From Flavihumibacter soli (GTDB taxonomy: Bacteria; Bacteroidota; Bacteroidia; Sphingobacteriales; Sphingobacteriaceae): a stretch of 64,000 nucleotides of DNA. Each line of letters opens with the position of its first letter. The stretch's first letter is position 1. The DNA is taken from NCBI RefSeq assembly GCF_010692725.1, contig NZ_JAAFZB010000096.1, positions 992,001 through 1,056,000 on the forward strand, written 5' to 3'. The position numbers and the translations under genes are program-made. The notes beneath the pieces are model-generated. The model ran no database searches. It saw only the letters and a program-made list of their open reading frames with translations, and was not told where the DNA came from. Positions 1 to 64,000 of the stretch are shown here, one piece after another.

Positions 1-76
1 GTGAAGAAATAAAGTAATGAAAAACTATATAAAGTGCAAATATAGGATAAGTATTAAAAGTCTTTCAGTGACTCGC

Positions 77-100
77 AAAAAGCAAAACGGTCAGCTTTTT
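77..100 (-). terminator. Possible weak terminator after the Wzi-like gene
   Basis: A 7-bp inverted repeat (AAAAAGC / GCTTTTT, 10-nt loop) lies directly after the stop codon of the minus-strand barrel gene. On the minus strand the second arm ends in a T run, as in an intrinsic terminator. The stem is mostly A:T pairs, so it would be weak, and its symmetry means it could act in either direction. Confidence 0.3.
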
Positions 101-1743
101 TAGAGCCCGTAAGAAACACCGAACCTGAACTCCTGTGGTGCGACATTTGTTTGAATATCCGGTCTGATAACGCCAGCTTGCTTAAAGTAAGCCGCCTGAA
201 GATAAAGCTTGTGCTTCAGCTCATAATTCACTTCCAGCGACAGCATTTTCTGATAATCAAATCCCCCTTCTAAAAACTTCGGTTGAGGCTGAGCGAAGTA
301 CTGATCGTGCACCGTTCCATCTTGCCCCTTACGTATGTAGTCGAGTTGCAGCCGGGTTGTTAGTCTTGCAACCGGGTTGTACTTTAAAAAAGCTGTTGTA
401 CGGTCAGCATTTTGCCCTATCCAATCACCCAGAAGATAGTCGTGACTAGTATAATTCTGTATCGGGGCCAGATTCTGGTAAACAAAGGGATTGATCCGGC
501 TATATTCAATCCCGGCCGTCAGATATGGCATGAACAAATCGGTGATGCTGCCTCCTATTTGAAAGCCTACCTGATTACGGCTCTCTTCATTGTCGAATAT
601 TGATGATGTCCGAATCTCATCAATGAAGAGTGAGGCATACAAATGAGTATTCCTGATATGATCCCGCGAACTTGCCTGGAAAAAGAACTGACCATTAGCG
701 CCCGTGTTAATCTTATAACGGCTACTGTAGTGATCATAAGCTTTAAAGAACATCACCGGGATAAAGTACCCAATATCCGCCCTATCACTGTAGACAATAG
801 ATTCTCCGATACTAAGACTCAGGCCCCTGACAGGAAGAAAGGTAAAACTATGAGAAGCTAAAAATTTTGGAATATAAGTTTCCCGGATACCCCCATAAAC
901 ATCGTTCCCGGTTGAATATGTGTGCGCCGAGTCGATCATGTTTGAATGAAGCCAGGCATGCGAATAGTGGAATTTAAGCCATTTCAGCGGCTGGTAATCT
1001 AGTCTTATATAAGGATAGGCAGGAGCCTTCTCCGACAGTATAATACGGCCTCCCTCACCATAGCCCCATATTTGCTGATCTTTTCCTAATGAAACTGAGC
1101 CATTATTCCAGCCATAGGCAATACTCCCCCTCAGATCGGTATAATTCAGACTGTTACTCTTTTGACTGATCGTCTTGACAATTCCTGGATTGGCTGTGAA
1201 CTGACGTGTGCTATCAATACCATCCCCACTTTCGGTAATATCCCGGAAGGTGGCCTGGAAGCTGAAGTGCGTACCCGCATGACCCCAAAAGTTGAGTCCA
1301 TTAGCCCAGGTAAAAACGTTTTTGCCCTGGCCTGCTGCGAATGAACTTTGTAGAACAGGGTCTCCGCGTAAAATGAATCCGTCTTTTTTAACTGATAAAA
1401 GGCGCCAGCGACCGGCCTCATCCTTTTTGAAAAAGCCGCTGCTGTCCGGAAGAGAATTGTCAAACTCTGCATATTCCTGCAGAAAAAAGTTCAGCTCCTT
1501 CTTCTCTGTCGAACTTAAATAAGTCGTGCTGTCCCTTATTTCCGAAAGCTTCACATAAATGTGCTTCCTGCTGAAGGGCTGTATAAGATCATCCAGTTCA
1601 ATGAGACCTTTTTGTGCCTGACGCTGAAGAAAAGGATAGACGGGGGTATTAGGGTTCTCCCAGACGACCTGGGAATTAGCTGGCTGGAGGTTAAGGCCTG
1701 TGATCAGTAAAATAAGTAGGAATTTAGTAAGCGTTCTGGTCAC
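100..1743 (-). CDS. Wzi-like capsule-assembly outer-membrane beta-barrel protein
   Basis: The product is about 547 residues and resembles the capsule assembly Wzi family, outer-membrane barrels that help hold or export surface polysaccharide. I start it at the GTG at 1743. That gives a clean signal peptide (residues 1-25, hydrophobic core LLILLITGL, cleavage near ANSQ), whereas the ATG at 1824 would add 27 residues ahead of it. A short helical N-terminal region follows (residues 30-75), then alternating beta-strand sequence ending in an aromatic/hydrophobic barrel terminus (RFGVSYGL). The GTG overlaps the upstream sugar-transferase gene by 20 nt, so the two are probably co-transcribed and translationally coupled. 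It is clearly more divergent than the four Wzi-like copies at 36070-43285. The family assignment is good; the polysaccharide it serves is inferred to be that of module I. Confidence 0.8.
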   Translation of the reverse strand: MTRTLTKFLLILLITGLNLQPANSQVVWENPNTPVYPFLQRQAQKGLIELDDLIQPFSRKHIYVKLSEIRDSTTYLSSTEKKELNFFLQEYAEFDNSLPDSSGFFKKDEAGRWRLLSVKKDGFILRGDPVLQSSFAAGQGKNVFTWANGLNFWGHAGTHFSFQATFRDITESGDGIDSTRQFTANPGIVKTISQKSNSLNYTDLRGSIAYGWNNGSVSLGKDQQIWGYGEGGRIILSEKAPAYPYIRLDYQPLKWLKFHYSHAWLHSNMIDSAHTYSTGNDVYGGIRETYIPKFLASHSFTFLPVRGLSLSIGESIVYSDRADIGYFIPVMFFKAYDHYSSRYKINTGANGQFFFQASSRDHIRNTHLYASLFIDEIRTSSIFDNEESRNQVGFQIGGSITDLFMPYLTAGIEYSRINPFVYQNLAPIQNYTSHDYLLGDWIGQNADRTTAFLKYNPVARLTTRLQLDYIRKGQDGTVHDQYFAQPQPKFLEGGFDYQKMLSLEVNYELKHKLYLQAAYFKQAGVIRPDIQTNVAPQEFRFGVSYGL

Positions 1744-3127
1744 CGCGGAAAATGTTAATGATTGTTTGAAGAATGATCTGGCAGTCGAGCCAAAAGGTCC
1801 ATTTATGAATATAAAAAAGATCAAAGTTTACGCGTTTCTGCATGTCTTCAGGAGTCTGCGTCTCTCCGCGGCAGCCATTTACCTGTGCCAGACCGCTGAT
1901 GCCGGGCTTAACAAGATGACGCAGCATATATCGGTCAACTGTTTCGATTGAGGCGAGGTTCAAAGGAGTAGGGTGAGGCCTTGGCCCTACAACCGACATA
2001 TTGCCGATCAGCACGTTCCAGAATTGCGGAAGTTCATCCATATTTGTTTTACGAAGGTACTTACCGAAACTCGTGACCCTAAGATCGTTCGGAATAGCCT
2101 GCATATAGTTCCCATCCTCGTCTGTATCCTTACTGCCGTTTACCATCGAACGAAACTTATAACATATGATCCGTTCGTTATTAAGACCCCAGCGCTCCTG
2201 CTTAAAAAACACGGGTCCTTTGGATCCCAATTTAATCAGTAGGGCTATCAACGGCAAGAGCCACCATCCAAGCAGCAGGAAAAAACTAAGGGAAAACAGC
2301 ACATCAAATGCTCGCTTCAGTAACTTATTTGCAAACCGGTCCTGTGGCAATGAACGAAGATTGATCACCGGCAGCAAGCCGATATTGTTCATCTGTATAT
2401 TACTGGAAGTATAAAGGTAGAGATCAGGTATCAGTCTTACCCGTTTGCCATGAAAATCACAGGTTTCGATACTTGACTTTATCTGCTGATGATCCGCATT
2501 CGACAAGGCAACGATCACCTCATCCACGGGCTGCTCCTGCATCACCTGAGCAAGCTCATCCACCTTTCCCAGGTAGGTACAGCCATTCATCATGGTATTT
2601 TGGTTATCCAGAAAGCCTACACATTTATAGCCGTAATAATAGTATTTGTTGATAGTGTCATAGAAATCCTTCGCAGCCGGAGTAGACCCGATAAGTAAGA
2701 TCCGGTTCACGAGCTTCCCCTGATAGATGATGCTGTGAAGAAATTTTCGGATGATATACTTAAATATTGTTACTAAAAACAATAGTACGGAGAGGTACAA
2801 CACAATAAAGTGGTTGCTGATCTTATACTGAACTTTGAACAGAAAAAGGAAAGAAGTGAAGAAAACAAAATAAATTATCCCGGTAAATAAGATAGAAATG
2901 ATTTCCTCAGAGAATTTATTTGATCCAAAATCTTTGTAGAGTTTGGAGATCTCAGCCGACCCATACCATGCTAGGATCGTGTAAAGGATAAGAATTATAC
3001 CGAAGGGCTCTCTGATCAGGAACTCCTCACCCGGAAGATAATAAGCAGCCAGCCACAAACTAATGAATAGCAGCGGTGCGTCAATCAGGTACTTTATTGC
3101 ACTATAGATCTGGTAGGGTTTGGTCAT
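1724..3127 (-). CDS. Polyprenyl-phosphate sugar-1-phosphate transferase (WcaJ-like)
   Basis: This 467-residue membrane enzyme should start repeat-unit synthesis by moving a sugar-1-phosphate, often glucose-1-P in this family, from UDP-sugar to undecaprenyl phosphate at the inner membrane. Four hydrophobic helices occupy the first ~125 residues. A Rossmann-like middle domain follows ([16 protein letters not shown], about residues 143-158), then a further helix near 275-297 and the bacterial sugar-transferase domain. That domain shows the conserved KFRSM, a [21 protein letters not shown] block and a [16 protein letters not shown] block. It sits 12 nt after the DUF1972-type transferase and overlaps the barrel gene downstream, forming a three-gene operon. 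It is one of three initiating transferases in the window. The sugar substrate is not readable from sequence. Confidence 0.92.
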
Positions 3128-3139
3128 AAATTAACAGTA

Positions 3140-4246
3140 TCAATATTTGTGAGCCAAACTCTTTATCGCATCCAAATAAGATTCTGTAATAGCATCCCAA
3201 TTATATTTTTCCGTCAGGCCTTTACTTACTTTATTTTTTAGTTCACTAACCTGTTCAGGCTGTTCTTCAAGCTTCATCATTTGCTGTGCCACCGATGCGG
3301 GCAATTTGTCAAAAAATAAGCCAAAAGTTCCGTCCTGAAGCATTTCACGGTTAAAACTGGTGTTCAGAGCTAAAATAGCGCACTGACAAGCCATAGCCTT
3401 TAGCATCGTTGGATTTGTGCCTCCAAACTCATGTCCGTGTAAGTAAACAAAACAATGCTGATACAAGGCCATCAGCTCACTGGCTTTCGTTATATAACCT
3501 AAAAATAACAAATCCGGATGGCTTACAGACTTTACTTTGTCTGCCCATTCATCATTGTAAGGGACATCGCCTACAATCACCAGCTTCTTCCCTGAATTAG
3601 CCTGCAAAAAACCTTCGATAATAAGGTCTGCATTATTATCAGGGATCAGCCTGCCAACCACAAGATAGTACTCGCCGCTTGTAAGGCCCCACAAAGCATT
3701 TAACTCGAAGCTTTGCCGGCTAATATCCGGGGCACCGTATGCGATTACCCTCGAATCCTTATTAAATTCCTTCAGATAAACCGCACGCATAGCATCAGCA
3801 TCTGTAATGATCAGGTCATAGAACCTGGTAGCCATCTTTGCCGCGAAATAAAAATATTTTGCTCCCAGTCCCCGCCACTTAGGACGCAGCCACTCCATTC
3901 CGTCTACATTGATCATGGTCTTTGTACCTGTCATTTTGGGAATGATCCCAAGAGGTCCGTTGGCCGCGTTCACCACCAGCAAGGCATCATAACCCTTGCC
4001 CAGCGTGTGAAGTATGCATAAGGTTGAATGTATTAGCTGGCTCAGAGATTTCCTTTCAATGGTAGGAATATAATGAAGTCTGATACCTTTCACAAGCGGC
4101 GGATAACTGTGAAACAGGTTCTTATGGCAATAAACGTGAACATCTACTCCTTTCAGAACCAGCCTTTCTGCAAGTTCCTTTACAAAGGTTTCGTAACCAC
4201 TGTAAACATAAGGATAGCCTCTTGACCCAATAATTGCGATTTTCAT
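3140..4246 (-). CDS. DUF1972-type GT4 glycosyltransferase
   Basis: The 368-residue product begins MKIAIIGSRGYPYVYSGYE, the signature of the DUF1972 N-terminal domain found in rhamnosyl- and other GT-B glycosyltransferases. The C-terminal half is a Glycos_transf_1 domain (VGRLIPDNNADLIIEGFL near 220; HGHEFGGTNPTMLKAMA near 280). I use the ATG at 4246, because the in-frame ATG 30 nt upstream adds a polar stretch ahead of the conserved start. In the nucleotide-binding motif a Lys (TMLKAM) sits where I would expect a Glu (SLLEAM) in this family. This may be a subfamily variant or may affect activity. It is the first gene of a minus-strand operon with an initiating transferase and a Wzi-like protein. 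The acceptor is unknown. Confidence 0.85.
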   Translation of the reverse strand: MKIAIIGSRGYPYVYSGYETFVKELAERLVLKGVDVHVYCHKNLFHSYPPLVKGIRLHYIPTIERKSLSQLIHSTLCILHTLGKGYDALLVVNAANGPLGIIPKMTGTKTMINVDGMEWLRPKWRGLGAKYFYFAAKMATRFYDLIITDADAMRAVYLKEFNKDSRVIAYGAPDISRQSFELNALWGLTSGEYYLVVGRLIPDNNADLIIEGFLQANSGKKLVIVGDVPYNDEWADKVKSVSHPDLLFLGYITKASELMALYQHCFVYLHGHEFGGTNPTMLKAMACQCAILALNTSFNREMLQDGTFGLFFDKLPASVAQQMMKLEEQPEQVSELKNKVSKGLTEKYNWDAITESYLDAIKSLAHKY

Positions 4247-4389
4247 AAAGTTGTTTTTCCGGTTGTGTCTTTCCAACGTTGCCGGATAATTGACGGTAGC
4301 ACCTGCTTTGGCCTGTTACAAACTACAAGGGCTTGCTGCGAAGGTTCTCAATGGAGCGATAGAAACCGGTTTATGCATAATTGCCCGGG

Positions 4390-4397
4390 CAAAAATA
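4390..4397 (-). promoter_or_regulatory. Putative Bacteroidota -7 promoter box
   Basis: On the minus strand this reads TATTTTTG followed by C, a full match to the Bacteroidota -7 consensus TAnnTTTG. It lies about 145 nt upstream of the DUF1972-type transferase start, in the gap between divergent genes. No good -33 TTTG is seen at the expected spacing (only TTCG, 20 nt away). The same nine bases TATTTTTGC occur upstream of the genes starting at 11381 and 45973, which supports this as a real element. Confidence 0.38.
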
Positions 4398-4517
4398 GCA
4401 GAACTAAGTATTTATAACGAATTTAAGCTTAAGCATTAAAAAACGGATTTTCAAATAACTGCAAATCGGTGATGAAAATTTAATTATTTTATCTTCACTG
4501 CTTCAAAATATCGAACA

Positions 4518-5438
4518 ATGAACCCCGTAGTTTCCGTGATCTATGTGAATTATAATACTTCCGTGCTACTGCTTCAATCAATCAGATCCCTAATTGATCA
4601 AACACGGCAAATTAACTTTGAGGTGATCATTGTTGATAATGCATCTGAGTCGTTACAAAAAGAAATACTTCAGAAAGAGATTGAAGGCATTAATGACAAA
4701 AATGTTCGTGTGATCTGGTCAGACAAGAACCTCGGTTTTGGAAAGGCTAATAACCTTGCCGCGAATGATGCCATAGGCAAATACCTTTTCTTCCTTAACC
4801 CGGATACCATAATCATCACTGATGTTATAAATATATTTTCCGACTTTTTGAATAACGCGCATCCTAATACTGCGGCCTGCGGCGGCAACCTGTTAAAGCC
4901 GGATCTTAGTCCAAACGATTCCTACGGTAATTTCCCGGGATTAAGACAGGAACTCGCCATGACCGGCTTAGGCTTTCGCTTGCTGATGAAAAATTATCAG
5001 CGGGATATCGCAGTTGCGAATGCAGCACCACAAGGCAAGTCCAAGGTACCCTATATTGTAGGTGCCGATATTTTTATCCGTAGGGAAAGCTTCGATCTGG
5101 TAAAAGGTTTTGATGAGAATTATTTCCTTTATTATGAAGAGACTGATCTGTTCAGGGCGCTCGAAGCTTACGGACTCGAAAGCTTTATCGTTCCGGAGGC
5201 AAAGATCATTCACTTTGAAGGTGCAGCGCTTGATCAGATTCCGGGGAAAGGATTCAGTGTTTCCAAATTCCGGTTTCTGTTGAACAGCAAGATGTACTAT
5301 CACCGTAAGTGGCAGCCGCAATGGAAAGGATATATTTTAAAAACCATCGTGCTGCTACAGATAATAGCGCAGTTCCTGAAAGGAAAAATGGGACGCGATT
5401 TGAAGCCCCTGATCAAGGCCTATTACTTCGCCAGCTGA
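4518..5438 (+). CDS. GT2 family glycosyltransferase (rhamnosyltransferase-like)
   Basis: The 306-residue protein has the GT-A fold of family 2. The N-terminal nucleotide-binding strand is VVSVIYVNYNTS, followed by EVIIVDNAS near residue 40, NLGFGKANNLA near 75 and the metal-binding region FFLNPDT near 96. The acceptor-side motif GFDENYFLYYEETDLFRA lies near 200, as in WbbL-type rhamnosyltransferases. The last ~40 residues carry a hydrophobic helix that probably attaches it to the membrane. It should act on the cytoplasmic face, adding one sugar to a lipid-linked repeat unit. It opens the plus-strand run of four genes (GT2, GT4, GT9, methyltransferase) and is transcribed divergently from the operon to its left. 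The donor sugar is not determined. Confidence 0.88.
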   Translation: MNPVVSVIYVNYNTSVLLLQSIRSLIDQTRQINFEVIIVDNASESLQKEILQKEIEGINDKNVRVIWSDKNLGFGKANNLAANDAIGKYLFFLNPDTIIITDVINIFSDFLNNAHPNTAACGGNLLKPDLSPNDSYGNFPGLRQELAMTGLGFRLLMKNYQRDIAVANAAPQGKSKVPYIVGADIFIRRESFDLVKGFDENYFLYYEETDLFRALEAYGLESFIVPEAKIIHFEGAALDQIPGKGFSVSKFRFLLNSKMYYHRKWQPQWKGYILKTIVLLQIIAQFLKGKMGRDLKPLIKAYYFAS

Positions 5439-5478
5439 ATGAACGTAACCTAGCCTCAGAATTACGGCATAAAAACCT

Positions 5479-5486
5479 TAGTTTTG
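5479..5486 (+). promoter_or_regulatory. Putative Bacteroidota -7 promoter box
   Basis: TAGTTTTG matches TAnnTTTG exactly and is followed by C. It sits 58 nt before the start of the GT4 gene at 5544, so the last three genes of the plus-strand run may have their own promoter. No convincing -33 box is visible. Confidence 0.33.
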
Positions 5487-5543
5487 CGGCTTTTAAATAG
5501 AACCCGGCAGTACCCTTACCGGGAGCTGCCATGAATCAGCCTG

Positions 5544-6659
5544 ATGAAACTTGCCGTTGACACTCATCACCTTCTGTTAGAACACGCGGGAACCAAAAGG
5601 GTTACGGTAAACCTCATAGAGCAATTTAAGAAAACACCAGGTGTTAACCTCTTGTTACTCAGTCCGACATATTCTCTGAAACGAGGCACTGGCATCATCG
5701 GTAAACTTGCCGGGCACTTTATACGTTTCTTTTGGGTGCATATCCATCTGCCTTTATTATGCCGTAATAAAAAGGTTGAAGTCTTACTTTCCCCAGAGTT
5801 CAATACACCTTTGTATACTTCATGTAAGCGAGCAGTGATTGCGCATGACGCGCACATGCGTGCGCAGCGCAAGTACACCAGCTCCCTTTGGTTTTATTTC
5901 TACTATATACCCTTTATCGAATCTGCAATCAGGCGGGCAGACCTGATCTTCACAGTATCCCAGTTTTCTAAAAATCAAATTGTAGAACTGATGCGATTAG
6001 ATGAGTCTAAGGTCGTCGTAGCGTATAACGGTGTAGATAAAAGCTTTTTTCTAGATGGAGAAACTGAGGGAGGCGAATACCGTCTTCCCGCCGGCCTGAT
6101 ACGCGGGAAGTACATCCTGTTTGTTGGCACGTTCGAAAGCCGCAAAAATATAGAACGCCTTATCGCCGCCTTTGTTGCTGTGAAGAAGCACCCGTTGGCG
6201 GGGGAACTCAAGCTGGCCATTGCCGGCAATTCCGCTTCCAGCAAGTTTTCAGACAGGAGCCAGCAGATAGACAATCTTATCGCAGAGCTGGGACTGACGC
6301 AGGAGGTTGTACTATGTGGATTCGTTCCTGATGCCGAGCTGCCCATGCTTTACCGGCAGGCATGCCTCGTTGCCTTTCCTAGTCTGCATGAGGGCTTCGG
6401 ACTTCCCATAATCGAGGGCTTTGCCAGCGAAGTACCGGTACTGACAAGTAATGTATGCTCAATGCCGGAAATCGCCGGAAATGCAGCACTTATTGCCGAT
6501 CCTTATAATACAACAGATATCGCCGAAAAGCTGGAACAGCTTATATTTGATCCCATCCTTCGTCGGCAGCTTATCGCCGAAGGTGTCGAGAGAGTTAAGG
6601 AATTTACCTGGGACCGATGTGCAAAACAGATCGTCAACCATTTAAAGATGTTAGCGTAA
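5544..6659 (+). CDS. GT4 family glycosyltransferase
   Basis: This 371-residue GT-B enzyme has a typical retaining GT4 C-terminal domain: ILFVGTFESRKNIERLI near residue 190, the glutamate pair in SLHEGFGLPIIEGFAS near 281-297 (E-x7-E), and a small hydrophobic strand VPVLTSNVCSMPEIAG after it. The N-terminal domain (MKLAVDTHHLL) resembles mannosyl- and rhamnosyl-transferases that begin with a VDTHHL-type strand. It starts at the ATG at 5544. A nine-codon reading frame starting at 5531 overlaps this start out of frame and may be chance. The next gene follows its stop codon with only one base between, so the two are co-transcribed. It presumably adds an internal sugar of the module I repeat unit. 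Confidence 0.88.
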   Translation: MKLAVDTHHLLLEHAGTKRVTVNLIEQFKKTPGVNLLLLSPTYSLKRGTGIIGKLAGHFIRFFWVHIHLPLLCRNKKVEVLLSPEFNTPLYTSCKRAVIAHDAHMRAQRKYTSSLWFYFYYIPFIESAIRRADLIFTVSQFSKNQIVELMRLDESKVVVAYNGVDKSFFLDGETEGGEYRLPAGLIRGKYILFVGTFESRKNIERLIAAFVAVKKHPLAGELKLAIAGNSASSKFSDRSQQIDNLIAELGLTQEVVLCGFVPDAELPMLYRQACLVAFPSLHEGFGLPIIEGFASEVPVLTSNVCSMPEIAGNAALIADPYNTTDIAEKLEQLIFDPILRRQLIAEGVERVKEFTWDRCAKQIVNHLKMLA

Positions 6660-6660
6660 T

Positions 6661-7845
6661 ATGGCGATTCAGATCCACAATAAAAAGAAAGGCTTTGCGC
6701 TGAAGATGATCAACGTCCTGATTAGGGTGCTTTATTTTCCAGGGAAGCTGTTCTCCAAAAAACCAGACCTTTTAACGCTAAAGCCAGAAAAGATCCTGAT
6801 GCTGCGACTGGATCATATCGGCGATGTCGTTATGACTTCACCAGCCTTTAGCGTCCTTCGCGAAAGGTTTCCCTACTCGAAGATCCTGTTGCTTACCGAT
6901 ACGGTCGGACAACAGCTGTTTAGCAAAGATCCGCGTATAGACGAAGTGCTTGTATATAACTGGCCCTGGGTTCACCAGAAAAAGAACAACCGTTTTACAG
7001 CCCAAAGGGTTCGTGAACTATATCGACTTGTCATCAGGCTCCGCCGTGAAAAAATAGAGCTGCTTATCGACTTCCGGGGTGATCTTCGTTTTATTGCATT
7101 GTTCGGAGTCGTTGCAGGGGCTAAGATTCGCATCAGCAATTCCCGCTGCGGCAACAGTGAATTGCTGCACTCGATCTCTGACTATGACGTGTCAAGGCAT
7201 GAGGTGGAAAGATCACTTCAGGTAGTGGAATGTTTTGGCGAGACGGGGAAACACCTAAAGCCCCAAATATATCTTGAAGGACATGAAACTCCAGCGATCA
7301 GGCAAAAATTGGAACGGCTGACAGGCGCTTCTTTCCCGGATAAATTTGCAGTTATCGCTCCTTACTCTTCGAAAGACGTCAAGTCCTGGCCAACTGATTA
7401 TTTCAGGCAGGTCATTTCACACCTTAGCGCCACCGGATATACAGTCATTGTCGTCGGAACGAATGAAGACCGCGATCATGCGGTCGATATGATCAAAAAC
7501 ATTTCAGGAGAAGTGTACTGCCTTGCGGGGGAAACTTCTATTCGTGAACTGGCAGCGTTAGTTTCCATATCAACTGTCATTATCGGAGTAGACACAGGCG
7601 TACTACATATCGCGGCATGTTTTGACGTACCTGTCGTCGCGATATTTGGTTCCACACGCTCTGTTGAATTCAGACCATACTCCCCTTCTGCACAGGTTCT
7701 GGAAACCAAGACCTGCCAGTGCAACCAGTTCATGCACGACAAATGCGACTACTCAATAAATGGTTACGCTCAGTGCCTGTCGCAGTTGAAACCGTCAAAG
7801 GTGATCGAAGCTATCGAAGAAATCCAACAAAACAGATTAGTTTAG
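6661..7845 (+). CDS. GT9 (heptosyltransferase-type) glycosyltransferase
   Basis: The 394-residue protein belongs to family GT9, whose best-known members are the ADP-heptose:LPS heptosyltransferases. Supporting motifs are ILMLRLDHIGDVVMTSPAF near residue 44, VIAPYSSKDVKSWPTDYF near 230, and the diagnostic IIGVDTGVLHIAACFDVPVV near 300 followed by AIFGSTRSVEFRPYSP. About 30 basic residues precede the conserved core, and an ATG inside them (near residue 16) is another possible start. GT9 enzymes normally build the LPS core, so finding one inside a repeat-unit cluster is mildly unusual. It may use a donor other than ADP-heptose. It lies directly after the GT4 gene and 5 nt before the methyltransferase gene. 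Confidence 0.85.
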   Translation: MAIQIHNKKKGFALKMINVLIRVLYFPGKLFSKKPDLLTLKPEKILMLRLDHIGDVVMTSPAFSVLRERFPYSKILLLTDTVGQQLFSKDPRIDEVLVYNWPWVHQKKNNRFTAQRVRELYRLVIRLRREKIELLIDFRGDLRFIALFGVVAGAKIRISNSRCGNSELLHSISDYDVSRHEVERSLQVVECFGETGKHLKPQIYLEGHETPAIRQKLERLTGASFPDKFAVIAPYSSKDVKSWPTDYFRQVISHLSATGYTVIVVGTNEDRDHAVDMIKNISGEVYCLAGETSIRELAALVSISTVIIGVDTGVLHIAACFDVPVVAIFGSTRSVEFRPYSPSAQVLETKTCQCNQFMHDKCDYSINGYAQCLSQLKPSKVIEAIEEIQQNRLV

Positions 7846-7850
7846 AATAA

Positions 7851-8759
7851 ATGAATATAGCCTGCCCAATCTGCGACAGTATTGAATCAACCCAAGATTT
7901 CATCGTAAATACCGGAGAACAGACTTATACGGTCGAGATATGCAGTAAGTGTTCACATCACTATACCCAGTTTGCTTTTGCCGTTGACCCGCAACTCCTA
8001 TATAACGACGAAGTTTACCAGGTTATCGACAACAGGGATTCCGTATATTCCAGGATAATGGATTATGAATACGGAAATGTTTTAAAATATCTAGGCAGCC
8101 TTTATCCGGATGGCTCCCGTCTTCTCGATTTCGGATCAGGTAAGGGCATTTTCTTAAACCTCGCAAAAAAAGCCGGCTTCAAGACCCTCGGCGTTGAAAC
8201 TGCGGTAGTGAGGGCCGAATTCGCCAGGGAGAAATACGCGCTGAACATCCTCAATACAATGTATGAAAGCGGTCCACTCGACAAGGATCGCTTTGAGGTG
8301 ATCACCCTTTTTCATGTTCTTGAGCATCTTCCGAAGCCGAAAGAGCTGGTACAAAACCTGATTGGTGACAACCTCAAACCGCAGGGGATGCTGATTCTGG
8401 AGGTTCCCAATCTCTCAGCCTGGCAATCACGCATCGCAGGAAACAGTTGGATGCACCTCGATATACCGCGACATCTTTCACACTTCACCAGGAAGAGGAT
8501 GGCGGAGTTTTGCAGCGAATTAGATCTGCAAATTGTTCGCACCGAAACTTTCTCCTGGCACCTGGGAGTACTGGGCATGTGTCATAGTATCCTTAATCTC
8601 TTTGGGTATAAGGGAAAGATCATCAAAGATCTCAAGCACTACAATAAAAAGGTGATGCTGGCGCTGATACCGGTGTTACCCTTCGCCCTTGTGGCCGAGG
8701 TCCTTGCTTCCATACTCGGGTGCGGAGGAGTTATCCGGGTGTATTGTCGCCGCGTTTAA
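7851..8759 (+). CDS. SAM-dependent methyltransferase with N-terminal zinc ribbon
   Basis: The 302-residue product begins with a small zinc-ribbon-like segment (CPIC at residues 5-8 and CSKC near 32). A class I methyltransferase domain of the Methyltransf_23 type follows: RLLDFGSGKGIFLNLAKKAG is the SAM-binding loop near residues 82-101, and ITLFHVLEHLPKP is the post-motif region. Proteins of this layout often methylate sugars or terminal groups of surface glycans. The C-terminus is hydrophobic (LALIPVLPFALVAEVLASIL) and may touch the membrane. It is the last gene of the plus-strand run. Its final 84 nt overlap the 3' end of the convergent polymerase gene. Its exact substrate is unknown. Confidence 0.85.
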   Translation: MNIACPICDSIESTQDFIVNTGEQTYTVEICSKCSHHYTQFAFAVDPQLLYNDEVYQVIDNRDSVYSRIMDYEYGNVLKYLGSLYPDGSRLLDFGSGKGIFLNLAKKAGFKTLGVETAVVRAEFAREKYALNILNTMYESGPLDKDRFEVITLFHVLEHLPKPKELVQNLIGDNLKPQGMLILEVPNLSAWQSRIAGNSWMHLDIPRHLSHFTRKRMAEFCSELDLQIVRTETFSWHLGVLGMCHSILNLFGYKGKIIKDLKHYNKKVMLALIPVLPFALVAEVLASILGCGGVIRVYCRRV

Positions 8760-10100
8760 CCTGCTCGAAATAACAGCAACGAAGAGTCCTGAAAAGAGCC
8801 AGGTAACATAGGAAATGTATGAAGATGATTCAAGCTCAGATGTCAGGAAGGGAATTATAAAACCTATTTTCATCAGCAATAAAGCAAGGCATAGCTTCTT
8901 CTCCTTCCCTTTCAGCCGGTAGAACCATTTGAAAGCAGTCTTCACCAGGCCGATATAAATAGCCAGGTAAATGCCCATAGCAATCACTCCCGCCTGAACC
9001 CCAATAATAATGAACTGGTTTTCGCCGCCTGTCTTATCACCAAGACTACCGCCAACCCTGCCGGAAGTTCCGAGTCCTAGACCCAGCGGACTTTTAACCA
9101 TGGACATGATCCCCTCGATCCAATCCAGAACGTGCCCCACGCTCGAGGGATTTGTAAAGTTCAGTGTGCTGATTACAAATTCCTGCATATCGTCATTCCG
9201 TAGAAGGAAAATAAAATACAGCACAGCGCAGACGATTGCCCCATGGATCAGATTCAGGATCTGCCGCTTACCGGTCATCCAGGCATAGGCATAGATCATG
9301 AGAAAATAGCTCAGGAAAGCCGACCGCGATAAAGCCAGGAAGATCGATATCTGCGTAGCCACCAGCACCACTTTGCCGAAGGTATCCAGCTTTATCTTCA
9401 AATCGTCGCCCGTATAAAGTGCCGCGATCACGGCAACGGCAAGAATGGTGGCCGCCGCATGCTCGAGCGGATTAGCGAAAAAGCTGGCGAATCTTTTCAT
9501 GCCGCCCTCAGCCTCGAAGGTATGGGTTAAACCGTAGCTCCCGGTGGGATCGAAATTATAGAAATAGAAGTGATAATCAGCATAGCCGGTGATTGTCTGA
9601 AAGTGCTGATAGGTCAGGTATTCGACCATAACAACCGCCGCCGCAGCCAGCGAGAGATAAAGAATAAAATGGAAATACTTATTCAGGTAAAGTTGCTTCA
9701 GGTCAATGAGACGGCCACAGAAATAAATAAGAGGAAAAAACGAAATGCTCTTGAATGCAATGATCCGGTCGACAAATCCTTGTTCCCCAATAGGCAGCAA
9801 CGCATATAATAAGGTATAGCAAAAATAGGCAATCACCGCATAATCAATGAAATGAAAGCGAAGACGGGTCTTCAATGTAAATACCTGGAATCCGAGTAGC
9901 GTCAGGATTAACGCCTCCTTAAATAATTGCAGGATACCGATGAAATCCCTTAATCCCATATCGAATGCGATGGAAAGGGTGGTAATATAGATTGGCAGTC
10001 CGAATATCAGGAAGAGCAATATGGCCTGCCTGTTTCCCCGGATGATCTCCTTCAGTGAGAAAAAAAATGCTGAAATATAAATGAGCGGGAAAATGAACAT
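8676..10100 (-). CDS. O-antigen polymerase/ligase family membrane protein
   Basis: The 474-residue protein has about eleven hydrophobic helices and a large periplasmic loop (about residues 165-215, rich in Tyr/Phe). It carries O-antigen ligase (Wzy_C) features such as LALSRSAFLSYFL near 255 and SPLGLGLGTSGRVGG near 335. It should be either the Wzy polymerase that joins repeat units in the periplasm or a WaaL-type ligase. The adjacent flippase gene favours polymerase. The last ~25 residues after the final helix are hydrophilic and are encoded antisense to the methyltransferase gene, an 84-nt convergent overlap. The gene follows the flippase gene by 18 nt, so they form an operon. Confidence 0.83.
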   Translation of the reverse strand: MFIFPLIYISAFFFSLKEIIRGNRQAILLFLIFGLPIYITTLSIAFDMGLRDFIGILQLFKEALILTLLGFQVFTLKTRLRFHFIDYAVIAYFCYTLLYALLPIGEQGFVDRIIAFKSISFFPLIYFCGRLIDLKQLYLNKYFHFILYLSLAAAAVVMVEYLTYQHFQTITGYADYHFYFYNFDPTGSYGLTHTFEAEGGMKRFASFFANPLEHAAATILAVAVIAALYTGDDLKIKLDTFGKVVLVATQISIFLALSRSAFLSYFLMIYAYAWMTGKRQILNLIHGAIVCAVLYFIFLLRNDDMQEFVISTLNFTNPSSVGHVLDWIEGIMSMVKSPLGLGLGTSGRVGGSLGDKTGGENQFIIIGVQAGVIAMGIYLAIYIGLVKTAFKWFYRLKGKEKKLCLALLLMKIGFIIPFLTSELESSSYISYVTWLFSGLFVAVISSRLNAATIHPDNSSAPEYGSKDLGHKGEG

Positions 10101-10118
10101 TCAGCCTACAAATCAGAA

Positions 10119-11381
10119 TTATGCATAAACGGGATATTCCTTTCTGATGACATACTCATACATCATGATCGCGCTCAGCTCAATGAAAAGCGTGTAGGCT
10201 CCCAAAAGGTAGATGTTCTTCAGTATACTGATACCAAAGGCGAGTGTAAATGCGAGAACAAGCAGCACCATCGCAATATTGAAGATTGAGCGGTTGTTTT
10301 CGCGGATCAACAGCTCCAGCACATTCAATGAATTCAGGGCAGCCGCAGCCGGCACCAGCGACATAATCCTCAAAACCGTCTCAGCTGTGGCATTAGGCTC
10401 GCCCGCCACTAAATAAATGATTGGCGCTGCAAAGATCATCATACACGCAGATATCACCAGGAATGCTAGTGTCAGCACTTTCTTTATTCTGTTTTTAAAG
10501 CCAATAAACTGCAGCGGATCTTCACTGAAGAGCCAGGCGGCCTTCGGATAAACAGAATTTGCGATCGAACTGATCATCAGCCGGGAGGACCAAGTGATCT
10601 TGTCGCAGAGGGAATATGCACCCAGCCACATAGGATTGCCCCAGCGGGCAAGCGCAAACAGCATCAATGATTGCTGCAGGTGAACTGAAATATTATTACC
10701 CACCAGAAAGAAATTGCTTTTCGAGAGTTCCAGCATATCTGCCTTTGAAGGAAGAATGAATGGCAACTGGTACTTCATCACACCCCTGATAATCAGAAAA
10801 ATATAGATCAGCGAATTTACCCCCCCGATCAGGAAGTTTACCCACAATGCATCGGAAGAGCCGTTTATCAAAAAAATAACCGATAAAATGATCAGCACTT
10901 TCCCGACTAGGTTAGCCATGCTATAGACAGCCAGCCGTTCGGTTCCCAGGTAGAGAAAAAGCGGGTTAACTACTTCGGCCAGTATAAGGGGAACAGCAAA
11001 AAGATAATACTCGTAGTGAACAAAATTGCCCAGGCCGGCCAATGTGAAAAAGACCATAAAGAGGAGAAAGATTAAAAACCGGATCAGCAGCGTGTTATAA
11101 AATACGCGTGAAAGGTTTTGAGGGTCATCCTTATGAACAGCCACATCCTTAATCCCCGACTGGCTGGTACCAAAGTTGACGACAATCCCCAGAAGTCCGG
11201 CAAATGCATTGGCCAGCATAACGAGTCCGAAGGCTTCCAGGCCAACGATCCGCGTAATTAAGGGATATAAAAGAATTAGTAAAAGAGCGTTTGAAAGTTG
11301 AATACTACTGAGATTAACAAAGTTGGCGAGAATTTTCGCCTTCTTTAACCTTTGAAACGTACCCGATGCCAATTCCTTCAA
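10119..11381 (-). CDS. Oligosaccharide flippase (Wzx)
   Basis: This 420-residue protein has about twelve to fourteen transmembrane helices with the Polysacc_synt layout (QLSNALLLILLYPLITRIVGLEAFGL near the N-terminus, and a central loop with SSRLMISSIANSVYPK near 265). It should move the undecaprenyl-diphosphate-linked repeat unit of module I across the inner membrane. The start at 11381 lies 10 nt after the predicted transcription start from the -7 box at 11398. It is co-transcribed with the polymerase-type gene that follows. It is the first of three flippases in the window, and the three are only distantly alike, which suggests different glycan substrates. Confidence 0.87.
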   Translation of the reverse strand: MKELASGTFQRLKKAKILANFVNLSSIQLSNALLLILLYPLITRIVGLEAFGLVMLANAFAGLLGIVVNFGTSQSGIKDVAVHKDDPQNLSRVFYNTLLIRFLIFLLFMVFFTLAGLGNFVHYEYYLFAVPLILAEVVNPLFLYLGTERLAVYSMANLVGKVLIILSVIFLINGSSDALWVNFLIGGVNSLIYIFLIIRGVMKYQLPFILPSKADMLELSKSNFFLVGNNISVHLQQSLMLFALARWGNPMWLGAYSLCDKITWSSRLMISSIANSVYPKAAWLFSEDPLQFIGFKNRIKKVLTLAFLVISACMMIFAAPIIYLVAGEPNATAETVLRIMSLVPAAAALNSLNVLELLIRENNRSIFNIAMVLLVLAFTLAFGISILKNIYLLGAYTLFIELSAIMMYEYVIRKEYPVYA

Positions 11382-11397
11382 AATTTTTTCTTTGAAG

Positions 11398-11405
11398 CAA
11401 AAATA
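11398..11405 (-). promoter_or_regulatory. Putative Bacteroidota -7 promoter box
   Basis: The minus strand reads TATTTTTGC here, a full TAnnTTTG match identical to those at 4390 and 45996. It stands 17 nt from the flippase start codon, implying a very short leader. No -33 box is evident, because the upstream DNA is a short-period AT-rich repeat. Confidence 0.38.
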
Positions 11406-11406
11406 G

Positions 11407-11466
11407 AGAATAGATATTAGATGTGAGAGAATAGATATTAGATCTTAGATATTAGATTTTTAGATG
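11407..11466. repeat. Short-period repeat, AGATATTAGAT type
   Basis: The unit (A)GATATTAGAT recurs at least three times with small variations over 60 nt, giving an AT-rich imperfect array. It does not encode a protein and is not a CRISPR. It directly abuts the promoter region of the flippase gene. Confidence 0.6.
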
Positions 11467-11520
11467 GAGATACGAGATAACGGCATGAGGTAAAAGGCAG
11501 TTGACTTTCAGCCTTCAAAA

Positions 11521-11618
11521 TAATCTGCGCAAATCTGCGATTCTTATCTGCGATAGTCTGCGGGAACCTGCATTCCATTAACAAATCGACAAATTGACTA
11601 ATCAGCAAATTGACAGTA
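11521..11618. repeat. Two intergenic short-repeat families (ATCTGCG and CAAATTGAC types)
   Basis: From 11521 to 11570 the word TCTGCG occurs four times at 10-14 nt spacing. From 11577 to 11618 the words CAAATCGAC, CAAATTGAC and CAAATTGAC follow one another. The second family recurs at 36031-36063 and, more weakly, at 44005-44030, always between genes. Confidence 0.6.
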
Positions 11619-11623
11619 AATAG

Positions 11624-11653
11624 AAAAAGCTGGAGTCCATTGGACTACCAGCT
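11624..11653 (-). terminator. Intrinsic terminator after the beta-helix lipoprotein gene
   Basis: The arms AGCTGG-AGTCC and GGACT-A-CCAGCT form an 11-bp stem with one bulged A and a 3-nt loop (11628-11653). On the minus strand the stem is followed by five T residues (11624-11628). It lies about 80 nt downstream of the lipoprotein stop codon at 11730, the right place and orientation to end that transcript. Confidence 0.6.
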
Positions 11654-11729
11654 CTTTCATCTAAATTAACGCTCTCAGATACTTATACCCGCTATCCGCA
11701 TGAAAAGTTTCGGTTTTACTTGAAATAGC

Positions 11730-13115
11730 TTAATTCAGCTCATAACAGCCTAACTCAGAGGGGAATATTCTCATATTTTTTTCGAGATCCAAACCCAGGT
11801 AGGGTATAAAATGTATGTCCTGACGCAGGTCAAGCCCCTTATTCAACGCGGGGCTAGCCACTTTCAGGCGGAAATTGCCTTTCCGCGGATCAACAAATAG
11901 GGGATCAACATTCAGGATGTTGCCGTTAATGCCAAACGAACTGTCTTTTGATTTGATGAAATTATTCTGAAGCACCAGACTGAAAGTACCGTTTCCCTTT
12001 CTGTCCAGGGCCAGTTCGTCATCGTTGCTTCCCCAGATAATATTATTTACCAGACTAATCTGTAGCGCTGCCGTTTGTACCTCCCCACCCGGGCTGTAAT
12101 GATCGGAAAAATATAAAGCCGGAGTTTGACGCGGGAAACTGAAGTTCAGCCCGGCAAAAGTGTTTTGCTTGAAATTATAACGCCCGCCGAAGGCACCATA
12201 TACCAGAAACTGTCCGCAATTATATATCAGGTTATTAAAACCACTTACTTCAGCGTTATACAGCAGCAGTCCGGCGACTTCCATATTTTTAATAATCGAA
12301 CTGCTGAGGATCAGCTTAGGATCAGCATTATTGGAAAGTGAATCAACCCTCATTCCCACCACTGCGTTCTTAATGCGCGAATACTGCATGATATTATTCC
12401 TGCTTTCACGCAAGAAATGGATCCCACCCCATTGACCAGGTTCATCGGAGTAGATCTGCTCCAACCGGTCACCGCTGAAGCTTATACTGTCATTAACATC
12501 GCCCTGCGCATCCAGCGTGCCGGCCACAAGCAGTTTCGAACCCTTATGGAAGTAAACCCTTGCTCCCTTTTCAATGGTTAGCTTAGCACCCTTACTCACA
12601 AGTGCCGAATTATAAACCACATAAGGCAGTTGCCGGTCCCAGGTGACGTTGCCCCTAATGACCTCCTCGTTCAGAAAGTGCGCATTTTGCCCGTATGCCC
12701 GGAGTTTTACCGCTTGCCGGTTGCCGTTCGTTGAAAACAGGATCGAATCTGCTACGATGAAAGGCAACGCTGCCGATCCCGGATTAATTGAAACCTGAAT
12801 AAAAATGCTCAGGGAATCCCCACCGGCAAGTTCAAGCCGGCTGGCCTTGTCGACCGGCTGGCCGTTGATATTGATCCGGAAAGCCGAACTGCCGGCACCT
12901 GCCAGCGATATCTCCGAGATCCGGACGGCATTTTCATTCCGGTTATAAACCCTCAGCCGGCGAGTGGTACTACCAACAGAAGTAAATACGGTATCGAATA
13001 GGATGGTGTCAGCCGAAAATTGAAGTTTAGCGGAACTGTCAGTTGTGATAACTTCCTCCTTGCGGCAGGCAGAGATCAGCAATAAAAACAAAACACATAA
13101 AACAGACAGCCGCAT
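11730..13115 (-). CDS. Lipoprotein with Ig-like and right-handed beta-helix domains
   Basis: The product is 461 residues with a lipoprotein signal peptide (hydrophobic residues 4-15, lipobox LISAC with Cys17, then RKEE). I start it at the ATG at 13115. The longer frame from 13208 would put 31 residues ahead of the signal peptide and run into ComF. After the anchor come an immunoglobulin-like domain (about residues 30-140, ILFDTVFTSVGSTTRRL) and a long region of Asn/Gly-rich beta-helix turns (about 170-400). Its function is not known; such proteins may bind or process glycans at the cell surface. It follows ComF by 23 nt and ends at a good terminator. It need not belong to the polysaccharide pathway. 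Confidence 0.78.
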   Translation of the reverse strand: MRLSVLCVLFLLLISACRKEEVITTDSSAKLQFSADTILFDTVFTSVGSTTRRLRVYNRNENAVRISEISLAGAGSSAFRININGQPVDKASRLELAGGDSLSIFIQVSINPGSAALPFIVADSILFSTNGNRQAVKLRAYGQNAHFLNEEVIRGNVTWDRQLPYVVYNSALVSKGAKLTIEKGARVYFHKGSKLLVAGTLDAQGDVNDSISFSGDRLEQIYSDEPGQWGGIHFLRESRNNIMQYSRIKNAVVGMRVDSLSNNADPKLILSSSIIKNMEVAGLLLYNAEVSGFNNLIYNCGQFLVYGAFGGRYNFKQNTFAGLNFSFPRQTPALYFSDHYSPGGEVQTAALQISLVNNIIWGSNDDELALDRKGNGTFSLVLQNNFIKSKDSSFGINGNILNVDPLFVDPRKGNFRLKVASPALNKGLDLRQDIHFIPYLGLDLEKNMRIFPSELGCYELN

Positions 13116-13138
13116 CTTTACAATATTATCAAAATTAA

Positions 13139-13837
13139 TCAGCCCGTGAAAGCGAGGGCAGCGATACTCACCCGGACATTTTTCAGCTTCAATAACTCCA
13201 GACTGCAAGCTTCAATCGTAGAACCGGTGGTTATCACATCATCCACCAGCAGAAGGTGCTTGTTCTCGAGCGATGCTGAATCCTTTACGACAAAGGCTTC
13301 CTTCAGGTTTTCATAGCGGTCGTACCGTGCTTTACGTGTCTGGGTGCCAGTATTCTCTGTTCGGCAGAGCTTATCACTGATCACCGGGATACCCATAATC
13401 TCTGCCAGGCCTTTGGCAATACATTCACTCTGATTGTAACCGCGCCTTTTCTTCCTGCTGGGGTGCAGAGGTACAGGCAGGATGTAGTCTGGCAGAGACC
13501 AGAGACCCGTCCGCTTTAAGACCGCACCGTAGAGCCTTCCCATCCGAATACCCACTTCGGGCCGGTTATTATACTTCAGCTGATATATTAGTTTCTGCAC
13601 GTTGTTACCCTTCCGGAAATAGATGAAGGCGCCCGCCTGTTCAAAGGGAAACCGCCCCCAGAGCTGCTGTGCCACCTGGTTGTCCGGGTCTTCATGATGA
13701 TTGGTAACCGGCAGGTGGTAAACACAATTGGTGCATACCACCTCTTCATTTTTAAACAAATTCCTGCCGCATGCTGCACATAGCTCCGGAAAAAATAAGC
13801 CTATAAAATCCTGAAAATAGCTTCGCAGCGGGTTCAT
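13139..13837 (-). CDS. comF: ComF family phosphoribosyltransferase-like protein
   Basis: The 232-residue protein has the two parts expected of ComF. The first is an N-terminal four-Cys zinc finger (Cys20, Cys23, Cys35, Cys38). The second is a type I phosphoribosyltransferase domain ending in the PRPP-binding loop LLLVDDVITTGST (about residues 195-207). VPLHPSRKKRRGYNQSE near residue 115 is also typical of ComF. Family members take part in DNA uptake for natural transformation in several bacteria and may have other roles. The length is normal for the family. It is a general gene placed between polysaccharide modules and probably shares a transcript with the lipoprotein gene downstream. Confidence 0.92.
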   Translation of the reverse strand: MNPLRSYFQDFIGLFFPELCAACGRNLFKNEEVVCTNCVYHLPVTNHHEDPDNQVAQQLWGRFPFEQAGAFIYFRKGNNVQKLIYQLKYNNRPEVGIRMGRLYGAVLKRTGLWSLPDYILPVPLHPSRKKRRGYNQSECIAKGLAEIMGIPVISDKLCRTENTGTQTRKARYDRYENLKEAFVVKDSASLENKHLLLVDDVITTGSTIEACSLELLKLKNVRVSIAALAFTG

Positions 13838-13935
13838 AATTTAAGATAAGAAAAAAACGAGAAGGAGGGAAGGCGGAAGGATGACGAAAGTTGATAGCCG
13901 AGCTAGTTAAAATTCATAGCCGAATTTGGACCAAA

Positions 13936-13999
13936 AATCTGTGACCATCTGTGGTGGAATGATGAGAACTGAAAGCTGATGCCTGACAGCTGACGGCTC
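13936..13999. repeat. Intergenic short repeats (ATCTGTG and AGCTGA types)
   Basis: ATCTGTG occurs twice 10 nt apart near 13938-13955. It is followed by variants of GAAAGCTGA-TGCCTGACAGCTGACGGCT. The second family is also seen at 15299-15336 and, in reverse orientation, at 35514-35573. Confidence 0.5.
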
Positions 14000-14307
14000 T
14001 TAGAAATCCATGTACCTGTTCGTCAGTGCGGTCTTTATCCCCAGGTACAGTATCTGGCTCCTGTCATTCAGCAAAGAAGAGTGCTCGTGGCGGTAAACAA
14101 AACCAAGTTCCAGCTTCATATTCGTGGCCGGGTTCAGCAGGTAGAGAGGCTGGGATTAGCGTAATAAAGATTGGTACTCACGCCTTGCCCGCCGTAGCGG
14201 GTATAAAGGAGGCGCAGACCCATGACCAGGCGCTTGTATTTATAGCTAAGGCATTTGCCTAAAAAGACATCTGTTTTAATGTGAACGGAAATTCCTAAAT
14301 TGGGAAC
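14000..14307 (-). pseudogene. Decayed C-terminal remnant of a RemB/Wzi-like barrel gene
   Basis: Translating the minus strand gives two adjacent frames that together match the last ~100 residues of the barrel gene at 17374-18976. Upstream, FLGKCLSYKYKR...LLYTRYG parallels FVGLLSYSYKRFD...MNFGEYG. Downstream, YLLNPATNMKLELGFVYRHE parallels YLINPKTNLRFEAGTVHRKE, and the ends TALTNRYMDF and STFRNIYQDI align. The frames meet near 14147, where CTCTCTACCTG lacks one T compared with CTCTCTTACCTG in the relative, so a single-base deletion broke it. A TAG precedes the remnant at about 14305-14307, and the rest of the gene is gone, replaced by the divergent 14325 gene region. No product is expected. 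Confidence 0.72.
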
Positions 14308-14324
14308 CTAATTATCATCTCTCA

Positions 14325-15014
14325 ATGAATTATTCTTCTGCTTTTCGAGCTCTCCTTATCGTTTCCGTTACCCTGATCTTTTCCGCTCAATCTTCCGCAC
14401 AGGTTCTTGCACCCGGCCTTGATGCTGGCATCCACATCGGTGCCACAAAAGCTTTTACAGATGTAACCGATTCGGATATTAACCCAAGCTACGGGGCCGT
14501 TGTTCAGTACAATGTAACACCTTTCACCTTTGGTAACCTGGAGTATTCTTTTGGCAAGCTATCCCGTGAAGAACTGGATAAATATAATAAAAGCTATACC
14601 AACAATTTTCATCGTGTTACCGCTACCGCCAATGTCAGCCTCGGGCAGCTTTTAAACCCGGATTACCGAATTGCTCACTATATGTACTATAATATCTATG
14701 TCGGCAGCGGCATCGGCATGATCTACAGTAATATCAGCGAGCCCAACGCCCTGACACATGACGGCTTCGGTGGCATAACATACAAAGGCGCTGACCTTAC
14801 CATACCTGTGAACGTAGGCATCAACTTCAAATTAGGCAGCTATCTCTACCCGAACAGTCCAATGAAATTCAGCGTTAACCTGCAACATAACTTCGGTCTT
14901 ACCGAAATGCTCGATGGCTATGATCCCGACAATTCGGATAATAAGTCCAAAGACTCCTTCACCACGCTGAATCTTGGAATGAAGTATAGCTTTGGAAAGA
15001 AGCAGGAGGATTGA
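14325..15014 (+). CDS. Small outer-membrane beta-barrel protein
   Basis: The 229-residue protein has a signal peptide (LLIVSVTLIFSAQSSAQ, cleavage near residue 26). The sequence after it alternates hydrophobic and polar residues in the way of an eight-stranded barrel, from GLDAGIHIGATKAF at the start to the terminal strand TLNLGMKYSF just before a short polar tail (GKKQED). This resembles the OMP_b-brl / OmpA-barrel type of Bacteroidota. No enzymatic motif is seen. It stands alone on the plus strand between a gene remnant and a spacer, so the context gives no function. It could be a porin-like or structural protein. Confidence 0.75.
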   Translation: MNYSSAFRALLIVSVTLIFSAQSSAQVLAPGLDAGIHIGATKAFTDVTDSDINPSYGAVVQYNVTPFTFGNLEYSFGKLSREELDKYNKSYTNNFHRVTATANVSLGQLLNPDYRIAHYMYYNIYVGSGIGMIYSNISEPNALTHDGFGGITYKGADLTIPVNVGINFKLGSYLYPNSPMKFSVNLQHNFGLTEMLDGYDPDNSDNKSKDSFTTLNLGMKYSFGKKQED

Positions 15015-15414
15015 CGCAGATAGCTACAGCTTTTTAGCTTCCACTTATAGAAAATTTCATTTTTATTTTCAAACCAGCTCGCCATCTCACTGTGAATCTG
15101 AGTTATTTCTTGATTTATGTGGAGAGTCGAATTCCGACGTCCGTTTTAACTCTCATTTATTTTCATAACGACGATCAACTGCACCAGCCAGTTTGAGCGG
15201 CCTCCGGGTCAACTTACTCTGCGTTTCAGGTGCTGCCATGGAATCGCTTTGAACGACGATGAACACTCGAAAACAATGCGTCGCTCTGAAAGAAACCAAA
15301 GCTGAGACCTGAAAGCTGTTACCTGAGAGCTAAACTGGCCCCAACCTTGCAACACTCCAACTAATTCATCTGAAACGAAACTAAACGGGGCTTGCTCCGT
15401 AAAAAAAGAGACCG
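15015..15414. other. Spacer without recognised gene
   Basis: I find no credible reading frame here. It contains an AGCTGA-type repeat array (15299-15336) and a short hairpin (ACGGGG / CTCCGT with a CTTG loop, 15385-15400) just before a possible small gene. On the minus strand the hairpin is followed by TTTAGTTT, so it could weakly terminate the transcript of the sugar transferase at 15579. Confidence 0.4.
15299..15336. repeat. Intergenic AGCTGA/ACCTGA-type repeat
   Basis: The words AGCTGAGACCTGAAAGCTG and TTACCTGAGAGCT form an imperfect array of ~8-nt units. It is the same family as at 13964-13999 and 35514-35573. Confidence 0.5.
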
Positions 15415-15570
15415 ATGCAGCAAACCTCCTATAGGCTCGTCAGAGAGCCACAGTTCGTCGAAAAAATTACCCCTGGTACACTCTCAATGCTGTTCCGTAT
15501 GTCAGCCCTTATTATTGCCAACCTGCTTGTCAGCGCACTAATGATGATTGTTTTCCTGATCGTTAGCTAA
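15415..15570 (+). CDS. Possible 51-residue single-helix membrane protein
   Basis: An ATG-started frame of 51 codons ends 8 nt before the convergent sugar-transferase gene. The first ~28 residues are polar (MQQTSYRLVREPQFVEK), followed by a continuous hydrophobic helix (about residues 31-50, ALIIANLLVSALMMIVFLIV). An AAAGAG purine stretch stands 6 nt before the start. I do not recognise a family. Small membrane proteins are common in polysaccharide loci, but a frame of this size could also be chance. Confidence 0.4.
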   Translation: MQQTSYRLVREPQFVEKITPGTLSMLFRMSALIIANLLVSALMMIVFLIVS

Positions 15571-15578
15571 AGGAGCTA

Positions 15579-16961
15579 CTAAAAAGCGTTCTCCTCCCCT
15601 TTCAGCACACTGATAATCGTAATAAATACAATACGAACATCCAGCATAGCTGACCAGTTTTCCATATACCAGATGTCGTGTTCCACACGTTTGCGCATCA
15701 GCTTTACTTCTTTTGTTTCGCCTCGCAGACCATTCACCTGGGCCCAGCCCGTAATACCCGGTTTGAGGAATTGCCTTACCATATACTGATCAATAAGCCC
15801 GCGGTACTGCTCCGTTTGGTTGACCATATGCGGACGCGGGCCCACAATACTCATGTTCCCGAACAACACGTTAAAGAACTGGGGAAATTCATCCAGGCTG
15901 GTGCGGCGCATGAAGCGGCCGATCGGTGTTACCCTGGGATCATTGCGTTGCGCCTGTTGTCTGTCCGAATCCGCATTCAAATGCATACTTCGGAACTTAT
16001 AACACCAGAAAGGCTTGTTATCACGGCCGCTGCGCAGCTGCCGGAAAAGTACCGGTCCCGGACTCTGCAACTTGATGAACAGGGCCAGTAGGGGATAAAG
16101 CCAGCTGATGATGAATACGATAACCAGTATGCTGAAGACAACGTCGAACAGGCGTTTTTTCACGCGGCTGGAAATTTCTTCAAGGGGCTCTGTCCGTACG
16201 CTGAGTACGGGAAACCCACCCAAATAACTTAATTTAAAGGAGGTTGCAGCGGATGACATATCCGGCACTACCTTCAGGCGGACACATTGTCTCTCTGCTT
16301 CCCGCATAAGCACCGGGACATCTCCCATCTGACCATAGGGGAGCGAAACAAACACTTCCTCCACACCGGTCGAGGCAGCCAGCACTAACTGTTCCATTGC
16401 TGATGCGTTCAGCTCACCGTTCGCATCTACCAAAATATTTTCTTCACCAAGAAAACCATGGAAATGAATGTTGTTTTGACCTTCCAGGTAGCTTGCAAGG
16501 CGAAGGGCGCCGCTGTTCTTTCCCATAACGGCCACCTTTTTACGGATCGCGAAATGCCGCATCATCAGCATCTCTATAGCTGTTCCGGTAAAGCGACTCA
16601 TGACCAGTGAAGTAAGAAACCCAGTATAAAATATGGTAATAAGCAGTCCCGAAAAGGCGGCTTGCTGGTTGATCATTAAAAATCCGCCAAACACAAAAAG
16701 ATGCAGGACCGCCGCCCGCCATGTGGCGCGGTAGATTGCTTCGGTCGAATGCACCGTATTGATCGAATATAACCTAAAAAAACCGGAGCACAGAAGCCAG
16801 ATGAAATTGCACAGAAGGATCCTGTAAATTAGCGCGCCTTCAATGGCCGGATGTCCGGTATAGCGCGCGTATAAGAGACTCGTGTAATAACATAAGTTCA
16901 ATAGAGCCAAATCACTCAGGCCAAGAACTATACGTAACAGGTAAAGGTATCTGGTTTGCAT
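15579..16961 (-). CDS. Undecaprenyl-phosphate sugar-1-phosphate transferase (WcaJ-like), second copy
   Basis: The 460-residue enzyme has four N-terminal hydrophobic helices, a Rossmann-like central domain (VAVMGKNSGALRLASYLEG near residue 145), another helix near 275-295, and the catalytic sugar-transferase domain. That domain shows KFRSMHLN, a DEFPQFFNVLFGNMSIVGPRP block and a PGITGWAQVNGLRGET block. It fits the undecaprenyl-phosphate glucose phosphotransferase group better than the copy at 1724, judging by the GWAQVNGLRGETKE block and the RVEHDIWYMENWS block. It should start the module II repeat unit. It ends in GEENAF, much like GDQNAY in the other copy. A plausible promoter lies just upstream, so it is probably its own transcript. 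Confidence 0.92.
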   Translation of the reverse strand: MQTRYLYLLRIVLGLSDLALLNLCYYTSLLYARYTGHPAIEGALIYRILLCNFIWLLCSGFFRLYSINTVHSTEAIYRATWRAAVLHLFVFGGFLMINQQAAFSGLLITIFYTGFLTSLVMSRFTGTAIEMLMMRHFAIRKKVAVMGKNSGALRLASYLEGQNNIHFHGFLGEENILVDANGELNASAMEQLVLAASTGVEEVFVSLPYGQMGDVPVLMREAERQCVRLKVVPDMSSAATSFKLSYLGGFPVLSVRTEPLEEISSRVKKRLFDVVFSILVIVFIISWLYPLLALFIKLQSPGPVLFRQLRSGRDNKPFWCYKFRSMHLNADSDRQQAQRNDPRVTPIGRFMRRTSLDEFPQFFNVLFGNMSIVGPRPHMVNQTEQYRGLIDQYMVRQFLKPGITGWAQVNGLRGETKEVKLMRKRVEHDIWYMENWSAMLDVRIVFITIISVLKGEENAF

Positions 16962-16987
16962 TGGAGCAGAATGCGGTTAAAAGTAGG

Positions 16988-16995
16988 CAAAGATG
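16988..16995 (-). promoter_or_regulatory. Putative promoter of the second sugar-1-P transferase gene
   Basis: The minus strand shows CATCTTTGC, one base off TAnnTTTG, 27 nt upstream of the start codon. A TTTA(G) at about the -33 position lies 18-19 nt further up. Confidence 0.33.
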
Positions 16996-17154
16996 ATAGA
17001 ATTAACCGTAATACTAAATTAATACTACGTCTATATAAAAAAAACTTCGGAGTTTCATATTATGAAATCACCATATAACAGACTGAAATTTATTTATCTA
17101 TTTAAAGTCACTGCGATTCAGGCAATTGAGGTGACATTTATTAAATGTAGACTT

Positions 17155-17187
17155 TTTGTGTCCGACACGTAAAATGAAAAATATTTG
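17155..17187 (+). promoter_or_regulatory. Putative promoter of the RemB-like gene
   Basis: TTTG at 17155-17158 and AATATTTG at 17180-17187 are separated by 21 nt, the spacing expected of Bacteroidota -33 and -7 boxes. The -7 box has one mismatch. The leader would be 140-180 nt. Confidence 0.3.
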
Positions 17188-17373
17188 GCAATGATTTCCG
17201 GGCGGAGCTTGATTCTTAATGGAATAAGACGCGAAAGGGGAGCAAAAATTCAGAAATCGGGCGTAACAAAAATCCTATCCTCACTGGCAAGACGTTTTTA
17301 TCGATGAAATAACTAGATTCGGGCTCTAAATTTGAAGGAAGCGGGAATTAATATTCTGATAAATCAGCCTCTA

Positions 17374-18976
17374 TTGAAACATCCCTTATTCTTTTTTTGC
17401 ATTCTGGCAGCTTGCTTTTCTGTAAGAGCTCAAACCCCGAATGAGTATCTTCCCTATTCATTCCAGTCTTACCAAAAGATCGAGTCTAAAACTTACGACC
17501 CCTCTCTAAAATATCATACCGCATTCAAACCTTTCTTCGCGGATGACTCCCTGGTTGCATCAGGAATTAATTCCTCGTATAAATCCCGTCTTGACACTTT
17601 AAAAAATACCTGGCCGAACAGAAAGCTTTTTAACGAACACCTGGTCGAAATAAAGAGAAACGACTTCGCATTTTACGCAGATTTTCTTCCCGATGCTCAG
17701 GTAGGCAAATCAATCCAGGAGGATGATAACACCTGGTTGAATACATTAGGCTACCAGGCCGGCGGTACTATCGGGACAAAATTCTCCGTTCATACCAGCG
17801 GATACAAAAGTGAGCAAAAATTCCCGCTTTATCTGAACAGCTATGCTGAATCGACAAAAGTCGTTTCTGGACAAAACTATGTCCGGAATCCCTTGGATGC
17901 TGTTAAAGACTGGTCTTACTTTACCGCGCTTGTATCTTACACACCAGTAAAATATGTAAATTTTACTCTAGGCAAAGACAAGATGTTCCTGGGCGATGGG
18001 TACCGTTCAATGCTTCTGTCTGACTATGGCATTAACTATCCCTTTGTCAGAGTGACGGCATCGTTAGGCAACGTTCAATATACCGCTATGTGGGCAAGTA
18101 TGCAGGGAGCTAAAAGCACTGAAACTATCCCCTGAGGATAAGAACCGGAAGAAAGGAGGGGTATTTCATTATTTGGACTGGAATGTAAATGAAAAACTCG
18201 CCTTCGGTTTCTTCGATGCAATTATCTGGGCCGCAAAAGATGATCTTGGTAATAGCAGGAGTTTTGATTTTTCCTATGCGAGTCCTTTCATTTTCCTCAG
18301 ACCGCTGGAAGTCATGAGCGGGTCGCCTGACAATGCATTGATGGGCTTTACATCGAAGTACAAACCCGCTAAGGGCTTCACTTTCTACAGTCAATTCGCC
18401 CTGGATGAATTTGAAGCTAAAAACTTTTTTAAGGGCATCGGAAGTTCCCGGAACAAATGGGGGATCCAGATAGGTGCCCGGGGATCAGACATATTTCATG
18501 TCAAAGGCCTTAACTACCTTGCTGAATATAACACAGCCAGACCCTACACGTATTCTTCACGGAATTTGATCGGCAGTTATACCCATTCCGGCGAACCATT
18601 GGCACATCCGTTTGGAGCTAACTTTAAAGAGTTTGTTGGGCTGTTGTCGTATAGTTATAAAAGGTTCGATCTCTTTGCAAAAATGAATTTCGGAGAGTAC
18701 GGACTTGATATCGGGAACGATAATTATGGAAAAGACCCATTTAAGCCCTATCATACAGCTGTAAGAAGAGAAGAAAACAGCATAGCCCAGGGAATAAATA
18801 CAAACCTGTTTTATTTCGACTCAAGGCTCTCTTACCTGATCAATCCCAAAACTAATCTACGTTTCGAGGCTGGCACTGTACATCGGAAAGAAAGCAATGA
18901 ACTGACGAGTAACACCACTAGCTGGATAACCTTCGGGCTAAGAAGTACATTCAGGAATATTTACCAGGACATTTAA
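17374..18976 (+). pseudogene. RemB/Wzi-like outer-membrane barrel gene with a one-base frameshift
   Basis: Two consecutive frames read as one ~533-residue protein. The first half has a signal peptide (KHPLFFFCILAACFSVRAQ) and barrel sequence up to KSTETIP, where a TGA appears at 18133. The second half continues one base later as PEDKNRKKGGVFHYLDWNVN. A run of four C at 18129-18132 (ATCCCCTGAG) explains the shift: three C would restore the frame. The C-terminal half resembles the gliding-motility-associated RemB group within the Wzi-like barrels (YSQFALDEF, EYNTARPYTYS, GEPLAHPFGANFKEF). The start is uncertain: TTG at 17374 gives the best signal peptide, TTG at 17332 is 14 codons earlier, and no ATG fits. 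A sequencing error cannot be excluded. Confidence 0.75.
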
Positions 18977-18984
18977 CCGATACA

Positions 18985-20265
18985 TTAATTTTGCATCGCT
19001 GCATCGGCAGCCTCAATCTCTTCAGAACTATGCCATTCCTGAGTTACCCTGTGCAGGATGGCTTCTTTTTCAAGATATTGCTCTGCATATGCCCGGGCGT
19101 TTACCCGTTGTAAAGAGTAGTCCTTAGTGCAGGCGTTTAAAATAGCAGCCAACAATTGCTCTTTATTCTCTGGTGGAACAACAATCCCCATATTATTGAC
19201 TTTGACGACATCATGCAGGGTGGTTCCAGCATCCGCTGTTACAAGGGCCAGTCCACCCGCGGCAAGTATAGTAGTGAGCTTAGAGGGCATCACCAGGTCA
19301 CTGGCTCCGCCTTTCTGAATCACCAGATGCACCGTGACCATATTTAGAAAACGGTTAAAAACAGCCTGTTTCTGCAAGGGGAGGAAACTGATATTATCCG
19401 TTCCTGCCTCCAGGGACATCTGCTGGAGGATCTCTTTGTATGGACCTGTCCCACAGATGACTAGTTTAATATGAGAATGCACTCTCAGCTGAACAGCGAT
19501 CCCGATTAAAACTTCCAATCCCTGCTTTTCGCCAAGGCTTCCGGAATATAAAACGATCTTATCCTCAGCATTGAAGCCCCATTCCGCTTGAATATTTTTA
19601 TCTCTTATGGGATGAAATTTTAAAGTATCCACCCAATTAGGGAATAAAGAAACTTCTTTATCAATCTTCAATTCCTTTTTTCTAACCATGCCAGCCGAAA
19701 TGGTACTGATATGATCGGCTTTTGAAAGGATATACTTCTCCATCCGGAAAAGGAAGCTGAAGATCCACTCCGGCTTCAATATTTTAAGATCTCGTGCTGC
19801 CTCTATCTGCAGATCCTGAACATGATAAATGATCCGCCCGCCCTTAAAGAAGCGATAAAATACGGCCAGAAAACCCAGGTGAAAGGGCGGTGCAATACAA
19901 TAAATGTTTTTATGCCCGGGTTTAAACAGCAGCATCACAATCATGAAAAAAGCCGAAAGAAAAAAGCTCGCTTCGTGGATCAATCTTTTCAGACCACTGG
20001 GCATACCCGGCACATAGAAAGGACACCTGTACAGTGTTAACCTGCCGTCTTTCAAAACCTCTTTTTTATAGAACTTTCCCCAATAAGGCTTTTGAACTTC
20101 CCAGTACGGGTAATATGGAAATGTAGTGACTACATTACACTCATAGCCGTTATCAGCAAACCAGGTCACCATTTCACCGGTGTAGCGCCCAATTCCCGTC
20201 AGTTCAGGAAGGCAGTTGATACCAATAACAAGAATTCGGTTGTCTCTATCGTCTCTGTCTTTCAA
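18985..20265 (-). CDS. WcaI-like GT4 glycosyltransferase
   Basis: The 426-residue protein matches the colanic acid WcaI/WbuB-type transferases. The N-terminus has ILVIGINCLPELTGIGRYTG and VVTTFPYYPYWEV, followed by the long linker IYHVQDLQIEAARDL near residue 145. The C-terminal donor domain has IVLYSGSLGEKQGLEVLI near 228 and the WcaI-specific KGGASDLVMPSKLTTILAAG near 318. The N-terminal MKDRDDRDNR is unusually charged and could be an over-extension, though no better ATG follows. It is the last gene of the long minus-strand run of module II and ends 8 nt from the convergent barrel gene. In E. coli WcaI acts on a fucose-containing colanic acid intermediate; here the donor is unknown. Confidence 0.85.
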   Translation of the reverse strand: MKDRDDRDNRILVIGINCLPELTGIGRYTGEMVTWFADNGYECNVVTTFPYYPYWEVQKPYWGKFYKKEVLKDGRLTLYRCPFYVPGMPSGLKRLIHEASFFLSAFFMIVMLLFKPGHKNIYCIAPPFHLGFLAVFYRFFKGGRIIYHVQDLQIEAARDLKILKPEWIFSFLFRMEKYILSKADHISTISAGMVRKKELKIDKEVSLFPNWVDTLKFHPIRDKNIQAEWGFNAEDKIVLYSGSLGEKQGLEVLIGIAVQLRVHSHIKLVICGTGPYKEILQQMSLEAGTDNISFLPLQKQAVFNRFLNMVTVHLVIQKGGASDLVMPSKLTTILAAGGLALVTADAGTTLHDVVKVNNMGIVVPPENKEQLLAAILNACTKDYSLQRVNARAYAEQYLEKEAILHRVTQEWHSSEEIEAADAAMQN

Positions 20266-20444
20266 AACGCTGATGGTCTTTTAAATGATCGGCTAATACT
20301 GTGTACGTGTCTGGATGTCAAATGTTCGATATGTGCAGGGATGATTTTTCGTACATAGTTTGCGGCATAAGTTAGACTATTGGCTTTCATCAACCTTAAA
20401 TAAAGTGTGAACGGTAGATATTTTTTAGGGAACGGTATGAGCAT
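20262..20444 (-). CDS. Uncertain 60-residue frame between two glycosyltransferase genes
   Basis: A short ATG-started frame fills the gap between the GT2 and WcaI-like genes and overlaps the latter's start by 4 nt, which is how real genes in this operon are joined. The product is basic (LIPFPKKYLPFTLYLRLMK near the start; SRSFKRPSAF at the end) with no motif I recognise. It could be the broken end of a lost gene or chance. The evidence is weak. Confidence 0.2.
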   Translation of the reverse strand: MLIPFPKKYLPFTLYLRLMKANSLTYAANYVRKIIPAHIEHLTSRHVHSISRSFKRPSAF

Positions 20445-20463
20445 CAGTAATAAGCTGTATAAC

Positions 20464-21300
20464 TTAGGATTTCTGCTGCTTCTCCAAAAGTTCTCTGGCT
20501 TTCAAAATAATAAAGTATTCGTATATCGATTGAAGGGTAGCATAGATAAAGCCTGCCCGGCCATCCAAAAATGCCCTCCGCCATATCACCATATACAACC
20601 ATTTAAGGACAGGTCTGCCTGGAAGTTTATAAAAAAGACCTTTCTGGTGATAACGCTTTTGGCTGAAATCCTTACTGAAAAGGGCTTTGCGAATGGAAAA
20701 CTCCATCCCACCCTGCTGTTCGTCCATCCAGCGTTTGGCTTCCATTGCCGAATACTGATTATGCTTGTTCAGCCAATGGCTATATCCTTTTGAAAAAGGG
20801 TAATGATCAAAAAAACCTTGCAGGTCTCTAATCTGACCCTTCACCGCAATCACTTCGTTGATTTCACGATGATATTCTGCCTGCTTATGCCGCACTAAAC
20901 GAACATAGAACGGCGAGATCTGCGCGTTCTTCAGCCATGATTTACCAAGAAAATCCCGTCTCCGGATCCTGAAACCATCAACCTCCGAACCTGCATCTTT
21001 AATCGCCGTACTGAGCAACGGAACCAATTCAGGGGGAATTCGCTCATCTGCGTCTAATATCAGAAGCCATGAGTATTTATAATCCAGGGTTCTTAAGGCT
21101 GCGTTCCTTTGAGCGGAATAATTGTCAAACACCCGTTGGCAAACTCTCGCTCCGGCATTTTCAGCAAGCTCTTTTGTCCGGTCATTGCTGAAGGAATCGA
21201 AAACGTGAATATCATCACACCAGGAAACAGAAGACAGGCAGCCGGGAAGATCCTGCTCCTCGTTTTTGGTAAGGATAAGAACAGAGATACAATTTATCAT
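20464..21300 (-). CDS. GT2 glycosyltransferase of the WaaE/KdtX type
   Basis: The product is about 278 residues from the ATG at 21300 (MINCISVLILTKNEE). ATGs at 21309 and 21345 would extend it by 3 or 15 residues and overlap the aldo/keto reductase gene. Features are ISVLILTKNEEQDLPGCL, the FDSFSNDRT variant of the donor loop, SAQRNAAL, and the catalytic metal site LILDADERIPPEL near residue 81. All are as in the beta-1,4-glucosyltransferase WaaE family. Two more helices near the C-terminus (WLYMVIWRRAFLDGRAGF) suggest membrane contact. It should add one hexose to the repeat unit or to a core-like acceptor. It is in the middle of the module II operon. Confidence 0.85.
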   Translation of the reverse strand: MINCISVLILTKNEEQDLPGCLSSVSWCDDIHVFDSFSNDRTKELAENAGARVCQRVFDNYSAQRNAALRTLDYKYSWLLILDADERIPPELVPLLSTAIKDAGSEVDGFRIRRRDFLGKSWLKNAQISPFYVRLVRHKQAEYHREINEVIAVKGQIRDLQGFFDHYPFSKGYSHWLNKHNQYSAMEAKRWMDEQQGGMEFSIRKALFSKDFSQKRYHQKGLFYKLPGRPVLKWLYMVIWRRAFLDGRAGFIYATLQSIYEYFIILKARELLEKQQKS

Positions 21301-21331
21301 TTCACCCATTACGAACGGTTGGTTAGCACTA

Positions 21332-22183
21332 TTAATTCCCAACATTGATTGAGCTTTGTCTCAGCAATTCTGTGTTTTGCTTAATATGTTCTTCCCGGAA
21401 CATCGAACATAATATGACACTCTCAGGAAAATCGGCAAATAATTTTTCGAGTTTCGCTTTCGGCGCCAGCGTATTATCTCCACTTTTTAAGGGTGAGAAA
21501 ATAATATTCGATCTTTTACCGCGCTCACTAACTGACTGGACGTAACCCTCCGCGCCTGGAGAATTATCGAACTGTAATATGTCTAGCTTTTCAAGATAGC
21601 TTTGGTGGAGATATTTATGCGTGCGATAGAATGCAATCCCAAATCCACGTATTTTCCCTCGCGCCTTTAACATTTCAGCTGATTCATAAAGCTCATCGAA
21701 ATTAATAATTGTTGTAACAGGCTCATGAACGAATAAATAATCGAGATAATCTGTATTTAACGCCCGCAGGCTTTGGTCAACATTTTTGAGCATCTGCGCT
21801 GTGTTTAATACGATCCGGTTGTGAAACCTGTCAGCAATATTCATTGACTTGCTCACCCTTTCTTCGCGCGTTTTAAACTCACTCTTAAGTGATCTTGCAA
21901 GAGGCTTTAGCGGGCTTAGTATTTTAGCTTTCCAATTTGCTTCAATACCAAATTTGGTTGACAACACCACTTTATCCCGGCGTTGTCTGAAAACTTTGCC
22001 AACAAACTTTTCTGCTTCACCATAGCCGTACGACCGCGCTAAATCATAATGAGTAATTCCATGATCGAACGCTGAATCAAGTGCCCGTCGAGCTGCAGAA
22101 GCTCCAACCGAACCAAGGATCGGTGCGCATCCAAATCCTAAAGCGGAGGATCGCAGTCCCTCAATTAACTCTACTTGTCTCAT
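21332..22183 (-). CDS. Aldo/keto reductase family protein
   Basis: The 283-residue protein has the TIM-barrel aldo/keto reductase motifs: LGFGCAPILGS at the N-terminus, THYDLARSYGYGEAE (catalytic Asp and Tyr, residues 44-58), VLSTKFG (catalytic Lys near 75) and DYLFVHEP (catalytic His near 152). It should reduce a carbonyl with NADPH. Its start lies inside the upstream GMC oxidoreductase gene (23-nt overlap), so the two are translated together and may carry out linked oxidation and reduction steps on one sugar, for example net epimerisation or deoxygenation. It is slightly shorter than typical (~310-330 residues), and the C-terminal cofactor loop appears reduced. The substrate is unknown. Confidence 0.82.
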   Translation of the reverse strand: MRQVELIEGLRSSALGFGCAPILGSVGASAARRALDSAFDHGITHYDLARSYGYGEAEKFVGKVFRQRRDKVVLSTKFGIEANWKAKILSPLKPLARSLKSEFKTREERVSKSMNIADRFHNRIVLNTAQMLKNVDQSLRALNTDYLDYLFVHEPVTTIINFDELYESAEMLKARGKIRGFGIAFYRTHKYLHQSYLEKLDILQFDNSPGAEGYVQSVSERGKRSNIIFSPLKSGDNTLAPKAKLEKLFADFPESVILCSMFREEHIKQNTELLRQSSINVGN

Positions 22184-23828
22184 TATTGATATGATTAGCT
22201 AGCCTGACCGCAAAGGCACCTAAAAAAAATGTAGGGTTAGCCTGACCGGATGTAGGAAATACTGAGCTACTGCAGACATATAGATTTTTAGTGCCCCAAA
22301 CTTTGAGATTCTTATCGACAACGCCTTTGTCGGGTGATCCCGAAATTCTTGTAGTCCCGGATTGATGAATTCCGTCGCGAGACATTTCCCTAATGGCCTG
22401 ATTCAGATGTTCTTTTTCAAACCAATACTCGAGCTTACCACTATCGGATGCCCTTAATTCCTGGTCCAGCATTTCATGCAGTTTGATAATTGATTCAATA
22501 TCCGGTTCGGTCAATTTATAATGAATTTCCAGGGTTTCTCCATCCCTCCCCAATACCATACAATTTTCTTTCACAGGAATCTGTTCCGAATGAAAATGAA
22601 GGGCGTACCGATTTTGCGGACTGTAAAGAAAAACGCCAGGTAACTTTCTTTTTAACAAGTATCGTTTGTAAAAAATCAAGCCCGGTGTCAGTAAGGATCC
22701 AGGCAAATCCTTGATTATGTTCCAAAGGTGCTTTCTAATGTCATTGACCTTACCCTTCGTAATTGACTGCGCAATTGCTGGCGGTGCAAGTCTTTTGCCT
22801 ACGAAGGGAACTAACATCATCAAATACATGAATGACATTGCTCCGCTTTTATGGTTTGCGTTGTAGTATAAGGGATTGTCAAGCCAGATAGCGGTATTTA
22901 ACAAATTTTGCTTAACCAGAAACTCAGTTGAGAACTGAAATCTTCTGCGCACGTAAGTTCCGTCTCTATCACTGATAAAGCCGTAATCAGTTCTTTTGGG
23001 ATCGCCGCTGAACTTAACTGATGCAATTTTACCTGACAAATGACTTTGATAATATCTTCCTAAAGATTCCGGTTCCTTATCTAACAACCTAAAGAGCTCC
23101 TTATTACGAAGTAAAATCCGGGTAGTTTCCTGAGTACCTGCTGCTAAAATATATGTTTTCGACCTGATTGCCAGAATAGTGGCAGATTGAACATTCCTAA
23201 CCGTGAGTATTGACACTGTGCCGTTATCATCCGGAGATCCAAATTCACGAGCTTCATATCCAGCAAGCAACGTGACATTATTCAATCTCTCAAGTTCATC
23301 CATGTACCTGGTTCCAAAACGAGTAGGCATGCTATATCGTTCCAGAATAGTATCAGTAACAATACTGGATTTGAAATTTTCAGCTATTGGCTGCTTTTGA
23401 AGATCCGGAAGATCATTTACATGAAAGATCGGATCCCCGCACTCGAAATATTGAGCTGCACTTGGTAGATAGTTTTTAATTTCGGTTAGCAATCCCGTAT
23501 CCCAGGTACACCCGCCTTCTAAAATAGGCCGGTCAATAAAGTCCACCTCATCATACATAACACACCGGCCTCCCCAGGTTGCCGATGTACCTCCTAAACC
23601 TTTATTGGTGCAATCATAAGGATCATGGTGGTTTAGTGGATTAGAATTCCGGATAGTCTCATCCAGCGCATTTGTACCGGGCTGCTTTCCCGGCAAACCA
23701 TATTCAATGATCACCACTGAGCTTTCGGGTGATGAGCCAGCATATTCTAAAGCAGTGATCATTCCCGCCGGACCACTGCCGACAACACAGACATCGTAAA
23801 TCAGCTCTTTCTCGTCTTTAACTTCCAT
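22161..23828 (-). CDS. GMC-family FAD-dependent oxidoreductase
   Basis: The 555-residue enzyme shows the FAD-binding GxGxxG strand YDVCVVGSGPAGMITALEYA (residues 10-29) and KGLGGTSATWGGRC near 90, the flavin-contact region. The C-terminal GMC_oxred_C domain has HQSGTTRISGSPDKGVV near 485 and a closing PTSGQANPTFFLGAFAVRLA. It should oxidise an alcohol group, probably of a sugar or sugar-lipid, passing electrons to FAD. It overlaps the WcaF-like gene upstream by 11 nt and the aldo/keto reductase downstream by 23 nt. Such enzymes are not part of the usual Wzx/Wzy gene set, so this pair likely makes a special sugar or modifies one. The substrate cannot be read from sequence. Confidence 0.85.
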   Translation of the reverse strand: MEVKDEKELIYDVCVVGSGPAGMITALEYAGSSPESSVVIIEYGLPGKQPGTNALDETIRNSNPLNHHDPYDCTNKGLGGTSATWGGRCVMYDEVDFIDRPILEGGCTWDTGLLTEIKNYLPSAAQYFECGDPIFHVNDLPDLQKQPIAENFKSSIVTDTILERYSMPTRFGTRYMDELERLNNVTLLAGYEAREFGSPDDNGTVSILTVRNVQSATILAIRSKTYILAAGTQETTRILLRNKELFRLLDKEPESLGRYYQSHLSGKIASVKFSGDPKRTDYGFISDRDGTYVRRRFQFSTEFLVKQNLLNTAIWLDNPLYYNANHKSGAMSFMYLMMLVPFVGKRLAPPAIAQSITKGKVNDIRKHLWNIIKDLPGSLLTPGLIFYKRYLLKRKLPGVFLYSPQNRYALHFHSEQIPVKENCMVLGRDGETLEIHYKLTEPDIESIIKLHEMLDQELRASDSGKLEYWFEKEHLNQAIREMSRDGIHQSGTTRISGSPDKGVVDKNLKVWGTKNLYVCSSSVFPTSGQANPTFFLGAFAVRLANHINNETSRVN

Positions 23829-24417
23829 GAACCAACTCGCTTTCCTGAATCAAAAAATTCTTCCTCTTCTTTACAAATTTGCAGGGGTTACCTGCATACA
23901 CTGACCATGAATCCAGGTTCCGGGAGGTGATTGAAGTTGCGCCTAAAACGCTGCCTGCAGCACAGCGTACCCCGGGAAGAACGGTAGCCTTTGCACATAT
24001 CCATACATAGGAATCGATAATGATCTCTTTCTTGATGTATGTGAACCGGATGGAATCGTAATCATGGGTAGCACCACATAAATAGGAATCCTGAGATAAT
24101 ATAGCATGGTGCCCCAGGAAAACTCCCCCAGGGTTGTAAATTTCAACACCCGGACCAATAGTTACTAGATCTTCTGTCTCCAGTAACCAGGGCGCCCAGA
24201 TTTTAGAACTTGGATAAATAAAATTGTGCTTGCCCAGTTTGCCTCCAAATACTTTAATCACTAAAGACCTCCACCTGTGTAATGGATTGGGGGTCCAACG
24301 ACAGAGTAAAGTCCAGGCAATGATCCATAGAAATCTGAGCAATTTCTGAGAAAACGGAAAGGCGGATTGAATATAGAAATCCCGTTCGTCTCTCAAGGTT
24401 GACTGTTTAAACGACAT
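23818..24417 (-). CDS. WcaF-like colanic acid-type acetyltransferase
   Basis: The 199-residue protein is a left-handed beta-helix acyltransferase of the WcaF group. It opens with SFKQSTLRDERDFYIQSAFP, has a hydrophobic segment (LLRFLWIIAWTLL), and then hexapeptide repeats (IGPGVEIYNPGGVFLGHHAI; catalytic-type CGATHDYDS; IIIDSYVWICAKATVLPGV). I use the ATG at 24417. The frame is open to 24456, but the 13 extra residues do not look like the family start. WcaF acetylates a fucose in colanic acid. Here it should O-acetylate a sugar of the module II repeat unit, using acetyl-CoA in the cytoplasm. It overlaps the GMC oxidoreductase gene by 11 nt. Confidence 0.87.
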   Translation of the reverse strand: MSFKQSTLRDERDFYIQSAFPFSQKLLRFLWIIAWTLLCRWTPNPLHRWRSLVIKVFGGKLGKHNFIYPSSKIWAPWLLETEDLVTIGPGVEIYNPGGVFLGHHAILSQDSYLCGATHDYDSIRFTYIKKEIIIDSYVWICAKATVLPGVRCAAGSVLGATSITSRNLDSWSVYAGNPCKFVKKRKNFLIQESELVHGS

Positions 24418-24590
24418 ATTTAGCGGCTTGCATGTAAATGAGAAAGATGAGCCCAACTTATTCTATACCCCCTGATTGTTGGATACAGACTTCCCCAGGT
24501 TTTCTTTTATCCATCGTGGTATTGTAGGTCTTTCTAAAACATATTTTGTAATAGTAGTTAGTTAACATGTTAGCATTTAGGAAAATAAAT

Positions 24591-25817
24591 TCAGTTATAA
24601 TTCTCAACAATAACAGTGTTGTGTACCGATATAGCTTCAAAAAATTTATGAGCAGCCGGTTTTACATTAAAATGCTCCTGATAAGATTTTCTGGCCTTTA
24701 CGCTCATTTCTTTTCTTTCAATTGCGTCTAAACACATCCAGGATTGCAAAAGCATCTCAGTTCCTTCGAGGGTATCCTCAGCAACAATACCTCCCCCAGT
24801 ATCTTTTATTTCTCGCCAGATATTTACTTGATTTGATATCAGCACCGGTTTGGAACAGGCCAAGGCCTCTGCCACCGCAATTCCAAAATTCTCCTGATGG
24901 CTGGGTAGTACAAAAGCCTCACAGCCATACATAGCCCCCCATTTCGAATCACCGGAAAGCATACCTGGAAAAAAAATATCTGCTCCACTCGCTGTTGAAT
25001 CGGATGCCAGGAGTTTCATACTTCTGCCATATTCAGTGTCTAGCCCGGGCCCGGCAATTACAAGCTTAGGCAAACTGAGCTCAGGGTTAAGTTTAATAAA
25101 GCCAGTGTATGCTTTGATTAAAAGATCTACACCCTTTTTTTCGTGAATTCTACTGAGAAAAAGGAAATACCGTTTATTTCGCAGGGAGGGAATTTTTTTC
25201 AAAAACTCAGATTTCATTAAATCAAAAAAAGCAGGTGGTGATTCAATGCCATAACCGACATTCAACTCCCGCCGAGGCTTGTAACCCTTAAATGTTAGTC
25301 GAGCTAATTGCAATTCTTCTAGACAAGTAAATAGTACACCGTCCGCTTCCCGAATTACTCTTTTTTCAATCAGATGCCAATAAAACCAGTTTCTGATTGC
25401 CTTAAGTCTCCTACTTTTTGCAAGTTGAAAATAGGGGTCAAGCATGCCATGTGGCATAATGAACAATTTCGGAACTCTTTTACCCGGCTTAGTCTTACTT
25501 TTATATAACTTTAACGCTCTTTGCACAGCAAACGCGTGATATTGCCAAAGGCCATTAACGACAACCACATCAAAGCGTGCGAAATTATCCAGAAGCCAGG
25601 GAATTAATTGTCTGCTATATTTCCACGTTCCATTTACAGGGCCTATCGCATGAATGGGAAATAAGTCCTGGCCAAGAAAACTGGCTGATGGCGAATCTAA
25701 ACTTACAACCTCCCGATGAACCCCAAAATCCGATAAAGCTTGATTGGAGTTTCGGATGCCCTGGCAAGGTCCGCCTGTTAAAGGATCCATAGATGTTATA
25801 ACGTGAAGTAACTTCAT
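24591..25817 (-). CDS. GT4 glycosyltransferase
   Basis: The 408-residue GT-B protein has an N-terminal loop MKLLHVITSMDPLTGGPCQG (acceptor domain, with the glycine pair of this subgroup) and VVVVNGLWQYHAFAVQRAL near residue 84. Its C-terminal GT4 domain has YFLFLSRIHEKKGVDLLI near 218 and the E-x7-E motif in PSHQENFGIAVAEALAC near 305. This subgroup is common next to WcaF genes in colanic-acid-like loci. It lies upstream of the WcaF-like gene with a ~170-nt gap that holds nothing convincing, and 42 nt downstream of the GT2 gene. It should add one sugar to the module II unit. Confidence 0.87.
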   Translation of the reverse strand: MKLLHVITSMDPLTGGPCQGIRNSNQALSDFGVHREVVSLDSPSASFLGQDLFPIHAIGPVNGTWKYSRQLIPWLLDNFARFDVVVVNGLWQYHAFAVQRALKLYKSKTKPGKRVPKLFIMPHGMLDPYFQLAKSRRLKAIRNWFYWHLIEKRVIREADGVLFTCLEELQLARLTFKGYKPRRELNVGYGIESPPAFFDLMKSEFLKKIPSLRNKRYFLFLSRIHEKKGVDLLIKAYTGFIKLNPELSLPKLVIAGPGLDTEYGRSMKLLASDSTASGADIFFPGMLSGDSKWGAMYGCEAFVLPSHQENFGIAVAEALACSKPVLISNQVNIWREIKDTGGGIVAEDTLEGTEMLLQSWMCLDAIERKEMSVKARKSYQEHFNVKPAAHKFFEAISVHNTVIVENYN

Positions 25818-25859
25818 ATCAATTTCACTAACTAAATACTGGCGATGAATTAAATCAGA

Positions 25860-26696
25860 TTATGTATATTTCTCACCGAATAATTTCAACATTATTTTAT
25901 CAGGAACTATATTGATAAAATGTAAGAACAGGAAATTCAACGCTGCATTAGAAAAACCAAAGTGTTTTTTTCTGAAATAAAAATCGATTAGTGGATTGGA
26001 CCCAAGTGGGGAGTAAAGTTTTTTAAATCTTTGAAACAAAGAAGAATTATTCAATCGAACCCTACAAAAATCATTTTTCTCTCCGCTCGCAATAGCGATC
26101 CGCGTCGTAAAAACACCAATTCCATTTGCCTTTGCTCTCAATCCGTAATCAACATCTCCTAAATCGTGATGGAGTTTGGGATCGAGTTTACCTAACTTGT
26201 TATAAACATATTTAGGAATCAGAACTACGTTGCCATTCATATTGGTTATAGGATTTAACTTTCCATTAGGAGTAATTAGTTTTTTATTTTCATCAGTACC
26301 CCCGTATAAAATTCTATTCTTTTCAGCGGTCTCAATTACACCTGAGATAAGTGCCATATCGTTTGTTAACTTAACGCATTCAAAAAGTTCTTTAAAACAA
26401 TTCTCATACAATACGACATCGTCGTTTAACCATAGATAATAATTATAGTCTTTAGTCGCGTTTTCCCAAGCTAAATACATCCCCCTAGTCCAAAATAAAT
26501 TTCCAGTGCCTTTTATCAGATTCACTTGTGGATATTGGTCCGATATTGCCTTTGAAGTACCATCTGAAGAATTATCATCAACAAGAAAAATATCAACATC
26601 CTGATTAAAATGGAGTAGCTGTTTAATACATTTTAAGCTACTCTCTCTCCGATTAAAACACGTAAGTAATACTGCAATATTTTTATTGTAATTCAT
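25860..26696 (-). CDS. GT2 glycosyltransferase
   Basis: The 278-residue protein carries the GT-A start IAVLLTCFNRRESSLKCI (residues 8-25), DIFLVDDNSSDGTS near 35, the GNLFWTRGMYLAW segment near 66 and the metal-binding Asp pair LWLNDDV near 88. DLGDVDYGLRAKANG near 179 is the acceptor-side ED-like motif. Transferases with the GNLFWTRGM pattern are common in Bacteroidota capsule loci. A short stretch of basic and hydrophobic residues near the C-terminus may touch the membrane. It precedes the GT4 gene and follows the GT-D gene in the module II operon. Confidence 0.86.
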   Translation of the reverse strand: MNYNKNIAVLLTCFNRRESSLKCIKQLLHFNQDVDIFLVDDNSSDGTSKAISDQYPQVNLIKGTGNLFWTRGMYLAWENATKDYNYYLWLNDDVVLYENCFKELFECVKLTNDMALISGVIETAEKNRILYGGTDENKKLITPNGKLNPITNMNGNVVLIPKYVYNKLGKLDPKLHHDLGDVDYGLRAKANGIGVFTTRIAIASGEKNDFCRVRLNNSSLFQRFKKLYSPLGSNPLIDFYFRKKHFGFSNAALNFLFLHFINIVPDKIMLKLFGEKYT

Positions 26697-26777
26697 TGAT
26701 GTATTATCAATTTCTTGTTGATTTTCGGTTCAATGCTGGCATGGCATTTACTATTGAAATGGAATTTGAGTTTTTAA

Positions 26778-27770
26778 CTACCAGTAACAAGCTCCCTCAA
26801 CTTTAGCTGCAGTTTTTGGTGTGTCAGCATCTAAAGGCCTTATCCAATAGGGATTGTATAAACTTTGATAGGGGCGATCAAAAAGTTGTGGAAGCTTATA
26901 TTCGTTCCCATAATTTGGGTCGTCCCATCTCTTTCCCTTGATTCCAAATAACAATTGAGTCCCACCACCAAGATGGAATGCTTTCTTACCCAATCTTTTA
27001 ACATGAGCGGCTAGTGGTAATCCATAAGCTCCACAGCCTATAATGCAGATATCAAAATCAATTGAGGAAATCTGGTTTTCCATATGTTCTAACGCTTCAA
27101 ACCAATTTTCATATGGGACTTTAATACCTGCCGCTGATTGAATAGCCTGCATTGTAATCAACTCAAACTCGGGCAAGATCTCAGCATGATTGAATAATAG
27201 AGTTCTGTTTTTAAATTGGGCATGGATGGTTTCCTCAAAAGGATGCACAACCAGCACCCGTTTACCTTTCAAAGCACTTGTCCATGGTCTATCAACAAAG
27301 AAAGGATAGAGGGTTTCAAGATGAACACTTCTTATATCATCACGCAAAGGCATAAATTTTTCGTAATACTGGAAAGATCCAAGTAAGTCAATAAATGGTA
27401 TATCATCTAAATAGCGTTCCGAAAATCTTTTGGCTATTTCTTTGGTAGGAGGAAAAATACCCGCGCATTCATTCATATAAGTGAAATGGTCTTCAAACCA
27501 CCAGGGTAAATGCGTTTTATCAAAAATGTAATTCCATATTTTCTTCAAATATGGTTCATTCCGATTGATACATAAATAATTATTTATACATATCAATTCA
27601 ACAGTACCAAACCTGGCGATCATACAAGGTGAATCATCGATTAACAAATTATAAATTTTGTCGTTTGCTGACTGCCTGTCTGTATCACAAAATGGGTTTT
27701 GAAATTTTCTTTGTGAAATTACCCTGTAACCCTTTTTTAATGCGCGAACAACATAGTCTTTTACTTTCAT
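26778..27770 (-). CDS. GT-D fold putative glycosyltransferase
   Basis: The 330-residue protein resembles the GT-D fold (DUF1792-like) transferases. The segment SPCMIARFGTVELICINNY near residue 48 contains the Glu-bearing R-F/Y-G-x-x-E-L core. Further motifs follow: GKRVLVVHPFEETIHAQF near 168, and the nucleotide-binding-like segment CIIGCGAYGLPLAAHVKRLG near 243 with FHLGGGTQLLFGIKGKRW after it. GT-D enzymes known so far add glucose to serine-rich glycoprotein glycans; in capsule loci they are mostly uncharacterised. Its last bases overlap the polymerase gene by 4 nt. The fold assignment is fairly sure; the reaction is inferred. Confidence 0.75.
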   Translation of the reverse strand: MKVKDYVVRALKKGYRVISQRKFQNPFCDTDRQSANDKIYNLLIDDSPCMIARFGTVELICINNYLCINRNEPYLKKIWNYIFDKTHLPWWFEDHFTYMNECAGIFPPTKEIAKRFSERYLDDIPFIDLLGSFQYYEKFMPLRDDIRSVHLETLYPFFVDRPWTSALKGKRVLVVHPFEETIHAQFKNRTLLFNHAEILPEFELITMQAIQSAAGIKVPYENWFEALEHMENQISSIDFDICIIGCGAYGLPLAAHVKRLGKKAFHLGGGTQLLFGIKGKRWDDPNYGNEYKLPQLFDRPYQSLYNPYWIRPLDADTPKTAAKVEGACYW

Positions 27771-29026
27771 TTTTCGCTTAAAATAAACCTCTTTGCTCTA
27801 AAGATCTTATACTTAACCAGAAACTTTATTTCACTGTCTCCCAGCGACCTAAATTCTCTACTTAAACATATACCAATTGGTACTAATATAAATATTGAAC
27901 TTATGGAAAAAATCATCGAGTCTTCGATAAAAGAACATAATCCTTTATATGCAACCCAAAGCCCAAGCATAATACAAAACCAATTTCTTGATCTATGGAT
28001 CCCGTAATAAGATGCCACAATGAAAAGCAGGAAATAGATAGCACCACCGACCATTCCTCCCCATTGAATATAATTCAACATGCCCGATTCTGTGCCTCTA
28101 CGACCTTCCTTATACACAGTATCAAAATCAGCGTTAACATTGTCTGTTAAGGATGTTTTTGTTTTACCCGAACCACCTAGTCCAAATACAATGGAATTAT
28201 CACTTTCTAGTTGAGAAAAAACATCCATATATATACCGGTTCTCGAATCGATAAAAACATCCTGGGTTCTTCCTTTGCCATCTTTAATTGATAATCTATC
28301 AAATGATTCGCCTATAGAAAAAATATTGAATATACCTGCTATTCCGAGTAATAGAAATACTAGCGGGAATGTCAAGATGAGAATTCTTGAATATTTAAAC
28401 ATTTTCAATATCCATGGTCTTCTTCTTAAAAAAAAAGTAAGCATTATAATAAAGGCAACCAAAATATTTAGAAGATTAGATCTGATGGTAATATCACTGA
28501 AAAATGAAATCAAAGCTATAGCAACAATGAAAGATCTATACTTACTTTCCATGTATGGAATCAAGAGTATCAGGAAGTATATCGGAGAAATTGTGTGTGT
28601 AAAACCTAACGGACCAGGATCATCCGTAGCAAAAAAGAGCAGCGCACATAGAATTAAGCCCCAAGTTAAAAAAGTGCGAACCAGCACTGTCAAAGCAGCT
28701 TTGTGAGCGCCTATATAAATTGAGAATGGAATGAACAATGTTAACGAAACTCCCGAGGAAACTAACACATTCCAATCTTCAGTCGATCTTGAATCAAGCC
28801 CCCCCCGAAAGAGAACAATGATGTTGTAAGCAATAAAAAGATTAATAAATACCTTGCCTTCAATGTTCTTAGCGAGATCCCGATGGATCAATAAAAATGC
28901 ACCTATAATAAGTGGATATGAACATATAATTGTGGTCAATACAATTTTACCAGGGTAGAAGGAAAAATATACGGCGGGTATTATGGAAAGAATTGCAGCA
29001 TATTTTGCTAAGTTATTCAATGTCAT
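27767..29026 (-). CDS. O-antigen/EPS polymerase-like membrane protein (Wzy), module II
   Basis: The 419-residue protein has about ten to twelve hydrophobic helices and a central periplasmic loop (about residues 230-310) with DSRTGIYMDVFSQLESD and a GLGGSGKT stretch. The latter looks like a P-loop but lies in the large outer loop of a polymerase-like protein, so it is not expected to bind ATP. ESGMLNYIQWGGMVGGAIYF near 313 resembles the last conserved part of Wzy proteins. It should polymerise the module II repeat units in the periplasm. It lies between the GT4 gene and the GT-D gene, in line with the Wzx/Wzy layout. Sequence similarity to the other two polymerase-type proteins here is not obvious. 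Confidence 0.75.
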   Translation of the reverse strand: MTLNNLAKYAAILSIIPAVYFSFYPGKIVLTTIICSYPLIIGAFLLIHRDLAKNIEGKVFINLFIAYNIIVLFRGGLDSRSTEDWNVLVSSGVSLTLFIPFSIYIGAHKAALTVLVRTFLTWGLILCALLFFATDDPGPLGFTHTISPIYFLILLIPYMESKYRSFIVAIALISFFSDITIRSNLLNILVAFIIMLTFFLRRRPWILKMFKYSRILILTFPLVFLLLGIAGIFNIFSIGESFDRLSIKDGKGRTQDVFIDSRTGIYMDVFSQLESDNSIVFGLGGSGKTKTSLTDNVNADFDTVYKEGRRGTESGMLNYIQWGGMVGGAIYFLLFIVASYYGIHRSRNWFCIMLGLWVAYKGLCSFIEDSMIFSISSIFILVPIGICLSREFRSLGDSEIKFLVKYKIFRAKRFILSEK

Positions 29027-29057
29027 TAGCTAGAGTCTCGCAATATTAATAGGTGAA

Positions 29058-30185
29058 TTATTTGCTCTTAACTGATGCATACAATAGGCACTCTAGGTTT
29101 TTATTATATCGATTACCATAGGCCTGCCAGGTAAGTAAATCGATCATATCTTTGGCATACGAACGTACGCCTACCTGTTTTTTTGATAATTCTAATGCAG
29201 AATTGATACACTTGGTGAGTTCAGGAATAGTGAATTCATCCATCTCAATAATCCATCGCTTATCATGTAATAACTCCTTTAAATCGCTTCCACCAGTATG
29301 TTTAGAGCACACTATTGTGAGACCACAAGCCAGGGCTTGCAACTGCACCATAGCTAATCCTTCAGCTCTGGAGGGCAGAACAAAAATAGATGCGCGCGAA
29401 TAATAATCTATTAAACGAGATTGATCGACTGCATCAATATGTACCATATTCTTCTCCCGGGGGAAAGCCAAATTTACAATTGGTCCGACATGCAGGAAGG
29501 TTAAATTTGAATTCCGGAAGTAATCTGTCAATAAATCACACCCTTTTACATAACTCCATCCCCCTACCATTATAACGTCAAAACAATCATCTTTTTTAAG
29601 GCTTGTTGGGGAGAACATTTCCAAATCGACACCATATGGATTTACAACTAACTTATTTTCACTAAATCCCCTGTCAATAAAACTTTGCCTGACATGGGCC
29701 GACGGAATCGCGATATAATCTGCAAGATTATATCCATCTAATGTCCTTTCTTTAAAGTATTTGAGCTGTTGCTTTAAACCCGGTATTTCTGAGAGAATTC
29801 TGTGTTGTTCTTCATTATGTTTGCTTCCCCACTCAAGAATTGTTATGGCTTCGAAACGCTTTTTTGCTGCTATAAAAGAGGATTTGTATACAGTTCCCAA
29901 ACCAATAAAAACATCACATGGTCTCATAAAATAGGAAAGATATAAATCCAAAGCATTATGAATTATTCTCACAGACCAGTTTGAGCCCTTTGTTAATTTC
30001 ATCAAAGCTAATAATGGAAATAGCAAATAAAATAGAGAGTAGCTGCACTCTTTCTTTAGGCCAAACTTAGATGCCCGTTTGGTTGGGACGTAGGAATAAA
30101 ACCTAACCTCGTGGCCGTGATTTGACAGCTCCCTTGCCAGGTCCAATAAATGAAAACGATGAGATGCTGCAATGTTTATTCGCAT
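29058..30185 (-). CDS. GT4 glycosyltransferase with altered catalytic motif
   Basis: The 375-residue protein has the GT-B layout: an acceptor domain with a short start (MRINIAASHRFHLLDLAREL), then VIMVGGWSYVKGCDLLTDYF near residue 210 and PSRAEGLAMVQLQALACGL near 283. In that last motif the second Glu of E-x7-E is replaced by Gln, so phosphate or ribose contact may differ. The acceptor domain also lacks the usual glycine-rich loop. It may still be active, as several GT4 members vary here. It is 19 nt downstream of the flippase gene and 31 nt upstream of the polymerase gene. The donor is unknown. Confidence 0.83.
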   Translation of the reverse strand: MRINIAASHRFHLLDLARELSNHGHEVRFYSYVPTKRASKFGLKKECSYSLFYLLFPLLALMKLTKGSNWSVRIIHNALDLYLSYFMRPCDVFIGLGTVYKSSFIAAKKRFEAITILEWGSKHNEEQHRILSEIPGLKQQLKYFKERTLDGYNLADYIAIPSAHVRQSFIDRGFSENKLVVNPYGVDLEMFSPTSLKKDDCFDVIMVGGWSYVKGCDLLTDYFRNSNLTFLHVGPIVNLAFPREKNMVHIDAVDQSRLIDYYSRASIFVLPSRAEGLAMVQLQALACGLTIVCSKHTGGSDLKELLHDKRWIIEMDEFTIPELTKCINSALELSKKQVGVRSYAKDMIDLLTWQAYGNRYNKNLECLLYASVKSK

Positions 30186-30204
30186 GTTATCATGGTTAAA
30201 GATA

Positions 30205-31590
30205 TCAAACCTGATTAAATTGAGGGAAGCCCTTCTTTATGGACAAGCAAAGAAGAGGCTTAAACGATTTCACTAGTTCAAGAAATGTGTCATTAGTCAT
30301 CTTCACCCCCGCCCTTATCGTATATATACTTAAACCAATTTCTATTACAAGAAGACAGTAAACAGTTAAAATCAATGAATGATAGTAATGTGTACTAATA
30401 ACTGCCGTTCCCATAGATAGTATCGCAAGCACGATGAAAAGTATTCCAACCGTAGAATGCCTGTTTGTTGCCATTAAAGCAACACTGCTGGTATTCCAAA
30501 TGCAGCGGAAAACAAGTACAACTAAAAAGGATAACAACAGACCAAAATTAAACTCCAGCTTTCCGTGAGTCCATGTAGTGAATAGTAGTCTTCCGAACAA
30601 TAAAAGCATGAGGGAAATCAAAATTGCGCCAGCAGTTGCAGTAACAAAAGCCTTTCTATGTAACTCCCTCATCCTGGCAACATCCTTTTTCCCGTAGGCT
30701 ATTGAAAATTCAGGCCAAACTGCTTGAAGGATCGAGCCTAATAATTGATTAAGGAAACTTGTGAGAGTTCTTGTGGTATTATATAAAACCAGCGCTTGTG
30801 CACCAAAGTACCGGTTTACCAGCAAAGAAAAGCCCTGGAAAATTATTCCATTTCCAATAGGAAAAAACATAAAGGTTATGGAAGGATAAAAGATTTTTTT
30901 GAACAGGCTCCAGCTGCCACTCTTAATGCTCAATTTATAGGGAAAATAATTCTTAGTGTCAAAAAATTTATAAAAAAATGCAACAATTCGCGGTATTAAA
31001 TATAGTGTAACTAAATACGTAATCGATAAATGCGTGAAGAGTGACGTCATTAGCATTAACCCTTCTGCTAACCTTACACAATTATTTATATAAACAGCTT
31101 TGTGATTTAACGACGATGACCTATAGATTGCATCAGGCACAGAACTAATCATACCGATAAATATATAAGCCACAAGCATTAGAAAGATGTAGTTTGATTC
31201 TTCTCTAGAAATTGCATGCAATCCTAAACTGGAAACAATATCAAAGGCAAAAACGTAAATAGCTGATCCCGCTATTGAAATTAAAAAAACAAAAATTACA
31301 AGTAAATAATTATTGGTCATCAACGATTTGCATTCCTCAATATTTCCTTCCTCATTCTTGATTACAAACTGGTTAATTGTTACACTATTGAGACCAATAT
31401 CCGACATGGCAAAAAATGACGAAATTGCCGTCAAAACAATCCAGTCACTATATACTTCCACATCCCAAAAGTGCAGGTATACAGGCACCAATATAACCTG
31501 GTTAAATATAAGAACTCCAATACCGAATAGATTTGCGACCAGGTTCTTTCTAATACTTGATAGGCCTGACTTCATCTCTTTAAATTCCAT
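30205..31590 (-). CDS. Oligosaccharide flippase (Wzx), module II
   Basis: The 461-residue protein has about fourteen transmembrane helices of the MATE/Wzx type, with LVPVYLHFWDVEVYSDWIVL near the N-terminus, a conserved loop RTLTSFLNQLLGSILQAVWPEF near residue 280 and a long C-terminal helix set. It should flip the module II lipid-linked unit. It overlaps the upstream acyltransferase gene by 19 nt, and an alternative ATG (residue 6, at 31575) would shorten the overlap. The next gene, a GT4, follows after 19 nt. It is larger than the flippase at 10119 and shares only the general fold with it. Confidence 0.85.
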   Translation of the reverse strand: MEFKEMKSGLSSIRKNLVANLFGIGVLIFNQVILVPVYLHFWDVEVYSDWIVLTAISSFFAMSDIGLNSVTINQFVIKNEEGNIEECKSLMTNNYLLVIFVFLISIAGSAIYVFAFDIVSSLGLHAISREESNYIFLMLVAYIFIGMISSVPDAIYRSSSLNHKAVYINNCVRLAEGLMLMTSLFTHLSITYLVTLYLIPRIVAFFYKFFDTKNYFPYKLSIKSGSWSLFKKIFYPSITFMFFPIGNGIIFQGFSLLVNRYFGAQALVLYNTTRTLTSFLNQLLGSILQAVWPEFSIAYGKKDVARMRELHRKAFVTATAGAILISLMLLLFGRLLFTTWTHGKLEFNFGLLLSFLVVLVFRCIWNTSSVALMATNRHSTVGILFIVLAILSMGTAVISTHYYHSLILTVYCLLVIEIGLSIYTIRAGVKMTNDTFLELVKSFKPLLCLSIKKGFPQFNQV

Positions 31591-32168
31591 GTTTTAATGT
31601 ATCGTGTGAAATCGCCTCCTAAAAGAGACTCTACTACTAACTTGGAATGAACTTGCTTTCGAAATTTTAAATGAGATGCAGGGCTTCCACTGACAACGCT
31701 CATTTGGTCCACATTTCGAGTGACCAAAGATCCTGCGCCACAAACTGCTCCTCTGGAAATCTTTCGACATGATGGAAGAATCAGCACACGTGTAGCTATC
31801 CAGGCGAAATCCTCTATTTCAATACCATAGGGCTTAAACTCCCATTCGGAGGAGTCGATTTGATGACTGCAGGTTATGATCTCAACTCCTGAACCAATAA
31901 TTACATTATTGCCGATTTTTACAGGCGCCCTCAAATCTATCAAATCTGATTGTACTGAACTATTATTCCCTATCTCCAGATTACTAGTTGCTCTTCTTGC
32001 AAGAGTCAATGGAAGAACGGTATTTTCACCAATTTTAGCCCCTCTCCTTTTTGCAACATTTCGTGCATATGAATACAACAGATACTTTTTAAATCTGGCA
32101 AATGCTCCCAAATAGTACCTCAATACCGTCCTATTCTGAACATCTATCTCATATGCAGTTCTGCTCAT
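31572..32168 (-). CDS. Left-handed beta-helix acyltransferase
   Basis: The 198-residue protein has hexapeptide repeats (ISRGAVCGAGSLVTRNVD, IGNNVIIGSGVEIITCSHQ) and a His in the acetyl-transfer position (CSHQID). This resembles the WcaF/CysE-type sugar O-acetyltransferases used in capsule biosynthesis. A basic amphipathic start (YYLGAFARFKKYLLYSYARN) may hold it near the membrane. It follows the Wzc gene by 5 nt and overlaps the flippase gene by 19 nt. It probably O-acetylates a repeat-unit sugar; with the WcaF-like protein at 23818, module II has two acylation steps. Confidence 0.83.
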   Translation of the reverse strand: MSRTAYEIDVQNRTVLRYYLGAFARFKKYLLYSYARNVAKRRGAKIGENTVLPLTLARRATSNLEIGNNSSVQSDLIDLRAPVKIGNNVIIGSGVEIITCSHQIDSSEWEFKPYGIEIEDFAWIATRVLILPSCRKISRGAVCGAGSLVTRNVDQMSVVSGSPASHLKFRKQVHSKLVVESLLGGDFTRYIKTWNLKR

Positions 32169-32173
32169 TAACC

Positions 32174-34516
32174 CTATTTAATTGACCTGTCTTTTTTAAA
32201 GCCACTTAGTGTCTCCTGCAGCAGATTATTACTTTCCTGGGTGTAATAACCATAGCCGGAACCATATCCATACTTACCTCCTGCTTTGACGGCGTTAAAT
32301 ACCAAATTCAGGTTTTTAAATTTTTCTCGCCTATATAGGTTATCAAGCAGTCTCAGGCGTTCCTTCGGGGTATATTCATTACGTAAAACGAATAGTGTTG
32401 CGTCGGCCTCCCGTTCAAGAATTTGAGCGTCGGTTACAATCCCTACCGGCGGAGCATCGGTAATAATATAATCAAACGTCTCGCGGAGTTCGGTGTAAAG
32501 TTCGGCAAGGCGGCCATTTAACAGAAGTTCTGAAGGATTAGGAGGAATATCACCGCAGGTAATAATATAATAATTGTCCTGTCCAGCAACCGGGAAGATG
32601 ATCTCATCGAGAGAAGCTTTTCCAATCAGATAATTACTAAGCCCCAGCTTATTTGGCATCTTCAGCGCCGCATGCAATCTGGGCTTGCGAAGATCCAATT
32701 CAAGGATGATTGTCTTTTTGTCGGTCATTGCGAGACTTGCACCCAGATTCAGGGAAATAAACGACTTCCCTTCCCCGCTCATGCTGGACGTAAACAATAT
32801 GCTTTGAACCCCTTTCCCCGGATTCAGGAAAGAAAGGTTTGTCCTAAGTGAACGAATCTGCTCACCAATAATATTTCGATTATTTGTTCCTATTACAAGC
32901 GCCTCATAGTGCTCTGTATAGGAGACATCAGCAAGTATCGGAGTTTCTGTCGCCTTCTCAATATCCTTCCGGCTTGTAATCTTATCGTTGAGCAGATCGA
33001 TGATGAATATGATACCCAAAGGAATTGCTAATCCAGCAAGCGCAAAGACCAGGTAAATATTCCGCTTTAACGGCTTAACCGGCTCAGCACTGTTTCGAGC
33101 CATATCAATCGTCCGGCTGTCGGAAACTGTGGAGGCATAGGATAAAGCCGTTTCCTCACGCTTTTGAAGCAGATAGACATACAGATTATTCTTGATGCCC
33201 TGCTGGCGGGTGATATCCACCAGTGCGCGTTCCTTTCCCGGAACGGTACGGATCATGCCTTCCATCTGCCGGGTTCGACCCTCCAGCTGCTGGCGGGTAA
33301 TGGAAAGGCTGTTACGCAGGGTCTGAAGGTTCTCTGTCAGGCTGCTCTTAGTACCGGTGATCTGGTCGTCTAGGGCCGTCACGATCGGGTTATCGGCTTT
33401 TACCATTTTCATGGCCTGCACCCTTTGGGATTCAAGTTCGGAAAGTGACTGGATTAGTCCCAGCAATGTGGGGTCGCTAATGCCTAAGGTTGCCGGTACG
33501 GTACCCGTGGAATTGTCCTTATTGCGAACATAGCGTTCAATATTTTCAAGAACACTTTGCTGGATCTTTATCTGGCTCAATTGGTTATCGTTCTCCTTGA
33601 CACTCTCAAGGAACAAGCCGGATTCCGCACTGATATCGGTGATCCCCTCCCGGGCCTTATAATTCTCAACGGTCTTTTCTGCATCGATCAGGTCGCGGGA
33701 AATCAGCACCAGGCGATCCTCGATGAAACGCAGGGTATTGGCCGCTACCTTATTCTTATCTTCCAAACCGGCAAGATTGTAAACCTGTACCAGTTTATTG
33801 AGAATATCGCGCCCGCGAAAAGGCTTAGCGTCCTGCATGCTCAACAGGAGAACGGATGATGTCTTACTACTGGGCTCGATCGTTAAGTTGGCAAGGAGAT
33901 CTTCCGACATGGCTTCAACCGGGCTAACGACCAGTTTGAGTCTCTTCACTTCTGGACTTTTGCCAGTCAGTTTTAGTGTCAATGTGCCGTAGGCGGTCCG
34001 CACTTCCTTATCCACCGGGATTTTAATACCATTTATGCTTGCGTTGTTCGCATCAATGATTTCGAGGTCGAGGGGCTCCTTGATAGCCAGTTCGTTCACC
34101 TCGCGGAAGTGCAGGTTTACCGGGCTCTCGGAATATAGTTCTTCTTCTTTTTTGAAATTCTCTTTAGTAAAAAAACGTACCTGCAGATTAAGGTCAGTCA
34201 CCACCTTTTCCATCAGCGTATAGGAGCGCAGGATCTCGATCTCGTTATCCACTACTTTGTTGGAAGAGAACAGATTCAGTTCCTTCATCATGGCATCCTG
34301 GCCAAGACCCTTCTTCTCATCCTTGATCAGGATACTGCCCTGGATCTTATAAACCGGCGTCTGGTAGCGCAGGTAGACAAAGGCAGCTGCAATCGCGATC
34401 GTTAGTGAGAGCACGAACCATTTCCAGTAGTAGAGATATTTGTAAAGAAGTTCCTTGAGGTTGAAATCGCTTTCTTCTTCCTGGGCGAAGAAAAAGGGGT
34501 CGACGGGCTGATGCAT
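32174..34516 (-). CDS. wzc: Wzc-like polysaccharide co-polymerase and tyrosine autokinase
   Basis: The 780-residue protein combines a Wzz-type chain-length domain with a bacterial tyrosine kinase. Two membrane helices (about residues 33-52 and 492-512) flank a long periplasmic, partly coiled-coil domain. The cytoplasmic kinase has Walker A MSGEGKS near 579-585, Walker A' ELDLRKPR near 606 and Walker B YIITDAPP near 683. A C-terminal tyrosine cluster (Tyr749, 751, 755, 757, 758) is the autophosphorylation site. It controls chain length and export together with Wza, whose gene is 113 nt upstream. It is the only Wzc in the window, so the other modules may share it or not need it. Length is normal for Bacteroidota Wzc proteins. 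Confidence 0.93.
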   Translation of the reverse strand: MHQPVDPFFFAQEEESDFNLKELLYKYLYYWKWFVLSLTIAIAAAFVYLRYQTPVYKIQGSILIKDEKKGLGQDAMMKELNLFSSNKVVDNEIEILRSYTLMEKVVTDLNLQVRFFTKENFKKEEELYSESPVNLHFREVNELAIKEPLDLEIIDANNASINGIKIPVDKEVRTAYGTLTLKLTGKSPEVKRLKLVVSPVEAMSEDLLANLTIEPSSKTSSVLLLSMQDAKPFRGRDILNKLVQVYNLAGLEDKNKVAANTLRFIEDRLVLISRDLIDAEKTVENYKAREGITDISAESGLFLESVKENDNQLSQIKIQQSVLENIERYVRNKDNSTGTVPATLGISDPTLLGLIQSLSELESQRVQAMKMVKADNPIVTALDDQITGTKSSLTENLQTLRNSLSITRQQLEGRTRQMEGMIRTVPGKERALVDITRQQGIKNNLYVYLLQKREETALSYASTVSDSRTIDMARNSAEPVKPLKRNIYLVFALAGLAIPLGIIFIIDLLNDKITSRKDIEKATETPILADVSYTEHYEALVIGTNNRNIIGEQIRSLRTNLSFLNPGKGVQSILFTSSMSGEGKSFISLNLGASLAMTDKKTIILELDLRKPRLHAALKMPNKLGLSNYLIGKASLDEIIFPVAGQDNYYIITCGDIPPNPSELLLNGRLAELYTELRETFDYIITDAPPVGIVTDAQILEREADATLFVLRNEYTPKERLRLLDNLYRREKFKNLNLVFNAVKAGGKYGYGSGYGYYTQESNNLLQETLSGFKKDRSIK

Positions 34517-34553
34517 TTTGAGTTATAAGTGGTACGTTATAAGTTGTAAGTCA
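34515..34553. repeat. Short AT-rich repeat, TTATAAGT type
   Basis: TTATAAGTGGTACGTTATAAG and TTGTAAGT form a small degenerate array between the Wza and Wzc genes. The same kind of word recurs upstream of Wza at 35466-35505. Confidence 0.45.
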
Positions 34554-34629
34554 GGCTATCTGAGTGCGGGGTTATTCTTGTATTCAGAGTACATGTTTTG
34601 ATATATGTCTTAAGAGCTGCCGGGAAAAG

Positions 34630-35427
34630 CTATTTAGCCAGTGTTGTAACCAATACAGTCAGCAACGACAAGGCACTGATGACAATCGGGGCCAGCTGTA
34701 TGGTACGGTCGCTGGAGGTTACCTTTCCTTTTGTCGGTTCTACATAAACGACATCATTGGCGTGCAGGTAATAGTAGGGCGAACTGAACAGGTCGCGGCG
34801 TGTCAAGTCGATGCGGTTAAATTCCCGTTTCCCGTTGCTTTCGCGAATTACCATGATGTTATTGCGCATACCGTAGATGGTCAGGTCGCCGGCGAGACTG
34901 AGGGCCTCCGGCAAAGTTATCTGCTCATTGGGGATGGTATAGACAGAAGGCCGGTTCACTTCACCCAGCACCGAAACCTTGTAGTTCAGGATGCGCAGGC
35001 TGACCGTCGGCTGCTGTAAGTATTTATCGAGTTTCGCGGTTATCAGCTCAGTAGCAGCAGGGGTGCTTAAGCCTTTCAGCTGCAGCTTGCCAACAAGCGG
35101 CAGAGTGATGTTCCCGTCCGGGTCTACCAGGTAGCCGTTTGCCGGAGGTAAGTTATTGGTCTGGGAGTTCTGGATCATACTGACCTGAGCCTGAGTATAT
35201 GGATTGAACATCGCACTGGCCTCAGGGCTCAGGCTGCTCACAATAATCTGCAAAATATCACCCGGCTGTACGTTGGCAACATATTTGTTAACTATCTCAA
35301 GTTGTTCACTGTCCTTCTCTACAGACACAGCCTGGAAATAGGTAACATCCTTTCTGCTTACGCAGGAAGTGAAAAATATAGCAAGAGAGAAGAAAAGAAA
35401 GAATTTTCCCAGGTAAAGTTTATTCAT
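34630..35427 (-). CDS. wza: Wza-like polysaccharide export lipoprotein
   Basis: The 265-residue protein has a lipoprotein signal (lipobox FTSC, Cys22) and a Poly_export domain (about residues 45-130, VANVQPGDILQIIVSSL). An SLBB-type domain follows (about 155-225, LGEVNRPSVYTIPNEQITL). It ends in a hydrophobic helix (ISALSLLTVLVTTL) that could span the outer membrane. It should form the exit channel for the polysaccharide and dock onto Wzc. It is the first gene of the module II run, preceded by a 640-nt spacer with two hairpins and short repeats. It is shorter than E. coli Wza but usual in Bacteroidota. Confidence 0.92.
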   Translation of the reverse strand: MNKLYLGKFFLFFSLAIFFTSCVSRKDVTYFQAVSVEKDSEQLEIVNKYVANVQPGDILQIIVSSLSPEASAMFNPYTQAQVSMIQNSQTNNLPPANGYLVDPDGNITLPLVGKLQLKGLSTPAATELITAKLDKYLQQPTVSLRILNYKVSVLGEVNRPSVYTIPNEQITLPEALSLAGDLTIYGMRNNIMVIRESNGKREFNRIDLTRRDLFSSPYYYLHANDVVYVEPTKGKVTSSDRTIQLAPIVISALSLLTVLVTTLAK

Positions 35428-35465
35428 CGGCTCATAAATGGAGCGCGAAAGTACGAAAATTATCC

Positions 35466-35573
35466 TAAGTTGTGAGTTATAAGTAGTAAGTAATAAGTAA
35501 GTTGCAAAGAGGAATCAGCTTTCAGCGATCAGGTATCAGCATTTGGGTGTCAGGTACCCGGTATCAGCTTTTG
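35466..35573. repeat. Two neighbouring short-repeat arrays
   Basis: TTATAAGTAGTAAGTAATAAGTAAG (split over 35476-35501) is the TAAGT family. The following CAGCTTTCAG, ATCAGGTATCAGC and CAGGTACCCGGTATCAGC are the reverse-strand form of the AGCTGA/ACCTGA family seen at 13964 and 15299. Confidence 0.5.
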
Positions 35574-35781
35574 TCTCTTCATTCAAAGCGTTCTACTGTC
35601 TTCCTGAGCAGCTAGCCTTTATCTTTCGGGAGAGAAGGACTGCAGCTCTGCAAATCATTAACATTTTCTGAATTGTCGAATTAATAAATTCGATAAATCA
35701 ATTCAAATTTAACAACAGTTAAAAATCCCAACTTAAACCCACCTTCCAAAAGTTTTTCAATTTGGGTCTCGTATAGGACTG

Positions 35782-35848
35782 GTTAAGGTCAGGTAGTGGT
35801 TAGTCCACTAATTTGGTGGAATAACCTTAACATGGTCTAAGCAAGACC
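35782..35848. promoter_or_regulatory. Double stem-loop element upstream of wza
   Basis: GTTAAGGT (35782-35789) pairs with ACCTTAAC (35824-35831). Inside it TAGTGG (35794) pairs with CCACTA (35805), or alternatively CCAC (35805) with GTGG (35816). Next to it GGTCT (35834) pairs with AGACC (35844). There is no T run, so it is not an ordinary terminator. The two alternative inner pairings look like a switch. Confidence 0.35.
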
Positions 35849-36030
35849 TAAGGAAGGGGGTCGGCTATTAGCTATCAGATGTTTGCTCTCAATTTGCTTA
35901 AAACATCCAAAGTAAAGGGACAGATACCAGGAATAACGATAGGGAGGTCTGAACTAGGTTATTCCATTTTCTTATGGCGGGGTCGGTTTAAGTGCACTTC
36001 CCCAGGCTTTGAAGAGTATCAGGGGCTATT

Positions 36031-36063
36031 GGCAAATCGACAAATTAACGAATTGACAAATTG
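36031..36063. repeat. CAAATTGAC-type intergenic repeat
   Basis: CAAATCGACAAATTAACGAA is followed by TTGACAAATTG. Three to four copies of a ~9-nt word sit directly after the stop of the barrel gene, related to 11577-11618. Confidence 0.55.
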
Positions 36064-36069
36064 CCCACG

Positions 36070-37704
36070 TTAAAATAAGTATGTCAATCCCAGCTCAGCA
36101 TGCACATTGAAAATATCGTTCTCAGGAATGTAATAAACCTCGGGACTGTAATTTTTCATCTGCCACTGATAGTTGAATGATTCAATCCCCTGGATCTTCG
36201 TATTCAGCAGCAGGTTTTTTATCTCCCAAGTGCTAATGACTGCCAAACCCAGATCCACCCAGCGGCGACTTTGACTATTCAGATCTTTGCGACTGGAATT
36301 TGAAAAATCGATATTGTGTAAATACCGTTCCACCTGGATTCCTATAAGTTTTTTTCCTTTAACCCAGCTTACATCAATGGACTGCAAATTACTACCCGGA
36401 CCAATACCTGCACCCAGGATCTCTCCCTCGTTAGTGTAGCCATGTCTAACCTCTCCATGCATATACCAGGGCATCGCCTTTCTGACCAACCAATCTGTGG
36501 TCTGCGACAACTGGGTTACCTCTGCATTCACTTGTATAAATTGGTTATTGGATGAGTTTAATGGCGTTAATTTTCGAAACCCAAAAATATAGGCACGAGA
36601 ATGTTGCGGCGACATCAAAAAATCCCGAAGGTTATACGAGTGATCACTCGTACCATATTCAAAATAAAGTTCCGCATGAGCCGTGGTTAGTAGCCAGCGT
36701 ACAAATATGGATGCGAGCTGATCCTTGTTATCTGACCCGGTTACATTATCTGTGTCGTTTACTTTTATAAATGGGGTGAAAAAGGGAAAATATCCCTTAA
36801 GGCCATTGATATTTTTACTGTAAACCTGGAAGCTGCGGGTTAACCCTACAAAAAGGCCGGGAACCCACCGAGGTTGATAACTGAAAGTCATTGAGGTGAG
36901 ATAACGCCAATCAGTATACGATGGGTTGCTTGCGAATCTGCCATATGGGGAGCTATTTAATTTTGCAGCAATGACCTGAGCTTCGAAAGCACCAATGATT
37001 GTATTTACAGGCCGGTTAGTATGGAGCGTTAAATGTTTAAAGCCCTTTCCTGTATTACTCATGAGCAGAGAGTTTCTCATACCTGGCCCCCACCACAGGT
37101 TCTGGCTGGAGATACCGATGGAAGCATGCCCGGCATTCAGTAAAATGCTGCTTTGACCCCATAATACTTTACTGTATGAATCTTCCCCAAACCGAACCGG
37201 TATATCCGCTTGCAATGCATACTCATCAAAAAATTGCTCATTTTGAAAATCTCTGTTTTCAGCATTCACATATTCCGGCTGTAATTGAATGGAAAGGGGC
37301 CCAGCCTCAAGGTAAACCCCGGCACTTATTTTTGTTTGGTAACCTTTGGCGGGGATCATGGCCCCATCATTCCATCCATAGGGTAAAGTGGAATTAAACT
37401 GCTGCTGCCAGGAAATAGGTAACACTGTGAAAGCGAGGTTTCCTTTTTTGCTACGATAATCTAAACGACTGCCCGAAACAGAACTGTCCTGTTCCGGGTA
37501 GAACCCCGTGGATTGCTTAGCAAAAAGCTTGACTGAAAGAGGTCTAATCGTAAAAGATAGCGTCGAATCAAACTTTCCTGTGAGCTGCTCTCGGCGGTAT
37601 ACATCTTCCAAAGGACTGCCCACCGGGATCGTTTGTGCAAAAGCCCCAAAGTCTATAAATAAAGTAAGCAGCAGGGTGAGGCTACTAATTTGTGCTCTGA
37701 TCAT
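36070..37704 (-). CDS. Wzi-like capsule-assembly barrel protein (copy A)
   Basis: The 544-residue protein has a signal peptide (SLTLLLTLFIDFGAFAQ) and conserved blocks shared by all four tandem copies: TLSFTIRPLS near residue 49, LPYGWNDGAMIPAKGYQT near 108, QNLWWGPGMRNSLLMSNT near 203, and a final barrel strand ending in F (NVHAELGLTYLF). It is closest to the copy at 39922 (copy A'), including the same last ~30 residues with few changes. The Wzi family sits in the outer membrane and helps retain polysaccharide. It follows copy B by 5 nt and is the last gene of the tandem cluster. It lacks Leu/Val of the VLEDVYRR motif (here PLEDVYRR). Confidence 0.87.
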   Translation of the reverse strand: MIRAQISSLTLLLTLFIDFGAFAQTIPVGSPLEDVYRREQLTGKFDSTLSFTIRPLSVKLFAKQSTGFYPEQDSSVSGSRLDYRSKKGNLAFTVLPISWQQQFNSTLPYGWNDGAMIPAKGYQTKISAGVYLEAGPLSIQLQPEYVNAENRDFQNEQFFDEYALQADIPVRFGEDSYSKVLWGQSSILLNAGHASIGISSQNLWWGPGMRNSLLMSNTGKGFKHLTLHTNRPVNTIIGAFEAQVIAAKLNSSPYGRFASNPSYTDWRYLTSMTFSYQPRWVPGLFVGLTRSFQVYSKNINGLKGYFPFFTPFIKVNDTDNVTGSDNKDQLASIFVRWLLTTAHAELYFEYGTSDHSYNLRDFLMSPQHSRAYIFGFRKLTPLNSSNNQFIQVNAEVTQLSQTTDWLVRKAMPWYMHGEVRHGYTNEGEILGAGIGPGSNLQSIDVSWVKGKKLIGIQVERYLHNIDFSNSSRKDLNSQSRRWVDLGLAVISTWEIKNLLLNTKIQGIESFNYQWQMKNYSPEVYYIPENDIFNVHAELGLTYLF

Positions 37705-37709
37705 GTTTA

Positions 37710-39410
37710 TTAAAATCGGTAGGAAAAACCCAGGTCTATACTTATATTAAACTTGTCCCGGCCGTTCACAAAATAAGGATCATCCGGCTGCTGTAAGAGG
37801 TACCACTGGTAATTCAGCGATTTAAGTGCTTTGAAACTGGCATGGAATAAAAACTCTTTGTAACGTTGCTCCGCGGTTACGGCCATGCTAAGATCTACCC
37901 AATGACGCCGGAAGTCCTCTGAATCGTTATAGGCATATACATAGAAATCCTCATTATGGGCAAAGCGCTCGAACTGCAGACCTAATCGCTGAAACCCTTT
38001 GATCCAGCTAACATCAAAAGTCTGTAAGCTCCCGCCGGGACCCACACCCGCACCCAGCAATTCACCGCGGTTAGTAAGACCATGGGGGATGTTTTTACTC
38101 AAATACCAGGAATCTGCGTTCAGAACGGTGCTACCATCCGATTGCTGGAGCTGTGCGAGTTCCAGACTAACTTCAACTTTTTCATCCTTGCGCGCCCTGA
38201 AATCAAAAAGTTTGGTGACTCCGAAAAGGTAAGCCCTTGCATTTTCCGGCTTCAGGATATTATTACGCATCGTGCTTGAATGATTATTTGACCCATATTC
38301 AAAATATAGCTCTGCCTGTTCGTCAAACCAGACCCATCGGAAGAACAGGGAGCTGTACTCATCACGGAGGTTTCCTCCTTCATCGGCCTGCGCTTTTCGG
38401 TAGGAGGAGAACAGCGGCAGGTAATCACCTGGCCTGTTTCCCATATTTTCATGATAGGTTTGGAAACTGCGGGTCAGGCCCAGGAACAAGCCCGGCACCC
38501 ATTTAGGATTCCAGCTAAACGCAAACCCGGATAGGTACCGCCAATCGTCAGGCTTGCTTAAAGTTAAGTGAGATCCCATATAGTCCAGGCCCGGTGTTAA
38601 AGGGTCAAAGCCTGAGCCTTCAAGCCGTCCGGCGATCAACTGTGCCTCGATGCTGCCTGCGGGAGTTCTAACCGGCCGTGTGGTATTCAGACTCAGGTGC
38701 TTAAAGCCGGTTGCCGTATTACTCATTAAAAGCGAATTACGTTTGCCCGGTCCCCACCAGAGGTTCTCCGTTGAAACGCCAATAGATACCGGGTCGAAAT
38801 TAAGTCGGATACTGCTCTGTCCCCAGAATGCCTTATTATAAGTTTCCGTGCCGAAGCGTTCGGGAAGATCGGTAAAATTGTAAAAATCGTAATACCGGGC
38901 CCAGATCACTGGAAAATGGTCCTTCGAGAAACCCTGGAACTCATTATTCGCGGCCATAACCACCTCCGGTTTCAGCTGGATACTGAGCGGACCGTATTTG
39001 GCATAAATTCCGGCGCTGAACATCGTTTGCAGGCCTTTGGCAGGAATCATGGGCCCGTCATTCCAGCCATAAGGATGGTGTGTATTCAGCCGAAGTTTCA
39101 AATCTGCCGGCAGAAGAACAATCTTCCCTTTCCCTCTACCCCAGCTCATGATTGAGGATGATCTATATAGCTGATCACTCACATGGCCGGAATCAGAAGA
39201 ACTCTCGTCCTGAGCAGGAAAGTTCGCCCCGAAAGACAGGGGGCGTATGGTAAATGAAATATTGGAATCGATCTTCGACGAAAGTTGGGCCCGACGGAAA
39301 TGATCCTCCAGTACCGGAGTTCCAACCGGCAAAGACTGTCCGAAAGCAAAATTCACTTTAATCACCGCCAGAACCAGGAAGGCTGCTTTTATAAAATTCA
39401 TGGAATTCAA
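37710..39410 (-). CDS. Wzi-like capsule-assembly barrel protein (copy B)
   Basis: The 566-residue protein has a signal peptide (AAFLVLAVIKVNFAFGQ) and the same family blocks: SNISFTIRPLSF near residue 48, HHPYGWNDGPMIPAKGLQT near 110, ENLWWGPGKRNSLLMSNT near 215 and a C-terminal F after SIDLGFSYRF. It is closest to the copy at 41576 (B'): both have YYDFYN(F/Y)(T/G)DLPERFG, absent from A copies. An alternative ATG at residue 4 is possible. Upstream lies a 511-nt spacer with a strong dyad and a promoter-like box, so copies B and A may form their own transcript. Confidence 0.87.
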   Translation of the reverse strand: MNSMNFIKAAFLVLAVIKVNFAFGQSLPVGTPVLEDHFRRAQLSSKIDSNISFTIRPLSFGANFPAQDESSSDSGHVSDQLYRSSSIMSWGRGKGKIVLLPADLKLRLNTHHPYGWNDGPMIPAKGLQTMFSAGIYAKYGPLSIQLKPEVVMAANNEFQGFSKDHFPVIWARYYDFYNFTDLPERFGTETYNKAFWGQSSIRLNFDPVSIGVSTENLWWGPGKRNSLLMSNTATGFKHLSLNTTRPVRTPAGSIEAQLIAGRLEGSGFDPLTPGLDYMGSHLTLSKPDDWRYLSGFAFSWNPKWVPGLFLGLTRSFQTYHENMGNRPGDYLPLFSSYRKAQADEGGNLRDEYSSLFFRWVWFDEQAELYFEYGSNNHSSTMRNNILKPENARAYLFGVTKLFDFRARKDEKVEVSLELAQLQQSDGSTVLNADSWYLSKNIPHGLTNRGELLGAGVGPGGSLQTFDVSWIKGFQRLGLQFERFAHNEDFYVYAYNDSEDFRRHWVDLSMAVTAEQRYKEFLFHASFKALKSLNYQWYLLQQPDDPYFVNGRDKFNISIDLGFSYRF

Positions 39411-39521
39411 TTCAACTTAAATAATGTTTGCAGCATCGGGATTCCAGCCACCATTCGATAGGTTGAGATCGAAGGAAAACGAATGAAAGGAAAAAATATC
39501 TATTCTACCGAGAGGGAAGTA

Positions 39522-39552
39522 TTGCGCCCAGAAATTCATGGGCGCAAAGCTG
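39522..39552 (-). promoter_or_regulatory. Inverted repeat over a possible -7 box upstream of copy B
   Basis: TTGCGCCCA (39522-39530) and TGGGCGCAA (39539-39547) form a perfect 9-bp dyad with an 8-nt loop. On the minus strand CAGCTTTGCG (39545-39552 gives CAGCTTTG, one base off TAnnTTTG) overlaps one arm. It could be an operator or a leader hairpin for the copy B gene, whose start is about 110 nt downstream. Confidence 0.38.
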
Positions 39553-39771
39553 CAATATTTTAGCGAATTAATTTGGAAACAAATACTTAAAAAGAAAGAT
39601 CTTGAAGCTTACTGATCAATCAGCTTCTTTCCTCTTTAACGCATACTGCAATGCCCGTTTGTGAAGCATTCCATTCATTTTTCCGGGCGAGAAACTGAAG
39701 CCTCAAGAATCGGAATTTTAAGAGATTGTTCCATCGGTTTGCTGCATACCACAAATTTCAATACCATTACC

Positions 39772-39802
39772 TCGACGACTTTTCAAATCATATCGACGAC
39801 TT
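39772..39802. promoter_or_regulatory. Direct repeat with two-helical-turn spacing
   Basis: TCGACGACTT occurs at 39772-39781 and again at 39793-39802, exactly 21 bp apart. Direct repeats of this length and spacing are the typical binding arrangement of LytTR-type response regulators. It lies about 220 nt upstream of the possible promoter of copy B. No regulator gene is in the window. Confidence 0.3.
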
Positions 39803-39921
39803 AGAAGGAGGTACCGCAAAGACGAGGTGTAATATTTAGAGTTATTAGGAGATTGAATCTTCGGGTGAATGCCGCCAATTAACAAATTACCCCCATTACC
39901 ATATTCCCAAATAGCATCCCA

Positions 39922-41571
39922 TTAAAATCGGTACGTCATTCCCAGCTCCGCATGCACATTGAAAATGTCGTTCTCAGGAATGTAATAAACATCGGGCGCA
40001 TAATTTTTCATTGTCCATTGATAGTTCATCGACTGGATGCCCTGAAGTTTGGCATTGACAAGAAGGTTCTTAAAGTTCCAGGTGCCGGTAGCGGCAAAGC
40101 CAAGGTCTATCCAGCGACGGCTCTGACCGTTGAAATCAAATACCCCGACGTTATAGTAGTCATTGTTATGTACATAGCGCTCGAACTGGAAGCCAATGCT
40201 TTTAAGTCCTTTGATCCAACTCACATCAACAGACTGAAGATTGCCTCCTGGTCCGACACCTGAGCCTAAAACCTTGCCCTCATGCGTGTAGCCCTGCAGT
40301 ATCTTGAAATGGGTGTACCATGCGAAAGCTTCCCTGACAAGGCGATCTATAGATTGAGACATCTGAGTCACTTCCGCACTAACCTGCAAATATTCATCGT
40401 GCTTTCCCTTTAATTCGATCAGCTTTTGAAAACCAAAAATATAAGCACGCGAATGCTCGGGCGACATCACGAAATCGCGAAGATTATGAGAATGATCATT
40501 TACACCATATTCCAAATAAATCTCAGCATGTGCCTTCGGCAATAGCCATCGTGCATATACAGAAGCCAGTTGATCCTTTTCGTCCGCTCCGCTAGCGTTC
40601 GCTGAATCCTTCGACTTTTCGAAAGGTGTGAAGAATGGAAAATAGTCGCCGAAGTTCTTAATATTGCGTTCATATACCTGAAAACTGCGGTTAAAACCAA
40701 GAAACAGTCCGGGAACCCATTTCGGCTGATAGCTGATCGCCATCGAAGAAAGATATCGCCAGTCAGAATAAAGTGAGTCAGCATTCAGGGGACTGTCCTC
40801 AGACGCAAGAAGTTTCCCTCCGATGATCTGTGTTTCGAAAGAACCGATAGGTGTTTGTATCGGTCGGTTGGTATTAAATGTCAGGTGTTTAAAGCCCCGG
40901 GCGTTATTACTTAAAAGCAGTGAATTTCTTCTGCCGGGTCCCCACCATAAATTTTCGTTGGAGATCCCGAAAGATACAGGGCCGGCATTCAGTTTAGCGC
41001 TACTTTCGCCCCATGAAAGCCGGCTGTAAGCGTCTTCACCGAAACGGACGGGGATATCGGCTCCGCCTATATACTGATCCGGGTTGCTGTTTTCAAATTC
41101 AGCATTTACTGCATACACATATTCGGGCTGTACCTGAATTGTCAAGGGGCCAGCTTTAAAGAAGACTCCGGCGCTCATTTTTGTCTGGTAACCTTTGGAA
41201 GGTATCATTTCGCCGTCATTCCAGCCATAAGGCAGGGCCGAGTTATACTGCTGCTGCCAGGATAAAGGCAGCACTCTGAAGATAAGTGTTCCTTTATTAT
41301 TTGTTAGCCCCCTGACAACCGGGATATAACTTCCTTCTCCGGCGACCATACTGTCAAGGTCGAAGACGTTTAAAAAAGAATCTTTTAAGAGCAGGCCCGG
41401 CGAAAATGGACGGATCGTAAAGGAAATGCTTGAATCAATCTTTCCCAAAAGCTGAGCTCTGCGGTATACATCTTCCAGGACAGGCATCCCGACAGGGATG
41501 CTTTGAGCATTAGCCTTCGATAAAATAAAACTATGCATCAGTATCAGGGCAAATATCCGTATTCTAAGCAT
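39922..41571 (-). CDS. Wzi-like capsule-assembly barrel protein (copy A')
   Basis: The 549-residue protein has a signal peptide (IFALILMHSFILSKANAQ) and the shared blocks VLEDVYRRAQL, SISFTIRPFSP, LPYGWNDGEMIPSKGYQT near residue 116, ENLWWGPGRRNSLLLSNN near 210 and the final strand NVHAELGMTYRF. It is the sister of copy A at 36070. The DNA of the two 3' ends also remains similar over at least 90 nt, pointing to a duplication rather than separate acquisition. It starts 4 nt after the copy B' stop, so A' and B' are one transcript with the lipoprotein gene at 43278. Confidence 0.87.
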   Translation of the reverse strand: MLRIRIFALILMHSFILSKANAQSIPVGMPVLEDVYRRAQLLGKIDSSISFTIRPFSPGLLLKDSFLNVFDLDSMVAGEGSYIPVVRGLTNNKGTLIFRVLPLSWQQQYNSALPYGWNDGEMIPSKGYQTKMSAGVFFKAGPLTIQVQPEYVYAVNAEFENSNPDQYIGGADIPVRFGEDAYSRLSWGESSAKLNAGPVSFGISNENLWWGPGRRNSLLLSNNARGFKHLTFNTNRPIQTPIGSFETQIIGGKLLASEDSPLNADSLYSDWRYLSSMAISYQPKWVPGLFLGFNRSFQVYERNIKNFGDYFPFFTPFEKSKDSANASGADEKDQLASVYARWLLPKAHAEIYLEYGVNDHSHNLRDFVMSPEHSRAYIFGFQKLIELKGKHDEYLQVSAEVTQMSQSIDRLVREAFAWYTHFKILQGYTHEGKVLGSGVGPGGNLQSVDVSWIKGLKSIGFQFERYVHNNDYYNVGVFDFNGQSRRWIDLGFAATGTWNFKNLLVNAKLQGIQSMNYQWTMKNYAPDVYYIPENDIFNVHAELGMTYRF

Positions 41572-41575
41572 CGTA

Positions 41576-43285
41576 TTAAAAGCGATAGGTTAAACCCAGG
41601 TCAATAGTTAAATTAAATCTGTCCCTGCCATTGACGAAATAAGGTTCCTCCGGTTGCTGCAGGAGGTACCATTGGTAGTTTAAAGACTGAATGGCCTTCG
41701 CATTCCCATAAAAAAGGAAATTCTTGTAATTCCATTCTGCCTTCCCGCCTACGCTCAGGTCCACCCAGTGGCGACGCCAGTCCTGCGAGTCGATGTAGGC
41801 ATAGTAATAGAAGTCATTGTTATGAACATAGCGTTCGAGCTGGAGGCCGAAGCGCTGCAGCCCCCGGATCCAGTTCACTTCCAGGGATTGTAAGCTACCA
41901 CCCGGACCGATGCCCGCTCCCAGCACTTCTCCCCGGTTGGTATAACCATGCCGGATGTTTTTATTCAAATACCAGGAGCCTGCGCTTAGTACCGTGCTTG
42001 CATTGGTCTGCTGCAACTGAGTCACTTCCAGATTAACCTCGATATTCTCATCCTCCCGGCGACTTAAATTGAACAGCTTGCTCATGCCGAAGAGGTAAGC
42101 CCGGGAATTCTCGGGTTCGAGAATGTTGTTGCGAGGAGTATTATAATGGTTGTTCCGGCCATATTCAAAATAAATCTCCGCCTGCTCTTCAAACCACACC
42201 CAGCGGAAGAAAGCGGAACTGTACTGGTCGCGCTGGTTAGCTCCGGGGGCTGCCTGGACCTTTTTAGTATTACCGAAAAGGGGCAGATAGTCATTAAGTC
42301 CGCCATCCATGTTCTTACTGTAATTCTGATGGGTGCGGTTAAAGCCAAGGAAAAGGCCTGGCACCCATTTCGGGTGCCATGTGAAGACAAGACCCGAAAG
42401 ATAGCGCCAGTCATCCGGCTTCTCCAGAGTAAGCGGTGAGCCAAAGTAAATGATATCTGGTGTCAGGGGATTGTAGCCTGAACCCTCGAGCCGCCCGCCT
42501 ATGAGCTGCCCTTCAATGGTTCCAAGCGGTGTCTGGATCGGGCGAGCCGTGTTAAAGGTAAAATGAGCGAATCCTGCCGCTGTATTGCTCATCAGGAGAG
42601 AGTTTCGTTTGCCCGGCCCCCACCAGAGGCTTTCCGTGGAAACACCGAATGATATGGGATCAAAGTTGAGTCGAATACTGCTCTGTCCCCAAAAAATCTT
42701 ACTATAGGGGTCACTCCCGAAGCGCTCGGGCAAATCGCCGTAATTATAAAAATCATAGTATCGCGCCCAGATCACTTCATAATGATCTTTAGCAAAACCG
42801 CTGAACACGTCGTTTGTTGCCAGCACCACTTCTGGTTTCAGTTGTACGCTGAGTGGCCCCAGTTCGGAGTAAATACCGGCGCTGAACATAGTCTGCAAGC
42901 CTTTTGCCGGGATCATGGCCGCATCATTCCAGCCGTAGGGATGATGAGTGTTCAACCTAAGCCTCACGTCTATGGGCAGCAGGCGGGTGTAACCCTTGGA
43001 TCCTTCCCAATTAAAGGTCGGCGGCGTTTTCAAAAAATTTTCCACCCGGCCCATCGAGTCCGGATAGGTCAGCTGCTGATAATTCAGTTTCGATACCTTA
43101 TGCAAGGGCCGGATAGTAAAGGAAATGTTTGAATCTAAATGGGAGGCAAGTTGCGACCGCCGGTAATAATCCTCAAGCACGGGGCTGCCGACTGGCATTG
43201 ACTGGCTGAAGCCGGAATTGGCTAAGAGTAATAACAGGCAAAACAGTGCGGCTTTTCCTATCAGGATCGCTTTCAAATCAGTCAA
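41576..43285 (-). CDS. Wzi-like capsule-assembly barrel protein (copy B')
   Basis: The 569-residue protein has a signal peptide (AALFCLLLLLANSGFSQ) and blocks VLEDYYRRSQL, SNISFTIRPLHK, HHPYGWNDAAMIPAKGLQT near residue 113, ESLWWGPGKRNSLLMSNT near 218 and the end TIDLGLTYRF. It is the sister of copy B at 37710: the YYDFYNYGDLPERFG segment and the QPEEPYFVNGRD segment before the last strand are shared. Its start overlaps the lipoprotein gene by 8 nt, which shows tight coupling. All four tandem copies keep the core glycine/tryptophan motif, so none looks degraded. Confidence 0.87.
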   Translation of the reverse strand: MTDLKAILIGKAALFCLLLLLANSGFSQSMPVGSPVLEDYYRRSQLASHLDSNISFTIRPLHKVSKLNYQQLTYPDSMGRVENFLKTPPTFNWEGSKGYTRLLPIDVRLRLNTHHPYGWNDAAMIPAKGLQTMFSAGIYSELGPLSVQLKPEVVLATNDVFSGFAKDHYEVIWARYYDFYNYGDLPERFGSDPYSKIFWGQSSIRLNFDPISFGVSTESLWWGPGKRNSLLMSNTAAGFAHFTFNTARPIQTPLGTIEGQLIGGRLEGSGYNPLTPDIIYFGSPLTLEKPDDWRYLSGLVFTWHPKWVPGLFLGFNRTHQNYSKNMDGGLNDYLPLFGNTKKVQAAPGANQRDQYSSAFFRWVWFEEQAEIYFEYGRNNHYNTPRNNILEPENSRAYLFGMSKLFNLSRREDENIEVNLEVTQLQQTNASTVLSAGSWYLNKNIRHGYTNRGEVLGAGIGPGGSLQSLEVNWIRGLQRFGLQLERYVHNNDFYYYAYIDSQDWRRHWVDLSVGGKAEWNYKNFLFYGNAKAIQSLNYQWYLLQQPEEPYFVNGRDRFNLTIDLGLTYRF

Positions 43286-43928
43286 GGTTAATGGTTTTCA
43301 CGACCAGATTATCAACTGACCAGCTTTCATCACAGAGCTGCTCCCCAGTATTGCTCTGGTATAGTTCATCAAAGCTGCGCATAGTGAACGAAGGGCTGCT
43401 GTGGCGGATCCGTTTTACGATCTTATAAAGTGTCGTTCCTCGTGGTCTGTCTGCCCAATGACAGGCACCAGGCAATTCCATGGGAAGAGCGCCGGTTTTT
43501 GGTTGCTGGTTGCTGTTTAAATAATTTAATGGATACGACTGCGGGAAGCAGGTATAGGGACATTCTTTATTGGAAAAGGTCGTGTTAATAAAATTCACAC
43601 CCTCGACCTCCAGCGTCCACTTATCCGGTCCATCAGGATCGGCATCATTGCCATCCCAGGAATCGTGTATATACAGGTCGAAACTTACCTCAACCAGGTC
43701 GTGGCCAGGCAAATTATCCAGCTGCAGGCCGAAACCACCGTTATTATAGCGGCCCATAACCCGCGTGTTATTAAATGTTGTTATTATGCCGCCGGCTATG
43801 TGTTGCAGGTTCCCTTCCTCAAAATCGTTGGAAAAAACAACGGCCTGTTCCTGCTGCCCTTTGCGACAGGCGGTACCGAAGATGATCGTAAGTATAAAAA
43901 GGCATTTTATAGAAGAACGGAAAGACAT
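43278..43928 (-). CDS. Lipoprotein of unknown function, first gene of the Wzi tandem operon
   Basis: The 216-residue protein has a lipoprotein signal (LFILTIIFGTAC, Cys21, then RKGQQ). The mature part looks like a compact beta-sandwich (FSNDFEEGNLQHIAGGI, VSFDLYIHDSWDGNDADPDG, WSVDNLVVKTINLD), similar in pattern to concanavalin-like or carbohydrate-binding modules. It contains an Asp/Asn-rich stretch (DGNDADPDGPDKW) that may bind calcium, and four cysteines (CPYTC near residue 130, then one near 160 and one near 200). I do not recognise a family. The 8-nt overlap with the first Wzi-like gene suggests it works with those barrels at the cell surface, perhaps binding the polymer. Confidence 0.72.
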   Translation of the reverse strand: MSFRSSIKCLFILTIIFGTACRKGQQEQAVVFSNDFEEGNLQHIAGGIITTFNNTRVMGRYNNGGFGLQLDNLPGHDLVEVSFDLYIHDSWDGNDADPDGPDKWTLEVEGVNFINTTFSNKECPYTCFPQSYPLNYLNSNQQPKTGALPMELPGACHWADRPRGTTLYKIVKRIRHSSPSFTMRSFDELYQSNTGEQLCDESWSVDNLVVKTINLD

Positions 43929-44030
43929 GTTTGGAGTTAGAAGTTTGGAGTTTAGAGTTCGAAGGTTTGAGTTAGAGTTTGGAGTAGTTACCTCATTGCC
44001 ATATTAGCAAATTATCACATTGGCAAATTG
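43929..44030. repeat. Short repeats upstream of the lipoprotein gene
   Basis: GTTTGGAGTT recurs with variations four to five times over 43929-43985. It is followed by TAGCAAATTATCACATTGGC and CAAATTG (44005-44030), a weak member of the CAAATTGAC family. Confidence 0.5.
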
Positions 44031-44032
44031 AA

Positions 44033-45973
44033 TTAAGCCGTCTTCCCGTCCAGTTCTTCATACACCGAATTATTGCTTTTGTATTCCGGGACAATCTCTT
44101 TCATTTTCATCACAACCTGGAGGTCCTTATATTCGCAGCTTAGCCGGATAAGTTCCTCTATATGCTTGTCGATCATTTCGAAGTCGTACTCCCGCACCTG
44201 TGCCACCATGATCTTATCATGATGCGTCGGTACGGTATTTTCAAGGTCGTTCAATAGTTCTTCGTAAAGTTTTTCGCCGGGACGGAGACCGGAGAATTCG
44301 ATGGCAATATCCTGATTCGGTATCAGGCCCGACAGGCGGATCATCTTTTTGGCTAGCTCAACGATCTTAACGGATTTACCCATATCAAAGATAAAGATCT
44401 CGCCCCCTTCGCCCATGGATCCGGCTTCAAGAACGAGGCGGCAGGCTTCAGGAATGGTCATGAAGTAGCGTGTAATATCCGGATGGGTTACAGTAATAGG
44501 ACCGCCTTTCTGAATCTGGGCCTTGAAGCGCGGTATTACCGACCCATTGGAACCCAATACGTTTCCAAAGCGGGTTGTTATAAATTTAGTGACCGCCTTA
44601 CCTTCATGGCCATTGAGATGCGCCAGGCCGTTTGTATACCTGATTTGTCCAATCTTTTTGAAGGAGTTAAAAAGAGACTGCACGTAGATTTCGGCGATGC
44701 GCTTCGATGCTCCCATCACGTTTGTGGGATTAACAGCCTTATCCGTCGAGATCATGACAAACTTCTGTACGCCATATTTAACCGCCAGGTCGGCAATGAT
44801 ACGAGTACCCATGACATTGGTCCGAACTGCTTCGCCCGGATTATGCTCCATCAGGGGCACATGCTTATAAGCGGCGGCATGATAGACATGGTGTGGTTTA
44901 AATGTCTTGAACAGCATTTCCATTCGCGAGGGATCACGAACGTCACCAATAAATGTGTGGAAGTTGTTGGAAAGATTATTTTCCTGCAGTTCCAGCTGCA
45001 TCTCATGCAAAGGCGATTCTGACTGATCATGCAGGATGATCATCTGCGGATGAAACTTCGACACCTGCCTGACGATCTCACTGCCTATGGAACCCGCCGC
45101 GCCCGTAACCAAAACCCGTTTCCCATGCAGCTGTCCGCTGATCACATCATTCTGTATAACGATACCTTCGCGTTCGAGCAGATCCTCGATACGGATATTC
45201 TGGATCTGGCGTGTATTGATCTGCCCGTTGATCCAGCTTTCTACCGGAGGAAGGATCAGGGTTTTAATATCATGCTCAAGGCAGAGATCTACGATAGCAT
45301 TCTTCTTCCCAGGCTGCAGATCCTGATCGGCAATGATCAGGTCATCGATCTTTTCCATTGCCAGCAGCGTTTTTAGTTCAGAAATGTGATATATCTTAAC
45401 ACTATCGATCACTTTACCACGCTTGCGCTCGTCATCATCGATGAAGGCCACTACATTCATGTTCACCTTCTGGTCATGATCAAGGGTGCGTTTGGCAGCC
45501 AACCCAACATCACCAGCACCGTAGATAATAACCCTTCGTTTATCGATCTTCAGATTCTTGACGTAAATAAAGAAGTATTTCACGAGTACGCGGTAAGTGA
45601 TAAGCAGGAGAAAGCTGGTTAGTCCGTTGATGATGAGAACTGCATTGGGTATAATGTGCTGTTTGTCGAAAGTAAACAGGATCACATTGGCCGCGAAGAA
45701 GATCATGTTACTAATAACAATGGCAAACAGGATCCGGAAAGAATCCTGAGCACTGGTATATCGAATGATACCTGCATAGGTCTTTATACTGAAGAATACC
45801 ACCGAGCAGATGACAGCCATAATAAGAAGGTTACGGCTCAGCTCAGCCATATCCATCAGGTGGGTATCGAAATTAAAACGGATAAAATACGCGAAGCACA
45901 GTGAGAGCACCATGCAGGTGAGGTCCAAAGAAAAAATGATCCACCTGGGAACAATATTTATGCGGCTGAACAA
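44033..45973 (-). CDS. WbpM/CapD-type UDP-GlcNAc 4,6-dehydratase (membrane-bound)
   Basis: The 646-residue protein is a long-form nucleotide-sugar dehydratase. Four N-terminal membrane helices occupy about residues 10-125. A first Rossmann-like domain follows (RVIIYGAGDVGLAAKRTLDH near 145), then a catalytic SDR domain with VLVTGAAGSIGSEIVRQVSK near 286, STDKAVNPTNVMGASKR near 415 and FGNVLGSNGSVIPRFK near 478. As in WbpM and PglF, Met stands where short SDRs have the catalytic Tyr. It should convert UDP-GlcNAc to the 4-keto-6-deoxy form, to be reduced by the neighbour at 46999 into UDP-QuiNAc or UDP-FucNAc. It is the last gene of module III but has its own possible promoter 16-30 nt upstream. 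Confidence 0.92.
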   Translation of the reverse strand: MFSRINIVPRWIIFSLDLTCMVLSLCFAYFIRFNFDTHLMDMAELSRNLLIMAVICSVVFFSIKTYAGIIRYTSAQDSFRILFAIVISNMIFFAANVILFTFDKQHIIPNAVLIINGLTSFLLLITYRVLVKYFFIYVKNLKIDKRRVIIYGAGDVGLAAKRTLDHDQKVNMNVVAFIDDDERKRGKVIDSVKIYHISELKTLLAMEKIDDLIIADQDLQPGKKNAIVDLCLEHDIKTLILPPVESWINGQINTRQIQNIRIEDLLEREGIVIQNDVISGQLHGKRVLVTGAAGSIGSEIVRQVSKFHPQMIILHDQSESPLHEMQLELQENNLSNNFHTFIGDVRDPSRMEMLFKTFKPHHVYHAAAYKHVPLMEHNPGEAVRTNVMGTRIIADLAVKYGVQKFVMISTDKAVNPTNVMGASKRIAEIYVQSLFNSFKKIGQIRYTNGLAHLNGHEGKAVTKFITTRFGNVLGSNGSVIPRFKAQIQKGGPITVTHPDITRYFMTIPEACRLVLEAGSMGEGGEIFIFDMGKSVKIVELAKKMIRLSGLIPNQDIAIEFSGLRPGEKLYEELLNDLENTVPTHHDKIMVAQVREYDFEMIDKHIEELIRLSCEYKDLQVVMKMKEIVPEYKSNNSVYEELDGKTA

Positions 45974-45995
45974 GATAATCAGGTTTTAATTCGTA

Positions 45996-46003
45996 CAAAA
46001 ATA
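45996..46003 (-). promoter_or_regulatory. Putative Bacteroidota -7 promoter box
   Basis: The minus strand reads TATTTTTG, a full TAnnTTTG match, 23 nt before the dehydratase start in the 55-nt gap after the WecA-like gene. There is no clear -33 box. A T-rich stretch lies just upstream. Confidence 0.36.
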
Positions 46004-46028
46004 CATTAATCAACTTAATTTTTTTTTA

Positions 46029-47006
46029 CTACGAACTTACGGAATAAGAATTCCCATAAGCCCGCGCATATGCGTACAACAAAGAAAGCGCCAGAAGAAG
46101 CACGATCGCAAAACCAACCTCGAATAATACACTATAATTCTGGCTGATCACATAAATTACTAAGAAGTTAACGATAATTTGAAGAACAGCATACAAAAAA
46201 GCGACTAAACGATGGGACAGCCCCCGCTCATTGCTCAGCTTCTGATATGCATGCGAGCGATGAGCTTCAAAGATATTTTCGCCCTTGAAAAGCCTGATAA
46301 AGATGGTTAGTACCGCATCTACTCCATACACAGCGAGTAGCAGTATATACAAGAATTCATTAGTTTTTAAAATCAGCAGGAGTAGAGAAAAGATCACAAT
46401 AAAAGCCATGGATACACTCCCTACGTCACCTGCAAAACAACGGGCCTTTCGCCTGAAGTTAAAATAGAGAAAGACGAGTAGCGCCACCATGGTTATGATA
46501 AGAATATCTCCGTTAATAAATCCTTCTGATTGGTTTATCCAAAACAAAGTTGCCACAAGTGCAAGACTGTATATGCCGGTAATTCCATTGATACCATCCA
46601 TGAAATTGTAGGCATTGATCGTTCCTATAACTAGTACATAGGAGACAACAACCACCCATATCGGCAACTGGAACAGGCGGAGCTCAAAAAACAGGAAGGT
46701 AACAGCCATCAGATGAAAAACGATGCGTAGCTTGCTGGAGGCCGTATGAATATCATCCCAGAAACTGATGAAGCTGATACAAAGCAGGCCCAGGAGTAGA
46801 TTATGGTATTCAAACCCTGCATACAGTGAGTAGCAGAGGATCGCTACAGGAAAGATGATACCCCCACCTCTCAGCGTCACCTCCGAGTGTGAGCTGCGCT
46901 CATTTGGATGGTCGATAATGTTGTACCTGTCGGCGATGTAAAAGTACAGCAACTCCAAAAGCAGGAAGATGAAGGCAAACAGGATATAGATGATCGGGTT
47001 AAGCAT
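46029..47006 (-). CDS. WecA/WbpL-like UDP-HexNAc:undecaprenyl-P HexNAc-1-P transferase
   Basis: The 325-residue protein has about ten membrane helices and the motifs of the MraY/WecA family: DHPNERSSH near residue 35, FWDDIHTASSKLR near 83, YNFMDGINGITG near 133 (the catalytic Asp region), RKARCFAGDVGSV near 187 and HRSHAYQKLSNERGLSH near 250. It should start the module III unit by transferring a HexNAc-1-P to undecaprenyl phosphate. In Pseudomonas, WbpL accepts the FucNAc or QuiNAc product made by WbpM-type partners, and those genes flank this one. It overlaps the epimerase/reductase gene by 8 nt. It is a different enzyme type from the initiating transferases at 1724 and 15579. Confidence 0.9.
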   Translation of the reverse strand: MLNPIIYILFAFIFLLLELLYFYIADRYNIIDHPNERSSHSEVTLRGGGIIFPVAILCYSLYAGFEYHNLLLGLLCISFISFWDDIHTASSKLRIVFHLMAVTFLFFELRLFQLPIWVVVVSYVLVIGTINAYNFMDGINGITGIYSLALVATLFWINQSEGFINGDILIITMVALLVFLYFNFRRKARCFAGDVGSVSMAFIVIFSLLLLILKTNEFLYILLLAVYGVDAVLTIFIRLFKGENIFEAHRSHAYQKLSNERGLSHRLVAFLYAVLQIIVNFLVIYVISQNYSVLFEVGFAIVLLLALSLLYAYARAYGNSYSVSS

Positions 47007-47910
47007 TCTTAAAAGCCCTTCCGGTTTTTATTATGCCATCACGGGCCGATAAAGGTAAGTCCTTTTTTATAGCTAATTTAATATTTTCATTGCTTACCAC
47101 GTAACTTTCTGTCAGCTTATGTAAGCGTTCCGTTGTTAATGGCAAGTGAAGTTTGTCCCCTGCACGGGCCAGTCCTTCGACTAAGGCGGCAGGTATCTTC
47201 CATAAGCGGGCTCGCTTGCCCAGGGCTTCGCTTAGCAGCCTGATCAAATCGTTCGTGGAAAGGGCCTCGTCGTCAGCCAGATTATAAGTTCCGCCTGGAA
47301 TATCATCGCGGCCGATGATTTCTTTGATAACAAAGCAAAGATTATCAACACTAAGAAACGAGCGTTTGTTATCAAAGGCTGCTAATGGGTATGGTATACC
47401 GGTGGCTACCAGCTTGTATAATAAATTCAGATTTCCCTTGTTTCCCGGACCATGGATCATGCATGGCCTTAGGATGAAATACGATTTTCCTTCAGGCAGC
47501 GGCTGCGCACGAATATATTCTTCGGCCAACAGCTTTGATTTACCATAGTGTGTCTGCGGATCGGGCCTGCGGTCCTCCTTGAGAACGCCGTCTACCGAAT
47601 CGGCTGCTGCTTTAACCGAGCTTATAAAGATGAATTTCCGTGCTTTAGACTGAAGAAAAGCATCGTAAAGCTGCTTTGTTAATTCATAGTTCACTTGGTA
47701 ATACTCCTCCGACCGAGATACTTTTCTAAGATCATGCGCTTTGCCAGCAAGATGGATAATTGCAGAAACATCTCCCGTCAGATCTTCTTTCCAATCAGCC
47801 CTAAGATTCAGCGGTTTGATGAGATAACTGCCCGGATTTAAATATCCGATCAGGTTTTTACCAACGAAACCGCTCGCTCCACTAACTAATAGATCTCTCT
47901 GTGTCTTCAT
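46999..47910 (-). CDS. NAD-dependent epimerase/reductase (WbpK/WbpV-like)
   Basis: The 303-residue SDR has the NAD-binding start LLVSGASGFVGKNLIGYL, an IIHLAGKAHDLR segment near residue 52, the catalytic Ser (KFIFISSVKAA) and YGKSKLLAEEY with the Tyr-Lys pair near 142. IHGPGNKGNLNLLY follows. This pattern (LAGKAHDL) is typical of the WbpV/WbpK/WbjF group, which reduce the 4-keto group of UDP-4-keto-6-deoxy-GlcNAc to give UDP-QuiNAc or UDP-FucNAc. Its neighbours, the WbpM-type dehydratase and the WbpL-like transferase, fit this. The final stereochemistry at C4 is not readable from sequence. Its start overlaps the WbuB-like gene by 4 nt. Confidence 0.87.
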   Translation of the reverse strand: MKTQRDLLVSGASGFVGKNLIGYLNPGSYLIKPLNLRADWKEDLTGDVSAIIHLAGKAHDLRKVSRSEEYYQVNYELTKQLYDAFLQSKARKFIFISSVKAAADSVDGVLKEDRRPDPQTHYGKSKLLAEEYIRAQPLPEGKSYFILRPCMIHGPGNKGNLNLLYKLVATGIPYPLAAFDNKRSFLSVDNLCFVIKEIIGRDDIPGGTYNLADDEALSTNDLIRLLSEALGKRARLWKIPAALVEGLARAGDKLHLPLTTERLHKLTESYVVSNENIKLAIKKDLPLSARDGIIKTGRAFKNA

Positions 47911-49169
47911 CTATCTAAAACCTTGTTAACCAGATTAACGTACTGGCTGGTTACCGCTTCTTTGGTATAGGTCCGGAGAATAGTTTTATAACCGTTTACA
48001 GCTAGACGACTTAATATGGACCGATCATTAAGAACTTCCCTAATGCTCGCGGTCAGTAAGCTGTTTTTTTTGCTCAGGTCATCTGCTTCAATAAGAATAG
48101 CAGCGTCGGAATCCTTTAGAAAATTATTTAACGGAGTATTTTTACCTGAGATCACCAGCAAGGGCTTTGCACAAGCCATGATGGTATAAACTTTGGAAGG
48201 AAAGCCCTGACCATCCATCTGGGGCGACATAAAAATAAAATGCAGATCTGCGTAGGCTACTAAGGCAGGCATATGCTCTCTGGATTGATAGGGTATCAAA
48301 TGAATGTTTTTAAGACCATAACGTTTGATGTCGTCCTGAAGCTTTTGTTTCATCACCCCCTCACCGATGATCCAGAATTCTACAGGCTGGTCACTAAAAT
48401 TCCTCGCAACTTCGATCAATGGTTCCCAATCCTGCGCATGCCCGATATTACCTGCGTACATAAGTTTCAGAACGCCTTCTTTCGGCGGGAACAGCTGCTG
48501 ATCGATATGGGTACTCCCATTAATGATTGGCCTGTATATTTCAGTATCTACAAAATTGGGAATAATATGCAGTTTGGAAGTATCTGTAAAACGGCTTACT
48601 ATCGTTTGGTAAAATACAGAATCGATTGTTGTCACAGCATCTGACTGATTATATACCAGTCTCTCTAATCCCTTCAGCGCGTTAATTACGGGTTTAAATG
48701 TTCGATTTCCCTGATTAATTAGGAAATCGGGATAGATCTCCTGAACATTATAGATGACTTTAGCGCCCTTAAGCCGGCCGATAATAAGCGAAACTAATCC
48801 GATTGTGAGTGGTGGAGAAGGCGATAAGATCAATGAAATGTTTCTTTCAGTTAGGCCCAGGATAAGAGATACAAAGTGCCAATAAACAAATCCCAACACC
48901 CTTAAAAAAAAGCTCTGAAATTTTTTCTGCGGAACATGAAGTACCCGTATCCCGTTAAATCTGCTTTCATAGTAAAGACCACCCAGCCTGGCTTTCAGAG
49001 CCTGCTTCTTTAATTCATTGTGAAGAACATTATAGTGGGGAGTTGTTGTCAGCACAGTAACTTCAAATCCTTCTTCAATAAATTTTAAAGCAATATCATT
49101 ATACAAGTAAGCTGTTGATACGCCGTCAGGACTAAAAACAATACTATGTATCAGTAATTTCTTTTTCAT
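47907..49169 (-). CDS. WbuB-like GT4 glycosyltransferase (probable L-FucNAc transferase)
   Basis: The 420-residue GT-B protein has the WbuB pattern: LLIHSIVFSPDGVSTAYLYND at the start (first 20 residues of the acceptor loop), VTVLTTTPHYNVLHNEL near 40, IYNVQEIYPDFLINQG near 140, LKLMYAGNIGHAQDWEPLIE near 235, and FMSPQMDGQGFPSKVYTIMA near 318. WbuB and its Pseudomonas counterpart follow the FucNAc genes and are thought to transfer L-FucNAc onto the first lipid-linked sugar. Here it sits between the CapG-type epimerase and the C4 reductase, the same order as in E. coli O26 and Pseudomonas O11 clusters. The start is clear, with a 16-nt gap to the gene before it. Confidence 0.87.
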   Translation of the reverse strand: MKKKLLIHSIVFSPDGVSTAYLYNDIALKFIEEGFEVTVLTTTPHYNVLHNELKKQALKARLGGLYYESRFNGIRVLHVPQKKFQSFFLRVLGFVYWHFVSLILGLTERNISLILSPSPPLTIGLVSLIIGRLKGAKVIYNVQEIYPDFLINQGNRTFKPVINALKGLERLVYNQSDAVTTIDSVFYQTIVSRFTDTSKLHIIPNFVDTEIYRPIINGSTHIDQQLFPPKEGVLKLMYAGNIGHAQDWEPLIEVARNFSDQPVEFWIIGEGVMKQKLQDDIKRYGLKNIHLIPYQSREHMPALVAYADLHFIFMSPQMDGQGFPSKVYTIMACAKPLLVISGKNTPLNNFLKDSDAAILIEADDLSKKNSLLTASIREVLNDRSILSRLAVNGYKTILRTYTKEAVTSQYVNLVNKVLDR

Positions 49170-49185
49170 AAACTGGGTTCATTCT

Positions 49186-50322
49186 CTATACAGACTCAGA
49201 CCAGACAACCCGTTTAATATAATCAACATAACTAATGATGATTCTCACCATTTTATCAGAAACATTTGGCATACTGTAATCTGCCACCGTTCTAAAAATC
49301 CTTTCATCCCTATTTAAGACTGCTAACTGCGATAAGCCCTGCATGATTCGCTCAGGATTCAGACCAACCATCATTACGGAGGCCTCTTCCATCGCTTCCG
49401 GGCGTTCATGTGCATCACGGATATTCAGAGCAGGAAAATTCAGTATAGAAGATTCCTCTGAGATGGTTCCGCTGTCTGATAACACGGCATAGGATTTCAT
49501 TTGAAGGGCGTTGTAGTCATTGAATCCCATCGGCTTTAAAAATTGAATCTCCGGTCTGACAGTGATATTCTTTGATTCAATCATCTTACGCGTACGAGGG
49601 TGTGTACTAACAATGATCGGAAAGCCATACTTCTCAGCGATCAAGTTGAGACTCGTCATCAGGCCCAGAAAGTTCTTGTCGCTGTTAATATTCTCTTCCC
49701 GGTGGGAGGAGACCACAAAAAATTTATGTTCTTCTAAATTCAGGCGTTGTAATATATCGGAAGAATTGATACTGGGCAAGTTGTGATTAAGCACTTCCAA
49801 CATCGGAGACCCCGTTTTAATGATACGATCGGCAGGGAGGCCTTCACGCAACAGGTATTCCCTGGCTATATCGCTGTAGGTCAGGTTAATATCAGAGATG
49901 TGGTCCACTATCTTCCTGTTTGTTTCTTCGGGTACCCGCTGATCGAAGCATCGGTTTCCCGCTTCCATATGAAAAATAGGTATATGACGCTTTTTAGCCG
50001 GGATAGCACACAGACAGGAATTAGTATCACCTAAGACCAGGAAGGCGTCAGGCCGTTCTTTTTCCAGAACCGGCTCAATATTAATCAATATTTTGCCGAT
50101 CGTCTCAGTGGCAGTGGTCCCTGCTGCTTCGAGAAAGTAATCCGGCTTTCTCAAACCCAGGTCATCAAAGAAGATCTGATTCAGTTCGTAATCATAATTT
50201 TGACCGGTGTGCACCAGAATATGGTCGATCGCTGGTGAAGCATCCAACGCCTGTAAAACACGGGAAAGTCTTATAATTTCCGGGCGGGTGCCGACCACGG
50301 TAAGTACTTTTAATTTTTTCAT
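49186..50322 (-). CDS. UDP-N-acetyl-hexosamine 2-epimerase, CapG/WbjD/FnlC type
   Basis: The 378-residue protein shows the epimerase-2 motifs VVGTRPEIIRLSRVLQ (residues 9-24), HTGQNYDYELNQIFFDDL near 38, PIFHMEAGNRCFDQRVPEE near 117 (the MEAGNR-C form marks the CapG subgroup), VSSHREENI near 208 and the UDP-contact segment SDSGTISEESSIL near 282. It should convert UDP-N-acetyl-L-pneumosamine (6-deoxy-L-talosamine form) to UDP-N-acetyl-L-fucosamine, the last step of the CapE-CapF-CapG route. It lies 76 nt downstream of the CapF-type gene and 16 nt upstream of the WbuB-like gene. Confidence 0.92.
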   Translation of the reverse strand: MKKLKVLTVVGTRPEIIRLSRVLQALDASPAIDHILVHTGQNYDYELNQIFFDDLGLRKPDYFLEAAGTTATETIGKILINIEPVLEKERPDAFLVLGDTNSCLCAIPAKKRHIPIFHMEAGNRCFDQRVPEETNRKIVDHISDINLTYSDIAREYLLREGLPADRIIKTGSPMLEVLNHNLPSINSSDILQRLNLEEHKFFVVSSHREENINSDKNFLGLMTSLNLIAEKYGFPIIVSTHPRTRKMIESKNITVRPEIQFLKPMGFNDYNALQMKSYAVLSDSGTISEESSILNFPALNIRDAHERPEAMEEASVMMVGLNPERIMQGLSQLAVLNRDERIFRTVADYSMPNVSDKMVRIIISYVDYIKRVVWSESV

Positions 50323-50397
50323 TTTATTTATTTAAGGTAGCAAAGCCGGTTATTCGATGTTCTTAATCTCGGGGTCAGTATAACAGATCCGATTTAA

Positions 50398-51549
50398 TCA
50401 GACCTCTACAAAATAGGTATCAGGGCTTGAGGGATCGAACGGTTCATTGATCCAGAAAATTGTAATCAGTTCTTCCTGTCCTATATTGGTTATATTGTGG
50501 GTATACCAAACAGGCATATCCACATACGAAGGACTTTCACCGTCCAGGTAATAATTAATGACGTCTTCCGTCCCTATCTTCCTTAATTGGATCCGTGCCT
50601 TGCCTTTAATAACCGCAAACCGTTCAGCTTTACGGGTATGAAAATGATTACCCCTCGTGATGCCGGGAACAGTGGTTGAATAGGATGTCTGGCCCGAAGT
50701 ATCCGTACGCGCTATCTCCACAAACTGTCCCCGGTTATCAATATTTAGTTTGAAGGGATGGGGATAATAGCTTTCAGGGACATAGCATCTATACGTATTA
50801 AACAGGGCTTTTTCAAATGGGTCCCTTAGATCAGGGAAAGCACCATTATCCAAGTAGCCTGACTTATAAGATTCAAGCAGTTCCAGTATCCTGGAAACTC
50901 TCACCTTATATGGCGCACGAATATTGTACCTTAACACACCTTTTACCCTTCCCATTACATACTGCGGATCAACGATCAGTTTATATATTTCCTCAACCAA
51001 GTCACTCACATAGATCAGGGAAACTTCCGAGTCAGTATTGATCCGGGGTTCCATGCCATGTGTCAGCTGGTAACAAAAGGTAGCAACGACAGAATTATAG
51101 AAGGGCCTACCGAAAGGGCCGAAGACATTCGGAATTACTAATCCTGTAACAACGGCCTGAGTGCTTTCAGCCCATGACTCCAGAGCAAGCCTGCCCGCCC
51201 GTTTCGACCTTCCATACAGGCTATCATTTTCTTCCTGGGTGGACGAAGAGAACAGAATATGGGGCTTGACTTCTGCTGCTTCACATGCGGCAATAAGCTG
51301 ATTGATCAGACCAACGTTCGTATCATAAAGGACCTGGGAGTCCTCGTGACGATTGAGGGCAGCCAGATGTACAACTGCGTCACAATTTTCAACAAATTTC
51401 TGGAGCTGATCGCTATTACCTTCGTCAAAAAGATGTTTCTGAAAAGATACCAACTCAACATCCTTCAATCCCAAGAAATTGCTCAGATGAGAACCCACAA
51501 AGCCATGCTGCCCTGTAATCCCTACTCGTATTTTTCCCATAAATTCCAT
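50398..51549 (-). CDS. CapF/WbjC/FnlB-type bifunctional reductase-epimerase
   Basis: The 383-residue protein has two domains. The N-terminal SDR domain (VGITGQHGFVGSHLSNFLG, VVHLAALNRHED near residue 58, YGRSKRAGRLALE near 112) should reduce the 4-keto group. The C-terminal cupin domain (about 255-383; GITRGNHFHTRKAERFAVI, then MPVWYTHNITNIG) should epimerise C3. Together they make UDP-N-acetyl-6-deoxy-L-talosamine from the CapE product, as shown for S. aureus CapF. The initiator may be Met1 (51549) or Met4 (51540); either way it overlaps the cupin gene. Both domains look complete, with the His metal ligands of the cupin present. Confidence 0.93.
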   Translation of the reverse strand: MEFMGKIRVGITGQHGFVGSHLSNFLGLKDVELVSFQKHLFDEGNSDQLQKFVENCDAVVHLAALNRHEDSQVLYDTNVGLINQLIAACEAAEVKPHILFSSSTQEENDSLYGRSKRAGRLALESWAESTQAVVTGLVIPNVFGPFGRPFYNSVVATFCYQLTHGMEPRINTDSEVSLIYVSDLVEEIYKLIVDPQYVMGRVKGVLRYNIRAPYKVRVSRILELLESYKSGYLDNGAFPDLRDPFEKALFNTYRCYVPESYYPHPFKLNIDNRGQFVEIARTDTSGQTSYSTTVPGITRGNHFHTRKAERFAVIKGKARIQLRKIGTEDVINYYLDGESPSYVDMPVWYTHNITNIGQEELITIFWINEPFDPSSPDTYFVEV

Positions 51550-51962
51550 TTATCTGCGGGGTACCTAAAATCGTCCGCTTTCGATTGATCCAGGGTGTTG
51601 TTTGAAAAGACCACCAGCTTTGAGTTTTCAGTACTTGCCCGAAATCCGTTTGCATATCCCCCAGGGATATATAGAACGTCCGGTCGCTCCGCTTCCAGGT
51701 TGAATGTAAATATTCGGGAATCTTTACCGGAATTCTCATCATCTATCTCAACGATCTTCACTTCAAAGGAGCCCTGGGCACAGTAGAACCATTTCTCCTC
51801 AAAGCGGTGCGCCTGCCAGGCACGTACGATGCGGGTTGATGCAGGCCTGATCACGTACATTCTTTGAACAGGTGCCATATCAAACTCATTATACGAGAAC
51901 AGTCCGCCGCGTTCATCCTGATTTGATGCACATACTATGAGATGGGGCACCTGCTTATTCAT
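51522..51962 (-). CDS. WxcM-like/dTDP-4-keto-sugar epimerase-type cupin protein
   Basis: The 146-residue protein is a single cupin domain: MAPVQRMYVIRPASTRIVRAW, QAHRFEEKWFYCAQGSFEVK near residue 50, and DVLYIPGGYANGFRAST near 93. It resembles the dTDP-4-dehydrorhamnose 3,5-epimerase-like or WxcM-like group. It lies between the CapE- and CapF-type genes and overlaps both (8 nt and 28 nt), so it is part of the same translation unit. In the E. coli fnl cluster a cupin (WbuC) is also found, but the order differs. It may act on the CapE product or stabilise it; I cannot tell whether it keeps activity of its own. Confidence 0.78.
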   Translation of the reverse strand: MNKQVPHLIVCASNQDERGGLFSYNEFDMAPVQRMYVIRPASTRIVRAWQAHRFEEKWFYCAQGSFEVKIVEIDDENSGKDSRIFTFNLEAERPDVLYIPGGYANGFRASTENSKLVVFSNNTLDQSKADDFRYPADKWNLWEKYE

Positions 51963-52971
51963 GTCCTTTCATCGCTTCCTGGATCACCGGGAGTTTAATG
52001 AGCAGCTCTTTCATGCCTTCAGCATTGAGCTGGGCAGTATTATGTGAGTGATAGTCATCAACTTTTGACACATCAATTTCACCCTCAGAAAAATATTGGT
52101 TGTAATTCAAATTCCGGTTATCGGCAGGAATACGATAAAAATCACCCATATCTTCGGCCTTGATCATTTCCTCACGGGTACAGAGTGTTTCATATAACTT
52201 TTCGCCATGCCGGGTTCCAATGATCCTGATCTCATTATTTGCCTTGCATAGATCCTTAATTGCCTGAGCCAGGTCACCGATCGTCCCGGCCGGAGCTTTA
52301 TTTACAAATAGGTCACCCTGATTCCCGTTAGTAAACGCAAATAAAACCAACTCCACTGCTTCCTCCAGTGACATTAGAAAACGGGTCATATTCGGATCAG
52401 TCAGTGTTAGCGGACTTCCTTCTTTTATTTGTTTAATAAACAAGGGGATAACCGAACCCCTCGATGCCATCACGTTACCGTACCTCGTGAGACAAACGAT
52501 CGTTTTATTATCTATAATATTTCTTGAAGCGGCTATGGCCACCTTTTCCATCAAAGCCTTCGATATACCCATAGCATTAATGGGATAGGCTGCTTTATCG
52601 GTGCTCAGGCAAATTACCCTTTCAACATTATTTGCTATTGCAGCATCAATCGTGTTTTGGGTTCCAAACACATTTGTTTTGGTAGCTTCGATGGGAAAAA
52701 ATTCACAAGAAGGAACCTGTTTTAATGCGGCGGCATGGAAAACATAGTTTACTCCGCGCATGGCTCTTTCAATGCTCCCATAATCGCGAACATCGCCAAT
52801 ATAGAATTTCAACTTCTCACTCTTAAGCTGATTACGCATATCATCCTGTTTCTTTTCATCACGTGAAAAGATGCGTATCTCCTTTATGTCAGTATCCAAA
52901 AACCGGTTAAGTACAGCGTTTCCAAAAGAACCTGTGCCGCCTGTGATCAATAAAATTTTGTCCAGAAACAT
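51955..52971 (-). CDS. CapE/WbjB/FnlA-type UDP-GlcNAc 4,6-dehydratase/5-epimerase
   Basis: The 338-residue SDR protein has the NAD(P) loop LLITGGTGSFGNAVLNRFL (residues 7-25), the CapE-specific IFSRDEKKQDDMRNQL near 34, VFHAAALKQVPSCEFFP near 78, STDKAAYPINAMGISKALME near 122 (Met in place of the usual Tyr, as in the family) and YGNVMASRGSVIP near 163. It should dehydrate UDP-GlcNAc and invert C5, giving the 6-deoxy-L-arabino-4-hexulose that enters the FucNAc route. It begins the CapE, cupin, CapF, CapG block. The next gene upstream, the HisF-like amidotransferase part, ends only 5 nt away. Confidence 0.92.
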   Translation of the reverse strand: MFLDKILLITGGTGSFGNAVLNRFLDTDIKEIRIFSRDEKKQDDMRNQLKSEKLKFYIGDVRDYGSIERAMRGVNYVFHAAALKQVPSCEFFPIEATKTNVFGTQNTIDAAIANNVERVICLSTDKAAYPINAMGISKALMEKVAIAASRNIIDNKTIVCLTRYGNVMASRGSVIPLFIKQIKEGSPLTLTDPNMTRFLMSLEEAVELVLFAFTNGNQGDLFVNKAPAGTIGDLAQAIKDLCKANNEIRIIGTRHGEKLYETLCTREEMIKAEDMGDFYRIPADNRNLNYNQYFSEGEIDVSKVDDYHSHNTAQLNAEGMKELLIKLPVIQEAMKGHE

Positions 52972-52976
52972 TAATG

Positions 52977-53762
52977 TTAATCTTTAATTAGGTGGAAATT
53001 GTTTTTAACGAGCTCGTCCTTATCGTCCGGAGAGGGATAACTAATCAGTACTGCCTTGTAGACTCCCTTAAATACAAAAAAGCTCCCCGCAGCCGCACCA
53101 ATAATCCCGAATTTATTGACTAGCTTCCCAATATCATCAATCGATCCCGCACCACCAAGAACTGTTAACGGCAGGCTGGTAACCGAACGCATTTTTTCGG
53201 CAAGGATCATGTCATAGCCTTTCATCATCCCATCATTGTCAATGGAGTTGATGACTATCTCACCTGCACCGAGCTCTTCTAACTGCTTCGCAAATTCGAA
53301 AGGATTCCTGCCTGTTGCCTTTTTCCCATTATGAGTATAGACTTCATAACCACCAAACATCTTTTTCTTTGCGTCAATAATTACCACGACGCTCTGGCTT
53401 CCGACACGCTCAGCCATCTGGCTTACTAAGCCCGGATCTTCTACTGCAGCAGAACTAATTGCCACTTTTTCGACCCCGAGATTAAATATCCGCTGAGCCT
53501 GCTCGGCCGTTTTCACACCGCCGCCGTAACATAAGGGCATCCGGCACTCCGCCGCCCAGTGTTCTATCATTGTGTAATCAGGCTCCCGCTTCTCAGAAGT
53601 CGCATCAATATCCAAAATGCAAAGCTCATCAACCTGTTTCTCATTAAATATGCGAACAGCATTGATAGGGTCACCGACATATTTAGGATCTTTAAAATGA
53701 ACTGTTTTAACCAGTCCTTTATCCTTTACCAGTAAACAAGGTATTATTCGGGGTCTTAGCAT
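52977..53762 (-). CDS. HisF-like protein of glycan amidation (WbuZ-like)
   Basis: The 261-residue (beta-alpha)8 protein is a close relative of the histidine enzyme HisF: RIIPCLLVKDKGLVKTVHF at the N-terminus, MPLCYGGGVKTAEQAQR near 75, VVVIDAKKKMFGG near 126 and LTVLGGAGSIDDIGKL near 200. It differs at the key position of HisF, where catalytic Asp11 is Leu (CLLVKD). The Asp130 equivalent (IDAKKK) is kept. This fits a duplicate that only passes ammonia to the amidotransferase at 54373 and no longer closes the imidazole ring. It overlaps the HisH-like gene by one base (TAATG), so the two are made in equal amount. Confidence 0.88.
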   Translation of the reverse strand: MLRPRIIPCLLVKDKGLVKTVHFKDPKYVGDPINAVRIFNEKQVDELCILDIDATSEKREPDYTMIEHWAAECRMPLCYGGGVKTAEQAQRIFNLGVEKVAISSAAVEDPGLVSQMAERVGSQSVVVIIDAKKKMFGGYEVYTHNGKKATGRNPFEFAKQLEELGAGEIVINSIDNDGMMKGYDMILAEKMRSVTSLPLTVLGGAGSIDDIGKLVNKFGIIGAAAGSFFVFKGVYKAVLISYPSPDDKDELVKNNFHLIKD

Positions 53763-54376
53763 TAGAGATCAGCAAAGTTTTTTAATAATTGTATCCCGTA
53801 TTGGTGGCTTTTTTCGGGATGGAACTGAACACCGTAAATATTCTCCTTATTAACGGCACAGGAAAATTTGACACCGTAATCAGTGACCGCAATGATATCA
53901 TCCGCGACGTTACAGTGAAAATAGTATGAATGAAGGAAATAGAATTTTGCATCCTTTTCGAGCTCCGTTAAGATCTTATTTTCTTTCACAGGAACAACAT
54001 CATTCCATCCCATATGGGGAAGATGCGTTGCATACTGAATGCTATGCTCATCGAATTTCTTCACTTGCGCATCCAGCCATCCTAAGCCCGGTAATTGGCC
54101 CTCGTCACTTGTACGGGCCAGCATCTGCATGCCTACACAAATTCCAACGACCGGAACCTTTTTTTCCAGCACAAGCTCCTCGAGCTTTGGTCTCATGCCA
54201 GATGCCTCCAATTGTCCCATTGCATAGTCAAAAGCACCCACCCCGGGCAGAATGATTTTTGAAACATCCTGAAGGTCTTGGGTTGTATGAGCTACCTTAA
54301 AAGGAACATCCAGCTTTTTATAAATATTAGCAAAAGCCCGGATATTTCCTAGTCCATAATCAATTATTGCTATCAT
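53762..54376 (-). CDS. HisH-like glutamine amidotransferase of glycan amidation (WbuY-like)
   Basis: The 204-residue class I glutamine amidotransferase has the triad Cys80 (VGICVGMQML), His186 and Glu188 (YGVQFHPEKSH), all intact, and the oxyanion-strand PGVGAFDYAM near 44. It should release ammonia from glutamine and pass it through the HisF-like barrel to the PP-loop sugar amidotransferase. It overlaps both neighbours (ATGA with the 54373 gene, TAATG with the HisF-like gene). In Pseudomonas O5 the set WbpG-HisH2-HisF2 amidates a mannuronic acid derivative. Here the target sugar is unknown. Confidence 0.9.
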   Translation of the reverse strand: MIAIIDYGLGNIRAFANIYKKLDVPFKVAHTTQDLQDVSKIILPGVGAFDYAMGQLEASGMRPKLEELVLEKKVPVVGICVGMQMLARTSDEGQLPGLGWLDAQVKKFDEHSIQYATHLPHMGWNDVVPVKENKILTELEKDAKFYFLHSYYFHCNVADDIIAVTDYGVKFSCAVNKENIYGVQFHPEKSHQYGIQLLKNFADL

Positions 54377-55506
54377 CTGAACAACCTCTTTTCCAAACCG
54401 AACGTACGCATCACTTTAGTACCCATAGAAATAATACCCTTTTTATTCTTGTAATCACGGTACGTTTTATTCTCCTCCTCAAATATGACCTGTAACTCAT
54501 CTACCGACAAGCCAAGCTTGTGAGCTACGTACTCGAATTCCTGTTTTAAGAACTGCTCATCCAGTTCAGGTTTGGATATCCTCTCCAAAGCCTCTTCTCT
54601 CGTCATCTGGCCAGTCAGAATTAAACTCGAAAAATGAGCCCGGCGCTTCTCGAAACCGAACTTCCGGGGTAACCAATAATCTTCATAAAACCTCGTAAAC
54701 CGCGATTCGTGATGCTTGTGTTGAAACCTTTCCCACCCAAAACGAGACTCAAGTAAGTCTTCAACGTCCTTTTTGATATATGGCAGCATGTTAAGAGGTT
54801 TGAATACTTCCATCCCCAACACGTATTTATAGTAGAGCTTATAGGATAGAACATCTACGATCGGGAAGGTTTTGAGTGGCCTTTTCCCAAATCTCCTATG
54901 AATATCTGTGACTAACGTCCTGTCAATCCCGGCATAGCCGCCCCACTCCTCTGGCTCTCTGCAGCATTCCGTCGAGATATTAGAACCGGTTAAGACATAT
55001 TTTATTTTATTCTTTTTAGCAAATTTATAAAGCGCTGAAAAGAAAGCGTAATCCTGAACCAGGTCCTGATCAGGAATTTGTGATTTTAGGAAGGCAACCT
55101 GCAAATCTTTTACTTCTTCCCAGTTAATTACCTCTGTATAAAGGTCCAGGTTCAGTCCGTCAATTATCTTTTCAATATTTCCCACGGCCTGCTGGGTATT
55201 CCAGCCAGCGTCGACATGAAAAACCAAAGGCCTAAGCCCCATTATTTCCTTGGCGACATATACAGCGTAGGAGCTATCCAATCCTCCACTCATTCCCAGG
55301 ATACAGTCGAAGTCTTTCCCTTTTCCTTCCTTCCTGATCTTCTGGGCAACTTTCATCAGTTCCGCCTGACCCTTCTCGTCGGTATGCCAGTTCGGCAGCA
55401 TGATATTGTGAAAGTTGTGGTAATAATCTGAGATGCCATTCTCATCAAAGATAATATGGGGATCAGAGGTATCCATAATGGTTTTGGTGCAGATCTGGTA
55501 TTCCAT
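54373..55506 (-). CDS. N-acetyl sugar amidotransferase (WbuX/WbpG-like)
   Basis: The 377-residue PP-loop ATPase starts at the ATG at 55506 (MEYQICTKTIMDTSDPHI). The frame reaches 55545, but the 13 extra residues do not match the family start. The ATP-binding PP-loop is ILGMSGGLDSSYAV near residue 88, followed by VFHVDAGWNTQQAVGN near 118 and YVLTGSNISTE near 180. It should adenylate and amidate an N-acetyl group or acid of a UDP-sugar using ammonia from the HisH/HisF-like pair. The usual CxxC and second Cys pair of the N-terminal zinc ribbon are reduced to one Cys (ICTKT; ENGISDYYHN). This may be a subfamily trait. Confidence 0.88.
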   Translation of the reverse strand: MEYQICTKTIMDTSDPHIIFDENGISDYYHNFHNIMLPNWHTDEKGQAELMKVAQKIRKEGKGKDFDCILGMSGGLDSSYAVYVAKEIMGLRPLVFHVDAGWNTQQAVGNIEKIIDGLNLDLYTEVINWEEVKDLQVAFLKSQIPDQDLVQDYAFFSALYKFAKKNKIKYVLTGSNISTECCREPEEWGGYAGIDRTLVTDIHRRFGKRPLKTFPIVDVLSYKLYYKYVLGMEVFKPLNMLPYIKKDVEDLLESRFGWERFQHKHHESRFTRFYEDYWLPRKFGFEKRRAHFSSLILTGQMTREEALERISKPELDEQFLKQEFEYVAHKLGLSVDELQVIFEEENKTYRDYKNKKGIISMGTKVMRTFGLEKRLFR

Positions 55507-55557
55507 ATTTAGGCTGTAGTAGAGTAGAGATAAAAAGGAAAGCAAAATATTTTATGC

Positions 55558-56649
55558 TCAATCACTTTCAATAATTTTCTTGATAGAATTTGTATAAATA
55601 GAGGTTCTGTATTTATTATAGGCAAGGTTTCGGTTTGCAATGGCAAATTCTAACAAACCATCACTATTTTCAACCGTTTTTTCTATAGCTGTAATTAGTG
55701 ACTGAACAGATTTTTTGACTACGGCGTAACCGTTGACATTATCAGCAAACACTTCAGGGATACCACTATGTAATGTAGTGATTACAAAACAACCTGTAGC
55801 ATAGGCTTCCAGAATACTTATAGGCTGACCTTCATACGGATAATACGTTGGCAGGCAAAAGACGTGGGAACTACCATATAGTTTCTTTTTTTCTTCGCCT
55901 CTAACAAAATTACCGTAATAAATGATTCCTGTATGACCCTTTATTTTTTCAAAAAAATCCTTCTTTGATTTATCACTTTCAAATCCACCAACATAAACAA
56001 GTTCAACCCTTTCCCGAAGTTGCGGAGATAATCCAATATAAGCATCTGCAAGTTCATCATACCCTTTACCATATAGTAAATTACTTAAATACAGTATCCT
56101 TATTGGCTTTCTCTTCGAGAATTTTTCCTTAATCTCCTCTTCATCGATGAACAAGAAATCTTCGGCAAAATTGGGAACCTTATAAATTCTCTCTTTAGGT
56201 ATAACTGTTGAAAATGTGTCAGCCTGTGATTGTCCTTCTACTAAAACACCTTTGATACGACTTATAAAAAACCGGTTTAATTTGGACTGAATATTTCCTT
56301 TCTCAAGTATGCTTTTCATTCCCGCCCCACCAAGCATATGGATAACTATCTTGTCTATTTTTTTAAAACAAATCAGATAGATAACCAGGTCTTTTAAATT
56401 TCCACCAAAGGATTCTGAAATTGAAAAATATATTAAATCGAATTTATTCTTCTCCCGGGCTATTTTTTTAAAAAACCCCAGTATTTGAAAAAGCCTTCCA
56501 AATGAAAAAAAACCGCTTTTTAAACTTGTTTTATTCAGATTAACGGTTCCAATCTGGTGCACTTTAGACAATTCGTTCAGCAATACTTTAGTAGCTAAAG
56601 TATTGCCATTTATTGGAGGAGGAAGCGGTGCTATAAATAAAATCTTCAT
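55558..56649 (-). CDS. GT4 glycosyltransferase
   Basis: The 363-residue GT-B protein starts MKILFIAPLPPPINGNTLAT, has FFISRIKGVLVEGQSQADTF near residue 127, IRILYLSNLLYGKGYDELA near 183 and the E-x7-E motif in YYPYEGQPISILEAYATGC near 271 followed by GIPEVFADNVNGYAV. The donor domain is complete. Its base composition is lower in GC than the modules to the left, like the rest of 55.5-64 kb. It lies 16 nt after the epimerase gene and ends about 50 nt before the amidotransferase gene. It presumably adds an inner sugar of the module III unit. Confidence 0.86.
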   Translation of the reverse strand: MKILFIAPLPPPINGNTLATKVLLNELSKVHQIGTVNLNKTSLKSGFFSFGRLFQILGFFKKIAREKNKFDLIYFSISESFGGNLKDLVIYLICFKKIDKIVIHMLGGAGMKSILEKGNIQSKLNRFFISRIKGVLVEGQSQADTFSTVIPKERIYKVPNFAEDFLFIDEEEIKEKFSKRKPIRILYLSNLLYGKGYDELADAYIGLSPQLRERVELVYVGGFESDKSKKDFFEKIKGHTGIIYYGNFVRGEEKKKLYGSSHVFCLPTYYPYEGQPISILEAYATGCFVITTLHSGIPEVFADNVNGYAVVKKSVQSLITAIEKTVENSDGLLEFAIANRNLAYNKYRTSIYTNSIKKIIESD

Positions 56650-56665
56650 AATAGTCTAAACTTTC

Positions 56666-57652
56666 TTAAACATAATGCGAAGAGAATTGTGAATAGTATT
56701 TAAAAGTCCTTTCGATACCTTCCTCAAGTGAAAACTCCGGCTGCCATGATGTAATAGATTTCAATTTAGAAAAATCTACCCTTATATCACCGGTTTCAAT
56801 TTTTTCGTAATTTGCAGGCCAAGAAACATATTCAACTTTACCGTTCTTCACGCAATTCACAACAGCGTGAACCATATCAGAGAACTTAGTAGAGTGCCCG
56901 GAGCCCACGTTGATCACTTCTCCAATTGCAGCTGGAGACGCCGCACATTTCAGCATTGCAGTAACTATATCATCCACAAAAATATAATCCCTTAGTTGTG
57001 AACCTTCTCCAAATATTTTAATGGTATTTCCTTCAATCGCCTGTCTAATAAACCAGCCAACCAACGAATACTTACTATGCTTAATCTGTTGTTTAGGACC
57101 ATAGGGATTGGTAAGCCTTAGTATAGTACAGGGTATTCCAAAATCCTTATAATACATTAAAAGGTATTTTTCTGAAGTCAGTTTATGAACACCATACAAA
57201 CTTAAAGGATTAACGGGGCTATTTTCTGTTAATAACTCCTGCTCCACCTTACCATAAACCATTCGAGAACTGGAAAAGACAATTTTTACATTTCTATTCA
57301 CCTGACGGCAGCATTCCAGAATATTCAGCGTGGCTGTAGCATTTAAGTCCAGATCTTCATATGGCATACTCAAGCTATCAATATAACTTACCTGCGCAGC
57401 TAGGTGAAAAATGATATCTGTTTTCTCTATCAATGGCTTTAGAGTTTCGATATCTCGCATGTCTTCAATAACAATATTAACCTTGCCTTCTAGGTGCTTT
57501 ACATTATAAGGATTACCACCATATAATGGATTAAGGTTATCAATTAAGGTTATATCAGCGCCAAAGGATGATAGTCTATCAGCTAAATTACTGCCTAGAA
57601 AGCCTAACCCGCCAGTAATTAATATTTTTTTATTCTTAAAATAATTTTCCAT
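56666..57652 (-). CDS. NAD-dependent epimerase/dehydratase (UDP-glucose 4-epimerase family)
   Basis: The 328-residue extended SDR has ILITGGLGFLGSNLADRL (residues 9-26), LIDNLNPLYGGNPYN near 37, IFHLAAQVSYIDSLS near 80, the catalytic Ser in IVFSSSRMVYG near 127, and Tyr-x3-Lys in SLYGVHKLTSEK near 154. YGPKQQIKHSKYSLVGWF near 188 fits a nucleotide-sugar epimerase or dehydratase. It lacks the cues of the CapE group. It may interconvert a UDP-hexose at C4 or reduce a 4-keto sugar; the substrate is not determined. A perfect -7 box stands ~68 nt upstream and a hairpin follows the gene before it, so it probably opens a new transcript running to 46029. Confidence 0.85.
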   Translation of the reverse strand: MENYFKNKKILITGGLGFLGSNLADRLSSFGADITLIDNLNPLYGGNPYNVKHLEGKVNIVIEDMRDIETLKPLIEKTDIIFHLAAQVSYIDSLSMPYEDLDLNATATLNILECCRQVNRNVKIVFSSSRMVYGKVEQELLTENSPVNPLSLYGVHKLTSEKYLLMYYKDFGIPCTILRLTNPYGPKQQIKHSKYSLVGWFIRQAIEGNTIKIFGEGSQLRDYIFVDDIVTAMLKCAASPAAIGEVINVGSGHSTKFSDMVHAVVNCVKNGKVEYVSWPANYEKIETGDIRVDFSKLKSITSWQPEFSLEEGIERTFKYYSQFSSHYV

Positions 57653-57719
57653 AGAGCTTTAGATACGGCTACCCGTTAGTTTGAAAATCACCCTTAAATG
57701 ACCCATATTGTTCGAGGCG

Positions 57720-57727
57720 CAAAGATA
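57720..57727 (-). promoter_or_regulatory. Putative Bacteroidota -7 promoter box
   Basis: The minus strand reads TATCTTTGCGCC, a perfect TAnnTTTG followed by GC. It is preceded by a T10 run and has no clear -33. It lies 68 nt from the epimerase start and downstream of a likely terminator, as expected at a transcript boundary. Confidence 0.48.
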
Positions 57728-57761
57728 AAAAAAAAATCGAGTGTTTATTTTTGGATACTAT

Positions 57762-57781
57762 AAAACGCAGCCGAAGGCTAC
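57762..57781 (-). terminator. Likely intrinsic terminator after the GT4 gene at 57798
   Basis: On the minus strand GTAGCC-TTC-GGCTGC forms a 6-bp stem (one G:T pair) followed by GTTTTATAG. It begins 17 nt after the stop codon of the upstream gene. The stem is short, so read-through is possible. Confidence 0.42.
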
Positions 57782-57797
57782 AGTGGGCTACATTTAA

Positions 57798-59012
57798 CTA
57801 ATAAGCTAAATTTTCTAGCATTTCAATAGCCTTAGCACACTGTTTACCCGAATTTTTGTTTTGGAGAATAAATTCTCTGGCCATTTTGCCCTTGTCAATT
57901 AATGAGGCCGGGGGTAAATCGCAAACAGTAGTAATTGACTCTGCCATACCTATTATACCTTTGGAATCAATCGTATAACAAAAATCAAAATACTCCTCAG
58001 GTATACCCGCAAGTCTATACATTAGAGTTGGTGTACCTGAAGCAAGATATTCCATAGTTTTGGAAGGGAATGAATAAATATTATACTCCCCCTCGTTATT
58101 TCTGGGATTGATAAGTAATGATGCCCTAGCCTGCAATTCAGAAACCTTATTTGCATCAACTATACCAAAATATTTAATTCGACTATCCTTCAACGCCCTC
58201 TGACTAACTAAATCCGCACCTACACCTCCCCCACAAATCCATAATCTGTAATCCGTAGACTTAATTAAATTGAATGCGTCTAAAAGGTGCTTAATACCAT
58301 ACTTCAGATCTAAGGTGCCGGTATACAGCACAATTTTAACATTCCCAGGTTGAACTTCCTTTCTAACCACATTGCTTAAGGTATCATAAAGGCCTTCTAT
58401 TCTAACCCAGGGTTTCTCCTGAATTTTTAGATAATCAACCATCTTATCTGATAAGACTATAAAACAATCAATCTTAGACAATAATTTATAAAACGCCGGC
58501 TTTTCGAAATACCTTAGATATAATTTATAAATTAATGACGAATCGCCTGGAAATTCATGAAGGTCTGGAATAATAACACATATCTTTATTAGCGGGTTAT
58601 TCTTTTTTGAATCCAAAGCAGCCTTCAAGTAAGCTGTGTCCAGGGAATAAACAATTATCACAGTCTTTTCTTGAGAAGATATTAATTTCTTAAGATGTAA
58701 TTTCAGGCCCAGATACTTAAAAAGGTTTTTTATTATCGGAAGATTCAAAAAACCAACCATTACGCCACCTCCACCTTCCTGATTATTAGAAAAGCTTGCA
58801 GTCCTGAGAAAAATATCGGAATAATATTTAGGAAACCATCCGATAAACGGTGCGGTAATTAGCTGTATTGGTGATCCTAAATTTTCTTCAAGCCCTTTAA
58901 TAAAAGCCCATTGAAATTTATTGGCTGAATTCTGAACTTGTCTTCTAGACTTCCTTAATATTATATCAGAAAATTGTTTTGGAAAGAATCCTCCTAAAAA
59001 AATTAAATTCAT
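57798..59012 (-). CDS. GT4 glycosyltransferase
   Basis: The 404-residue protein has a GT-B layout with a less typical acceptor domain (LIFLGGFFPKQFSDIILRKS at the start). The donor domain has VKIVLYTGTLDLKYGIKHL near residue 224, LWICGGGVGADLVSQRA near 257 and INPRNNEGEYNIYSFPSKTM near 301. The usual glutamates are in NNEGEYN and SKTMEYLASG. This resembles the WfcD/beta-1,6-type and other O-antigen transferases whose members keep a PSKTMEYLASG motif. It has a 33-nt gap to the polymerase gene and is followed by a likely terminator. The sugar is unknown. Confidence 0.83.
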   Translation of the reverse strand: MNLIFLGGFFPKQFSDIILRKSRRQVQNSANKFQWAFIKGLEENLGSPIQLITAPFIGWFPKYYSDIFLRTASFSNNQEGGGGVMVGFLNLPIIKNLFKYLGLKLHLKKLISSQEKTVIIVYSLDTAYLKAALDSKKNNPLIKICVIIPDLHEFPGDSSLIYKLYLRYFEKPAFYKLLSKIDCFIVLSDKMVDYLKIQEKPWVRIEGLYDTLSNVVRKEVQPGNVKIVLYTGTLDLKYGIKHLLDAFNLIKSTDYRLWICGGGVGADLVSQRALKDSRIKYFGIVDANKVSELQARASLLINPRNNEGEYNIYSFPSKTMEYLASGTPTLMYRLAGIPEEYFDFCYTIDSKGIIGMAESITTVCDLPPASLIDKGKMAREFILQNKNSGKQCAKAIEMLENLAY

Positions 59013-59045
59013 TACAAAAGTTAAGATAAAGAGATTACAGACATT

Positions 59046-60284
59046 CTAATTAATTTTTACTTTTAAATAAAAATAAATTGGTATCAAAAATATTAGAGGT
59101 ATTATAATACCCCCAACACTGGAGTAGAATATAGCCATTAAGGGGATTTGAATTAATAAAACCAACAAGAACAATTTTACTATGGACATTTGATTGTTAA
59201 CCGGTCGGTTTACGAGTATAATGTAACCGTAAAATATAGACAGCAATATTGTAATGGCATAACCATAATCGTACACAGAATAAGCTACAAAGCCATTAAA
59301 GGTATACCAATGCTGCGGCCACAACTGCATCCGAAGATCCGTATAATCACTTGTACTATAGGATATTAAGTTATACTGGCTCAATATGCTCAACACGGAC
59401 TGAAAAGTAATTTGGCCGTTGAATGTTGTAAAGCTATAGTGATCAAGGACATACCTACCATTAAAATACCATTGAGATAGATAATCAAAATAACTATAGA
59501 ATACCGGATCCTGGATTAGTGACTCTTGGGGTATTAATTCTGCATATTGTTTATCGTCGGTAAATCGTTCAAGTGAAACGTAGACAAAATACGAAGAGAA
59601 TAAAATAGCTGCCGCTGCGATTGAGACTTTAATGACTCGTTTAATCCTTTGTCCTAGAGTAGAATAAAGTATTAATAAAATTGAAACATAAATTAAAATA
59701 TAATGAACAAATACAGATCTGGAAAAGTAGGTAAGTCCGAACAAAATTATATTCAAAGAAAATATTAAGCATAAAACAGAAAGCCAGATCTTATTTTTAC
59801 TTAGGTAGTAAAAATGCAACGGAATTAAAAAGTAACTTACATTATAAAGATAGTTTGATATAATTAGCAGCTTTATATTAATTGGTAGGCTATAATAAAA
59901 TTCAGTAGAAACGCCTTCTGCATATTTGAATGCACTTATATCCTCAACATAAAGCATCACGAAACCTGCAACTGCAGAAAAGATGATAAATGGGATAACA
60001 GATAAATAGATTAAGATATATGTCAGCCTTTTAACCTTAAGTTCATTGAAAGAATAGATTTCCCGAACCTTGGTAATTTTCATCCAAGGAAGAATTATCA
60101 AAGACAGGATTAAAAGTGTAAACAAAATATTGAATGCGCTAAAAAAAGAGTCTATGGGATAATCCAAACCAATTAAAAAGCTCCCGGCCAAGGAAATTAT
60201 CTGGATTCCTATAAGTAATAAAGCAACAGATCTATTCTTTAAAAGAATTAGAATAATAAGAAGTAATAAAAAGTATATTAACAT
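59046..60284 (-). CDS. O-antigen polymerase-like membrane protein (Wzy), module III
   Basis: The 412-residue protein has about eleven hydrophobic helices. A larger loop between them (about residues 240-330) holds ERFTDDKQYAELIPQESLIQ and PQHWYTFNGFVAYSVYDYG. This is the layout of the oligosaccharide repeat-unit polymerases, whose sequences are poorly conserved. It should join module III units in the periplasm. It is 8 nt downstream of the unknown gene at 60293 and precedes a GT4 gene. The strongly AT-rich DNA and rare codon use agree with recent acquisition of this part of the locus. The call rests mainly on topology and neighbourhood. Confidence 0.72.
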   Translation of the reverse strand: MLIYFLLLLIILILLKNRSVALLLIGIQIISLAGSFLIGLDYPIDSFFSAFNILFTLLILSLIILPWMKITKVREIYSFNELKVKRLTYILIYLSVIPFIIFSAVAGFVMLYVEDISAFKYAEGVSTEFYYSLPINIKLLIISNYLYNVSYFLIPLHFYYLSKNKIWLSVLCLIFSLNIILFGLTYFSRSVFVHYILIYVSILLILYSTLGQRIKRVIKVSIAAAAILFSSYFVYVSLERFTDDKQYAELIPQESLIQDPVFYSYFDYLSQWYFNGRYVLDHYSFTTFNGQITFQSVLSILSQYNLISYSTSDYTDLRMQLWPQHWYTFNGFVAYSVYDYGYAITILLSIFYGYIILVNRPVNNQMSIVKLFLLVLLIQIPLMAIFYSSVGGIIIPLIFLIPIYFYLKVKIN

Positions 60285-60292
60285 AAACGAGT

Positions 60293-61618
60293 TTAGCCTC
60301 CAAGTTCAAATACTGATTGAATTACAATCTTATCTGAGGGTTTAAAAAAGTTTATCGTTGACGGATAAATCCTTTCAGATAAAATTCTCTTTAGCTCAGT
60401 TGATTCATCGAATAAATACACATTGCTATGTCCAAAGACTCCGCTTTGAGAATCATAATTCATCTTTTTGTAAACAGCAACCTTCTTATTCTGGTTCAAA
60501 GCTTCATAAAGCACCGTTGAAATAATTAAAACAACTAACTGAGATTTACTGATTAAGCTGCTTACATCCTCTTCATTTTGAACAATTCTGATATTTCCAT
60601 GAGCTGAAAATAAATTGTTATAGTAATTAACTATCTTATATTCATTAATATGAAGTTTGTAAACAAAGTTTAAAGAAGGATTCTCCTGTGCCATTTTTAA
60701 TGTAAGCCTGGATAATTCTTCTCCGTGTATAATGGTAGAGATGATCAATACACTGTTATCACATGCAGTGTCATTCCGTTTAAACAAGATATCATTCCCT
60801 ATTGAAATAATATTTTTACATGGGATATTCATGTTACTACCCCAATAATCACCATATGTTAACAAATATTCCGGGAAAGCTATATTATTGATGCATGATA
60901 TTGATGCAGGATAGGTATATAAAATATTATCAAATTCAATGGAAGCATGTTGCAGTTCAAAGGTAAGAACACCTAATTTCTTCGCAGCCATGACAGCTCC
61001 TTTTTCATTTCCACGGGATATAAATAATCTTCTAGTATTCTTTACCTTAAAAAGCCATTTGTAATATATATAATCTGCCTGAACGGATTTATAAACTGTA
61101 TTTAAATCATGATAAGTAACTCTGGATTCGCCAAGTGACTGCGTCAATACTTCAGAAATCTTCAAAAATGCGCTTTTAGAGAGGTCCTTTAACTTAAAAA
61201 AAATTTTAAAAACAGATATAAAAGCATTATAAGTTTTATACTGAGTCTGCTCCCTAAGATTAGTTTCAATAATAAAACAATTGTGACCCAACTCCAGCAA
61301 AAAAGGAATGGCCGATTTGTCAAAATATTTATTATCTGAGTTCAAACCTCTTGATGTAGTGAGAAAAACGTTTCTTCCAGGCCTGGTCAAAAAATAAACA
61401 GGCATATTCAATAAGTCTAAACCTAAGCTAAGATAGTCTTTCCACTTTCTCCTGGGAAGTTTAAACAGCTTATCCAATTCCTTCGGAGGATAATAATACT
61501 TGAAGTAAATATGCAAGCGCAAGATATCCCAAAGAGGCAAGTCCTCTTCTTTTTCCAAATTAAATAAACCACCTTCAGTCTCCATTTGGAAAAAGCGGTT
61601 TAAAAGTTCCACACTCAT
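60293..61618 (-). CDS. Unassigned protein, possibly a GT-B-type surface-glycan transferase
   Basis: The 441-residue soluble protein has no family I can name with confidence. It opens with an unusual leader (MSVELLNRFFQMETEGGLFN, then LPLWDILRLHIYF). The centre has RNVFLTTSRGLNSDNKYF near residue 82 and GVLTFELQHASIEFDNILY near 216, where ELQHAS recalls the QHG motif of capsule and teichoic-acid transferases. The C-terminal half has VLIISTIIHGEEL near 290, YKLHINEY near 317 and VVLIISTVLYEALNQNKKVA near 357, the strand-turn pattern seen in the donor domain of CDP-glycerol/KpsS-like GT-B enzymes. It lies between the flippase and polymerase genes, so a role in building the module III unit is likely. 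Confidence 0.6.
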   Translation of the reverse strand: MSVELLNRFFQMETEGGLFNLEKEEDLPLWDILRLHIYFKYYYPPKELDKLFKLPRRKWKDYLSLGLDLLNMPVYFLTRPGRNVFLTTSRGLNSDNKYFDKSAIPFLLELGHNCFIIETNLREQTQYKTYNAFISVFKIFFKLKDLSKSAFLKISEVLTQSLGESRVTYHDLNTVYKSVQADYIYYKWLFKVKNTRRLFISRGNEKGAVMAAKKLGVLTFELQHASIEFDNILYTYPASISCINNIAFPEYLLTYGDYWGSNMNIPCKNIISIGNDILFKRNDTACDNSVLIISTIIHGEELSRLTLKMAQENPSLNFVYKLHINEYKIVNYYNNLFSAHGNIRIVQNEEDVSSLISKSQLVVLIISTVLYEALNQNKKVAVYKKMNYDSQSGVFGHSNVYLFDESTELKRILSERIYPSTINFFKPSDKIVIQSVFELGG

Positions 61619-61712
61619 TTTCTGCCCTTAGTAATATTGTTTCTTTGATATTTTGATACCAGATTGAACTGCCAGCGCCGATATCTCATCATATTTATCG
61701 GGATTGTTCAAC

Positions 61713-63005
61713 TTACCCTAACCTATCTACGGCAGGTGCATCTTCATGAGTCGCAAGATAAGTAAGATAGAGCCCAAATAATAAATTAATAGCATTAGCC
61801 AATAATATTCCATAAGCAACCCCTTCAATCTTATTCTGGAAAACATAAACGGCTGAATAAGGAAGCGCAACAAGTAGAACAGATAGATTAACCTGATATA
61901 TAACCATATACTTCCAGTGTTTCATACTCCATAATGCGTTGGCACCAATGACACTACCTTTAAAAACCCCGGCAAAAAGAAGAATTTGCATGGTTGAAAT
62001 ACTAAGTATATAAGTTGGAAAATAAACTTTAACTAGAAAGGGAATTATATAATACCCAACTATTGCCAATAGTAACTGGCCAATAAATAAAAATAAAGTA
62101 ATTTTTTTAAGATATATCCATAAAGCAATTTTATCATTGTCTTTAGCATACCTATAAGTCATTTGCGGATAGATATAACTTGCAATTGAAGCAGATAGTA
62201 TTGTAAATGTGCTCAGTGCATAAAAGCCAAATGAATATAATCCAACAGAGGTTATATCTGCATATTTTAATAACACCAATCTATCCACTGTTGTAGATAA
62301 TTCAACTATGTAACTTAAACCAAATATTGGAAGCCCCACTTTTATAAGTTTAAACGCAACTTCCTTACTCCAGACCAATTTGACTCTAATAGGTCTATAT
62401 ATATGTAGTAAAAGGACATAAATTAAAATTACTATTATCGACTTAAGTATCAGGCCATAATAGGTGTAATACACCACAAGTACCAAAGTGATCAGGTTTA
62501 CAAATCCGTCAGCCATTTGAATTATCGCCAGATTTGAAAAAGAATTTTTCGATCTGAATGTTGACATCAAATAATTCTGATAAAAGCTGATAGCAATAAA
62601 TAATGTTATTCCCAACAATCCGAATCTTATTTTAGGATCAATAATTGGCATAAACAAAAAACATAGTACACCGATTAATAATATCGCTATTGAAGAGATA
62701 ATTGTTAACAATTGCACGGTTCCTGCAATTTGGTTCGCATCCTCTTCTCTGCCTCTGCCATAGGCAGCGGGCAATTCAAGATTCAATCCATTTATCAAGC
62801 CAGCCTGGAGGAAAACGGAATATGTAACTGCGAGGTTTAAAGTTGTCCATAATCCCAGGTCATCCGGGGCGATGAACTTTGCTATTATGAATCCCGCTAG
62901 AAGTTGAGCAATTGCTTTAACTATTGATCCACCTGAATATAAAACAGGAGTTTTATATCGTCCAAGTAAATTTTGAAATTTAGCTGCCTGTTTATTAATA
63001 AGCAA
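61713..63005 (-). CDS. Oligosaccharide flippase (Wzx), module III
   Basis: The 430-residue protein has about twelve transmembrane helices: AIAQLLAGFIIAKFIAPDDL near residue 30, a loop LPAAYGRGREEDANQIAGTV near 79, and SLIDRLVLLKYADITSVGLYS-type sequence near 240 (here TTVDRLVLLKYADITSVGLY). Such features fit the Polysacc_synt/MATE-like flippases. It should move the module III unit across the inner membrane. It has a 94-nt gap to the gene at 60293 and 56 nt to the SDR gene. It is not obviously similar to the other two flippases, which supports a separate glycan. Confidence 0.83.
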   Translation of the reverse strand: MLINKQAAKFQNLLGRYKTPVLYSGGSIVKAIAQLLAGFIIAKFIAPDDLGLWTTLNLAVTYSVFLQAGLINGLNLELPAAYGRGREEDANQIAGTVQLLTIISSIAILLIGVLCFLFMPIIDPKIRFGLLGITLFIAISFYQNYLMSTFRSKNSFSNLAIIQMADGFVNLITLVLVVYYTYYGLILKSIIVILIYVLLLHIYRPIRVKLVWSKEVAFKLIKVGLPIFGLSYIVELSTTVDRLVLLKYADITSVGLYSFGFYALSTFTILSASIASYIYPQMTYRYAKDNDKIALWIYLKKITLFLFIGQLLLAIVGYYIIPFLVKVYFPTYILSISTMQILLFAGVFKGSVIGANALWSMKHWKYMVIYQVNLSVLLVALPYSAVYVFQNKIEGVAYGILLANAINLLFGLYLTYLATHEDAPAVDRLG

Positions 63006-63061
63006 GTTTGATCGGATTAAAAAAGTAGATAATAATAAATCGAAGCTTTGGATCTAGGGAT

Positions 63062-63811
63062 CTATATCGCAGTCCAGCCACCATCAACCATCAAATTATG
63101 GCCGGTAATAAACGAAGCCTCATCTGACAAAAGAAAAGTTACAGCGGGAGCTATTTCTTCCGGTCTGCCCATCCTTTTTAAGGGCGACTTGTTCTCATAC
63201 CTTTCAATAAAAGCAGCTTCCTGCTGATCTTTTATACCACCTGGAGAAACACAGTTTATCCGCACGTTATACTTACCATAATAAGATGCCAGATATCGTG
63301 TAAAATTAACTATTCCACCTTTAATTGCTGAATATGCGGCCGGCGATGTACCTCCGTAGCTTTCGTACAACGTAAAATCATTTCCTACCACTCCGTATAT
63401 TGATGACAGATTAACAATGGACCCAGAGGACTGACCTTTCATATAAACTAACACTTTCTGACACATCAGAAATACACTGTTCATTTGCATATCTACATTC
63501 TTACGCCAGGAGTCAAAAGGAATGTCCTCGAATTTAGCACTCCAATCTTTTGTTCTGGGGTAGGCATTATTTACGAGACCATCAATACGGCCATACTTAC
63601 TAATGACTGCTTTTATCAGTCCATCAACGTCCTTTTCATTTGTAATATCACAATGATAATCTCCTCCTTCATCCAAATTGGTACTAACGCTTATTTCAGC
63701 ATTAATCACAATGGCTCCACTGACCTTCAATTGACTCACTATATGTGTACCAATCAAACCGCTGCCACCCGTCACTATAATCACTTTACCTTTTAGTCGT
63801 TCATTGTACAT
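63062..63811 (-). CDS. Short-chain dehydrogenase/reductase, PtmA-like
   Basis: The 249-residue classical SDR has the TGxxxGxG loop ([19 protein letters not shown], residues 10-28), [17 protein letters not shown] near 88, catalytic Ser in [14 protein letters not shown] near 135 and Tyr-x3-Lys in [13 protein letters not shown] near 160, ending in NLMVDGGW. The NNAYPR and SSIYGVV segments are those of PtmA-type SDRs linked to flagellin and nonulosonic-acid biosynthesis. It follows a Gfo/Idh/MocA gene with a 19-nt overlap. The pair may provide a special sugar for module III, for example a legionaminic-type or other amino sugar, but no synthase or CMP-transferase is visible in the window. Confidence 0.86.
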
Positions 63812-64000
63812 AGCTTTAATATTTCGAATGCTTCATCAATAGAATTGAATTTCTTTTTCTCACCAACTACTTCGTTTATAAAAAACTTCATTTGATCTTC
63901 ATAAGTATTAATGATCGTATTTGATGATGAATAAATTATTGCCCCATTATACATCACAGTATTTCTTAACAAGTCTACCACAACTGTACCTTCATCCAGC
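63793..64000 (-). CDS. Gfo/Idh/MocA-type oxidoreductase, C-terminal part (cut by window edge)
   Basis: The frame is open to the right edge of the window and ends at 63793 with about 69 residues visible. The sequence [17 protein letters not shown], then [18 protein letters not shown] and [11 protein letters not shown], is the usual last strand and helix of the Gfo/Idh/MocA oxidoreductases, in which the final helix carries DEAFEIL-like residues. An internal GTG at 63981 might look like a start but gives only a fragment. It overlaps the SDR gene by 19 nt. The function is inferred from this short tail only. Confidence 0.65.

Follow-up and report, generated by a model that had tools for sequence, protein, structure and literature searches.

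Recurrent pairing of a GMC-fold oxidoreductase with an aldo/keto reductase in bacterial polysaccharide loci: candidate partners in two-step sugar remodelling

The DNA analysed here, referred to below as the window, is a 64,000 nt stretch of the Flavihumibacter soli genome (NZ_JAAFZB010000096.1, positions 992,001-1,056,000). Within it, a GMC-fold FAD oxidoreductase (GMC) and an aldo/keto reductase (AKR) are encoded amongst genes for polysaccharide assembly, with the minus strand carrying all genes of the neighbourhood (Table 1). The products of the initiator and chain-length genes we take, from sequence, to be a WcaJ-type initiating sugar-phosphate transferase and a Wzc-type chain-length/tyrosine kinase protein, respectively. 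A gmd gene is found in the same genome, ~21 kb outside the window. The start of the acetyltransferase gene is likely to be the ATG at 24417, with the in-frame TTG at 24456 also possible.

Table 1. Features of the GMC-AKR neighbourhood in the window (window coordinates)
Feature	Position	Strand	Basis
Initiator gene frame	15579..16961	-	Translation; homologues in many loci
WcaI-family GT4 glycosyltransferase	18985..20265	-	NF007640, 390 bits (cut-off 276)
GT2 glycosyltransferase	20464..21345	-	PF00535
Aldo/keto reductase (AKR), 283 aa	21332..22183	-	PF00248; AKR fold
GMC-fold FAD oxidoreductase, 555 aa	22161..23828	-	PF05199; model fold match over residues 6-555
Hexapeptide O-acetyltransferase, WcaF-like	23818..24456	-	NCBIfam PRK10502, E 7.7e-43, below cut-off
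HpsP-like GT4 glycosyltransferase	24591..25817	-	Family searches, under HpsP cut-off
Wzx-type flippase	30205..31590	-	PF13440
Chain-length gene frame	32174..34516	-	Translation; homologues in other loci

Four of these genes form an overlapping series. The original prediction reported overlaps of 11 nt (acetyltransferase and GMC) and 23 nt (GMC and AKR), both of which are confirmed, but did not mention a third, of 14 nt, between the AKR and GT2 genes; the interval that it assigned to the acetyltransferase, GMC and AKR (22161-24417) contains the first two, taking the ATG start, but the AKR gene runs beyond it. Gene overlap by itself is ordinary in compact operons.

The GMC protein passes the cut-off of one GMC profile only, PF05199 (GMC_oxred_C, E 1.1e-19). 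PF00732 (GMC_oxred_N) gives no match to it, though elsewhere in this genome the same model picks out five GMC genes. The FAD motif (G17/G19/G22) is conserved across type A, the set of GMC loci to which the window belongs and in which an AKR, where there is one, follows the GMC, and His488 and Asn531, which correspond to the catalytic residues of the GMC family, are invariant in a 39-row alignment and in all type A and type B rows (type B is described below). Also conserved, in 24/24 type A rows and in the readable type B rows, are Arg88, Arg164 and Arg294-296. In fold comparisons, the GMC model best matches sugar-acting GMC enzymes, in line with the sugar-directed role originally predicted: fructose dehydrogenase (Z 34.5, rmsd 4.4 over 412 residues) and C-glycoside oxidase (Z 32.6, rmsd 4.3 over 403 residues) are amongst the nearest folds, as is pyranose oxidase, with choline oxidase close behind in the list (Z 31.0). 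In the model, the helical stretch spanning residues 329-393 is hydrophobic with a net positive charge, and it was considered as a membrane-binding insert that might serve a lipid-linked substrate. This reading was dropped, and the region is not counted as evidence, because it is common to rhizobial relatives outside glycan loci and its helical moments are mostly low.

The AKR matches PF00248 (E 4.5e-23), and its tetrad Asp47/Tyr52/Lys77/His153 is invariant in a set of 24 type A sequences, as it is in a set of 17 sequences of type A order plus eight of type B. Its model matches (beta/alpha)8 AKR folds at Z 23-26, including DepB (Z 24.2, rmsd 3.3 over 237 residues), a glucose-bound AKR and enzymes with diverse substrates. 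By tetrad and modelled fold, the protein belongs to the AKR superfamily and is a predicted carbonyl reductase. With catalytic residues conserved in both, the GMC and the AKR look intact.

How regularly the two genes occur together was assessed in 42 non-duplicate type A GMC loci with readable downstream DNA. Seven locus pairs were merged as duplicates (L019=L033, L020=L039, L023=L043, L026=L048, L027=L051, L028=L049 and L120=L053) and two loci were left out, one where the contig stops after the GMC gene (L062) and one with a partial GMC (L067). An AKR gene lies immediately downstream of the GMC gene in 26 of the 42, and all 26 are set among glycan genes. In three of the loci compared (L063, L112 and L113) the AKR overlaps another frame and was detected by tblastn together with the ORF list. 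Conservation of GMC-AKR adjacency within polysaccharide loci, which the original prediction proposed to check, is thus supported in the type A loci examined, and the contrary outcome named in advance as evidence against the idea, that the pair would be found mostly outside such loci, did not materialise. The two genes are also closely spaced: with AKR starts picked by sequence motif, 23 of the 25 AKR-bearing loci measured (window included) have a distance between -23 and +4 nt, and 16 of these overlap by at least 1 nt. Two loci stand somewhat apart. In L119, which was retained as an outlier, the GMC gene precedes the AKR gene and the locus also contains polysaccharide genes and a phage integrase gene. 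L031 is a weak instance, with a GMC frame of 446 aa that has no FAD motif and is separated from the AKR by ~320 nt.

The surrounding genes are conserved to differing degrees. The HpsP-like GT4 gene belongs to the conserved neighbourhood of the compared loci, a GT2 homologue comes after the GMC or AKR gene in most of them, and a WcaF-like homologue adjoins the GMC gene upstream in 33/42. The original prediction had grouped the acetyltransferase with the other two genes, but five loci have the pair without an acetyltransferase directly upstream (L021, L032, L034, L040 and L051), which does not support it as an integral third member.

Surveys of whole genomes point the same way. Among 395 genomes of the phylum, strong GMC and strong AKR orthologues are both found in the same two, one of which is the window's own. 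Among 300 genomes of the order, strong AKR orthologues are found in five, all of them within the 12 that have a GMC of at least 58% identity, and all adjoining the GMC gene. A search of 13 GMC-bearing genomes for the AKR orthologue at E 1e-20 shows it in four, beside the GMC gene every time. Three genomes have a weaker AKR match (near 1e-31) and no GMC match.

A second, remote type of pairing has the reverse order, AKR then GMC. This arrangement (type B) is found in 8/8 loci of one GMC branch (at least 64% identity); a looser relative with a 4-nt overlap is located on a Sinorhizobium plasmid, and one further genome has the type B order as a weak case. The type A and type B GMC branches separate in the tree and a constraint placing them in a single clade is rejected (AU p 0.0009), a test that was chosen after the tree had been seen and that involves long branches. 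The pairing therefore probably originated, or was retained, on two or more occasions. The paired AKRs lie apart (96/88) from 25 other AKRs of three genomes, a narrow background from which two loci of the wrong length were left out (L140 and L148), and AKR presence changes three and eight times, respectively, on two trees.

These observations bear on one alternative, namely that the two genes are ordinary operon neighbours that catalyse no common reaction and are co-inherited by horizontal transfer of EPS blocks. Whole EPS blocks are indeed common to the window and two Flavobacterium species, and gene overlaps are common in compact operons. We nevertheless consider this explanation very unlikely, given that the pair is found away from its usual neighbours in three loci (L032, L034 and L051), is present in other phyla and recurs in a different GMC branch with the two genes in reverse order.

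The remaining 16 of the 42 type A loci have a GMC gene with no AKR detectable in the stretch, which argues against an obligatory epimerase and implies that the GMC can apparently carry out its step unaided. Twelve of the 16 form one Mucilaginibacter clade with gmhA/hldE-type heptose genes, suggesting that the substrate may have changed. No substitute AKR-like family was identified across the 16 loci, where genes present in fewer than four loci are mostly unassigned; ten have gmd-like SDR genes and five an SDR-like fragment at the edge of the stretch. It is possible, if distinctly less than an even prospect, that the GMC yields a keto-, aldehydo- or uronic-type oxidised sugar, which is kept in the glycan or used by another enzyme, with the AKR acting at another carbon or correcting unwanted oxidation, and that no epimerisation takes place. 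The heptose genes fit such a scheme, as does the relative L084, where the GMC gene follows one for a DegT-type aminotransferase, as if a ketone were aminated there. Set against this, the strong AKR orthologues found in the genomes surveyed are only beside a GMC gene, and there is the second pairing on its own branch; both suggest direct coupling of the two enzymes.

Distant GMC relatives offer a different perspective. Twelve plasmid loci were picked from the 65 GMC matches listed, and an AKR gene adjoins the GMC gene in one of these 12. Glycan genes are clear in four (L085, L089, L092 and L093), a GT2 gene lies ~3 kb off in L090, and in the other seven examined glycan genes are not evident; judged from gene content, distant plasmid relatives thus often appear to lie outside glycan loci. 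In L058 a bare GMC gene lies near SMC and peptidase genes. Some distant relatives are in catabolic or unrelated surroundings; these surroundings, along with the diverse substrates of the AKR fold matches and the presence of choline oxidase among those of the GMC, would suit a pair acting on a non-sugar component or substituent of the glycan, such as a polyol or a lactyl or acyl side group, or on a capsule-linked small metabolite. We regard this as unlikely, however, as the nearest GMC folds are sugar-acting and every AKR-bearing type A locus is a glycan locus. Also noted was L088, a remote GMC relative that lacks an AKR but lies close to a YdjC gene.

Finding the same pairing in polysaccharide clusters of distant bacteria leads us to propose a functional partnership in which the GMC and AKR together remodel a single repeat-unit sugar in two steps, probably by epimerisation via a keto intermediate, a proposal to which we give an even chance of being correct. 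Intact catalytic residues in both proteins, the sugar-GMC fold of the model and the tight, recurrent pairing in glycan loci support the partnership; beyond that, we infer that the two enzymes act in turn on the same substrate, that a keto intermediate is formed and its stereochemistry inverted, and what the carrier is. In the first step the FAD enzyme would oxidise a secondary hydroxyl to a ketone, which the AKR, presumably NAD(P)H-dependent, would then reduce from the opposite face, giving the epimer. The substrate would probably be a phosphate-bearing intermediate, a sugar linked either to a nucleotide or to undecaprenyl, that is formed close to the WcaI-like and WcaF-like steps.

For most rare sugars in the surface glycans of bacteria, the accepted explanation is SDR-type nucleotide-sugar dehydratases and epimerases. 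Among the papers listed by searches of an open-access library, none describes a GMC-AKR pair in glycan synthesis, as judged by title and opening abstract text. If the proposal is correct, a recurrent GMC-AKR unit in Wzx/Wzy-type loci would represent a different route to such sugars, and sequence data would allow rare sugars to be predicted for a number of Bacteroidota, as well as for some Verrucomicrobiota and Acidobacteriota. Glycan structures could then readily be compared between the naturally occurring versions with and without the AKR.

Several known systems resemble the window in part. With colanic-acid-type clusters it shares a WcaI-family transferase that scores over cut-off, a WcaF-like acetyltransferase, a WcaJ-type initiator and gmd in the genome, but matches to the wcaI equivalog and to both WcaF models are under cut-off (146 versus 192 bits for the acetyltransferase) and, to our knowledge, the colanic acid cluster has no GMC or AKR. 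With membrane-bound fructose dehydrogenase, C-glycoside oxidase and bacterial pyranose oxidases, the window GMC shares a near-full-length fold, the His-Asn pair and the FAD motif. It differs in being only ~15-18% identical to them, in having no GMC_oxred_N profile match and in sitting with a reductase in a polysaccharide assembly operon.

The two-step oxidation/reduction route to an epimer put forward in the original prediction has two precedents. DepA is a PQQ-dependent dehydrogenase. With DepB it is reported to bring about the C3 epimerisation of deoxynivalenol, oxidation being followed by AKR reduction of the ketone to the epimer (PMC9427786, PMC6056672). The window pair shares the AKR fold of DepB, but its oxidising partner is an FAD GMC protein, so it is not a member of this system, and the DepA/DepB substrate is a mycotoxin. 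DprE1 belongs to the VAO-type flavoproteins, DprE2 to the SDRs. Together, these products of two separate genes are reported to make up the mycobacterial decaprenylphosphoryl-ribose 2'-epimerase, which epimerises a lipid-linked sugar during the synthesis of envelope glycans (PMC3035642). The likeness is one of logic only; by profile and modelled fold the window pair is GMC plus AKR and not a member, and by analogy it is a possible functional counterpart of DprE1/DprE2. Taken further, and here we are rather doubtful, the GMC and AKR may constitute a two-gene epimerase module for polyprenyl-linked glycan intermediates, with folds unlike those of DprE1/DprE2, that arose or was retained in two or more GMC branches whose gene orders are reversed, and in which the optional AKR decides between an oxidised sugar and a rare epimer.

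The operon in the window is transcribed from the minus strand and its genes are listed below. As the original prediction had it, the gene for the GMC-type FAD flavoprotein oxidoreductase overlaps the preceding acetyltransferase gene by 11 nt and the following aldo/keto reductase (AKR) gene by 23 nt; a further overlap of 14 nt joins the AKR and GT2 genes. The interval then given for all three genes (22161-24417) has to be corrected, as it leaves the AKR gene out. Wzx lies close to the operon, as do genes that we take, from their translations, to encode a WcaJ-type initiator and Wzc.

Genes of the window operon in transcription order
Gene	Position	Strand	Remark
HpsP-like GT4	24591-25817	minus	first in transcription order
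WcaF-like acetyltransferase	23818-24456	minus	probable ATG 24417
GMC-type flavoprotein	22161-23828	minus	after acetyltransferase
Aldo/keto reductase (AKR)	21332-22183	minus	after GMC
GT2	20464-21345	minus	after AKR
WcaI-family GT4	18985-20265	minus	after GT2

Two neighbouring frames on the plus strand, 17332-18135 and 18173-18976, each encode 267 aa and, to judge by their translations, may be the halves of a split gene of the outer-membrane capsule-assembly type. Elsewhere in the window, genes for two Wzi-like capsule assembly proteins (36070-37704 and 39922-41571), together with one for a Glycos_transf_4 initiator (46029-47006), point to another polysaccharide locus adjoining the first.

Profile searches matched the AKR to PF00248 and the GMC protein to PF05199, the sole profile to pass its cut-off; PF00732 gave no match to the window GMC, though the same profile recovers five further GMC genes elsewhere in the genome. 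AlphaFold models built from alignments of 28 (GMC) and 18 (AKR) sequences have mean pLDDT values of 82.7 and 82.3, respectively. The fold nearest to the GMC model is fructose dehydrogenase, with 412 residues aligned at rmsd 4.4 (Z 34.5); the C-glycoside oxidase 7dve follows at Z 32.6, and then come pyranose oxidases. Because choline oxidase scores nearly as high (Z 31.0), the sugar preference predicted from the model is suggestive rather than decisive. For the AKR model, PA4992, L-galactose dehydrogenase and AKR11C1 are nearly tied as nearest folds, with DepB and a glucose-bound AKR among further matches. Across the aligned families, H488 and N531 of the GMC protein are invariant, as is the tetrad of the AKR (D47, Y52, K77 and H153).

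The pairing was followed in 42 loci whose GMC orthologues share 51-66% identity with that of the window and whose downstream DNA is readable, duplicates having been removed (the window, L021, L022, L024, L025, L029, L087 and 35 of 37 named loci, L062 and L067 being dropped). An AKR gene lies directly downstream of the GMC gene in 26 of these loci (type A order), all 26 of which, some metagenome-assembled, contain glycosyltransferase or sugar-transferase genes in the stretch, bearing out the expectation that the adjacency would be found inside polysaccharide loci. Taxonomically the 26 belong to Bacteroidota, except for three contigs of Verrucomicrobiota (L052, L061, L063) and one of Acidobacteriota (L068). 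Among the 25 loci in which the spacing was measured (L087 being excluded), the two genes lie between -23 and +4 nt apart in 23 and 42 nt apart in L056 and L063. A WcaF-like acetyltransferase gene directly precedes GMC in 33 of 42 rows, counted with L062 and without L087, and is absent from this position in the AKR-bearing L021, L032, L034, L040 and L051. Since the gene preceding the pair is oppositely oriented in L032 and L034, and that following it in L034 and L051, the GMC-AKR pair is the tighter unit. In two Flavobacterium loci, L035 (F. ajazii) and L064 (F. hydrophilum), ten genes match the window operon in its order at 47-70% identity (AcT2, GT4, Wzy, GT-D, GT2, GT4, acetyltransferase, GMC, AKR, GT2), with one or two other genes interspersed, and on this gene content their polysaccharide may be similar.

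Co-occurrence across genomes was also analysed. Among 395 genomes of the phylum, strong GMC (E 0) and strong AKR (E 1e-128 or better) orthologues are found in the same two, one being the window's own; a third has a remote GMC match only (7e-31). Among 300 genomes of the order, a GMC match reaching at least E 1e-20 was obtained in 14, and in 12 of these its identity is no less than 58%; the five strong AKRs all fall within these 12 and all adjoin GMC, and three further AKR matches near 1e-31 are in genomes lacking a GMC match. A search of 13 GMC-bearing relatives at E 1e-20 found the AKR in four, in each case beside GMC.

In the remaining 16 of the 42 loci tblastn found no AKR in the stretch, nor was any AKR-like family seen among the gene clusters shared by loci. 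Twelve of the 16 (L022, L024, L025, L039, L041, L043-L046, L048, L049 and L065) form a single Mucilaginibacter clade in the GMC tree (support 100/99), so that their lack of AKR is one phylogenetic event, not twelve. This clade retains the GT4, acetyltransferase, GMC and GT2 genes, with GmhA-, HldE- and GT9-like genes replacing the AKR, as if, judging from gene content, heptose had entered the glycan. Exactly these twelve AKR-less loci carry all three kinds of gene; in the 25 AKR-bearing loci that were clustered, GmhA- and HldE-like genes occur only in L068 and GT9 only in L029. As candidates for another reductase in the AKR's stead, genes for gmd-like SDR proteins are present in 10 of 16 AKR-less versus 7 of 25 AKR-bearing loci, and an SDR-like fragment at the edge of the stretch in 5 of 16 versus 1 of 25. 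The remaining four of the 16 are L038, L050, L057 and L058. The last is on a Terrimicrobiaceae MAG contig, where, within 2940-11629, the neighbours of the GMC orthologue are genes for SMC, an M20 peptidase and a Fic-domain protein, not glycan genes. AKR presence requires three changes on the GMC tree. The occurrence of GMC in loci lacking AKR suggests that the oxidation step is usable alone.

A second arrangement, AKR then GMC (type B), involves a separate GMC branch. One genome (L086/L087) has both types: its second GMC (31% identity to the window's) overlaps an upstream AKR (24% identity) by 4 nt, with glycosyltransferases and a Wzy-type gene around. The close branch, drawn from 271 genomes of the same order, comprises this query and seven loci at 64% or more, and in all eight AKR directly precedes GMC (overlapping by 4 nt in six) and a glycosyltransferase homologue is present in the stretch. 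L118 (51%) has no AKR directly upstream. On a Sinorhizobium sp. BG8 plasmid (L089), AKR (9060-10004) and GMC (10001-11671) lie near a GT2, a bacterial sugar transferase and a Wzz-domain gene; L031 is a weak further case. In the GMC tree the two types are set apart by AKR-less relatives, and their union as one clade is rejected (AU p 0.0009, in a test chosen once the tree was known and with long branches). A branch with support 96/88 separates the AKRs of both types from a background of 25 further AKRs from three genomes, a narrow sample, again with long branches.

More divergent arrangements were also seen. L119 has GMC then AKR with an O-antigen ligase-type and a flippase-type gene, and a phage-type integrase that, within 5796-9791, comes just before this divergent pair hints at a mobile block. 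On a Rhizobium sp. Q54 plasmid (L084, 7548-10698) a DegT/DnrJ/EryC1-type aminotransferase gene directly precedes a GMC relative, a gene order that would fit amination of the oxidised sugar in place of its reduction. A Jannaschia plasmid (L093, 2173-7587) has a GMC relative, with no AKR, near an XrtD exosortase, a sulfotransferase and glycosyltransferases.

What might the substrate be? All 24 aligned type A rows contain Arg88, Arg164 and Arg294-296, as does every readable type B row (the start of L031 is missing); the signature is found in only three of 16 other relatives on the alignment (L030, L090 and L118, all AKR-less) and is absent from L119. Its presence in both types would fit a phosphate-bearing substrate. 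The WcaI-family transferase and WcaF-like acetyltransferase of the window recall colanic acid assembly, in which WcaI might transfer fucose (PMC4443731). The window's genome has gmd (for GDP-fucose) some 21 kb outside the window, and several related loci contain gmd-like or fcl-like genes; that the substrate is fucose is a guess.

The original prediction was that GMC and AKR could together make a rare sugar epimer. Such a scheme is also the most likely one here: both enzymes would act on a common, carrier-linked sugar intermediate, the FAD enzyme would oxidise one hydroxyl to a ketone, and the AKR would reduce the resulting carbonyl, probably with inversion. The pairing, its genomic context, the modelled folds and the conserved catalytic residues are observed, and from them a common substrate, the ketone, the inversion and the carrier are predicted. 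In an open-access library, covered through titles and the starts of abstracts, we found no description of a GMC/AKR pair for exopolysaccharide, capsular polysaccharide, O-antigen or an epimerase. Precedents for the oxidation/reduction logic are provided by DprE1/DprE2 (PMC3035642) and DepA/DepB (PMC9427786, PMC6056672); both systems appear to follow the logic proposed here for the window GMC/AKR pair, but with other folds.
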